A stretch of DNA of 37,733 nucleotides from Candidatus Woesearchaeota archaeon (GTDB lineage Archaea > Nanobdellota > Nanobdellia > Woesearchaeales > JACPBO01), in the NCBI GenBank assembly GCA_016180285.1, contig JACPBO010000022.1, positions 1 through 37,733 of the forward strand, given 5' to 3'. Positions 1 to 37,733 of this stretch are shown in pieces. Made by a program: the position numbers and the translations under genes. Positions within the stretch are counted from its first letter, which is position 1. Each line of letters opens with the position of its first letter. The notes under the pieces were generated by a model that worked only from the letters and a program-made list of their open reading frames with translations, ran no database searches and was not told the origin of the DNA.

Positions 1-295
1 CAGTTTCCAAGCACTAGAGGGAGCTAATTGTTTCTTTAATTTATTTTTTTACCATTTCAATAGAAATGGAGTCAACTCACAAGAGTTGACTTAACCCTAT
101 GAACTAAGTCAGTTTAGCGTTGTTCATCTTAACATTCTCCAGTCGTGAGTGGCAGTATGCTGTTCTTTTTGCTGGGCGCTCTACGATGCCATAAACAATA
201 TCAAACCCGGGACTCTGTCTTCATAAATATAATTTATCACTACTTAATAGTTAAATATAGAAAAGCTTAAATATGGGAGATATATATCTGCCAGT
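1..295. other. non-coding stretch with a strong hairpin
   Basis: No credible gene is seen on either strand; all frames are broken by short stops. It contains a perfect 8-bp inverted repeat, GTCAACTC (71-78) and GAGTTGAC (83-90), around an ACAA loop. On the minus strand an AT-rich box near 226-240 could be a promoter for a short RNA running through the hairpin. It might be a small structured RNA, the edge of something beyond the window, or plain spacer. On the + strand, the AT box near 264-274 lies about 26 nt before the first gene and could be its promoter. Confidence 0.35.
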
Positions 296-1006
296 ATGGT
301 CATGGACTTTATTTCAACGAAATTAAAATGGGCTAGAAGAGCAATCAGCTATATAATGGCGCCAACACTTTTAGTTTTAGCTGCGGCTGTTTGCAGCGGA
401 GAGGAAAGCACGCCAGTAAAGGCGCCTGAAAATACCAAGGGGTATTCTCTTATTGTTATTGATCTTAAGGCGCATCCGAAATTCGGAGGAGATGTAGCCA
501 ATATCGGCTATATTATCAATAAAACAATGGAAAAAGGCATGCCAGTGGTTACTGTAGAAACACCTCCTGGCCGGATAACCCTTGACGGGTGGACAACCAA
601 TGAATCTTATAGGAGCAAGCTGGAAAAATATTTTAATAACACATTCATGAAAAAAGAAGGGCTGAATCATTGCGCTTTCAGCAGCGGCAGCTTAGACGCT
701 CTTCTTCAGGGATTCGGGCACAAAAACCTGGTACTTGTGGGTGAAATTGGCGAGCATTGCGTCACAGAGGCAGCCAAATGCGCAATTGACAGAGGCTATG
801 AAGTTTACATGTCCGATGAAACATGCATAGACAGCCAAGACAAGTTATATTTTGATCCACCTAATGGAAAAAGGATTATGTACAATATAATGTCCACCAG
901 CCCGCTATCATATGCTGAAATCAATGTTTATAAAGATGTTATGTTGTGGGATCGATCTTCTAGCCTTGATTTTCAACGGCTGTTAAATTTGATAAATGCA
1001 AATTAA
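296..1006 (+). CDS. isochorismatase-family cysteine hydrolase, exported or membrane-anchored
   Basis: Protein of 236 residues with an isochorismatase-like (cysteine hydrolase) fold. The catalytic Asp is in SLIVIDL (D56), a Lys near 119-120 precedes the conserved AFSSGSLDALL segment, and the nucleophile is C155 in LVGEIGEHCVTEAA. The family hydrolyses amide or vinyl-ether bonds (nicotinamidase, isochorismatase, N-carbamoyl hydrolases); the substrate cannot be told from sequence. Residues about 18-34 are hydrophobic after an Arg-rich start, which suggests a signal peptide or anchor, unusual for this normally cytosolic family. The Cys in AAAVCSG does not fit a canonical lipobox because Val occupies -1. 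An in-frame ATG at 302 is an alternative start. Length is slightly above the usual 180-220 because of the leader. Confidence 0.8.
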   Translation: MVMDFISTKLKWARRAISYIMAPTLLVLAAAVCSGEESTPVKAPENTKGYSLIVIDLKAHPKFGGDVANIGYIINKTMEKGMPVVTVETPPGRITLDGWTTNESYRSKLEKYFNNTFMKKEGLNHCAFSSGSLDALLQGFGHKNLVLVGEIGEHCVTEAAKCAIDRGYEVYMSDETCIDSQDKLYFDPPNGKRIMYNIMSTSPLSYAEINVYKDVMLWDRSSSLDFQRLLNLINAN

Positions 1007-1070
1007 GGCATTAGAATTGCGCGCTACGTCATCACAATATTATAAAGAAAAACTAAATCATCATAGGATT

Positions 1071-1547
1071 TCAATCTTTTTTCTTTAAAAAGTGAACTAT
1101 TAAAATCAAAACTCCTATTGTAACAGCAGAATCCGCAACATTGAACGCAGGCCATACTCTGAAGTCAATGAAATCAACAACATAGCCCAAAAATATCCTG
1201 TCAATTAGGTTGCCAACTGCGCCGCCGAGGATCAGAGATAAGGCAATGGCTGTTGTTTTATTTTTTATTATTTTGTCATAATTATACAGAATAACTCCAA
1301 TTACGATTACAGAGGTCCAAATCAAAACAGAATTAAAATTCCTGAACAATCCAAACCCCGCGCCCGTGTTCTGAATATGGGTGAAATAGGCGATGTTCTT
1401 TATTATAGGCAGGGATTGGCTTAATGCCAGATAATTTTTAATTAAGAATTTTGTGATTTGGTCAAAAAGAACAACCAAGATGGGCATTAAAAAAAACATT
1501 AGAGAACTGTTTGCGTCTTTTTTGTCTTCTTTCTGAATTTTTTTCAT
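1071..1547 (-). CDS. lspA: lipoprotein signal peptidase (signal peptidase II)
   Basis: Membrane aspartic protease that removes the signal peptide of prolipoproteins just before the lipidated Cys. The 158-residue form has four predicted membrane helices and the family signatures NTGAGFGLF, GNLIDR (catalytic D116) and FNVADSAV (catalytic D139). The ATG at 1547 is chosen because it opens MKKIQKED, fits the normal family length and lies about 26 nt from an AT-rich promoter box (minus strand, about 1563-1581); an upstream in-frame extension to 1619 is probably not translated. LspA is a mainly bacterial enzyme, so its presence between archaeal genes suggests acquisition. A good lipobox is found in the protein at 24093. 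Confidence 0.93.
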   Translation of the reverse strand: MKKIQKEDKKDANSSLMFFLMPILVVLFDQITKFLIKNYLALSQSLPIIKNIAYFTHIQNTGAGFGLFRNFNSVLIWTSVIVIGVILYNYDKIIKNKTTAIALSLILGGAVGNLIDRIFLGYVVDFIDFRVWPAFNVADSAVTIGVLILIVHFLKKKD

Positions 1548-1647
1548 TATTTGTTTTATTTTCAATATACTATAAAAAACTTTCTCTAAATTAAGGATTG
1601 AAAGACGAAATCTCAACATTTATAAATCCAAGCCATTTATGCCTGCT

Positions 1648-2412
1648 ATGCCGATAAAAAAGAAATGCGATATCTGCGCAAAAGATGTTTCTCTTAACAG
1701 GTTATTTGAGGCTGAAATTATAGCGCCTGAGTTGCTGGATCATATCAGGAATTCCCTGCCTTACATAACCACAAAAAGCGCTATATGCGACGAATGCCTT
1801 GAAAATTCAAGATATAAATATGTGAGCCATATTCTTGAAGAAGGCAAAAATGGAATTACAAAGCTCGAAAAAGAAGTAGCAAGAAGCATCAGGCGGCATA
1901 ATGCGCTCTCGCAGGACATTGAAAAAGAATTTCAAAAAGAGCTTACGTTTGGCGAAAAAATTGCTGATAAGGTTGCAGAAGTTGGCGGAAGCTGGAGATT
2001 TATATTCGGTTTTTTGGCATTTATAGCTTTATGGATTATCGTTAATCTGATCTTTTTAGCTGCCGGGGCATTTGACCCTTTTCCATTCATTCTTTTAAAC
2101 CTGGCGTTATCCTGCATTGCTGCCCTCCAAGCTCCTGTTATTATGATGAGCCAGAAAAGGCAGGAAGAAAGAGACAGGTTAAGGGCGCAGATGGATTATA
2201 AAGTCAATCTCAAAGCAGAATTAGAGATCCAGCATTTGCATGAAAAGCTTGACTTGCTGTTAAAGCACCAATGGGGCAGATTGATGGAGATACAAAGAAT
2301 GCAGGTGGAAATGCTGTCAAATAAAAACATTAAAGCTCCGAAGGAGCAGTTTAATGGAAATGTAAAAAGCGCAGATGCAAGCCCGCCTGAGAAAAATGTC
2401 AGAAATGTTTAA
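1648..2412 (+). CDS. zinc-finger plus DUF1003 membrane protein
   Basis: The N-terminus has two CxxC pairs (KCDICAKD and SAICDECLE), a likely zinc-binding knuckle. A helical linker follows, then a DUF1003 region with two membrane helices around FIFGFLAFIALWIIVNLIF and FPFILLNLALSCIAALQAP, and the family-typical tail IMMSQKRQEERDRLRAQMD-YKVNLKAELEI. Function of DUF1003 is unknown. A TATA-like box at 1619-1626 lies about 25 nt before the ATG at 1648, so that start (MPIKKKCDIC) is preferred; ATG at 1639 is the alternative. It is divergent from lspA. Confidence 0.8.
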   Translation: MPIKKKCDICAKDVSLNRLFEAEIIAPELLDHIRNSLPYITTKSAICDECLENSRYKYVSHILEEGKNGITKLEKEVARSIRRHNALSQDIEKEFQKELTFGEKIADKVAEVGGSWRFIFGFLAFIALWIIVNLIFLAAGAFDPFPFILLNLALSCIAALQAPVIMMSQKRQEERDRLRAQMDYKVNLKAELEIQHLHEKLDLLLKHQWGRLMEIQRMQVEMLSNKNIKAPKEQFNGNVKSADASPPEKNVRNV

Positions 2413-2442
2413 TCAGTTTAAACTAGTGGCATGCCTTTAAAT

Positions 2443-2691
2443 TCAATCATAAATATTTCTTCTATGGCCCACTTTCAAAATTTGAATTTTATTGCCTTCA
2501 ATTTCAAAAATAACCCTGTAATCGCCCACCCTTAACCTATATCCTTCAGTTCCCTTCAGCTTCTTAATATCTTTTAAATAAGGATCCTCAGACAGCTCTG
2601 AAACTTTTTTTTCGATTCTTCTATGGATGGATGCCTCAAGTTTTTTTAACTCATCATAGGCTTTTTCATCCCATATTATGCTGAAATGCAT
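2443..2691 (-). CDS. RelE/ParE-family toxin
   Basis: An 82-residue protein with the complete RelE signature: the N-terminal helix WDEKAYDELKKL, the basic strand segment YRLRVGDYRVIFEI and the C-terminal VGHRRNIYD. Members are mostly ribosome-dependent mRNA endonucleases. It lies downstream of its antitoxin with a one-base TAATG overlap at 2691, the standard arrangement of a toxin-antitoxin operon. Confidence 0.88.
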   Translation of the reverse strand: MHFSIIWDEKAYDELKKLEASIHRRIEKKVSELSEDPYLKDIKKLKGTEGYRLRVGDYRVIFEIEGNKIQILKVGHRRNIYD

Positions 2692-2909
2692 TACAAACCA
2701 AGCCTCGTTTTAACTTCCTCATGAGTTATAAATTTCCCGGCTTTTATTCTTTTTCTTGCCTCTTCTATTTCTTTCTTAGTTTTTTCATTTAATTCAAGAT
2801 CATCTTCAAGCATCCTTTCTATTATTTCATTGTACGTATCCCTTTTGAAGAGCTTCATGCTTTCCAATATTGTTTTTACATTATTTGATATTTGTATTGT
2901 TGTGGTCAT
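2691..2909 (-). CDS. antitoxin partner of the RelE-type toxin
   Basis: A 72-residue charged protein. Its N-terminal TTTIQISNNVKTILESMK resembles a ribbon-helix-helix DNA-binding segment, and the acidic/basic helical tail is typical of toxin-wrapping regions. It precedes the toxin gene and overlaps it by one base. A strong ribosome binding site (AGGAGGC) and a repeated box upstream support autoregulation by the pair. Confidence 0.8.
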   Translation of the reverse strand: MTTTIQISNNVKTILESMKLFKRDTYNEIIERMLEDDLELNEKTKKEIEEARKRIKAGKFITHEEVKTRLGL

Positions 2910-2911
2910 TT

Positions 2912-2965
2912 TATATAGCCTCCTGTAGAGTGCTATAACTGGCTATAATATATAAACCTTACGGA
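2912..2965 (-). promoter_or_regulatory. promoter and candidate operator of the toxin-antitoxin pair
   Basis: Read on the minus strand this segment holds a TATA box (TTTATATATT), then two direct copies of TTATAGC separated by CAG, then AGGAGGC before the antitoxin ATG. Direct or inverted boxes between TATA and start are the usual binding sites of antitoxin repressors; the role here is inferred. Confidence 0.5.
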
Positions 2966-2978
2966 TTTTAAGAAAAAT

Positions 2979-3398
2979 TTACCATCCTTTCTTGAACTTA
3001 TACCCTTCATCGCCCTGTATCAGCCTTTCAACTGTCTTGAGCCTTTGGTCAATTGCATCAAGCGTTGCTTTAATCGCATCAAGCTTGCTTGCTAATAAGT
3101 CTATGTCCCGGTTTGTGCCTGTCGGCTGCTGATATGGCTGTGAAGATCCAAACTGCCTCTGTGTTGCTGATGAAGGAACAGAAGCAAAAGACTGCCCCAT
3201 AGATTGCTGCGGATAAGGTGAAAATGCTTCAGGAGCTGAGGCATTCTGGCCATAAGACGGCAAGCCAAGATCATCCCTCTGCTGAGGCGGATATCCCTGG
3301 TCAAAACCCTGTCCAAAGTCCTGGCCTAAATCAGCTGCAAGATCCTTGCTGAAATCTGCTGCCTCCTCTTTCTTCCTTCCGAACCACAGAAAAGCCAT
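2979..3398 (-). CDS. Gln/Pro-rich protein with C-terminal coiled coil, unknown function
   Basis: A 139-residue protein starting MAFLWFGRKK. Residues about 15-85 are low complexity (Gln, Gly, Pro, Tyr, Ser) and probably disordered. The C-terminal DIDLLASKLDAIKATLDAID-QRLKTVERLIQ is a heptad coiled coil. The ATG at 3398 has a GAGGTG site a few bases upstream, so it is preferred over the in-frame GTG at 3404. The layout (short start, flexible linker, oligomerising helix) suggests a scaffold or adaptor. No family recognised. Confidence 0.65.
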   Translation of the reverse strand: MAFLWFGRKKEEAADFSKDLAADLGQDFGQGFDQGYPPQQRDDLGLPSYGQNASAPEAFSPYPQQSMGQSFASVPSSATQRQFGSSQPYQQPTGTNRDIDLLASKLDAIKATLDAIDQRLKTVERLIQGDEGYKFKKGW

Positions 3399-3466
3399 AA
3401 ACACCTCTTTTAGTGGTTTAATTTGTTTTTATTATTTAAATTTGTTGGTTTTTATGCATATTAAAA

Positions 3467-4036
3467 TTAGCCAATTACCGCTAATCCGCCCCGTGCATTC
3501 AATAAATTTGTCTGCCTTTTTGAGAATTCGAGCAGATCATCCAGTGTTTTTTTCTCTTTATTGGATAAAATGCCATTTTGTGCATCAGCAACCCTAATAT
3601 CATGCACAATTTCAGGAATAACCATGTCAACAAAATTATACGCATCTATTAAATTTTTAGATTTAGAAAAAACAGAAAGGTAATGCGAGACAAGCCTATC
3701 TTTCAGCGCCTCAATATTTTTAATATAGCCATATCCCGCCTCGATATATTCCTGAGCTTCATTTAATACCGATAATTCTTCCAACAGAATATATGCTTTG
3801 TTGCCCTCATGATCAGTTAATGGCTTTTCAGGAACAGCAGCAATTCCGCCATCAACTTCTTCTAACTGAAACTTCATCGACTTTAATGCCGCAACTATGC
3901 ACTCACGATGAGCGTTGATTCTGTCATAATCATATCTTAAGCAATATAAAATGCCTCCGCCCCTATCAGGATTTTTTTCTGCGAGATTGAACCGTTCCCA
4001 TAAAGTTTTAGCCATTTTGCCCCTCTCAGAACCCAT
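3467..4036 (-). CDS. hypothetical soluble helical protein
   Basis: A protein of 189 residues, mostly predicted helical, without membrane segments or recognised motifs. Two starts are possible: ATG 4036 and ATG 4015 (MAKTLWERF), the latter only a few bases after GAGGGG. It stands alone between two minus-strand genes. No function can be assigned. Confidence 0.6.
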   Translation of the reverse strand: MGSERGKMAKTLWERFNLAEKNPDRGGGILYCLRYDYDRINAHRECIVAALKSMKFQLEEVDGGIAAVPEKPLTDHEGNKAYILLEELSVLNEAQEYIEAGYGYIKNIEALKDRLVSHYLSVFSKSKNLIDAYNFVDMVIPEIVHDIRVADAQNGILSNKEKKTLDDLLEFSKRQTNLLNARGGLAVIG

Positions 4037-4089
4037 GCTGAGGTCACGACCACCTCTTTATTTATGAAAATATATTCTAATTTAAAAAC

Positions 4090-4800
4090 TTATCGAATTT
4101 GACAACTTCTGCAAAGCTTATTTATGGGGCATTCTGTGCATATCGGAATCTTTTTGCAGTAATTCTTCCCCAATTCAACCAGTAATGCATGGTATTCATT
4201 GAAAACTTTTATTTTTTCATTGTTATTTTTTATGTTTAAATTTTTTAAAAAAACATCCTGCAGTTCGTCATACTTTATTTGTTCTTTAGCATTAAAAATC
4301 CTTGAATAAATCCTTTTTGTGTAGGCATCAATTACAAAGATTGGCTTCTGGAAAGCGTACAGAATGATGGAATCAGCTGTTTCTGGCCCGATGCCATTTA
4401 CTGGCAATAGTTTTTTTCTTAACTCTTCTGGCGGTAATTTTTTTAATTTTTCCATAGAATTCATTGATAAAAAATCAGCCATTATCTTCAGTCTTTCTGC
4501 TTTCTGGTTGTAATAGCCTGAAGGCCTGATCAGCTCCGCTAATCTGCCTTTTTTTATTTTTTTCAGTTTTTCAAGGTCAATTAACTTATTTTTACTCAGA
4601 TTATAAAGCGCTTTCTCAACATTCTTCCAGCTTGTATTTTGGGTAAGTATTGCTCCGATTACGATCTCAAGCCTGTGCTTGTCATTTCTGGGATCTCCTG
4701 AATGATGCATTGTTTTATGGCCAGAAATGGTCAAAGGCCACCAGCCCTGCGGGCCGAAAGATGAGTGAAGTTTGTTGTAAATTAGTTGTATTTGGCTCAT
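4090..4800 (-). CDS. endonuclease III-like DNA glycosylase (HhH-GPD, 4Fe-4S)
   Basis: Base-excision-repair glycosylase of 236 residues. The helix-hairpin-helix is LLPVNGIGPETADSI (133-145), the catalytic Asp is D158 in FVIDAYTKR, and the iron-sulphur cluster is C215-x5-C221-x2-C224-x5-C230. The GWWP motif near the N-terminus and Glu (E140) in place of the catalytic Lys of classical endonuclease III match the COG2231-type subfamily, which would be expected to act without the Lys Schiff-base chemistry. The damaged base recognised is unknown. Confidence 0.85.
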   Translation of the reverse strand: MSQIQLIYNKLHSSFGPQGWWPLTISGHKTMHHSGDPRNDKHRLEIVIGAILTQNTSWKNVEKALYNLSKNKLIDLEKLKKIKKGRLAELIRPSGYYNQKAERLKIMADFLSMNSMEKLKKLPPEELRKKLLPVNGIGPETADSIILYAFQKPIFVIDAYTKRIYSRIFNAKEQIKYDELQDVFLKNLNIKNNNEKIKVFNEYHALLVELGKNYCKKIPICTECPINKLCRSCQIR

Positions 4801-4828
4801 AAAATAAAAAAATAAGGATTAGTATTTA

Positions 4829-5647
4829 TTATTTTTGCTTGATCATCTGCCAAAATCTTCCTGGTTGACTGAATCTGCTGTGAAAATAAGATTCACTCCA
4901 ATATTTTAATTCGCCATTTATTTTCTCTTCAGGGTTTATGTTTCTGATATTCTCGATCATTCTATATTTGTCGAGTTCTTCTTTATTCCCCGAAAAAACA
5001 GACATAATATCAGGATAGACTGCTGATAAAGAGGCCATCAAAATAAATTTTTCAAAATCGTCCCCTTTTTCCATAGTGTGCCTTTTTAAAATCCGATAAG
5101 ATCCTAAAAATTTCTTTGCTGCCCTATGGTTTTCGCGATTTAAATCAGTGCCGCATGACCTATGGTCTGCAAAAGGAACTTTCTCTTTTTTCCTTTTTAA
5201 GTCTAAATACGCCATCATGTTCTGCATTAATTCTTCAACTAAGGGCTTGTCATTTTTAATTAAATAACAAGATTTGTCATGAGAGGCCAGTAAAAAACAT
5301 AATGCTCTTTTTTTATCAAGATTATAAGGATATGCTACGGGAATATCTCCGTCATATTTGGGTTTTTTCAATACAAATATTCCTTTATATGCAAGAAAGA
5401 TTTTACCGTTGCCTTCCTCCATTAGTTCTTCAATATCACCTATATATTCTCCAGTTTTTTCTTTTGTTTCTTTTTCTAGCTTTTCAATTAGTCCGCATTC
5501 TTTTATTCTATTTTTTAAGGATGTTATCATCTTGTGAGGATCGTCAACAAAAAATAGACTTTTCTCATTAGAATATTCAGGACCAACAAAGTTAGCTTCT
5601 TTAACATTAAAGAGGTCTTCTTTTAAATTCTTTTTAGTTTTTGTCAT
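4829..5647 (-). CDS. hypothetical protein
   Basis: A 272-residue soluble protein, Lys/Glu-rich, with no recognised motif. A conserved-looking core runs from about residue 85 (KIFLAYKGIFVLKK) to 185, including HRSCGTDLNRENHRAAKKF. A weak TATA-like run lies at 5685-5697 on the minus strand. Neighbouring genes (a glycosylase and S8e) give no clear hint of function. Confidence 0.6.
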   Translation of the reverse strand: MTKTKKNLKEDLFNVKEANFVGPEYSNEKSLFFVDDPHKMITSLKNRIKECGLIEKLEKETKEKTGEYIGDIEELMEEGNGKIFLAYKGIFVLKKPKYDGDIPVAYPYNLDKKRALCFLLASHDKSCYLIKNDKPLVEELMQNMMAYLDLKRKKEKVPFADHRSCGTDLNRENHRAAKKFLGSYRILKRHTMEKGDDFEKFILMASLSAVYPDIMSVFSGNKEELDKYRMIENIRNINPEEKINGELKYWSESYFHSRFSQPGRFWQMIKQK

Positions 5648-5752
5648 TTTGTCAAACCTTAAGTTAGTTGTTCAAAACTAAAGTTTCATTTTAAAAAGGT
5701 TTATTCACCGCTATTTAAATCTTTCTATTTCTTAACCACTTAAAAGTAACAC

Positions 5753-6133
5753 TTAAGAAATCAGCACAGCATCAACTGATCCATTCTGCCCAGGCCTTGA
5801 CATGATCCTTGCCTTGCCTGCCTCTGTGTCTATGATCGTTCCTTTTGTCATTATATTCCTTCTTACATAGTGCCTATTTGCAGGATTCTCTGTTATTGTC
5901 TTTATCTTAGCTTTGACATATTTTTTTGTTTTCGGGTCATAAACATTTGCAATGTCAGTTGAAAGAAGCCTCTGCTTTATCATTCCGCCCATAGCCCTGA
6001 CTATTCTTTTTCTCAACTCGCCTAATTTTGTCAAAGAAGGCTCTCTAGCTAGCTCATGCAGCTTTTTCTTCCTGTAATCCTTGATTCTTCCGCCGCTCGC
6101 TTTTGTATTGGATCTGAATTGCGTCAATGCCAT
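5753..6133 (-). CDS. rps8e: small-subunit ribosomal protein S8e
   Basis: A 126-residue archaeal/eukaryotic-type 30S protein. The N-terminus has the conserved (T/S)GGRIKDYRKKK segment, and the end has KGTIIDTEAGKARIMSRPGQ-NGSVDAVL as in archaeal S8e. Length is as expected. A TATA box (TTTATAAA, minus strand, about 6150-6163) sits about 25 nt ahead of the ATG, so transcription is likely leaderless or nearly so. It is divergent from the gene at 6243. Confidence 0.96.
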   Translation of the reverse strand: MALTQFRSNTKASGGRIKDYRKKKLHELAREPSLTKLGELRKRIVRAMGGMIKQRLLSTDIANVYDPKTKKYVKAKIKTITENPANRHYVRRNIMTKGTIIDTEAGKARIMSRPGQNGSVDAVLIS

Positions 6134-6242
6134 AAACTGAGAAAAAGCGCCTTATTTATAAAGTTTTTGATTTATATTTTAATTACTTTATAAAAGTTAC
6201 AGATTAGAAAAATTTAAATAAGAGCCGCTTTTTTACTAATAT

Positions 6243-6797
6243 ATGACTAAAGCATTAATAACACTCGGATATCATTATGGAGAAATAGACTGGGGCAGGG
6301 CTGTCAGGGAAGAGTATTTAATAAGGAATCTTAAGGGAGACAGAAATATAGCTTTCCACGAAATTAAGGGTAGCAATGTCAAAACAGGAGACCACTGCAA
6401 GAGCTCCGAACGGGAAACTACAAGAAAAATCAAGGAAGAGTGCTTTGATCTTTTGCTGGACATTCATTGCGGTTTTGACACAGGATCAAGCTACTTGGAT
6501 AAAAAATATTATGGCATAGACTGCAATGTCATTGAAAGAGTAAGGTGCTTGGACAGCATTAAAACATACAAGAGTGAACCTGTGTTCGATGCTGAACTGA
6601 ACGAGTTCATATATGCCGGCATTCCAAATGCTTTGATCGATGCTTTTTTCTTTAAAAATGGGTTGTATACGGGCAGAGGCCTGAATGATACAAATTATTC
6701 AGAGCTAATAAAGATAGTCTCAGAAGAAGATCGTAAGAAATTATTGGAAGAAACTTTGGCTTTAATCAACAAGATATATGACGCGCATCAGAATTAA
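6243..6797 (+). CDS. hypothetical protein, possibly zinc carboxypeptidase-like
   Basis: A 184-residue protein. GYHYGEIDWG near the N-terminus contains HxxE, and DLLLDIHCGFD contains a later His, an arrangement reminiscent of M14 or succinylglutamate desuccinylase-type zinc hydrolases. This resemblance is weak: the rest is not recognisable and the protein is short for that family. A TATA-like box at 6210-6222 lies about 25 nt upstream. It is convergent with L10e and overlaps its stop region by a few bases. Confidence 0.6.
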   Translation: MTKALITLGYHYGEIDWGRAVREEYLIRNLKGDRNIAFHEIKGSNVKTGDHCKSSERETTRKIKEECFDLLLDIHCGFDTGSSYLDKKYYGIDCNVIERVRCLDSIKTYKSEPVFDAELNEFIYAGIPNALIDAFFFKNGLYTGRGLNDTNYSELIKIVSEEDRKKLLEETLALINKIYDAHQN

Positions 6798-7321
6798 TTT
6801 TTATTCTCAACAACTTCAATAAGGCATCTGCATGGCAGCTTTCTCTTCGCCCTTGACAGCGCCTCTTTCCCTAATTTAAGATTCTGCTTGTCTGTTTTTA
6901 AAGTGAATATGATCTTGCCTTTCTTAACCTGAGCAGCTATGCCAACGGGCTTTCCAAAAGGCTTTGCCATTCCCTGGCTCATCCTGTCTGCTCCTGCTCC
7001 TGATGCAAGAGGATTCTCCCTCAAAATATGGTGGGGATACATTCTTATCTGGTAGAAATAGCCGCTTTTTCCCAGAGCTTCTTCAAGTATCTTGTTTGAG
7101 GATGCCCTTGCGCTTTCAATTGCATTGTGCCTTATCTGCAGGGAATCCTGCGAAATAAGGTTCATTGTAAGCTGGAATTTCTTGCTAACATCGCCCATAT
7201 TATACCTTACAACATGGCTTGTGGGTGAGGCTCTGACATAAGACAGCTTCCTGTATTTGCTCTTTCTTGTGTAAGGCCTTTCCAAAAACCTGTATGATAC
7301 GCCTTTTCTTAGCTTTGCCAT
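6794..7321 (-). CDS. rpl10e: large-subunit ribosomal protein L10e (uL16 family)
   Basis: A 175-residue archaeal L10e/L16. Recognisable segments are RPYTRKSKYRKLSYVRASP, FYQIRMYPHHILRENPLASG-AGADRMSQGM and FGKPVGIAAQVKKGKIIFTL. It contributes to the peptidyl-transferase and A-site region of the 50S subunit. The promoter on the minus strand has an AT box at about 7343-7357, preceded by an element also found near the HAD gene. Confidence 0.96.
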   Translation of the reverse strand: MAKLRKGVSYRFLERPYTRKSKYRKLSYVRASPTSHVVRYNMGDVSKKFQLTMNLISQDSLQIRHNAIESARASSNKILEEALGKSGYFYQIRMYPHHILRENPLASGAGADRMSQGMAKPFGKPVGIAAQVKKGKIIFTLKTDKQNLKLGKEALSRAKRKLPCRCLIEVVENKN

Positions 7322-7350
7322 AATAAAAGAGATTTGGGAGTTGTTTTTAA

Positions 7351-7372
7351 ATGTTTTGGTTTAACAAAAGCT
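7351..7372 (-). promoter_or_regulatory. upstream element shared with the HAD gene promoter
   Basis: On the minus strand this reads AGCTTTTG, TTAAAC, CAAAACAT. It matches 19 of 22 bases with the + strand element at 10347-10368 and, as there, runs directly into a TATA box. It may be a shared promoter-proximal binding site; the function is inferred from position only. Confidence 0.35.
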
Positions 7373-7419
7373 AAAAATGAAGCGAAAGATTTATATATGC
7401 GTATCGGCATTATAGAAAT

Positions 7420-7581
7420 ATGCCGGAATCATCTTTAATGAGTTTGTTGCTGTATTTGGGTACCGGCGGGACTGCAATGTATTTATTTTTTGCAGGATTA
7501 ATAATGCTGGGCCTGACATTCTTCATGTTCCTGATTCTTTTTGAGGTCTATCAGTCAGCCAAAGAAACAGCATTGTCTTAA
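7420..7581 (+). CDS. small membrane protein (53 aa)
   Basis: A short gene starting MPESSLMSLLLYLGTG and ending YQSAKETALS. It contains one or two hydrophobic segments (GTAMYLFFAGLIMLGLTFF, MFLILFEVY). A TATA box (TTTATATATG, about 7388-7400) lies some 25 nt before the ATG, which supports real transcription. The stop is one base before the ATG of the next membrane gene, so the two are probably cotranscribed and the small protein may be a partner. No family recognised. Confidence 0.65.
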   Translation: MPESSLMSLLLYLGTGGTAMYLFFAGLIMLGLTFFMFLILFEVYQSAKETALS

Positions 7582-7582
7582 A

Positions 7583-8278
7583 ATGATCCTTGTGTTTAAA
7601 ATCATTTTCCTGCTTATTCTTTTCGGTATAACTTTTGCATTCATTCCCAACTTCACATATGTTCAGGTTAAGAAGCTGCTGGTCTACCATAAATATAAAG
7701 ATGAAGCCTTTAAAAGAAGATTCCCCAAAGTTATGAAAGTTTACCTTACTGCGGGCTTGACCTTGGGAATAGTTTTTGCATTCCTAATGTCCCCGGCTTT
7801 AAATCCAAAAATAGAAGATACGCCCGGTAATAACTTTATCCCAAAAAATTACACTGAACTATTCAGCCTGTCTTTTTTGGTTTCTTTTTCTTTAGTGATA
7901 ATATTGAGAATATCCAGCCTGTTAAACAAGTCAAAAATATTGGCAAAAATTCTTTCTAAAAAAGCAAAGAAAGAACTGTTGGCAAGGTCAAATAAGGGCG
8001 ATTACAGCGGGTTAAAGAGAGAAATAGAATCCTTTTTATTTTCCCTTTTTCTTGCTTCCTTGCTCAGCATAATGGTTTACTTTTTCTATAGGCTGATTTT
8101 TGAGCCTCAGTCCTTAATACAATTGCCCTCTGTGCAGCTGACATTTCAAAATCTTGTGAATTACTTCCTTTTCGTTGTTTTATTTGTTATATCATTAGCC
8201 ATTATCACGGCAATCGGGGAAGGCTTATTGTCTTATTTTGGCGTCTACCCCAAATGCGATGAAGAATCGAGGGAATAA
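7583..8278 (+). CDS. polytopic membrane protein, unknown function
   Basis: Start ATG 7583 (MILVFKII) lies one base after the upstream stop. The 231 residues hold about five hydrophobic segments: residues about 1-20, 55-75, 98-118, 165-190 and 205-225, with a basic loop between the third and fourth (KSKILAKILSKKAKKELLAR). No motif identifies a transporter or enzyme. Cotranscription with the 53-aa gene is likely. Confidence 0.65.
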   Translation: MILVFKIIFLLILFGITFAFIPNFTYVQVKKLLVYHKYKDEAFKRRFPKVMKVYLTAGLTLGIVFAFLMSPALNPKIEDTPGNNFIPKNYTELFSLSFLVSFSLVIILRISSLLNKSKILAKILSKKAKKELLARSNKGDYSGLKREIESFLFSLFLASLLSIMVYFFYRLIFEPQSLIQLPSVQLTFQNLVNYFLFVVLFVISLAIITAIGEGLLSYFGVYPKCDEESRE

Positions 8279-8411
8279 TTCTGTGATTAATGCAGGCTAT
8301 GATTTGGGATTTCAGATAGTTTTATAAATAAATTGCCATTTCCGTGTTATGAGAAATGTGAGGAATTGCTTCCTTGAATCTCAAATAATTATCATAATAA
8401 TGGAGGCTTAA
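8279..8411 (+). promoter_or_regulatory. promoter and leader of the L15e gene
   Basis: A TATA box (TTTTATAAATAAA, about 8320-8333) is followed by a leader of roughly 60 nt, longer than most in this window. The leader contains a small inverted repeat, AGGAA (8361-8365) and TTCCT (8370-8374), and ends with GGAGG about 6 nt before the ATG. The leader hairpin could allow feedback by the ribosomal protein, but this is only a suggestion. Confidence 0.5.
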
Positions 8412-8987
8412 ATGGGAACTTACAAATATCTGAGGCAGTTGTGGAAGAAACCAACTGATGAATTAAAAATAATTCTAAGGCAGAGGCTTAATCAGTTCAG
8501 GGATGAGCCGGTTACAGTCAGGATCGAGCATCCTACAAGGCTTGACAGGGCAAGATCTCTGGGCTATAAGGCAAAGCCTGGGTTTATACTTGTAAGGCAA
8601 AGTGTTATGCGCCATGGAAGGCAAAGGCCCAAGACAAGGCATCCAAGAAGGCCAAAGCATTCTTCAGTAAGGAAAGATCTGGCAATGTCCTATCAGTGGA
8701 TTGCAGAGCAGAGGGCAGTCAAAAATTATCCTAATTGCGAGGTTCTTAATTCATACTTTGTAGCGAAAGACGGCCTGCATTACTGGTATGAAGTCATACT
8801 GGTTGACAGGGCTCATCCTCAGATAGCTGCTGATGACAGAATTAAGTGGATCATCAGCCAGAGAGGCAGGGTTTTCAGAGGCCTTACAGCAGCAGGCAAG
8901 AGAAGCAGGGGCTTATTAACCAATAAAGGCAAGGGAGCTGAAAAGCTAAGGCCAAGCCTGAGAGCGCATGACAGAAGGGCACATTAG
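8412..8987 (+). CDS. rpl15e: large-subunit ribosomal protein L15e
   Basis: A 191-residue archaeal/eukaryotic L15e. It begins MGTYKYLRQLWKKP, has the basic core KPGFILVRQSVMRHGRQRPK and QWIAEQRAVKNYPNCEVLNS, and ends in the Arg/Lys-rich GKGAEKLRPSLRAHDRRAH. Length is normal. A GGAGG ribosome binding site precedes the ATG. Confidence 0.97.
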   Translation: MGTYKYLRQLWKKPTDELKIILRQRLNQFRDEPVTVRIEHPTRLDRARSLGYKAKPGFILVRQSVMRHGRQRPKTRHPRRPKHSSVRKDLAMSYQWIAEQRAVKNYPNCEVLNSYFVAKDGLHYWYEVILVDRAHPQIAADDRIKWIISQRGRVFRGLTAAGKRSRGLLTNKGKGAEKLRPSLRAHDRRAH

Positions 8988-9010
8988 AAAAATTTAAATA
9001 TCTGAATAAT

Positions 9011-9205
9011 ATGGGGAAAGATATGGTAAGCCTATATTGCAAAAAGTGCGGATACAGAATGGACAAGGAAAAGATGCCGGAGAGATGCCCTTATTGCGGC
9101 AAGATAGGCACTATGGCGAGGGTCAGGTCTGCGCAGGATCTTCTTAATGAGGCAGTAGATGAGGGAGAATTCTTTGAGATGGAAAGGGCGCAGAGGAAGA
9201 TATAA
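9011..9205 (+). CDS. small zinc-ribbon protein
   Basis: A 64-residue protein with CKKCG and CPYCG knuckles (a four-Cys zinc ribbon) followed by a short acidic helix. Such stand-alone ribbons occur beside translation and transcription genes in archaea. It lies 23 nt after L15e and may be in its transcript, although an AT-rich box (AAATTTAAATATC) also lies just upstream. ATG at 9023 (MVSLYCKKCG) is an alternative start. Confidence 0.7.
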   Translation: MGKDMVSLYCKKCGYRMDKEKMPERCPYCGKIGTMARVRSAQDLLNEAVDEGEFFEMERAQRKI

Positions 9206-9236
9206 GTTTATATAGCTGTTCTTTCTTTTTTAGCTT

Positions 9237-9635
9237 ATGAAGCACGGCGTTGATTTCATCGGCGTTGGCGTAGGTGTGATTATTGTCAGAAATAACAAGA
9301 TTCTTCTTATGCTCAGAAAAAATCAAAGTGAGTGGAGCATCCCCGGCGGAAAAGTGGAATTGAACGAAAAATCAGGAGATACAGCAGTCAGGGAAATAAA
9401 AGAGGAGCTAGGCATTGATATAAAAATCAAAAAATTCCTTACCTTAACTGAAACTTTCAGCAACAAAATGCACTGGGTTTCAATAGTTTACATTGCAGAC
9501 ATTTTAAAAGGCGATCCAAGAATAATGGAGCCTGAAGAGCATGCTGATGTCAAGTGGTTTTCATTGGACGATCTTCCTGAAAATCATTTTCTTCCTTCAA
9601 AGTTAGCAATTGAATTTTATAAAAAGAATACGTGA
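9237..9635 (+). CDS. Nudix hydrolase
   Basis: A 132-residue protein with a complete Nudix box: G38-x5-E44, then R52-E53 and E56-E57-x-G59 (REIKEELGI). The family cleaves nucleoside diphosphates linked to another moiety, such as damaged dNTPs, ADP-ribose or cap-like substrates; the substrate is undetermined. A TATA box (AGTTTATATAG, about 9204-9214) lies about 25 nt before the ATG, consistent with a leaderless message starting inside the end of the zinc-ribbon gene. Confidence 0.9.
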   Translation: MKHGVDFIGVGVGVIIVRNNKILLMLRKNQSEWSIPGGKVELNEKSGDTAVREIKEELGIDIKIKKFLTLTETFSNKMHWVSIVYIADILKGDPRIMEPEEHADVKWFSLDDLPENHFLPSKLAIEFYKKNT

Positions 9636-9636
9636 G

Positions 9637-10260
9637 TTATTTCTTTAATTCACCCAAAAGGCAGTAACGGAATTTATCAGAATCAACCCAAATATTGTAA
9701 ATCTTAAAATTTCTAAATTCTTTTTTGAGCAGATCCTTGGTAAAAATATAATGCAATAGTCCCTTTTCCTCTCCTTTAGCAGGCATATAAGTTCTTGGTG
9801 CTATTACTTTTGGTCTTTCCCTTATTTTCGGAATGATTTTTCTTTTTGTAACTGTAATGAAAACAATGCCCTTTGGCTTAAGAATTCTTTCCAACTCACT
9901 AATCACTTTTCGAATTCGTTCAATTAGTGCATGATGTAGTACTTGAATGCTTATTATCGCATCAAAAAAATCGTTTGGGTAGGAAAGTTTATTGTAAACA
10001 GAACCCATCTTCAAATTTGCTTTAAGGCCTTCTTTTTTCAGCCATGATTTTGTAATATTTAATCCTTCTTTAGCAATATCAATCCCATAAACATCAAATC
10101 CTTGTTTAGCAAAATATACTGTATGCCTCCCGGAGCCGCAGCCTAAATCCAGGATTCTCCTCACATTATGCCTTTTGAATAACTTTAAAACTTCAGGGAT
10201 ATCTTCTTGGATTTTTGTAAATACTTTTCCTTCTTTTTTAAAGATTTCATTCCATTGCAT
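9637..10260 (-). CDS. class I SAM-dependent methyltransferase
   Basis: The 207-residue form begins MQWNEIFKKEGKVF, a common opening of small methyltransferases. Motif I is ILDLGCGSG (36-44), motif II ends in VYGIDIA, and motif IV is FDAIISIQVLHH, followed by the LKPKG motif. The acceptor is unknown. ATG 10260 is preferred over in-frame upstream codons (TTG 10326) because a TATA box on the minus strand at about 10283-10294 lies some 25-30 nt before it. Confidence 0.85.
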   Translation of the reverse strand: MQWNEIFKKEGKVFTKIQEDIPEVLKLFKRHNVRRILDLGCGSGRHTVYFAKQGFDVYGIDIAKEGLNITKSWLKKEGLKANLKMGSVYNKLSYPNDFFDAIISIQVLHHALIERIRKVISELERILKPKGIVFITVTKRKIIPKIRERPKVIAPRTYMPAKGEEKGLLHYIFTKDLLKKEFRNFKIYNIWVDSDKFRYCLLGELKK

Positions 10261-10346
10261 ATGATCTATTTTTTTAAAACAGCTTATATATTTATCTGTA
10301 TGCAAATAATCCGAAAGCAGAGTCAACGCCTTTGGCTTGCGTTCCT

Positions 10347-10368
10347 AGCTTTTGATAAACCAAAAGCT
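10347..10368 (+). promoter_or_regulatory. inverted repeat ahead of the HAD gene promoter
   Basis: AGCTTTTG (10347-10354) and CAAAAGCT (10361-10368) form a perfect 8-bp inverted repeat around ATAAAC, directly followed by a TATA box (CTTTATAATA). It sits between divergent promoters and resembles the element at 7351-7372 on the other strand. A regulator site is likely from its position; no factor can be named. Confidence 0.4.
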
Positions 10369-10397
10369 TTATAATAACCTGCATTTTACCTCTTTTC

Positions 10398-10999
10398 ATG
10401 GGGATCAAGGCAGTAATATTCGACTTTTGGGGAACTTTGGTTGAGAACGGAGTAGAGCCAAGCCCGATAAGGCAGGCAAAGTTCATTCTTTTGAAAGGGT
10501 TTTCATGACTAAGAAATATGAGTCTTTGATGCAGGCATTTGAGGCAGTGTGCAATGAATTCCAGATTCCAGCAAAGGATTACCAGATCGAAAAATGCGTC
10601 GGAATGTGGAACAAGAACAGGCTATTGGCAAAGCCGTTTGAGGAAGCAATTCCGGTTCTTGAGGAATTAAAGAAAAAACATAAATTAGTTTTATTAAGCA
10701 ATACAGACGGCTTTTCAGTTGAGCCGATATTGGAAAAGTTCGGCATGAAAAAATACTTTGATGAAATCTCCCTGTCTTATGAAACAGGGTTATTGAAGAC
10801 AGATGCCCAGTCCTTTGAGTTAATACTTGAAAAATTAAAGCTGAAAAAAGAAGAAGTTATTATGGTGGGTGACAGCATGGAATCAGACATTATGGCTGCC
10901 CAGAAAGCAGGCATAAAGGGCATCCTTGTTGACAGAAGGGGCATGAGGGAATATGAGAATAAGATAAAGAATCTAACAGAGCTGAAGGAAAAGATATGA
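10398..10999 (+). pseudogene. HAD-superfamily phosphatase split by a frameshift
   Basis: The first part, from ATG 10398, carries HAD motif I (AVIFDFWGTLVENG) and continues SPIRQAKFILL before reaching a TGA at 10506-10508. The second part lies in another frame; read upstream of its ATG 10505 it gives SFERVFMTKKYESL, which looks like continued coding. It carries motif II (LLSNT), a Lys in GLLKTDAQSFELIL and motif IV (MVGDSMESDI). The frame changes near 10480-10495, possibly with loss of several residues. The 164-aa remnant lacks the nucleophile Asp, so unless this is an assembly error the gene is inactive or uses programmed shifting. A TATA box about 25 nt before 10398 shows the original promoter. 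Confidence 0.8.
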
Positions 11000-11002
11000 T
11001 GC

Positions 11003-11599
11003 TTATTTGTTCTTCTTTTTATTGTTTTTCCTAAAAACCTTGTTTATCTCATCTTTCATGGAAAATCCTATTGCTATGCCGAATGATATTGCTGCTGTAA
11101 GGCCAATTGTATAAAGCAGAACCCTGAATATCTCAAAAAAGGCAGTTGCTTTTATTTCTACATACTCTAAGACTGTAAGTATTGTTGCTATTATTATTAT
11201 CGCCTGCATAAAGAACGAAGCAAGGTATGAATAATTGTGATTGAATTTTTCTATTGCCTTTCCAATCATCCTGGCTAAAATAATTCCTATCAAGAATATA
11301 ATGGTTATTGTAAACAGTTTTGGTAAAAGGTAGATCATATACTCAGATAACAAGAGTATGAAAGAATTTTCTTTAATCTGACCTAATCCGTAAGATAAAA
11401 AAACCAAAAATACAAAAACCATGAGCACTATCTTGAGCAGATTTAAGAAATCACCAAGATGTTTTGCTGCAAAAGAAATGCGGTTTTTTGACCATTTGCC
11501 AACCTTTCTTTTCACATATTTCTCCATGAACATCTTTATCAGATAGGCTAAGGCTGTTCCTAATACGATCAGTATAATTGAATAAAATATTTCATACAT
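11003..11599 (-). CDS. membrane protein with MscS-like conserved TM-helix repeats
   Basis: A 198-residue protein with about five membrane helices and no soluble MscS beta domain. Segments such as LPKLFTITIIFLIGIILARMI and AISFGIAIGFSMKDEINKVF resemble the Conserved TM helix repeats linked to small mechanosensitive-channel-like proteins. The end is very Lys/Asn-rich. ATG 11599 follows a GGTG site by a few bases and is preferred over GTG 11608. A TATA box lies at about 11631-11643 on the minus strand. Function as a channel is plausible but unproven. Confidence 0.6.
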   Translation of the reverse strand: MYEIFYSIILIVLGTALAYLIKMFMEKYVKRKVGKWSKNRISFAAKHLGDFLNLLKIVLMVFVFLVFLSYGLGQIKENSFILLLSEYMIYLLPKLFTITIIFLIGIILARMIGKAIEKFNHNYSYLASFFMQAIIIIATILTVLEYVEIKATAFFEIFRVLLYTIGLTAAISFGIAIGFSMKDEINKVFRKNNKKKNK

Positions 11600-11663
11600 A
11601 TTGTTCACCTATAAACTTAAGGTTTTAGAGCATATATAAAGTTTACGTTTAATTTATTTATGG

Positions 11664-12620
11664 CTATGCCCCTGCAACCATCTTTATATAAAATTCTATG
11701 ATGATGAAGAACATATAAAGCAGTATCAGTGCAATTCCTTCTTTCCAGTAAAGCTTGTTGCCGCTCTCAACAAAAGTTGAAAATAAGAACGCTACAATAA
11801 GCATGAAAACAGAGCTTGTCAAAAACAGCAAAAAGTTTGCGCTTATCGGGTAAATCAAAGAAGTTACTCCTAAAACTAATGTTGAATTTACAACAACAGA
11901 GCCGATCAAGTCGCCAAGCGCCATTTCAGAATGCCCGCTTAGCACAGCCCTGCTCTCAAAAGTAAGCTCGGGCAATGTCGTGCCAATTGAAACCAGGAAC
12001 AAGCCAATAAGAATGGGCGGCAGCATAAAATCCGCTGATATTGCTGTAGCATATTGCACAACAAATTGTGCACTAAGGAACAGCACTGCAAGGCTTACGA
12101 TGAAAATAAAAACAGAGAATACAACATCCCATCTTTTTATATGGTTCTTCAGCTCCTTTCTGAGCCCGATTCTTTGCTTCATTAATTTTCTCATATAGAT
12201 CGCAAAAGCCACCAGCAAAATAACACCATCAATTCTTGACAAGCCATTTCCGATAATCATCAGAACAACAGGCAGCGAAGCAATAAAGAACATATACAGC
12301 GCATCGATCTTTATCGCTTTGTTTGTTATTTTTATCTCTCTTTTCAATAAAGTGATGACGCCGGCAACAAATGTCAGGTCAATAATATTAGCGCCTATGA
12401 CATTTCCAAGGGACAATGCAGAATTCTTTGCAAAAGCAGATGTTATTCCGACAAGCAGTTCAGGAATGGATGTTGCAAAAGCCATTATGATGAATGCAAC
12501 AACAAATTCGCCAAGCTTTAAAAAAGAAGCGATCTTTGCGAGGCTTTTCACAAGAAATGTCCCGCTTAAAACTAGAACAATGCAGGCAGCCAAAAACAAT
12601 ACTAAATTTATGATTAACAT
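11664..12620 (-). CDS. Na+/Ca2+ exchanger family antiporter
   Basis: A 318-residue membrane protein with about ten helices in two homologous halves. Each half has the ion-binding alpha repeat: AFATSIPELLVGITSAF with GNVIGANIIDLTFVAGV in the first, and SIGTTLPELTFESRAV with GDLIGSVVVNSTLVLGV in the second. This is the CaCA superfamily (YrbG type), which exchanges cytosolic Ca2+ for Na+ or K+. A TATA box lies near 12653-12662 on the minus strand. Confidence 0.93.
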   Translation of the reverse strand: MLIINLVLFLAACIVLVLSGTFLVKSLAKIASFLKLGEFVVAFIIMAFATSIPELLVGITSAFAKNSALSLGNVIGANIIDLTFVAGVITLLKREIKITNKAIKIDALYMFFIASLPVVLMIIGNGLSRIDGVILLVAFAIYMRKLMKQRIGLRKELKNHIKRWDVVFSVFIFIVSLAVLFLSAQFVVQYATAISADFMLPPILIGLFLVSIGTTLPELTFESRAVLSGHSEMALGDLIGSVVVNSTLVLGVTSLIYPISANFLLFLTSSVFMLIVAFLFSTFVESGNKLYWKEGIALILLYMFFIIIEFYIKMVAGA

Positions 12621-12701
12621 TTTTTATTATCAAGAACATTACAATCAATAACATATATAAAGTTTGCGTTAGATTTATATATTCCTGATTTTTTTGCATT
12701 T

Positions 12702-13439
12702 ATGATGAAACGGGGTAATATTTTTGAGATGGTTAATGAATTTTTTCAGAATTTATACAGCATATTCCATAAAGATTTTGTCAGCGCAGTCATTCCAGCC
12801 TATAATGAAGAAAAGACTATAACTAAAGTCATAGAAACAATCAAAAAATCAAGAGTTAATGAAATAATCGTAGTTGATGATGGAAGCAAAGACAAAACCT
12901 ATGAAAAAGCGAAGCTTAGCGGAGTTAAGGTAATTAAACATAAAAGGAATATGGGGAAAGGCGCGGCAATGCGCACCGGAGTTGAAAACGCAAAAGGAAA
13001 CATAATTGTTTTTATTGATGCTGATATTGAATCATTGACTCCTCAAAAAGCAAATATGCTGATTGATCCTATCTTGAAAAATGAGGCAGATTTTGTAAAA
13101 TCATATTTTTCCCAGTATAAGTCGAAGACCGGAACAAGCATTTTCCTTTACAAGCCCCTGCTTAAGCATCTTTTCTCGGCAACCGGCTTTACACATCCTG
13201 TAAGCGGCCAGATAGCTGCCAGAAAAAGATTTTTTGAGCGCATAGAGTTCAGAAATGATTACGGCATTGATATAAGCATACTGGTGGATGCAGTAAAGCA
13301 AAGCTTAAGAATAAAAGAAGTTTGCCTCGGAGAATTAAAGCACAGAAAAAGAACTGCGCATGACGTAGAAAAAATAGCAGATACAGTAATAGCTACGATC
13401 CTTGAAAAGGCAGGCATTATAAGGGAGAAACAAGGTTGA
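12702..13439 (+). CDS. family 2 glycosyltransferase
   Basis: A 245-residue GT-A enzyme. It opens its domain with SAVIPAYNEEKTI, has the nucleotide-binding VVDDGSKDKT (D59-D60) and the metal-binding FIDADIE (DAD at 106-108), without C-terminal membrane helices. It probably transfers a sugar from a nucleotide sugar to a lipid or glycan. A TATA box (ATTTATATATTC) about 25 nt upstream supports the start at 12702; ATG 12705 is equally possible. The next gene begins one base after its stop. Confidence 0.9.
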   Translation: MMKRGNIFEMVNEFFQNLYSIFHKDFVSAVIPAYNEEKTITKVIETIKKSRVNEIIVVDDGSKDKTYEKAKLSGVKVIKHKRNMGKGAAMRTGVENAKGNIIVFIDADIESLTPQKANMLIDPILKNEADFVKSYFSQYKSKTGTSIFLYKPLLKHLFSATGFTHPVSGQIAARKRFFERIEFRNDYGIDISILVDAVKQSLRIKEVCLGELKHRKRTAHDVEKIADTVIATILEKAGIIREKQG

Positions 13440-13440
13440 A

Positions 13441-14217
13441 ATGAGCCAAAAAACAGAAAACAGATTTTATGAAGACTATGGTAATTCTTGGTTAGCTAAT
13501 GGAAGGAAAAAATATGAACTTTTAGCTTCGGAATGGAAAACAAAAAAAATATTAAGCTTACTTTCAAAATTTCCGGAATTAAAATTTAACAGCATACTTG
13601 ATTTTGGATGTGGTCCCGCATATATATTAAAGAAATTAAGTCTTTCGCTTAATATAAATAAATGCTATGGGGTTGACATCTCTTCTTCTATGATCAGATC
13701 TGCGAAAAAACATTTTCCTGTAGCTAAATACTGCAAGATGAAGAATTTATCTGAATTTAATAAGGCGGTAGATGTAGTTCTTTTAATAGATGTATTAGAA
13801 CATGTTCCCAACCAGAAACAAATATTAGAAGAGGTTAAAAGGATAGCTAAGTACCAAATTATAAAAATCCCATTAGAAAATACCCCCATAAGAAATTTTA
13901 TAAGATTATTGGGCATGAGAAATTCAGACGGACATATAAATTTTTGGAGTAAAAATAGTTTTACCTCTTTCTTGAAAAACTTAAATTTTACAATAATTGG
14001 TTACTGGGAAGGGAACCCTCCTAAAAAAATAGAATTTTTTTCAAGAAAACAAAGAGAGAATTTAAATGCCAGAAAGATGTTTTTTCTTAATTTCTATGAT
14101 TTATTTAGAAAATTTTTTTTTAATTCAAAAAAATTATATTCCTCCTTTTTTATTTCGCAATTATTTATTTTAACAAAGTACTGCCCTAATCTAAAGAAGC
14201 AAAAAACCAAAAAATGA
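13441..14217 (+). CDS. class I SAM-dependent methyltransferase
   Basis: A 258-residue protein with motif I SILDFGCGPAYILKKL (52-67), YGVDISSSMIRSA and VVLLIDVLEHVPN. Its end is Phe/Lys/Asn-rich and its base composition is more AT-rich than its neighbours. Direct coupling to the glycosyltransferase suggests modification of a glycan or lipid-linked sugar. The last four bases overlap the start of the next gene (ATGA). Confidence 0.85.
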   Translation: MSQKTENRFYEDYGNSWLANGRKKYELLASEWKTKKILSLLSKFPELKFNSILDFGCGPAYILKKLSLSLNINKCYGVDISSSMIRSAKKHFPVAKYCKMKNLSEFNKAVDVVLLIDVLEHVPNQKQILEEVKRIAKYQIIKIPLENTPIRNFIRLLGMRNSDGHINFWSKNSFTSFLKNLNFTIIGYWEGNPPKKIEFFSRKQRENLNARKMFFLNFYDLFRKFFFNSKKLYSSFFISQLFILTKYCPNLKKQKTKK

Positions 14218-14786
14218 AACTCTTCTTTGTAACAAACAACAGGCATAAATTCGCTGAAGTCAAGGAGGTTTTTGATAAATTTAAGATTGAAATAGAGCAG
14301 ATACAGGAAGACAAGCCTGAAGACAAGTCAGATGAAATCGCTGAAGTTGCCAAAAAGGCAGCTGAATTTTTGGCTAATAAGCATAAAAAGCCAATAATAG
14401 TTGACGATACAGGCGTTTATTTCAATGCTTACAGGAACTTTCCAGGAGCGCATCCAAAATTCGTTTTCCAGAGCATTGGCTATGAGGGGATTTTCAAGCT
14501 ATTGGAAGGCAAGGACAGGTCAGCTTATTTCAAAACAGCAGCAGCATACTGCGAGTCCGGAAAAAAGCCAATAGTTTTTGAGGCAAAATGCGAAGGAAAA
14601 ATATCGGATAAGGTTTATAATGTAGGCGACGATATAATGCCTTATGAAAGGATTTTTATACCTGAAGGATATGATGAAGTATGGGCAAAGATGCATGATC
14701 TCAAAAGAGAAATATCGCATCGCGTGAAGGCATTTACAAGATTAGCTGAATGGCTGATAAGCAAAGGCGATCAAAATGGAAAATAA
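14214..14786 (+). CDS. XTP/dITP diphosphatase (HAM1/RdgB family)
   Basis: House-cleaning pyrophosphatase that removes ITP, dITP and XTP. It starts MKLFFVTNNRHKFAEV (the S/TxNxxK substrate motif), has VDDTGVYFNA and ends with ISHRVKAFTRLAEWL (SHR motif). Length of 190 is typical. Its start overlaps the previous stop and its end overlaps the HIT gene by 11 bases, so the four genes from 12702 form one operon. Confidence 0.95.
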   Translation: MKLFFVTNNRHKFAEVKEVFDKFKIEIEQIQEDKPEDKSDEIAEVAKKAAEFLANKHKKPIIVDDTGVYFNAYRNFPGAHPKFVFQSIGYEGIFKLLEGKDRSAYFKTAAAYCESGKKPIVFEAKCEGKISDKVYNVGDDIMPYERIFIPEGYDEVWAKMHDLKREISHRVKAFTRLAEWLISKGDQNGK

Positions 14787-15186
14787 CTGCATTTTCTGCA
14801 AAATTGTCAAAGGAGAAATCCCGTCAAGCAGAATATATGAAGACAAAGATGTTTTGGCTTTCCTGGACCTTTTTCCGGTTCATAAAGGCCATACATTGGT
14901 TATCCCAAAAGAGCATCATGAAACTATGCTGGACGTTCCAGATGAATTATTAAAAAAGCTCGTAGTTGCTGCTAAAAAAATAGCGTCTGCAGTTAAGAAA
15001 GGCGTGAATGCAGATGGAATTTCATTAGGAATGTCAAACTACAAGGCAGCAGGACAGGTTGTTCCGCATGCGCATTTTCATATTATGCCGCGCTATGAGA
15101 ATGACGGCCTGAAGCTGTGGCCGCAGGGAAAGTATGAAGAAGGGGAGATGGAAGAGATAAAAAAGAAGATTGTTGGATTTTTATGA
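14776..15186 (+). CDS. HIT-family nucleotide hydrolase
   Basis: A 136-residue Hint-branch protein. The histidine triad is H98-A-H100-F-H102 in VVPHAHFHIMPR, and CIFCKI at the N-terminus is the usual zinc pair. Members hydrolyse AMP-lysine or AMP-NH2 type phosphoramidates. The end of the operon is followed by the tRNA promoter. Confidence 0.95.
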   Translation: MENNCIFCKIVKGEIPSSRIYEDKDVLAFLDLFPVHKGHTLVIPKEHHETMLDVPDELLKKLVVAAKKIASAVKKGVNADGISLGMSNYKAAGQVVPHAHFHIMPRYENDGLKLWPQGKYEEGEMEEIKKKIVGFL

Positions 15187-15206
15187 TTTCTTAGTTCTGA
15201 AAAACT

Positions 15207-15222
15207 AAATCTTTATAAAACC
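15207..15222 (+). promoter_or_regulatory. tRNA promoter TATA box
   Basis: AATCTTTATAAAACC lies about 25-30 nt before the first base of the tRNA, the standard archaeal spacing. Confidence 0.6.
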
Positions 15223-15244
15223 AATAAAAAATCTTGCTCTTAAT

Positions 15245-15367
15245 GCCGCTGTAGCATAGCCTGGCCTATTGCGCCGGACTCATATGCACTGCATAATGAG
15301 TATGGAGCCGAAAGGCGATGACAGCTAAGAAATCCGGAGGTCGCGCGTTCAAATCCCGCCAGCGGCA
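15245..15367 (+). tRNA. tRNA with CAU anticodon, containing an intron
   Basis: The acceptor stem is GCCGCTG (15245-15251) with CAGCGGC (15360-15366), discriminator A at 15367, and no encoded CCA. The anticodon stem CCGGA/TCCGG closes a CTCATAA loop once about 47 nt (15285-15331) are removed at position 37/38, the canonical archaeal intron site. The T arm holds TTCAAAT. CAU could mean elongator Met or Ile2 (agmatidine-modified); the missing initiator-type GGG/CCC anticodon pairs argue against initiator. The intron includes a GCC-GAAA-GGC hairpin and a segment complementary to the anticodon loop (ACTCAT/ATGAGT). The 52:62 pair of the T stem appears as C:C, an oddity. Confidence 0.88.
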
Positions 15368-15369
15368 GA

Positions 15370-15375
15370 TTTTTT
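15370..15375 (+). terminator. T-run terminator after the tRNA
   Basis: Six T residues directly follow the tRNA. Archaeal polymerase terminates at such runs. It overlaps the stop region of lysS on the other strand. Confidence 0.4.
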
Positions 15376-16942
15376 AAACCTTATTCAGCAATCCAACAAC
15401 TCTTTCTTTTCCCAATGTCAGGATAAAATTAGCCAATTTCGGCCCTCTTTCCTTGTTAATCAAAACCCTGTAGGCTGCTTTAAAGAATTCTTTATTGTCA
15501 ATGTTCACTTCCTTGCAGATATTATAAAATTCTTCAAATAATGTCTGGTCGTCATATTTATTTTTCTCTAATCTGTCTTTCAACAGCAATAATGCTTCCT
15601 TCTCTTTTTCGTTCAGCTTAGCATTCAAATCATTCTGCACTTTAAACTTAAATTCTTCAGGGGCATATTTCTGCAGCCAGTTCCAGACGCAATCAGCTCT
15701 GTTTTTTAACTTTTTCAGATCATGCTCATCTTTAATTTCTTTACTGTAAATCTCTTTTATCCTGTTAAAATCATTGTCATAAATCTGCAGCAGAGTTGCC
15801 AGATGCCTGAATTGAGCCTGTAGAGGCAGCTTCTTTGGCAATTCTGTAACGCTTAATTCATAGATTCTTTTTTGCTTCTTTGCTTCTTTTTGGTCCTTTA
15901 CATCTTCAGCATCAAAATAAATCCTTTCCACCCTGTCAAAATCCTCATAAAGCTTCAGAACATCCAAATCAAAGCTTATTGCAAATTCTGCATCCGGCCT
16001 TGTTCCGGCAAACAGCCATCTTACAATATTCGGCTCATAAACTTCCAATGTATCCCTTAAAGAAACAACATTGCCCAATGACTTGGAAATCTTGCCGCCT
16101 GTTCCTTTTATTGTTATGAAGTCATATTTCAGGTAAACAGGCGCTTTTTCCTTGTACAATAGCTCGTAAATTTCATTTCCGGTTGTTCTTGATCCGCCAG
16201 GCGTGGAATGCTCCTTGCCTCCTGGCTCGAAATCAACTTTTTCATAATGCCATCTCATTGGCCAGTCTATTCTCCAGGGCAGCTTTGCAATTCCCTTCTT
16301 CCTGAAATCAAATGTCTCCTTATGGCCGCAGTCGCATTCGTAAGTTAGAGAATAAGCTCCATCCCAATCTGTGACTCTTGTTGTGTCTTTTTTGCATTTG
16401 TCGCAGAAAATAGAAACAGGCCACCAGTTTTCGCTTTTCTCTTCTGCCCTGTATTTATCAAGGATTTTTTTAATTTCTGCCTTGTTTTCCAAAACATATT
16501 TTATCTGCTCTGCGTACTCGCATTTCCTGTATTTTTTTGCCTGGTAGATAAATTCGGGGTGAATATTTACGAAAGGCAGTGTTTCCTCAACTTCTTTTTC
16601 ATTATGCTCTGCATACGATTTGTGCTTATTGTCATAAGTGTCAGGCACTTCTGTGATTTGATAACGCAAATACTTCTCGAGCAATTCTTTTTTTGGAGCA
16701 TCTGCTGGAACTTTCCTGAAAACATCAAAATCATCCCAGGAATAGATGAAGCGCACATTCTTGCCAAGATTCTTCAAGGATCTTGAAACAAGATCAACTG
16801 TTATAATCTCCCTGAAATTTCCGATATGTATTGTTCCGCTTGGAGTTATGCCTGCAGCGCATGTATAGAGCTTCTTCTCGCCTTTTTCTCTTGCAATGTT
16901 TTCAGCTGCTTGGTCAGCCCAGTGCTTTGGTTCTTCTGGCAT
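15374..16942 (-). CDS. lysS: lysyl-tRNA synthetase, class I
   Basis: A 522-residue archaeal-type LysRS-I that charges tRNA-Lys. It shows the HIGH-type motif GTIHIGNFREI (37-46), a zinc knuckle FCDKC with CDCGH (about 180-207), the conserved RIDWPMRWHYEKVDFEPGGK-EHSTPGGS segment, and the KMSKS-type loop GGKISKSLGNV (about 282-292). The C-terminal helical domain binds the anticodon. A TATA-like box (ATTTAAATAA) lies about 20-25 nt upstream on the minus strand. It is the last core gene before the accessory block. Confidence 0.97.
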   Translation of the reverse strand: MPEEPKHWADQAAENIAREKGEKKLYTCAAGITPSGTIHIGNFREIITVDLVSRSLKNLGKNVRFIYSWDDFDVFRKVPADAPKKELLEKYLRYQITEVPDTYDNKHKSYAEHNEKEVEETLPFVNIHPEFIYQAKKYRKCEYAEQIKYVLENKAEIKKILDKYRAEEKSENWWPVSIFCDKCKKDTTRVTDWDGAYSLTYECDCGHKETFDFRKKGIAKLPWRIDWPMRWHYEKVDFEPGGKEHSTPGGSRTTGNEIYELLYKEKAPVYLKYDFITIKGTGGKISKSLGNVVSLRDTLEVYEPNIVRWLFAGTRPDAEFAISFDLDVLKLYEDFDRVERIYFDAEDVKDQKEAKKQKRIYELSVTELPKKLPLQAQFRHLATLLQIYDNDFNRIKEIYSKEIKDEHDLKKLKNRADCVWNWLQKYAPEEFKFKVQNDLNAKLNEKEKEALLLLKDRLEKNKYDDQTLFEEFYNICKEVNIDNKEFFKAAYRVLINKERGPKLANFILTLGKERVVGLLNKV

Positions 16943-16978
16943 AGATTAACTATTTTATTGGGTTATTTAAATGTGTCG

Positions 16979-17106
16979 AAAACCACCAACATAGATGGGC
17001 GGCATGTCGCTATTGTTTACAGCATCAGGTGGTTTTTGAGCATGCTCAAAAATTTTCCATATGCTGAAACTGGAGCGGCTTTCAGCCACCAATCCAAGAT
17101 TGGTGG
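16979..17106. repeat. nested inverted repeats at the core/accessory boundary
   Basis: Three inverted structures follow each other. AAAACCACC (16979-16987) is complementary to GGTGGTTTT (17028-17036). A perfect 20-bp palindrome, TTTTTGAGCATGCTCAAAAA, spans 17033-17052. A 9-bp inverted repeat CCACCAATC (17086-17094) and GATTGGTGG (17098-17106) has a CAA loop. No gene is seen here on either strand. They may be the scar or end of a mobile unit, protein-binding sites, or terminator structures. Confidence 0.7.
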
Positions 17107-17170
17107 AAAATTTTTGACATTTTTATATATAAACAAGTGGAAAATTTTTGACATTTTTATATATAAACAA
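17103..17170. repeat. two perfect 34-bp tandem repeats
   Basis: The 34-bp unit at 17103-17136 is repeated exactly at 17137-17170. Each begins GTGGAAAATTTTTGAC and ends TATATATAAACAA, so each carries a TATA-like box. Perfect identity points to recent duplication or active maintenance. They lie just upstream of the promoter of the accessory block. Confidence 0.85.
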
Positions 17171-17189
17171 CTTTTTATTTTTTACTCAC

Positions 17190-17210
17190 CAATAACAAAA
17201 AATTTATATA
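17190..17210 (+). promoter_or_regulatory. promoter of the first tagged operon
   Basis: CAATAACAAAAA followed by ATTTATATA, 33 bases before the first tagged start. The same 21 bases with one change occur at 21199-21219 before the second tagged operon, so both probably share basal promoter features or a regulator. A purine-rich GGGGGAAGA follows before the ATG. Confidence 0.65.
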
Positions 17211-17242
17211 GTTGGCTATCTTATTTTATGGTTGGGGGAAGA

Positions 17243-17803
17243 ATGCCAAACCTAGCTGATAAAATTATGGAATTAGAGAAAGAAATAAGTGGAATCCAGG
17301 ACGAAACTAAAAGAGAGAATTTACAAAGACAGATTGATGAGCTAAAAACAAAATATCAGTCAGAATTAGAAAATTTACAAAATCAAATTAATAAGTCTGA
17401 AGAAACAACACCACTTTATTTTGATAGAGAAACAGATGTCTTAAAAGGATTTTATGATGGAAAAGATGGTGAGCGGGTAAATGTTGATGCTGTATTTGGT
17501 CTTATTAAGCGCTCATTCTTTGATAGATTGGACAATGTCAATATTTTTGGCCGTGGTTATTATGGTCCTGATGTTAAAGAAGCTAAAGAAGAACTGAGAG
17601 AAATGGTAAGAAAAGAAGCCTTATCTAGGGCCAAAATTAAAGGCTATGATGCAGTTCTTATTAAAGAAGATCAAAAAGAGGATGTGTTTTGTTTTAAGGT
17701 ATTGAATGCAGTGCCTAAAGAAGGCGGTGCTAAAATAACTTTCAGAGCATCATCTGATATTTACTTTTATAAAAAGAAAGAAAATGCCGCAACTAATCAA
17801 TAA
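17243..17803 (+). CDS. tagged protein 1: MPNLADKIMELE tag plus small alpha/beta domain
   Basis: The 186-residue form starts MPNLADKIMELEKEISGI, matching the tags of the next three genes, which fixes the start at 17243 rather than 17228 or the long upstream open frame. The tag runs into a coiled coil (to about residue 52). The rest (60-180) is a predicted alpha/beta domain with EALSRAKIKGYDAVLIKEDQ and a strand-rich end; no family recognised with confidence. GGGGGAAGA precedes the ATG. Its end overlaps the next gene by 20 bases in another frame. Confidence 0.7.
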   Translation: MPNLADKIMELEKEISGIQDETKRENLQRQIDELKTKYQSELENLQNQINKSEETTPLYFDRETDVLKGFYDGKDGERVNVDAVFGLIKRSFFDRLDNVNIFGRGYYGPDVKEAKEELREMVRKEALSRAKIKGYDAVLIKEDQKEDVFCFKVLNAVPKEGGAKITFRASSDIYFYKKKENAATNQ

Positions 17804-19214
17804 AATAATAGAACTGGAAAATGAAATAAAGGAGATTAAAGAGCAAGAAAAGAATGCAAAAATAACTAAGTTAAAGAAAAAATCAGCAGAACTAGAGAAA
17901 ACATACCCGCACATCATGTATCCCCACACCATTGCCTTGCCTTATTCAGGAAGAAATCCTCAAATAGAGCGGCTATATTTGAAAAGGGGGTTTAAATTAG
18001 GATCTTCAATAGCCGCCTTTATTTTGTTTGTTACTGCTGCCACTGCTGTCATTTCTAATTACAAAAAACATTCTCGGGTATTTCCTGATAAAGGAGTGAG
18101 CAGCGAAGTAGAAGAGACTGTAAAAGAAAAGATTGGAAGAGCGGACAAAGCATTTGCTTTTGCAAAGAGAGATTATAACAGCATATTGAAAGGCGGCATA
18201 ACAAATGAAGAAAAAACAAGATTGCCTGTAATTTTGGATTCTTCGTTAGTTGTCTATGATGGTCTAAATATCGACAAAAAAAGGGCAAAAAGAACAAATG
18301 ATTTAATAGCCGAAATACAAGAAACAATTTCAGCAGAACGATTGTTTGATTCTGCCAATAGTTTATTTGAAAAAGGAAAATATTATGAAGCAAATGACAA
18401 AATTGGCCTTGCGTTAAAAATACTGCCAAAAGAGAGAAAATATCAAGCATTAAATGCAAAAGCCGGAACACTAGGAGCTAAATTAACAGAGTACGATAAT
18501 ATCTTGGGTCAGATTGAGAATAACTTCAATCAACTAATGCAAAAAAGAATGAATGCTGCAGAAATAACGCAGTTAGAATCATCTCTGGCTTCTTTATCTG
18601 GCCTTTATTCAGGTCTTAAAGTTGATGAAAAAAGAATAGAATCTGTCCACAATTTAGAATTGAGGATAAAAAATGCAGTTAGTTATAACTCTGTTTTTTA
18701 TAAAATAAAGGAAGGTATCATTGGCGGAAAATACGGAGATGATAAAGGGGCAAGACAAGATATACTGGCATTGGCGGCTAAGCTTGAAAAAGAAAATTCA
18801 CCATATGCTAAATTTTTATTGGATGATGTTAAGAATCTTAGTTACACCAAATTAGTTAAGGTTGAAGCTAAAACAGAAAGGGTTGTTGATCAAGCTGGGC
18901 ATTATGAGCAGGCATGGGTTCCCCCCGAGTATGAAAAAAATGTAGCAGTAGGTATAGCAAAGGGAACTATTATGGTACTTACCACTCCCATTGCTGTTTT
19001 GATACCGCCTTCTATGAACGAGTCAGAAACTTTCAAGAAGTTTGATAATTGGCTGGGGGATAATGAAGTAAAAGTCAAAGAGGGCCATTATGAAAACAAA
19101 TGGATAGGACCAACTTATAAAGATGTAATTGTTCCATCACATTATCAAAAGATAGAAGTCAATTCCTATTCAGGCACACAAAAAGTAATTGAGGATAACA
19201 TCCCGATAAAATAA
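17784..19214 (+). CDS. tagged protein 2: membrane-anchored coiled coil with GHYE module
   Basis: A 476-residue protein: tag MPQLINKIIELENEIKEI (1-18), coiled coil to about 40, one membrane helix at about 72-91 (GSSIAAFILFVTAATAVI), a long helical region (110-350) with a TPR-like stretch near 185-225, and a C-terminal module (354-476). The module contains GHYEQAWVPPEYE, GHYENKWIGPTYK and HYQKIEVNSYSGTQKVIEDN. The same module ends the protein at 21767. The gene starts inside the end of gene 1, without a clear ribosome binding site, so translation is probably coupled. Confidence 0.75.
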   Translation: MPQLINKIIELENEIKEIKEQEKNAKITKLKKKSAELEKTYPHIMYPHTIALPYSGRNPQIERLYLKRGFKLGSSIAAFILFVTAATAVISNYKKHSRVFPDKGVSSEVEETVKEKIGRADKAFAFAKRDYNSILKGGITNEEKTRLPVILDSSLVVYDGLNIDKKRAKRTNDLIAEIQETISAERLFDSANSLFEKGKYYEANDKIGLALKILPKERKYQALNAKAGTLGAKLTEYDNILGQIENNFNQLMQKRMNAAEITQLESSLASLSGLYSGLKVDEKRIESVHNLELRIKNAVSYNSVFYKIKEGIIGGKYGDDKGARQDILALAAKLEKENSPYAKFLLDDVKNLSYTKLVKVEAKTERVVDQAGHYEQAWVPPEYEKNVAVGIAKGTIMVLTTPIAVLIPPSMNESETFKKFDNWLGDNEVKVKEGHYENKWIGPTYKDVIVPSHYQKIEVNSYSGTQKVIEDNIPIK

Positions 19215-19215
19215 A

Positions 19216-20172
19216 ATGCCGCAACTAATTGATAAAATACTGGAACTAGAAGAAGAATTGAAAAGAATAGAACTAAAAAGAAGGACATTTGTAATAACTA
19301 ACATGGGAGACATTACAGGAATGGAGTTAGGTGAGAATCAAACACTAAAAGAAGCAAAAAGACTGTTTTGTGAATATAGAAAAGCGTTAAATGGTACTCT
19401 GATTAAAAAGATGATGGTTGGTTCAATAAGAAGCAAATTAGAAACCATCCTAAACGAGACCATAGAAACACCGCCAAATTCTTCAAACTACAACCATGAA
19501 TGTGCGCTTCTTATCAAAGGGTCCTTGTCGCTTCTTGAAAACAGGTATGATGACGCAATAAACCTATTATCAGGTCTTAACTCATTCCCAGCACTTAAAT
19601 TATTAGGTATTGCGTACTATAGAAATGGCGATTTGGATAAAGCAATTGATAGTTTAGAACAAGCACTCCAGCTTTCACCAGATGCAGAGACTTACAATAT
19701 ACTGGGTGGAGTTAAACAAAGAAATAGGGATGTTGACGGAGCAATTGAGGCGCATAAAAAGGCGTATGACATTGATAATTCTAACAAAGAGGCAAATACA
19801 GAGTTGGCAAGGCTTTATAGGGAAAAAGCAGCAACTTTAGAAACCGAGGTGCTTAATGAGTGCAATGTTGACACAGCTGTTTTACCTGAATTCAAAAGCG
19901 CAAGAACTGCTTATAGCACTAAGAATTATGAAGTAGCAAGATCATTATTTCACAATGTAGTTTCAGCACTTGCAAGCTCAAATGAAGATAATAAATTAGT
20001 CAAAGCAAAAGCACTGCATTACCTTGCCTGCTTATCAACAGAATCTAGAGACCAAATAGGGCACTTACGGCAATCAATTGATGCAAAGGCTACAAAAGAA
20101 GCATATAAAGACATTGTAAAGGTGCATGAAATTTCATTAACCACATCAAAAGAAAATGCCAAAACTGATTGA
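19216..20172 (+). CDS. tagged protein 3: TPR-repeat protein
   Basis: A 318-residue soluble protein: tag MPQLIDKILELEEELKRI (1-18), then a helical region and TPR units around 94-123, 125-157 (LGIAYYRNGDLDKAIDSLEQA-LQLSP) and 158-190 (GAIEAHKKAYDID). TPRs bind peptide segments, so it could dock other members of the assembly. The start is two bases after the previous stop with no ribosome binding site; the last 17 bases overlap the next tagged gene. Confidence 0.75.
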   Translation: MPQLIDKILELEEELKRIELKRRTFVITNMGDITGMELGENQTLKEAKRLFCEYRKALNGTLIKKMMVGSIRSKLETILNETIETPPNSSNYNHECALLIKGSLSLLENRYDDAINLLSGLNSFPALKLLGIAYYRNGDLDKAIDSLEQALQLSPDAETYNILGGVKQRNRDVDGAIEAHKKAYDIDNSNKEANTELARLYREKAATLETEVLNECNVDTAVLPEFKSARTAYSTKNYEVARSLFHNVVSALASSNEDNKLVKAKALHYLACLSTESRDQIGHLRQSIDAKATKEAYKDIVKVHEISLTTSKENAKTD

Positions 20173-21187
20173 TAAGATTATGGAACTAGAGTACGAAATC
20201 AAAAGACGACATTCTGCAGAGATAAGAAAGAGGGTTAAAATGGGCATTATCGGATTTGTTGCTATTGGCCTGATTTCCTGTTTAGGTTATTTTAGTATAA
20301 GGAATTCTAGAAGTAGAGAATCTGTAGTTGAAACAACCAAAGTTGAAGAAGTAAAAAAGCCTGTTTATGAAATGCCTGTTGTTGAAAAAGAACACGTTGC
20401 AACTTATGAAAAGCAGATTAAAAAAAATACATTATCTGTTCCCTACGTGGGAAGTGAAAAATCTAAACCACTACAAGAAGAACATAAAAAATCCGAGGCT
20501 CAAATTTCATCAAAAACTGAGAAAAAATCATCATCTTATTACAACCCGCTAAAATTGATGAAAGACCATAACTACAACACACAGCTTTCTGGCATAAAAA
20601 GAAGATTTAATAATTTAAGCGAAATGCACAAAGAAGAAGAGAAACTGCTCAGAGAGATGTACAAGATTTTTCCCGGTGGCGAAAAAGGACCAATTCCAGT
20701 TGCCGAAAAAGAGTGTTTTAATGCTTTTATATGCAATTCAATGTTGGAAGAGATAATACAGTCCGGCAAAAAACAGGGCATTGACACAACAGAGGCAGAG
20801 CAATTAGACGACCAAGTAGATAATAAAATTCTCTATCAGTTTGAAGACCTTTTCATGTTTTTTGCAAGAGGAATGAAAAAACTGAGAGAAAATGAAGATT
20901 TCTGGAAAAAGAATATTGATGCTGAGCCAAATGACATATCTGCTTATTTAAAAAATTATCCATGGGATACTATGTATCCTACTTTTCTTGATTATTTACA
21001 TGAAATGACAGAATACCGGCAAAAAAGCGGTTTTAACATATCATCCACTAAACTGAATGATCATGAGCTATTTTCAGCATTAGCCAAAAAACTGTCTGAA
21101 AAGGCAGAAAAAGGCGAATATAGAATAAGAGACGCCAGACTCAAAGAGGATTTTTATAAAAAAATTGAGGAGCTCGCAAAAAAATAA
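20156..21187 (+). CDS. tagged protein 4: membrane-anchored helical protein
   Basis: A 343-residue protein: tag MPKLIDKIMELEYEIKRR (1-18), membrane helix at about 29-48 (MGIIGFVAIGLISCLGYFSI), a polar linker rich in Lys/Glu/Ser (55-125), and a helical domain (135-340). LISC resembles a lipobox, but hydrophobic residues continue past the Cys, so a plain anchor is likelier. The domain is not recognised. It is the last gene before a new promoter at 21199. Confidence 0.7.
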   Translation: MPKLIDKIMELEYEIKRRHSAEIRKRVKMGIIGFVAIGLISCLGYFSIRNSRSRESVVETTKVEEVKKPVYEMPVVEKEHVATYEKQIKKNTLSVPYVGSEKSKPLQEEHKKSEAQISSKTEKKSSSYYNPLKLMKDHNYNTQLSGIKRRFNNLSEMHKEEEKLLREMYKIFPGGEKGPIPVAEKECFNAFICNSMLEEIIQSGKKQGIDTTEAEQLDDQVDNKILYQFEDLFMFFARGMKKLRENEDFWKKNIDAEPNDISAYLKNYPWDTMYPTFLDYLHEMTEYRQKSGFNISSTKLNDHELFSALAKKLSEKAEKGEYRIRDARLKEDFYKKIEELAKK

Positions 21188-21198
21188 TTTTCACTTGT

Positions 21199-21219
21199 CA
21201 ATAACAAAAAGTTTATATA
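21199..21219 (+). promoter_or_regulatory. promoter of the second tagged operon
   Basis: CAATAACAAAAA followed by GTTTATATA, nearly identical to 17190-17210. A strong ribosome binding site (GAGGGGAGG) precedes the ATG at 21252. Confidence 0.65.
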
Positions 21220-21251
21220 TTTAAATAGATCTCTACCTGAGGGGAGGCAAG

Positions 21252-21734
21252 ATGGCAGAAGAAAATCCGCTTGAAACGAAAATAAAGGAATTAGCAGAAA
21301 GAGCCAAGCAGTTGCATGAAGAGGAAGCAAGCGGCAGCAAGGCAAAAGAAGCATCTATTTATGAGGAATTTGGAACAAAAAAGGCCACGTTGATTTCTTT
21401 GGTAGATGAATTGCCTTATGATCCATCAACCGGGCTGCCCGTGCCTGAAAGACTTAAAGAAATAATGGAACAAGATACGGCATTAGGCGCATATGCAAAA
21501 AGCAATAGCATAACTGACAAAGTTAAAAAAGAGCTTAATGAAGTAGATGAAAAAATTGAAAAAATGAGAGAAAAAGCTAAAACGACCTTGGTATCAGCAT
21601 TATTTCCTTACGGCTTAGAGCGCGTTGAGGATAATGTTAAAAATTTTGTAGACAAAAAGCCTTTTGGAAAAGATGAAAGAAGGGGCTTGGAAATATGCAA
21701 AGCGGTGTGCCGCAGCTTGAATTTGCAATATTAG
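21252..21734 (+). CDS. second-type tagged protein A: short helical protein
   Basis: A 160-residue protein starting MAEENPLETKIKELAERAKQ, a tag shared with the gene at 21767. The rest is soluble and mostly helical, with a Pro-containing middle (ELPYDPSTGLPVPERLKEIM) and a coiled coil (about 95-120). No family recognised. Strong ribosome binding site and own promoter. Confidence 0.7.
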   Translation: MAEENPLETKIKELAERAKQLHEEEASGSKAKEASIYEEFGTKKATLISLVDELPYDPSTGLPVPERLKEIMEQDTALGAYAKSNSITDKVKKELNEVDEKIEKMREKAKTTLVSALFPYGLERVEDNVKNFVDKKPFGKDERRGLEICKAVCRSLNLQY

Positions 21735-21766
21735 TGCTTATTAACAGAAGATGCAGAAAGGTAAAA

Positions 21767-22567
21767 ATGGCAGAAAAAAATCCTCTTGAAGAGAAAATAA
21801 AGAAATTAGAAGAGAGAGCCAGGCAAATACAAGATGAAAATGCTCAGACTGCGCCTTCTTCTGCAGATGAAACATTTAATGCATTTTTACTTCCCCCTTT
21901 ACCCGAAGTCAACCAAAAAAAGGCCGTAGAGTATGCATCATTTCCAGAAAAATACAATAATCTTGAAAAACGAACAGGAAGCTGGTTGAAAAGAGGCATA
22001 GTTGGTGTAATTGGATTGGCTATCTTTGGTTTGCTCGCATATGCTTATGTATCATCAAGGCCAATTAATCGCTTTCATTCAAGATTGAGTAATATTAAAG
22101 AGAATATTGCTCATCAAAAATACGACGGGCTTACAGAAAAGGTAAGAGCATTAGCAACTGATGTAGGAAAAGAAAAGCCTACTGTTCCCACTAAAAAGAT
22201 TTTAGAAGAATTACAGTCACTTACTTATAAAAAATCAATAAAGATAGAAGCCAGAACTGAAAGAAGGCTTGTTAAAGAAGGGCATTACGAGCAGGTTTGG
22301 GTGGAGCCACAGTATGAAACGAAGACAGTAGACCCGGTCGGAAATGCAATCGGATCAGTTTTACAATGGCTTCCATTTAATTGGTCAGTCAGCCACAGTT
22401 TACCTGTTAAAGAAAAAACTGTAAAGGTCAAAGATGGGTATTATGAAAACAAATGGGTTGCACCAGTTTATCAAGATATAACTTTTCCTGCGCATTACCA
22501 AAAAATAGAAATCAACCCCTATAATGATACGCAAAAAGTAATTGAAGATAACATTCCAATAAAATAA
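21767..22567 (+). CDS. second-type tagged protein B: membrane anchor with GHYE module
   Basis: A 266-residue protein. The start at 21767 is fixed by the tag MAEKNPLEEKIKKLEERARQ, preceded by AAAGGT; an in-frame upstream extension overlaps the previous gene and is rejected. It has one membrane helix at about 79-98 (GIVGVIGLAIFGLLAYAYVS) and a C-terminal module (154-266) homologous to residues 354-476 of tagged protein 2, including GHYEQVWVEPQYE, GYYENKWVAPVYQ and the identical end KVIEDNIPIK. The long central helical region of protein 2 is almost absent. Confidence 0.75.
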   Translation: MAEKNPLEEKIKKLEERARQIQDENAQTAPSSADETFNAFLLPPLPEVNQKKAVEYASFPEKYNNLEKRTGSWLKRGIVGVIGLAIFGLLAYAYVSSRPINRFHSRLSNIKENIAHQKYDGLTEKVRALATDVGKEKPTVPTKKILEELQSLTYKKSIKIEARTERRLVKEGHYEQVWVEPQYETKTVDPVGNAIGSVLQWLPFNWSVSHSLPVKEKTVKVKDGYYENKWVAPVYQDITFPAHYQKIEINPYNDTQKVIEDNIPIK

Positions 22568-22588
22568 GCGTCATGCCAAAAAAGAGAT

Positions 22589-22624
22589 GTTGTACTTTCA
22601 GCTACAACATAAGTTTATATAAAA
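22589..22624 (+). promoter_or_regulatory. operator copy 1 with TATA box
   Basis: GTTGTA (22589-22594), eight bases, TACAAC (22603-22608), then AT and AAGTTTATATAAAA (22611-22624). The dyad abuts the TF-B recognition/TATA region, so bound protein should block or guide initiation. It drives the 62-residue gene at 22692. Confidence 0.75.
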
Positions 22625-22691
22625 TATCCGCTTAACAAGCATAAGATTTTCAGAAAATACGGAAAAACAATGAAAAACGGAGGTTGAGAAC

Positions 22692-22880
22692 ATGGACTCA
22701 GACTTCAGATATATCCCGCCACCAGAAATAAAAATTGACCCGATTATACCGCTTATGCCCATTATAGAGCTGCCAAAAATTGACCCAATAATCAAAATAG
22801 AAAAAGAGCCAGAGTATTTCCTCATATTTGACCCTTCAGTCAAAGTCTATAGGCCCTTCCTTAAGTCCATTTATGACTGA
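22692..22880 (+). CDS. small Pro/Ile-rich protein (62 aa)
   Basis: A 62-residue protein starting MDSDFRYIPPPEIK, with two copies of (K)IDPII and a Pro/Ile-rich centre, no membrane helix of normal character. A good GGAGG site and the upstream operator-promoter support it as a real gene. No family recognised; it could be a short binding peptide regulated together with the HTH gene. Confidence 0.6.
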   Translation: MDSDFRYIPPPEIKIDPIIPLMPIIELPKIDPIIKIEKEPEYFLIFDPSVKVYRPFLKSIYD

Positions 22881-22940
22881 TGGAACTTTTTTGGTTAATG
22901 CAAAATATGCGCATTGATTAACATATTATCTAAGAAATAT

Positions 22941-22978
22941 GTTGTACACTTAACCACAACATAACTTTATATAAAAAA
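22941..22978 (+). promoter_or_regulatory. operator copy 2 with TATA box, ahead of the regulator gene
   Basis: GTTGTA (22941-22946), eight bases, CACAAC (22955-22960), then an AACTTTATATAAAA box. The right half differs by one base from the other copies, as expected for a weaker autoregulatory site. The leader to the gene at 23064 is about 60 nt and contains an imperfect inverted repeat (TTTTTCCAAAAA / TTTTTTGAAAAA). Confidence 0.7.
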
Positions 22979-23063
22979 TTCTATCAGAGTAGCTTAACTT
23001 TTTCCAAAAACATATGATATTTTTTGAAAAAATGCCTATTATTCAACAAAAAAGGGAAATTAA

Positions 23064-23516
23064 ATGCTAAATCCAAGAGATCTGCTGATAATCATGCAGT
23101 TAAGAAAGAACGCAAGGCAGTCGCTTGTAGACATTTCAAAGGAAACGAAAATACCTGTAAGCACGATTTACGATAAAATAAGATCGCATGAGAAGGGGGC
23201 TATAAAGAAGCACACAGCGCTGCTGGATTTCCAAAAGCTGGGCTTCAACATCAGGATAAAGCTATTGCTCAGCGTAAAAAAAAGGGAAGATTTCCAGAAA
23301 TTCATTTTAAGCCATGAAAACATAAACTCAGCCTACCAGATTGACGGCGAATATGAGTTTATGCTTGACTGCATTTTCAGGTATATGGCGGATATGCAGG
23401 ATTTTATGAAGAAGATCGAGCAGTACGGCGTTGAAAAGAAGCAGATGCACTATGTTTCAAATGAGCTGAAGTGCGAGTCATTTTTGGAAGATTCGGCTTA
23501 TCCGGAAACAACATGA
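23064..23516 (+). CDS. Lrp/AsnC-like winged-helix transcription regulator
   Basis: A 150-residue protein. Residues 1-60 form a winged helix-turn-helix (LNPRDLLIIMQLRKNARQSL, then VDISKETKIPVSTIYDKIR). Residues 65-140 resemble the Lrp effector/oligomer domain (INSAYQIDGEYEFMLDCIFR). It lies among three copies of GTTGTA-N8-TACAAC, one of them in its own promoter, so it most likely binds that dyad and regulates itself and both neighbours. The effector is unknown. Confidence 0.82.
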   Translation: MLNPRDLLIIMQLRKNARQSLVDISKETKIPVSTIYDKIRSHEKGAIKKHTALLDFQKLGFNIRIKLLLSVKKREDFQKFILSHENINSAYQIDGEYEFMLDCIFRYMADMQDFMKKIEQYGVEKKQMHYVSNELKCESFLEDSAYPETT

Positions 23517-23523
23517 TGCCGCT

Positions 23524-23559
23524 GTTGTACTTCCGACTACAACATAAGTTTATATAAAA
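23524..23559 (+). promoter_or_regulatory. operator copy 3 with TATA box
   Basis: GTTGTA (23524-23529), eight bases, TACAAC (23538-23543), then AAGTTTATATAAAA (23546-23559). Spacing to TATA is identical to copy 1, and the following leader (AGATTTTC through GAAAATAC) is also similar. It drives the small genes from 23619. Confidence 0.75.
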
Positions 23560-23618
23560 AATCCAACTAACAATCGTTAGATTTTCCGAATATCCAGAAA
23601 ATACCGAGGAAACACAAA

Positions 23619-23798
23619 ATGTTTGAAGTGCTGATTGAAAAAACAAAAAAAGTTTACAGCAGGCTCGTTGAAGATCGCTCGAAATCAAATTGGATGTACG
23701 ATCATTCGGCGTATAAGCCAATTGACACATCAGCTGCAACAGGCAACGGGTGGTTAAACAGGCAGGCTATACTTTACGCATTAAACGGCAAAAAATGA
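23619..23798 (+). CDS. small hypothetical protein (59 aa)
   Basis: Starts MFEVLIEKTKKVYSRL and ends RQAILYALNGKK; soluble and basic. It follows operator copy 3 and its stop overlaps the next start (ATGA), which supports translation of both. AGGAAACACAAA precedes the ATG. No family recognised. Confidence 0.6.
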   Translation: MFEVLIEKTKKVYSRLVEDRSKSNWMYDHSAYKPIDTSAATGNGWLNRQAILYALNGKK

Positions 23799-24031
23799 AA
23801 AATATCATCAGTTCAATAATATTGATAAGGAAAGCAGGCAATGAAAATGCCAATAGCGGGCCTATATTGGAGGCCATCATAAGAGAATGTGATTTTTCAG
23901 ACAGGAATTATTTGATTAATGATCGATGGTATTATGTTGAAGTTTATGCTGATGGGCTTACAAAGCAGGATGTCAAGAAAATAAAGAAAGCGTCATCACA
24001 ATCATATTGCATTAATCCAATATTAAATTGA
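23795..24031 (+). CDS. small hypothetical protein (78 aa)
   Basis: Starts MKNIISSIILIRKAGNENAN at the ATGA overlap with the 59-aa gene; an in-frame upstream start at 23750 would overlap it much more and is rejected. The compact alpha/beta-looking sequence includes WYYVEVYADGLTKQDVKKIKK. Unknown function. It is followed by a short hairpin, ATAGC (24054-24058) and GCTAT (24063-24067). Confidence 0.55.
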   Translation: MKNIISSIILIRKAGNENANSGPILEAIIRECDFSDRNYLINDRWYYVEVYADGLTKQDVKKIKKASSQSYCINPILN

Positions 24032-24092
24032 TTTTGGAAAAATAAAATTCGAAATAGCGTGAGCTATAGAACAAGAAGGAGGTCGATTGAAA

Positions 24093-24680
24093 ATGAAATA
24101 CCAACAAACTAAGTTGTATGAGCTAGTCAGGAACACTATATTAACAGGGCTTCTAGTAGCAACACCGCTTGTTGCGAGTGGTTGTTTGAAATCAACAGAC
24201 CCTTATATAAAAGCAGAGCAAAGTTTGGATACAGTTGCAAAGTATGCAAGCAGAAAACCAAGAACAGAGGCTGAGGCTAAGAGCAAGCAGCAGTTCATGG
24301 CAAAGGCGAAGAAAAACATAGTGCAGATTACTGCTGCAAGCCCTGAACTGAAAGAAGAACTCTGGGAAGAGGCTTATTTACCTTCTGAAAAGCAGCAAAA
24401 AGCAATTGAGACTGTAAGCGGGATGCCTCTTACGCAGAGAGTTGGCGTAGTTTTAAAGCCGTCTGCAGATCAGATTAACTCTGAGAGAAATAAGCTTTAT
24501 AGCGAAGCAAAAGGATTAGATGAAGCAGCAACAGCAATAGACCTATATGATGTGAAAAGAGGGGATACAAGCAGCATAGATGCTAAGTTAGATGATGATC
24601 CAGAAATAGCAAGGCTGCAAAGAATGAAGTTGAACATTGAGCTTTTAAAAAGAGAAGCCGGAGAAAATAATATTCCATAG
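24093..24680 (+). CDS. predicted lipoprotein
   Basis: The 195-residue form begins MKYQQTKLYELVRN, then a hydrophobic stretch ending in a textbook lipobox, LVASGC (Cys at 31). The mature part is helical, charged and without recognised domain. AAGGAGG lies 10 nt upstream of the ATG; a TTG at 24087 is the alternative. As LspA is encoded in the same window, lipid-anchored export is plausible. The next gene starts 11 nt after the stop. Confidence 0.75.
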   Translation: MKYQQTKLYELVRNTILTGLLVATPLVASGCLKSTDPYIKAEQSLDTVAKYASRKPRTEAEAKSKQQFMAKAKKNIVQITAASPELKEELWEEAYLPSEKQQKAIETVSGMPLTQRVGVVLKPSADQINSERNKLYSEAKGLDEAATAIDLYDVKRGDTSSIDAKLDDDPEIARLQRMKLNIELLKREAGENNIP

Positions 24681-24691
24681 GAGGTGGAAAA

Positions 24692-25003
24692 ATGATACCG
24701 CGAATAATAAAATATGGCATGGTTGTTGGAACAATAGTTGGAGCAGCATATTTGGGTTATGACTACAGTGAAAGAAAGCATGATAGTTACATATCGCAAT
24801 TTATAGGTGGGATGATAAATGTTGCCAAAGGAGAAAATGGCAAGCCTTACGTAGCTAAGACATCCTTAGACGACAATCTAGACAAGGTATTAGAAGCAAA
24901 TTCACAGGAATTGGTTGCAAAGCTTAACCAAAAAGAAAAAGAGATTGATGCAAGGATTGCTAAGACACAGGCTGAAAAGGTTTCGCAAAAAGTCAGACAT
25001 TAA
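24692..25003 (+). CDS. small membrane-anchored protein
   Basis: A 103-residue protein with an N-terminal membrane helix (about 7-24, KYGMVVGTIVGAAYLGYDY) and a charged coiled coil at the C-terminus. GGAGGTGG precedes the ATG. It lies between the lipoprotein and the nuclease and is probably cotranscribed. No family recognised. Confidence 0.65.
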   Translation: MIPRIIKYGMVVGTIVGAAYLGYDYSERKHDSYISQFIGGMINVAKGENGKPYVAKTSLDDNLDKVLEANSQELVAKLNQKEKEIDARIAKTQAEKVSQKVRH

Positions 25004-25005
25004 AG

Positions 25006-25488
25006 ATGTCAGACAATGAAAACGGCTATAAATTCGAAATATTTGTTGAAAAGCTGTACAAAAACCTTGGAAAGGACAATGTGCAGCGGAACTTATTGCT
25101 AGCTGACAGAACTAGCAATAACGGCCAGAGATGCCAGATTGACCTGGCATTTGATGACTGGCTTGCAAAGCGCTATGTGGAATGCAAGTATTACGAAAAT
25201 ACAAGCGTTCCATTTGGTGATGTTGAAGAGTTTGTAACCAAGCTCGGAAAAATAGGAGCAGAAACATGCCAAGGAATAATGGTTACAAACAGCAGCTTTA
25301 TGCCATCAGCAATGAAATATGCAAAAGAGCATGGCTTGCATTTGATCGATGGCCTAAAACTTGAGGAAATATACCGGAAAAGCTGCTTATGCGACTGCGA
25401 CTTCATTCAATTCATCAAGTACAAATTTGGAAAAAGATCATTGGGAGATGAGGTTAACAAGATTGAATTAAAGAAAGAAAATAGATAA
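25006..25488 (+). CDS. Mrr-like restriction endonuclease-fold protein
   Basis: A 160-residue single-domain nuclease candidate. GYKFEIFVEKLYKNLG is the opening helix with conserved Glu (E11); the catalytic core is D46 in QIDLAFDD and E59-C-K61 in VECKYYE (PD-(D/E)xK). GIMVTNSSFMPSAMKYAKEH-GLHLIDG is the typical last part of Mrr-type domains. It could cleave modified or foreign DNA, or resolve DNA structures. The C-terminal CLCDCD is unusual. It is two bases after the previous stop and overlaps the next frame. Confidence 0.8.
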   Translation: MSDNENGYKFEIFVEKLYKNLGKDNVQRNLLLADRTSNNGQRCQIDLAFDDWLAKRYVECKYYENTSVPFGDVEEFVTKLGKIGAETCQGIMVTNSSFMPSAMKYAKEHGLHLIDGLKLEEIYRKSCLCDCDFIQFIKYKFGKRSLGDEVNKIELKKENR

Positions 25489-25511
25489 TGATAAAGAAGG
25501 AGGAAAACAAA

Positions 25512-26627
25512 ATGACTGAAGAAAATAAAAACCCTGGAACTGGAGGAGAAGGTGCTTTTTTTGGAGGTGCAGGTGCTCCACCAAATTCAACAGCAACCGC
25601 AACACCAACACAACTTGATACTGAAAATGGCAACGGTGTTTTAACTGATGCGCAAAGAGAAGTGCAAAGGACAATAAGAGAAAAACACGGCATCGATATT
25701 TTTGCTGAGAGTTTATTTGACCAAGAAGCTGGAAAATTCGTAGGGGATGACGAGGCATTAAAACATTATTATGAACAGCAAAAAAAAGAATATAAAAGCT
25801 TGATAAAGAGAGCGGCAGATACAGTAGTTGAACATGTACAAAAATTCAATATTAAACAAGTTGTAGATAAAATAGCCAGCAGTACAGGAGATAGAAAAGA
25901 GTTCTTATTTAGTACTAAAGATGCCATTCCAACAGGAGCATTGGAAAGGGAAATACAAGGTTTAACTGAAGATAAAGCGTTACTTGAAAAAGCACAAAGT
26001 GTGACTCAAAAAACAATTAATACACTTGAAGATAAATGTGATGAATTTCATAGAAAGGGCGAAGAAGCAAAAAACAGGACATACCAAAATGCGAAAAAAG
26101 CTTCTCAGGCAGAAAAAGAAATGGCAAGATTAGTAGAAGAAAGTCAGAAGATAGATACCAATTACCGAGCAAACAAAATAAGCTATGAGAAATCAATGGA
26201 AGAAAAATACAATATCAACCAAGAAATCAGAAGACAAGACAATATCTACCGGGTCGCAAATTTATCGGTGAAAAAAGAAAAGATAATTGGAAAGCTATCG
26301 GAGCAGAGCGAGAAGATCTACAAATATATGCTGCAGGACTTTTACTGGACCGAGCTTAGCAAAATTAGCACTGGTTTAACAGAAGTGGAGTACTCAATCA
26401 GTTTAAGGAAAGAAGTGCTAGATATGATGATAGACTTAGGAGACAAAAATATCTTCGAGAGGAATAAAATAATTGATAGAATAAGGAAAAAAGAAGGGAT
26501 ATTTGTTGGAACGTTAGAGAATGTTAAAACTTTACTAAAACATTACGCAGGAGAGAATGAGCGCTATATCAGCGAAAGTGAATCACCACTGCTAAAATTC
26601 AAAATCGAAGATAGGCTATTGTCTTAA
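25512..26627 (+). CDS. coiled-coil protein with Gly-rich N-terminus
   Basis: A 371-residue protein. Start 25512 is chosen because AAGGAGG lies 8 nt upstream; ATG 25488 overlaps the previous stop. Residues about 8-40 are Gly/Ala/Thr/Pro-rich and likely disordered; residues about 140-260 are a long coiled coil (EKAQSVTQKTINTLEDKCDE and onwards). No membrane segment. It may be a structural partner of the downstream ATPase. Confidence 0.7.
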   Translation: MTEENKNPGTGGEGAFFGGAGAPPNSTATATPTQLDTENGNGVLTDAQREVQRTIREKHGIDIFAESLFDQEAGKFVGDDEALKHYYEQQKKEYKSLIKRAADTVVEHVQKFNIKQVVDKIASSTGDRKEFLFSTKDAIPTGALEREIQGLTEDKALLEKAQSVTQKTINTLEDKCDEFHRKGEEAKNRTYQNAKKASQAEKEMARLVEESQKIDTNYRANKISYEKSMEEKYNINQEIRRQDNIYRVANLSVKKEKIIGKLSEQSEKIYKYMLQDFYWTELSKISTGLTEVEYSISLRKEVLDMMIDLGDKNIFERNKIIDRIRKKEGIFVGTLENVKTLLKHYAGENERYISESESPLLKFKIEDRLLS

Positions 26628-26645
26628 TTTATTTTTTTATTTTTT
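26628..26645 (+). terminator. T-rich run after the coiled-coil gene
   Basis: Seven and six T in a row (TTTATTTTTTTATTTTTT) between the stop and the next gene could end or attenuate transcription. The next gene is only 30 nt away without an obvious promoter, so partial read-through is likely. Confidence 0.35.
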
Positions 26646-26656
26646 AGGTGATTCAA

Positions 26657-28228
26657 ATGAGCAAAGTAAAGGTAAATCCAGACATAGTTGAAAAATATAG
26701 GCGATACTACAGGAATGAAGTTAATGATGGTTTTAAAGATGTAATCATTTCAAAAGACTACGATGACATATTGCACCTTCCATCATTAGATACGCTTGTT
26801 ATTCTAAATTCCTTTGTTGAATGCTGGGCTATTTATGGTGCTGTATATGAAACTTTAAAAGATTATTTCTCACTCAGTGATGGAAAGTTTGGTCAAAAAG
26901 ACCACATGAAATTAAATATGGTTTCAATGTTTGCCGGAATGTTAAGCGGGTATAATTTCATTAACAAACAGATACCGGATGATGTCCCTGTTCAGGCAAT
27001 TAGTGTTAATTATACAAGCACAAATCCTTTTTTCGATGCAAAAAATTTATGCACCGGTGTAATAAGGCGCAAAGTTCCTCAAAGTTCTAAAGAGATAGCC
27101 TTGATTATGAAAGTTTTCTACAATAGCGTTCTTAATGACATCCTCAAAAAGAAAGCAGAATACCCTGACCTTGACGCGCGGATGAATGAGCTCTGCCCGA
27201 TACAGGTTAATGGGCTTGAAATTACCGGCTTTACAACCCAGCAGATTGCAGCTCCGCAGCTTGAATTTTCAACAGAGTGGTCTGAGCTTGTCGGCGTGGA
27301 CAATGCAGCCAAACTGCTTTCAAAATACAGCTCTCAACTTTTTCTTTACGATCCCGAAGAATGTGATAACTTTGAAAAAAAGCTCATACCATGGACAATT
27401 CTTCTTTATGGCCCGCCTGGAACAGGCAAATCCTCTATTGCAATGGCCATGGCAACGCAGATGCAGCGTTATTCAAAAGCATATGGAATTCCTTTCTCAT
27501 TTACACTAATAGATGGTGCTGTAAAAAGCGAATGGTTTGGAAAATCAGGAGCAATATTAAGGGAAAAGCTGCAGGATGACCCCAAAAAAGTAAGCCTTAA
27601 GGTAATTGATGATATTGACATGGTATTTCAAAGCAGAGAAGATCTTAATCCAAGTCCAGCTCAGAAAGAAATTTCACAAGTTCTAATGTCTTACATTTCA
27701 GGAATAGGCACAGGGTACAAGGGCAATACTTTGCTTGTAATGACAACCAATTGTAAGACAAAAGCAGCAATTGATCCAGCTGTTTTGAGCAGAACTAAAA
27801 AAATGATTAAAATATTGGGTCCTGTAAAATCATCTGACTACATAAAGTTAATGCAAATTAAAACTAATGATTCCTTAACCAAGCCATTTGTAAAGTTATC
27901 TGCAGATGATTATGTCAAGATTGGCGCGCATTGTGAGGGAAATCGCCCTTATGAGGAGAATCGCCCTTATGAGGAGAATCACCCTCATGAGGAGAATTAC
28001 ACTCATGAGGAGAATCACTTTTCAGGCCGCGATATAGATAATATTGTCTCAATTATGTTGAACTACATAGTCCCAGAAGGCCCAGTCCCAATTGAGTACG
28101 GAAGATTGAGCAAAGAAGAGCGAAAACAAGCCAGAATAAGAACTTATAGGCCAATAGATATGAACATATGCTCAAAATTATTTAAAGAATATACAGAAAG
28201 CAGACAGGAGGAATTTAAAGGGCTTTGA
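26657..28228 (+). CDS. AAA+ ATPase with a tandem repeat in the lid
   Basis: A 523-residue protein. The N-terminal region (1-205) is unrecognised. The AAA+ core has Walker A LLYGPPGTGKSS (K258), Walker B LKVIDDIDMVF (about 315-325), sensor 1 MTTNCK (N365) and an arginine-finger-type SRTKK (R379). The C-terminal lid has FSGRDIDNIV, as sensor 2. Immediately before it are 4-5 copies of a six-residue repeat (GAG GAG AAT CGC CCT TAT type). Its classical GPPGTGKS core suggests protein remodelling of the FtsH/CDC48/ClpX-like kind rather than DNA replication. ATG 26657 follows AGGTG; GTG 26648 is the alternative. Confidence 0.88.
   Translation: MSKVKVNPDIVEKYRRYYRNEVNDGFKDVIISKDYDDILHLPSLDTLVILNSFVECWAIYGAVYETLKDYFSLSDGKFGQKDHMKLNMVSMFAGMLSGYNFINKQIPDDVPVQAISVNYTSTNPFFDAKNLCTGVIRRKVPQSSKEIALIMKVFYNSVLNDILKKKAEYPDLDARMNELCPIQVNGLEITGFTTQQIAAPQLEFSTEWSELVGVDNAAKLLSKYSSQLFLYDPEECDNFEKKLIPWTILLYGPPGTGKSSIAMAMATQMQRYSKAYGIPFSFTLIDGAVKSEWFGKSGAILREKLQDDPKKVSLKVIDDIDMVFQSREDLNPSPAQKEISQVLMSYISGIGTGYKGNTLLVMTTNCKTKAAIDPAVLSRTKKMIKILGPVKSSDYIKLMQIKTNDSLTKPFVKLSADDYVKIGAHCEGNRPYEENRPYEENHPHEENYTHEENHFSGRDIDNIVSIMLNYIVPEGPVPIEYGRLSKEERKQARIRTYRPIDMNICSKLFKEYTESRQEEFKGL
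27935..28024 (+). repeat. 18-bp tandem repeat inside the AAA+ gene
   Basis: Units at 27935, 27953, 27971, 27989 and a partial one at 28007, each starting GAGGAGAAT (first GAGGGAAAT). They encode EENRPY, EENHPH, EENYTH and similar. The first units are nearly identical, the later ones diverged, typical of slippage expansion. Confidence 0.9.
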
Positions 28229-28233
28229 AATCA

Positions 28234-30696
28234 ATGAAAATGGCAGAAGCAACAGCTGTATACGAAAAATCGCAAAATACAACGAACAGAGAAGAGCTAG
28301 TTAGAAGAATAAAGGTCAGCCCGGGCATGGATTATTATCTCGGCATTAAAAACAAGCTTCTGCAACTGAATGTTTCCGGCGTTTCGCTTGAAAATGCAAA
28401 ATTATTAAGGCAGATCGCAGATGAAATAATTCCCGATATAAGAAGAGCTGCGTCATTCCATACAGAGCCTTTTGACCCGGTTGAAAGGCAGGGCCTGGCA
28501 GAAGTAAAGGGCCTTGAATCATTAATTAAAAATGCAAGAAGAACAATGGTTGAAGTCGTCAAAAAAAATATAGAGTCCATTGAAACTTATGGAAAAAAAG
28601 AGCTAAATATCTCAGATATTGATTATCTGCAGAATTTTCCATTTGAGATCAGGGAATCAATCAGAATATTGTGTTGTGATGATGTAATAAGTGCAGCAAA
28701 AGTCAGCAATCTTGATGCAGTAATCAGCAGCATAATAAAAAATTACCATGAAAAACAAAAACAAGGCAGAGAGCTGATCAACAGCAATCTTGGCTCTTTG
28801 GCTGCAAGCCATTATTCTATTACATTAAATGACAGCACAATAAATGACAATCCCTTTGTGATGTCACCCCATTTATTGTCTTATGTTCAGGAAAGAACAA
28901 AGAATGCTGCAACAGATGAAGACAAGGCAAAAGCTGTATTTGACATGATTGTTGATTATGTAAAATATGGGGGGGACAAAAGAGGGGACAAAACTTATAG
29001 AAATGCAGATGAGACATTCAAGACAAAAGAGGGCGTTTGCGGCGAGATGGGCTATCTGTATGTTGCAGCAGCAAGGGCATCTGGCCTGAAGTCAAATATT
29101 GCCGAAGTGGATATTGATGAAAGAGGCGAAAAGGTATGCCATGCATGCGCCTCTGTCGAGCTGAATGGAAGAACTATTCTTGTTGATCCGGCATACCAAA
29201 CAATTGATGCAAAGCATAAAAAATTTAAAATAGTGACTGATGAAGAAGCAAGGGAAAAGTACAAGCTATACAACGGCTTAGAAGACAAGGTTGATGTTGC
29301 TGTAAAAGACGCTTCTATTTCAGAAGAAGAAAAAAATGATGCCGTTAAAAAATTAAAGGAGCCTGATTATCTGTTCAAGGTAAAGCAGGCTTTAGATTTG
29401 ATGATTGTAAAGGAAGATGAGGCAAAGCTCATAGCTTATCTGTCTTGCTTCAGCAGCAGATTTCCAGATTATGTTCTGCCTGTCCATGCTTTTATACAAG
29501 CGCAAAGCTCAACAGGAAAGACGCATTTGATTGATACTGTTGTTAAGCTATTCCCAGATCAGAATATTATTGCAATCAACAGGGTAAGCGATGCTGCATG
29601 GGATTATTTTAAAGAATCATTAGATGGAAAAGTAATGACAATTGAAGAATTTCATACTCTGACAGACAAAGCAATGAGAATTTTGCTTCCTAAATTATGG
29701 AAATCTGAAAAGCAAAGCAAGATTACAGTCATGGATAATGGCGAAAGAGTTACAAAATCAATCGGGCCGAAAGGACTCCCAGCGTGCTTAGCTGCTTCAT
29801 GCAAGGATTTCCCATTTGAAGTCATGAATCGCGGAATATTGGTTTCACTTGATTATTCGAGAGAACAAACCAGGCTAATTAACGAGCACAAGGCAAAAAT
29901 TAGGGCTTTCCCGCAGATGACTGAAGAAAAATTCTCAAACTTAAGCAAAGAGTATGCAGACTGTTATGTTGCAATTAAACCCTATAATAACTTTTCGCCT
30001 TTTCTCCCGATATTAAATAACTTCCTTATCGGAGGAGTAACTGATAGGAGAAACTTTGAAAAATTAGACCTATTGTCAAATGTAGTTGCCCACATTAACC
30101 AGTTTCAAAGACCCATCATTTCAATTGATGAAAAAGAAACAATACCTGTTTTGATCTCAGATATTTATATTCCATTAAGCCTGCAGAGAAAATTTTTAAT
30201 AGAAAACAGCTGCTTGGATAAGAAAGCAATTGAGCTTTACAAAGTGATCCAGGGCAATAATGGCATTTCATCAGTACAATTAACAGAAAAGATAAGAAGC
30301 TGCGGTCCAGAAAGCTCCTTTGTTTCAGCATCGAGGAAATCTGAAAGGGAACTGCAATACGAAATTGGCTCTTATCTCGCTCAATTAAAGGACTTCAATT
30401 TCATCTCGCAGTCAGATTCAACATATTCAGTAAACCAAAGTTTAGCTTCGCGCTTTGATTTAAATGATATGACAATCAATCTGAAACCTATAGAAGATGC
30501 ACTGCACAGCTTAAACCAGCAGAGCCAGGATGCAACTGCAAAGATGGGCTTAAGCTACAATAAAGACAAGAATGGCTTTGAATGGCAGAATTATAAAGAA
30601 AATCTAGTTGATCCTTTAACAGGGGACAAACTGCTGATCAAGGTTGAAGCTTTAGATGGAAATGGAAAAATAAAGGTGGAAAGATGTAATGAATGA
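28234..30696 (+). CDS. transglutaminase-like / P-loop ATPase / winged-helix fusion
   Basis: An 820-residue protein. Residues 1-185 are helical. A transglutaminase-like cysteine peptidase fold follows (about 230-340) with Cys269 in KEGVCGEMGYLYVAAARASG, His303 in VCHACASVELNG and Asp318 in LVDPAYQ. Next is a P-loop ATPase (about 395-560) with Walker A QAQSSTGKTHL (K429), Walker B-like VMTIEEF and sensor-like CLAASCKDF; this AxSSTGKT type resembles phage/plasmid primase-helicase ATPases. Last is a winged-helix region (about 660-735, ELYKVIQGNNGISSVQLTEK). The start is uncertain: TTG 28225, ATG 28234 and ATG 28240 are all possible. It overlaps the next gene by 8 bases. Confidence 0.8.
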   Translation: MKMAEATAVYEKSQNTTNREELVRRIKVSPGMDYYLGIKNKLLQLNVSGVSLENAKLLRQIADEIIPDIRRAASFHTEPFDPVERQGLAEVKGLESLIKNARRTMVEVVKKNIESIETYGKKELNISDIDYLQNFPFEIRESIRILCCDDVISAAKVSNLDAVISSIIKNYHEKQKQGRELINSNLGSLAASHYSITLNDSTINDNPFVMSPHLLSYVQERTKNAATDEDKAKAVFDMIVDYVKYGGDKRGDKTYRNADETFKTKEGVCGEMGYLYVAAARASGLKSNIAEVDIDERGEKVCHACASVELNGRTILVDPAYQTIDAKHKKFKIVTDEEAREKYKLYNGLEDKVDVAVKDASISEEEKNDAVKKLKEPDYLFKVKQALDLMIVKEDEAKLIAYLSCFSSRFPDYVLPVHAFIQAQSSTGKTHLIDTVVKLFPDQNIIAINRVSDAAWDYFKESLDGKVMTIEEFHTLTDKAMRILLPKLWKSEKQSKITVMDNGERVTKSIGPKGLPACLAASCKDFPFEVMNRGILVSLDYSREQTRLINEHKAKIRAFPQMTEEKFSNLSKEYADCYVAIKPYNNFSPFLPILNNFLIGGVTDRRNFEKLDLLSNVVAHINQFQRPIISIDEKETIPVLISDIYIPLSLQRKFLIENSCLDKKAIELYKVIQGNNGISSVQLTEKIRSCGPESSFVSASRKSERELQYEIGSYLAQLKDFNFISQSDSTYSVNQSLASRFDLNDMTINLKPIEDALHSLNQQSQDATAKMGLSYNKDKNGFEWQNYKENLVDPLTGDKLLIKVEALDGNGKIKVERCNE

Positions 30697-33600
30697 GGCA
30701 ATTGATTCAAACAGACAGGGAGATTTATCGGATTTGAAAAAAACAAAGAGCGAGGTAGACAAAGGAATAACAGATAATGGGCCATCTCAATTGGCTGTAA
30801 ACAGAAGAAGACTTGAAGCAAGGCTAAAGAATAACAAAGTAATAGATCATTATAAAACTCTTGCTTCAAAACTAACAACATCTATAAGGTCTGAAATTCT
30901 AGATGATTTAACCACAATATTGGCCTTTCCAGAAGAGATGGAGCAAGATTTTATATGCAGAGGAAGTTTTTATTGCGCTTCTACAGACCAGCAAGTTAAT
31001 GAAGGTTTGAGTTTAATCGATAAAGTAAAAGGCAGGAAAGAAGGAATTATAAAGGAAGTTTATTCAAAATTAGAAAAAGATTTAGGCAATTTCCAGGGCA
31101 GTATTGGAAAATCATTTAAAAACCTGAATGAGCATCTATCATCATTAGACGCCTTAAAAAAGAATCTTGAAAATTATGCTAAATTCTTCAATTGGGTTGG
31201 TGATGAAGAAGCCAAGAAAAAACAGCAGTCAGTTAACGATGCAATAAAAACGATTGATAGCAGGTATTCTGATGTTAAAAAATCTGAAAATGGTTTAAAA
31301 GGCATTGCAGAATGCTTTGAAAATCAATTTTGGGATACAAGCAATATAACTGAGCTGAATGAATTAAAAAAGAAAGCATCAGATTATATGAAGCAATGCG
31401 ATTATAATGACCTTAAACTAAAATCAGCGGGCTTACTGCAGAATATTGATAGAAAACAGAAGGCAATTAGCCAGTTCAAAAGACAAAAATTTTTAGCAAA
31501 TATACCTCTCATTGGAAAACTTCCACTTAAAGAAACAGACATAAAAGAGATCCAAAGTGAGATCGACTTCAACATTGAAGAAATTAATAAATACATGCTG
31601 GAAATCCAGAAACTGCCTTCTGCACCACAAAGCATAGATGAACTGAAAAAACTTAGTTCAGTTATAGACTCCTCAAAATACAAGCCTTATTCTAATTTAC
31701 TCATATTTCAAAACGGAATAGAAAAATACCATAATGCAATAGAAAATTTAAAGGCAGCAGGGCAGGAGAAAATTGAAGCAATCAATAAAGGGCTTATCGG
31801 GGAATATGAAAAAATAAAGGCAGGCCCGATAGCGCCAAGCAGTCTCTCAGAACTTGAAAATATGCTGGCAAAGCCGCAAGATAACAGGCTTGATTGCCTT
31901 TTGCAGGCATTCGACTCATTAGGCAATTCAGAATATTCTAGAAATGCAAGAATTTTAAAATCTGAAAACGAGAAAAGGCTGAACGAACTCAAAGAAGATA
32001 AAACAAAGTTAGAAAAAGAAAAAGATGAATTAGCTGAATATTCAACAAAAGCGAAGCAACTTGAAAGAGAGGCCAAAGATAAGGATATTTTAGAGATGGG
32101 TAATGGAAATATTGTGGTATTGAAAGAGCTATTCAGTTATAATCTGCCTGATACGCAGCAGGTTCACCATGAGTTGCTTAAGTCATTGAGTGAGGATGTC
32201 AAAAAGAAGATGAACGCATTTAAATCCGATAAGGAAGTGATTAAATCAACATTAACTGAAAAATTAACAGATAAATACAATGAATTAAAAAGAGACTATA
32301 ATGGAAAAGGCAAAAATCTTGAGGAAGATATTGCAGCAGCAAAGTCTTGTGAAGAAACAACAGAAAAATTAATTTCACGTTATTCAGAAATATCTTTGCC
32401 AATACTCTCAGATTTACAAAAATTAAAGGGAATAGTTATTTCTGCTCGTGAAGAAAAAGAAAAGCTTTTATTTGCAAAGGACGAAATAATTGACAAATGC
32501 AAGATTCTTGAAGAAGTACTTGATAAGCTCGATAATCATACGAATGGTACCATTAAAAATGGCTTGGCTGCCCAGCTCAGAGAGCTAAATCCTGTTCTGT
32601 TCGATGGATATGAAGGCCCATATCTAAAGGATAATGCCAGACATTACAAGGCTCTTGTAGAAACCATACAGGAGAAGAAGCTTGAAATCGTCTGTGATGT
32701 TGAACTTAGAGATATAAGCTCAAAAGTTGAACAGAGGACAGGTGCGCTGGATAAAGACATAAGCGAATTGAAGAACGTGCAGCTTAAAACGCAGGATTTT
32801 ATTGGCAAATACAGTAAGGAATTGGCGCTTACAAAGCAAACTGAAGAAGCCAAAAATCTGCAGCAAAAGATCATGTCTTTGCTCAGTGAATACGCTTCAA
32901 TTCATGGTGCGATTGACAAAATCAACAATAACTATGACATAAGCAGCAGGCTTAAAGAATTGTCTGCAATAAAGGACAACCTTGAGCTGTCAGAGCAGGC
33001 TTTGGGCAAGATAAAGGAAATAAAAGCAGTGCAGTTTGATGGCTATGCAGCTGATAGGTTCGGCTACAGCGCAGAATTGATTGAAAAAAGGAAGAAGCTT
33101 GCTGAGGAGTTCAAACTTGAGGCATCTGAATTGCCGACACTACTGGAAAACTTGTTTAAAAAGGAATACAATAAATTAAAAGCAATTTATGAACCAAACA
33201 AAGAAGAGGTCGTATCAGACTGCAAGAAGGAAGCAACCAGATTTATGAATTTAAAACAAGAAGCACTATTGGATGATTCTGATTTTAAGCTGTTTTTGGA
33301 GGAGATTATAGAGATGGAAAAAGTATATGAAAAAAAGAAGAAAGAGACTACAGCCTTCATTACAGGTAAAGAAATAAAAGACGATGAATATGAAATGCCA
33401 TTAGTAGGTATAAAAATAAAACCTATTAAGGAGAAAACATTTCACATATTAAAGCAGAAATATTTTAATCAAAAACAGGAAAAAGACAAAGGTGCATTTC
33501 AAATATTGAAGCAGAAATATTTTGATCAAAAACAAAAAAATCAAATATCTGAGTTTGATAGAATTACAAATAGATGTTCTCTCTCGCATTTAGATTCTTT

Positions 33601-33895
33601 AACCTGCCCTGATAACCTTGAGTATATTGATCTCAGAAGCATTCTTTTAGAAAATGGCAATATTAAAGACTCTCTTAGGATTAAAAGATTTATGAGAAAA
33701 TTGGAAGATTTTGAACGTAGGGGAGAATTTGCAAACGGGAATGATATCGCTTACTTAAAAGGAATGAAAAATGTATTGGAGCAGTATATTGAAGAAAGCT
33801 CGGATGGGAATATTTCAAATGCAATAAAAATATTAAACGAATATATAATCACATCAAAAAAGCAAATAGATGAAGTATCTTGTTTGAGGTCTTGA
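30689..33895 (+). CDS. giant coiled-coil protein with KQKYF repeats
   Basis: A 1068-residue protein, almost entirely helical and Lys/Glu-rich, with extended coiled coils (notably 400-470 and 520-880), reminiscent of SMC-like or scaffold proteins but without nucleotide-binding motifs. Residues 918-955 hold two copies of FxILKQKYF(N/D)QKQ, a repeat also found at the end of the protein at 34045. The final 110 residues form a separate helical domain. It is translated from AAAGGTGG and overlaps the preceding ATPase gene. Confidence 0.8.
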   Translation: MNEAIDSNRQGDLSDLKKTKSEVDKGITDNGPSQLAVNRRRLEARLKNNKVIDHYKTLASKLTTSIRSEILDDLTTILAFPEEMEQDFICRGSFYCASTDQQVNEGLSLIDKVKGRKEGIIKEVYSKLEKDLGNFQGSIGKSFKNLNEHLSSLDALKKNLENYAKFFNWVGDEEAKKKQQSVNDAIKTIDSRYSDVKKSENGLKGIAECFENQFWDTSNITELNELKKKASDYMKQCDYNDLKLKSAGLLQNIDRKQKAISQFKRQKFLANIPLIGKLPLKETDIKEIQSEIDFNIEEINKYMLEIQKLPSAPQSIDELKKLSSVIDSSKYKPYSNLLIFQNGIEKYHNAIENLKAAGQEKIEAINKGLIGEYEKIKAGPIAPSSLSELENMLAKPQDNRLDCLLQAFDSLGNSEYSRNARILKSENEKRLNELKEDKTKLEKEKDELAEYSTKAKQLEREAKDKDILEMGNGNIVVLKELFSYNLPDTQQVHHELLKSLSEDVKKKMNAFKSDKEVIKSTLTEKLTDKYNELKRDYNGKGKNLEEDIAAAKSCEETTEKLISRYSEISLPILSDLQKLKGIVISAREEKEKLLFAKDEIIDKCKILEEVLDKLDNHTNGTIKNGLAAQLRELNPVLFDGYEGPYLKDNARHYKALVETIQEKKLEIVCDVELRDISSKVEQRTGALDKDISELKNVQLKTQDFIGKYSKELALTKQTEEAKNLQQKIMSLLSEYASIHGAIDKINNNYDISSRLKELSAIKDNLELSEQALGKIKEIKAVQFDGYAADRFGYSAELIEKRKKLAEEFKLEASELPTLLENLFKKEYNKLKAIYEPNKEEVVSDCKKEATRFMNLKQEALLDDSDFKLFLEEIIEMEKVYEKKKKETTAFITGKEIKDDEYEMPLVGIKIKPIKEKTFHILKQKYFNQKQEKDKGAFQILKQKYFDQKQKNQISEFDRITNRCSLSHLDSLTCPDNLEYIDLRSILLENGNIKDSLRIKRFMRKLEDFERRGEFANGNDIAYLKGMKNVLEQYIEESSDGNISNAIKILNEYIITSKKQIDEVSCLRS
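33440..33553 (+). repeat. two 57-bp repeats encoding FxILKQKYF
   Basis: Units at 33440-33496 and 33497-33553 encode residues 918-936 and 937-955. The first differs from the unit at 35185-35241 in the downstream gene by only about 4 of 57 bases. Confidence 0.88.
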
Positions 33896-34044
33896 AATAA
33901 TAATAGGTGGAATCAATATGTGTTAAAACTAATGAGTAACAAAAAATGAAAAAAACTTGCTTTCTCGTAATAAAAATCAGAAAAGTATATAAACCACCTT
34001 TCTTTATCGGTATCTATCTAATAGTAAGAACAGTGGGGGGCATA
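33896..34044 (+). promoter_or_regulatory. promoter and leader of the dehydrogenase-like gene
   Basis: A TATA box (AAGTATATAAACC, about 33979-33991) is followed by a leader with GTGGGGGGC a few bases before ATG 34045. It separates the last section from the upstream operon. Confidence 0.6.
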
Positions 34045-35361
34045 ATGAATGGTTCCATAGAAGAGCTCATTTCAAAATCTGCAACGAGCCAAGTCGAAGT
34101 AAAAAATGAGATATGGAAATCGGGACTTAGGCAGGTTTCAGATTGGGATGAAAAATTTAATCTATTTTTTTATGGATTTGGTGAAGTGGCAAAATATAGT
34201 CTGGTTTATATGTCGGCAAATTACGAGCGTTTTTGTGATAGAATAAACGAAGTATATATTTATGATACAGGCCATATAGATGTAGAGCATATTAAACGGC
34301 AAATAAGAAAACTAAAGGTTAATCCATATTTTGGTAAAGAACAGATTGAATATAAGTTAAAAACCAAAGACCAATTTAATATTTTCTTTTTGACAGCTAA
34401 GAAGAGAGAACGAGAAGACCGTTATGATGCAGCTGAAGACAACGAGATACTAATAGACGAAATTGCACCTCTTTTTTCAGAAGACTATAAGGGAGTTGTG
34501 TGTATTGTAACAAACTTGCCTGAGATCCTCTCTTATAAATTAGCATTGAAATCAAAATTGAAGCCAGAGCAAATATTTGGTTTTGCCCACGTCGATAAAT
34601 TCAGGCTCGATAAAAAGATAGATGAATTTCTAAAAGACAAATACGGGTATACTTTTTTTACTTCAACGGCATTTTTTAAAGGTGTGCATGCAAGACCCAG
34701 ATGTATTTTTAATGGGGCAAAAGTTTTTTACAAAGATGAAGAAGGATTGAAAGATGAGTTCCTTAAAAATCTTTTTGACGAATCTGAACTTGAAGAAATT
34801 AGGCAGCAGGTAAATAAAAAACCAAAAGAGCTGTATAATCTCGCAACTAAAATAGGGACATCTCCAACTGCACTTGAAACAGGCGAGGCAATAAGTGAGC
34901 TAATATACAACATCATTATGAATACCCACTTGGTTGTTAATGTTGATCTGCCATTTAAATATAGCGGCTTTCCTCAAATGTATATTGAGTTACCTGCTTA
35001 TTTTGATAAAGGAAAACCATTGATATTAACAGATCTTCTTAAAAATTTAACTGATGAAGACAAAATGGAAGTTAATGAGTCTTTAGAAAAGTTAAATGAA
35101 CAAAACACAAATAGATTTGGGTGTATTGGTTTAGAAGAACTTGATATTGGTAATCTTGAGTCTGGTGAGACATTCGATACCACATTTTACATATTAAAAC
35201 AAAAATATTTTGATCAAAAACAGGAAAAAGACAAAGGTGCATTTCACATATTAAAACAGAAATATTTTCAAATAACAAAAAAGGATAATGCCATATTCCA
35301 AACAATAAAGCAGAAATATTTTGATCAAAAGCAGGAAAAAGATACTACTATTGAAAATTAA
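34045..35361 (+). CDS. lactate/malate dehydrogenase-superfamily protein with C-terminal repeats
   Basis: A 438-residue protein; start fixed by GTGGGGGGC and by the weak, hydrophobic upstream extension. It matches the LDH/MDH order: dinucleotide loop FYGFGEVAK (43-50), Asp ending strand 2 (D74), mobile loop with Arg (121-126, KKREREDRYD), CIVTNLPEILSY (N157), HVDKFR (D184, R187), FFKGVHARP (H215), and a C-terminal helix/strand pair GEAISELIYNII and VVNVDLPFKYSG. The Asp-Arg-His catalytic set appears kept, so an NAD-linked dehydrogenase, or a family 4 glycosidase relative, is possible. Sequence is very divergent. Residues 381-438 are three KQKYF repeats, unknown in this superfamily. Confidence 0.72.
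   Translation: MNGSIEELISKSATSQVEVKNEIWKSGLRQVSDWDEKFNLFFYGFGEVAKYSLVYMSANYERFCDRINEVYIYDTGHIDVEHIKRQIRKLKVNPYFGKEQIEYKLKTKDQFNIFFLTAKKREREDRYDAAEDNEILIDEIAPLFSEDYKGVVCIVTNLPEILSYKLALKSKLKPEQIFGFAHVDKFRLDKKIDEFLKDKYGYTFFTSTAFFKGVHARPRCIFNGAKVFYKDEEGLKDEFLKNLFDESELEEIRQQVNKKPKELYNLATKIGTSPTALETGEAISELIYNIIMNTHLVVNVDLPFKYSGFPQMYIELPAYFDKGKPLILTDLLKNLTDEDKMEVNESLEKLNEQNTNRFGCIGLEELDIGNLESGETFDTTFYILKQKYFDQKQEKDKGAFHILKQKYFQITKKDNAIFQTIKQKYFDQKQEKDTTIEN
35185..35358 (+). repeat. three KQKYF repeats at the end of the dehydrogenase-like gene
   Basis: Units start at 35185, 35242 and 35296, encoding FYILKQKYFDQKQEKDKGA, FHILKQKYFQITKKDNAI and FQTIKQKYFDQKQEKDTT. Together with the two units in the preceding gene they form a five-copy family across two proteins. 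Confidence 0.88.
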
Positions 35362-35375
35362 TGGAGGTAGGTAAA

Positions 35376-35855
35376 ATGGACACATTTTTGGTAATGGTGG
35401 GAATTGATACAGAACCAGATTATCAGTTAGAAACAACAATAGATGGAAGTTTCAAAGATGACACAATAACTGCCTTAGTTGATCAGTTATACACTGTAAG
35501 TAAATTGGATCCAAAGGGCCAGCACGTCATAAACAGAGTTTATAAATGGAGAAAAGACCATCTGGAACAACTAAACAAAGAAATTAGTGCAGGTCATGTA
35601 TTAAAACATCAAATGCAGCTATGGTTAAGGGCATGTAAAGGCGAAGAAGGGTGGAAAGATATTCTTTATACACATCCTGTTGTGAAAGACCTGCAAACAG
35701 GGCAAAATCGCCAAATAGTTAACCTTGATGCTAAATTGTCCGACTATATTTTTTATGACGGGGATGCAAAAAGAAATACACTAATACTTGAAGCAGCCTA
35801 TGTGCCCGTTGTAGCATCTTATTCACAACAACAGATATTAACAAAGAGGCGATAA
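35376..35855 (+). CDS. tandem paralogue 1, unknown function
   Basis: A 159-residue protein starting MDTFLVMVGIDTEPDYQLET; start supported by GGAGGT 8-10 nt upstream and by alignment with the next gene, rather than ATG 35361. Core HVLKHQMQLWLRACKGEEGW and THPVVKDLQTGQNRQ. The extra C-terminal QQQILTKRR region is absent in its twin. No family recognised; no membrane segment. Confidence 0.7.
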   Translation: MDTFLVMVGIDTEPDYQLETTIDGSFKDDTITALVDQLYTVSKLDPKGQHVINRVYKWRKDHLEQLNKEISAGHVLKHQMQLWLRACKGEEGWKDILYTHPVVKDLQTGQNRQIVNLDAKLSDYIFYDGDAKRNTLILEAAYVPVVASYSQQQILTKRR

Positions 35856-35857
35856 AA

Positions 35858-36298
35858 ATGGACCCGTTCATATTAATGATGGGAATCGATATAGAACTGG
35901 ATTATCAGTTAGAAACAACAATAGATGGAAGTTTCAGAGATGAAACAATAAATGCCTTAATTGATTATTTGCATGATGCAAGTAACCTAAACGAAAAAGG
36001 CCAACACGTCATAAACAGAGTTCATAAATGGAGAGAAAGCTACTTGGAACAACTAAATGAAGAAATTAGTGCAGGTCATGTATTAAAACATCAAATGCAG
36101 CTATGGTTAAGGTCATGTAAAGGCGAAGAAGGGTGGAAAGATATTCTTTATACACATCCTGTTGTGAAAGACCTGCAAACAGGGCAAAATCGCCAAAGAG
36201 TCAATCTTGATGCTAAATTATGTGACTATATCTTTCATGATAAAGGCACAGATAAAGATATATTAATACTGGAGGCAGCTTATGTGCCAGTATGTTAA
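35858..36298 (+). CDS. tandem paralogue 2, unknown function
   Basis: A 146-residue copy of the preceding gene (MDPFILMMGIDIELDYQLET). Most of the length is similar, and a 136-bp stretch (36062-36197) is identical to 35580-35715 except for one base. It starts two bases after its twin's stop with AAGAGG upstream. Confidence 0.7.
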   Translation: MDPFILMMGIDIELDYQLETTIDGSFRDETINALIDYLHDASNLNEKGQHVINRVHKWRESYLEQLNEEISAGHVLKHQMQLWLRSCKGEEGWKDILYTHPVVKDLQTGQNRQRVNLDAKLCDYIFHDKGTDKDILILEAAYVPVC

Positions 36299-36328
36299 AA
36301 ATATGAAAATTAGCCGGCAAAGAAAAAA

Positions 36329-37642
36329 ATGAGCATAAACTTACCAGACCATCCATTTTTTGAATTTGTTGAAAAACGCCCTACTTTAATATGGGGAAAG
36401 GAACTTTATACAGCTTCTGGGCAGGAGATAGCATCTGAAATTGGCAACTTGTTCGTTTTAGCTAATACAAAATTCAGATTAGAAAAAATAGATGATACAC
36501 TAGAAGAATACGATAAAAATTATATGAAAGAAAAGGAAAATAGAGAGTCATTCGATAAATCAATAGAGGAAGAGTTCAAAAAACAAAACGGTCTTAATGT
36601 AAACGTATTGGATGAAATAAAACAAAGTTATAAGGCATCATATCTTACACAAGTTTTGAACACGCTCAATCCGGCTAGAAGGAAAGAAATATCAAAACCA
36701 GATCAGGAAATAGATATCGAAAAAACATTAAGTTCACTATCAATTTTAAATAAAAATTTTTTTACTGATGCAACTAAATATTTTTGCTTCAATAATATAA
36801 TCTATGCATTGAAAGAGAATGGAAATAGAGAACAATATCATGTTCTATTTCATGGAGAAAAACACTCTCTTTATCATATTTGTTTATTGGAGGACATAAA
36901 AAATAAATTTAATGAAGCATGTAAATCTGAATTGAAAAAAGTGGTCGATAAATATTCTAATTCGGCAATAAAAATCATAGAAAATAATAAAAAATTAAAA
37001 GAATTTTTTAGAGGCAATAAAAGTGAAAGTGAGCACTATGAAGAACATAAGCAAAAATATAGGTTTCCATTAAAATATGGCCTTAAAAAAAGCGGTGAAA
37101 CTTATTATGCTTTATTGCAATGTCCTCCGCACGCTTATGTAGATGATGATGGGGCCCATTATGTATTTGAAGAGGAATATATTGCATTAAGGATCCCTTT
37201 TAAAGAAAATGGTAAGGCTGATATGATATATATGATTGACAGAAATGGCAATGAAATAGGAGAAAATTTACCTCGCATATTAAATAAAGACTATATGCAT
37301 CCTGCTATCAGCAGTACGAACTCATCCATACGAACAGTATGCTATAGAGGAGAAAACTACTTAGATAATGCAAGGTTTATTGAAGATGATTATGAGGACT
37401 CAATAAAATCAAAAGTTTTGGAAGAAGATGATAAAAAAGCCGGAAAAATAGGGCACATATTAATAATGGCAGGGGTAGACGCCATGACCAAAGGTTTAAC
37501 AAAAGCGATAAGGCCAAACACCTATCTTCATCAGCTCCCAAATCTCTCAAAAATAAAAACAACAAAGGAAGGATTTGAAATTTGGATGAAGAATAAGATG
37601 GCAGAAGGTTATCCAAGATTCGATCCAGTTCCAGTAAAATGA
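36329..37642 (+). CDS. hypothetical protein, possible E2-like fold near the C-terminus
   Basis: A 437-residue soluble protein. The first 240 residues are helical; residues about 255-350 look beta-rich (YYALLQCPPHAYVDDD, EEEYIALRIPFKEN) and include YMHPAISS followed by RTVCYRGE. His-Pro followed by a Cys resembles the active-site strip of ubiquitin-conjugating-type (E2) folds, but the spacing (H324 to C338) is longer than usual, so this is only a hypothesis. Its stop overlaps the ATG of the next gene. Confidence 0.6.
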   Translation: MSINLPDHPFFEFVEKRPTLIWGKELYTASGQEIASEIGNLFVLANTKFRLEKIDDTLEEYDKNYMKEKENRESFDKSIEEEFKKQNGLNVNVLDEIKQSYKASYLTQVLNTLNPARRKEISKPDQEIDIEKTLSSLSILNKNFFTDATKYFCFNNIIYALKENGNREQYHVLFHGEKHSLYHICLLEDIKNKFNEACKSELKKVVDKYSNSAIKIIENNKKLKEFFRGNKSESEHYEEHKQKYRFPLKYGLKKSGETYYALLQCPPHAYVDDDGAHYVFEEEYIALRIPFKENGKADMIYMIDRNGNEIGENLPRILNKDYMHPAISSTNSSIRTVCYRGENYLDNARFIEDDYEDSIKSKVLEEDDKKAGKIGHILIMAGVDAMTKGLTKAIRPNTYLHQLPNLSKIKTTKEGFEIWMKNKMAEGYPRFDPVPVK

Positions 37643-37733
37643 CACCGCAAACCTTAGAAGAAATAACTGAAATTGAAATATACAAATCAGTGCTTGAAAA
37701 GATGAAGAATTATAGCTTGATCCTTCATGAGTT
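37639..37733 (+). CDS. partial gene running off the window
   Basis: Starts MTPQTLEEITEIEIYKSVLE at an ATGA overlap with the previous stop and stays open to the right edge (31 residues). Coupled translation suggests it belongs to the same operon. Nothing can be said about function. Confidence 0.5.
   Translation, partial: MTPQTLEEITEIEIYKSVLEKMKNYSLILHE

Follow-up and report, generated by a model that had tools for sequence, protein, structure and literature searches.

A unit-specific N-terminal helix shared by otherwise unrelated proteins of adjacent genes in Woesearchaeota, a putative docking peptide

Four consecutive genes of a small archaeal genome (1.33 Mb) encode proteins that begin with the same residues 1–15, MPxLIDKIxELExEI (tag A), and whose bodies have no relationship outside the tag. 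The window analyzed here is the whole contig C22 (37,733 bases), in which the four genes occupy positions 17243–21187. Each transcription unit has its own tag: two units in this genome have different starts, and a third start is found in a distant family. We propose, with moderate confidence and from sequence data, that the tag acts as a docking peptide, a short helix by which the products of one transcription unit are labeled for assembly together. A literature search of open-licence papers retrieved no description of such tags in Woesearchaeota.

Two adjacent tagged gene sets

The features of the locus are as follows; all lie on the forward (+) strand.

17189–17210, +: promoter-like element CCAATAACAAAAAATTTATATA of unit 1, 32 nt before the gene 1 ATG
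17243–17287, +: tag A copy 1, MPNLADKIMELEKEI (from the sequence and the AlphaFold2 model of gene 1)
17243–17803, +: gene 1, 186 aa; tag, coiled coil and soluble alpha/beta domain, with no predicted transmembrane segment
17784–17828, +: tag A copy 2, MPQLINKIIELENEI
17784–19214, +: gene 2, 476 aa; tag, transmembrane segment 72–90, helical region and C-terminal beta domain (CTD)
18684–19211, +: CTD of gene 2, common to both units, contig C40 and the G081 genome
19216–19260, +: tag A copy 3, MPQLIDKILELEEEL
19216–20172, +: gene 3, 318 aa; tag and TPR repeats, with no predicted transmembrane segment
20156–20200, +: tag A copy 4, MPKLIDKIMELEYEI
20156–21187, +: gene 4, 343 aa; tag, soon after it transmembrane segment 30–48, then a long helical part
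21198–21219, +: promoter-like element TCAATAACAAAAAGTTTATATA of unit 2, at equal distance to the gene 5 ATG
21252–21311, +: tag B copy 1, MAEENPLETKIKELAERAKQ
21252–21734, +: gene 5, 160 aa; tag B, then a soluble protein without known family
21767–21826, +: tag B copy 2, MAEKNPLEEKIKKLEERARQ
21767–22567, +: gene 6, 266 aa; tag B, transmembrane segment 77–95 and CTD
22073–22564, +: CTD of gene 6

The original prediction described an N-terminal tag of about 15 residues on four consecutive genes, followed by unrelated domains. The starts are exactly as it quoted them, at the four ATGs (17243, 17784, 19216 and 20156), and the bodies are a soluble alpha/beta protein with a coiled-coil start, a CTD-bearing membrane protein, a TPR protein (Pfam TPR_2, E 9e-13) and another membrane protein. 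The four-gene tagged unit stands, but its end had been placed at 20210, whereas the unit runs to 21187 and is followed by two more adjacent genes with a different tag. This second start, MAExNPLExKIKxL (tag B), is common to genes 5 (21252) and 6 (21767), which show 81% identity over 74 nt at their starts and have unrelated bodies.

The element CAATAACAAAAA(A/G)TTTATATA starts 53 nt before the gene 1 ATG and again 53 nt before the gene 5 ATG, and a scan of 0.7 Mb of this genome, allowing fewer than three mismatches, gave no further match. Because this promoter-like element recurs at equal distance, the tags differ and each set has a CTD protein, the locus probably comprises two transcription units, each with a tag and a CTD membrane protein of its own as well as one or more soluble proteins.

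The CTD family and a tagged array in a distant family

The CTDs of genes 2 and 6 are homologous (E 1e-38), and a CTD profile detected homologues in 3 of 288 genomes of the order. Within the window genome, contig C40 carries a fragmentary third locus, consisting of the end of a CTD protein and then a membrane protein that starts MANLEDAVIKLENGVINYRK and may be related to gene 4. The CTD-like proteins of two genomes, G041 and G224, are without a tag. Viral contigs scanned with the CTD profile, the G081 CTD protein and gene 28225 yielded no relatives, and a PDB sequence search with the CTD gave no credible match. Gene 36329 was considered as a homologue of the G041 protein that adjoins an E1-like gene and was set aside as weak (E 0.011).

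The CTD profile also led to a second array, in Candidatus Woesearchaeota archaeon DPANNHV_H2.bin.19 (G081; contig JAAOYC010000022.1, locus L014), which belongs to another Woesearchaeota family, distant from the window genome. Here ten consecutive genes (positions 5–9014 of L014) have a third shared start, MPKQExLEEQLRKIK, with the pattern M[PAT][KR][QDE]E[PS]LEEQLRK[IV]K. The array may be longer, since it begins at a contig edge and the genome is 78% complete. Its bodies include TPR repeats, three GXGXG beta-helix proteins, two related helical proteins and others, the last being a CTD membrane protein; the three GXGXG proteins and the two related helical ones are true paralogues. The helical proteins 4101 and 6782 have no convincing relatives elsewhere, and homology between gene 1 and the first G081 gene, considered as a candidate, had no BLAST support.

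In three of the G081 proteins, the CTD protein included, a second, degenerate tag copy follows after a short linker (QESLEKTLGKIK, KESLEESLGKIE and KEPLEESLGKIE). The second copy in the CTD protein resembles the gene 6 tag (PLEESLGKIEKEAKQ versus PLEEKIKKLEERARQ), which is the best match among 751 ORF starts. A degenerate DNA pattern covering tag B and most G081 tags was searched in 257 billion bases, data in which near relatives of the window genome are possibly absent, and it recovered the G081 array and two single places in unrelated organisms. Tag arrays were found in the window genome and G081 only, by a CTD-led search that arrays with other tags and without a CTD would escape.

Chance, boundaries and selection on the tag

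Chance was assessed by comparing the first 16 residues of adjacent same-strand ORFs, scored with BLOSUM62 over residues 2–16. This control covered 706 kb of the window genome (0.71 of 1.33 Mb; 2,346 pairs) and 569 kb from 37 other genomes of the same order (1,590 pairs), in total 1.28 Mb and 3,936 pairs; gene 1 fell outside it, as the automatic ORF call began further upstream. The tag A pairs among genes 2, 3 and 4 score 53–58, with strongly negative scores downstream, while the maximum for any other neighbor pair is 34, full-length paralogues aside. In the 706 kb of the window genome, no pair exceeds 34 other than full-length paralogues and the tag pairs of this locus, and the nearest non-paralogous background pair resembles lipoprotein signal sequences. 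In the 37 other genomes, the three pairs above 27 are all homologous through their bodies as well. No non-tag pair among the 3,936 is comparable to the tags except full-length paralogues; candidate tag pairs in G059 (L141) and G002 (L109) were rejected as such. Since the tag pairs score 53–58 against at most 34 for non-paralogous background pairs, a chance origin of the tag A likeness is excluded.

A profile search was run with tag A, and not tag B, on the whole window genome and 287 other genomes of the order. In the window genome it identified five places, namely the four genes and one relative on contig C40; in the other genomes it gave isolated weak matches only, in a number not above chance. 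Isolated matches in 16 of these genomes (E 0.003–0.1) were discarded as chance-level, and one in G024 is an internal coiled coil rather than a protein start.

The likeness also extends to DNA, as had been predicted: tag A copies are 0.69–0.82 identical over codons 1–15, versus approximately 0.23–0.40 upstream of the ATG and past codon 15. In both arrays, its limits are the ATG and codon 15, outside which the DNA is near background. Within codons 2–15, pS is 0.62 and pN 0.18 for tag A, and 0.36 and 0.07 for the G081 tag; among unique changes, synonymous ones are over-represented (binomial p 1e-4 in the window, 3e-3 in G081). For tag B, with two copies, the pS and pN counts are too small for a verdict on selection. 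The excess of pS over pN and the synonymous enrichment indicate that the conserved entity is the peptide, not the DNA. A reading of the DNA repeat as an element for translation start or regulation, with the peptide as a by-product, draws on obvious DNA likeness located at start codons and is largely refuted, because the likeness begins at the ATG rather than in the ribosome-binding region and the changes are mainly synonymous.

Proposed docking at the membrane and its alternatives

Hydrophobic residues follow a heptad pattern, at positions 4, 8, 11 and 15 in tag A and at 7, 11 and 14 in both tag B and the G081 tag. The amphipathic helix that had been proposed is clear for tag A, whose helical moment lies in the 97th–99th percentile among ORF starts, and weaker for the G081 tag (64th percentile, average). 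AlphaFold2 predicts for gene 1 a separate helix at residues 4–15, a break and a second helix at 21–52, with good local and poor overall confidence (mean pLDDT 54.7; the gene 6 model is likewise low at 51.4).

The proposed modular nature of the tag holds insofar as an amphipathic N-terminal peptide is under selection, with sharp boundaries, pS far above pN, distant recurrence and one tag per unit. A docking peptide appears to be the best explanation of these observations, and on this reading the tagged proteins would associate. Each complete unit encodes a single CTD membrane protein together with one or more soluble proteins. The tags would face the cytoplasm and interact with one another or with a shared partner. 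Soluble alpha/beta, TPR, beta-helix and helical proteins would in this way be brought together at the membrane, around the CTD protein. Likeness of the tags inside a unit, and their difference from one unit to the next, might stop parallel complexes of the same cell from mixing. A coiled coil of two heptads is short to be stable by itself, so docking would depend on avidity or on a receptor.

In weighing docking, we counted for it the tag arrays, the boundaries at the ATG and codon 15, the synonymous bias and the lack of a comparable background pair, together with the helical moment of tag A, the shared promoter-like element and the second tag copies in G081. Counted against it were the shortness of two heptads, the average helical moment of the G081 tag, the rarity of tagged units and the untagged CTD-like proteins in G041 and G224.

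The main rival, which we consider unlikely, is that the tag is a targeting helix: one receptor, in a secretion, membrane-surface or chaperone system, would send the tagged proteins to one place without mutual binding. A common start ahead of unrelated bodies is what targeting signals typically show, the tags themselves are amphipathic helices, and the background pair nearest to them is the one resembling lipoprotein signal sequences. However, two tag types that track two units, with a third in G081, fit one general receptor poorly; the tags are without a hydrophobic core, genes 2, 4 and 6 have transmembrane segments of their own, and general signals are far more variable in sequence.

It is less probable still that the shared start is a relic of duplication, in which successive copies of an ancestral gene would have spread along the operon, exchanging their bodies time and again and only inheriting the start. 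True paralogues in the G081 array are in keeping with such a history, as are the gene overlaps 1/2 and 3/4, in each of which the upstream gene ends in KENAxT. In both overlaps the DNA for this ending is also the start region of the downstream gene, read in a different frame, a hint that the start traveled as a DNA cassette. Yet the peptide persists although its synonymous sites have diverged considerably, and a passive relic would not stay confined to codons 1–15 in every copy.

The original prediction also compared the tags with encapsulation peptides of microcompartments, and this comparison survives in principle but not as membership of a shell. The PduD and PduP signal sequences are residues 1–18, a short N-terminal amphipathic helix (PMC12108088). 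Like the tags, the Pdu sequences are found on several proteins of one operon, structural ones included, that are targeted to one core; the two agree in length, in their N-terminal position, in being amphipathic helices and, for G081, in having a flexible linker (PMC12108088). The Pdu sequences, however, serve a shell-bound core. Here, neither the window genome nor G081 (78% complete) has a BMC shell protein (PF00936) or an encapsulin (PF04454), whereas the controls were matched (E. coli and Synechococcus for PF00936, three control genomes for PF04454); membrane proteins are tagged, and the tags are near-identical within an operon, far above the at most 25% identity among Pdu encapsulation peptides within one microcompartment (PMC12108088). 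An encapsulating role of the tags, whether the closed shell were a microcompartment or an encapsulin, is thus very improbable.

For the favored docking peptide, the closest known principle, by analogy, is that of the effector-associated domains (EADs) of bacterial conflict systems. EADs are small, often all-helical modules at the termini of unrelated proteins of adjacent genes; their copies are closest between adjacent genes, and homotypic coupling has been proposed (eLife 2020, PMC7159879). Common to both are one module on unrelated proteins of adjacent genes and copies that are closest within an operon, which our analysis found here. Unlike EADs, the module here is a 15-residue helix rather than a domain, occurs in Woesearchaeota and is present on up to ten adjacent genes. 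A Pfam scan of 15 of the 16 tagged proteins of both arrays matched no EAD family to the tags and found no NTPase or sensor core (STAND, MoxR-vWA or GTPase) among the tagged proteins; a sub-threshold EAD11 match lies over the TPR region of gene 3.

More tentatively, we raise the possibility of a woesearchaeal operon address code, in which each operon would put its own 15-residue helix on up to ten unrelated products, these would assemble on the CTD protein and the resulting complexes would be kept apart. If true, this would represent a minimal, modular way of assembling multiprotein complexes by genome-encoded labels in cells whose genomes are very small, and would supply a naturally occurring series of helix tags, distinct for each parallel complex. 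The shared start would also offer a handle for function-blind genomics, as it predicts which uncharacterized proteins belong together.

A short motif common to neighboring, otherwise unrelated genes is also seen in the amyloid signaling motifs of NLR and Bell genes. Those motifs are amyloid-forming, whereas the tags here are charged heptad helices; the heptad pattern and the helix prediction argue against an amyloid-forming beta motif.

A 19-residue repeat shared by adjoining genes

Besides the N-terminal tags, neighbouring genes of the window have a further short motif in common, the 19-residue repeat FxILKQKYFDQKQEKDKGA, found in two adjoining genes (30689-33895 and 33946-35361). Two copies are internal in one gene and three are C-terminal in its neighbour, with a spacing of 54-57 nt.

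33437-33540, repeat copies
35182-35339, repeat copies

The protein with the C-terminal ILKQKYF repeats (33946-35361) weakly resembles lactate/malate dehydrogenases; its NCBIfam match, at E 6e-7, falls far short of the curated cut-off. The products of the tandem gene pair at 35361-36298 are 77% identical to each other.

Candidate operators and genes around the tagged units

Three copies of the inverted repeat TGTTGTA...TACAACA, one of them imperfect, are present in the window, each immediately followed by a TATA-like box.

22588-22627, inverted repeat
22940-22979, inverted repeat
23523-23562, inverted repeat

These repeats flank an Lrp/AsnC-type regulator gene (23064) and are likely operators. 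Upstream of unit 1, the four-gene tagged unit, a 34-nt sequence occurs in two exact head-to-tail copies (17103-17170). Downstream of the tagged units (25006-30696) lie genes for an Mrr-type nuclease, a transglutaminase-domain protein with an ATPase-like second part, and an AAA ATPase similar to the IetA/TRIP13 defence ATPases, the last containing an 18-nt tandem repeat (27931-28020) that encodes PYEENR-like units.

A CTD-like protein in a related genome

In G041, another genome of the same order, a gene row on contig C87 (L031 7793-13936) ends with an untagged putative lipoprotein resembling the CTD, the C-terminal beta domain of window genes 2 and 6. An E1-like protein with two ThiF domains belongs to the same row, as does a weak match of JAB-like type, suggesting a possible link between the CTD and ubiquitin-like conjugation.
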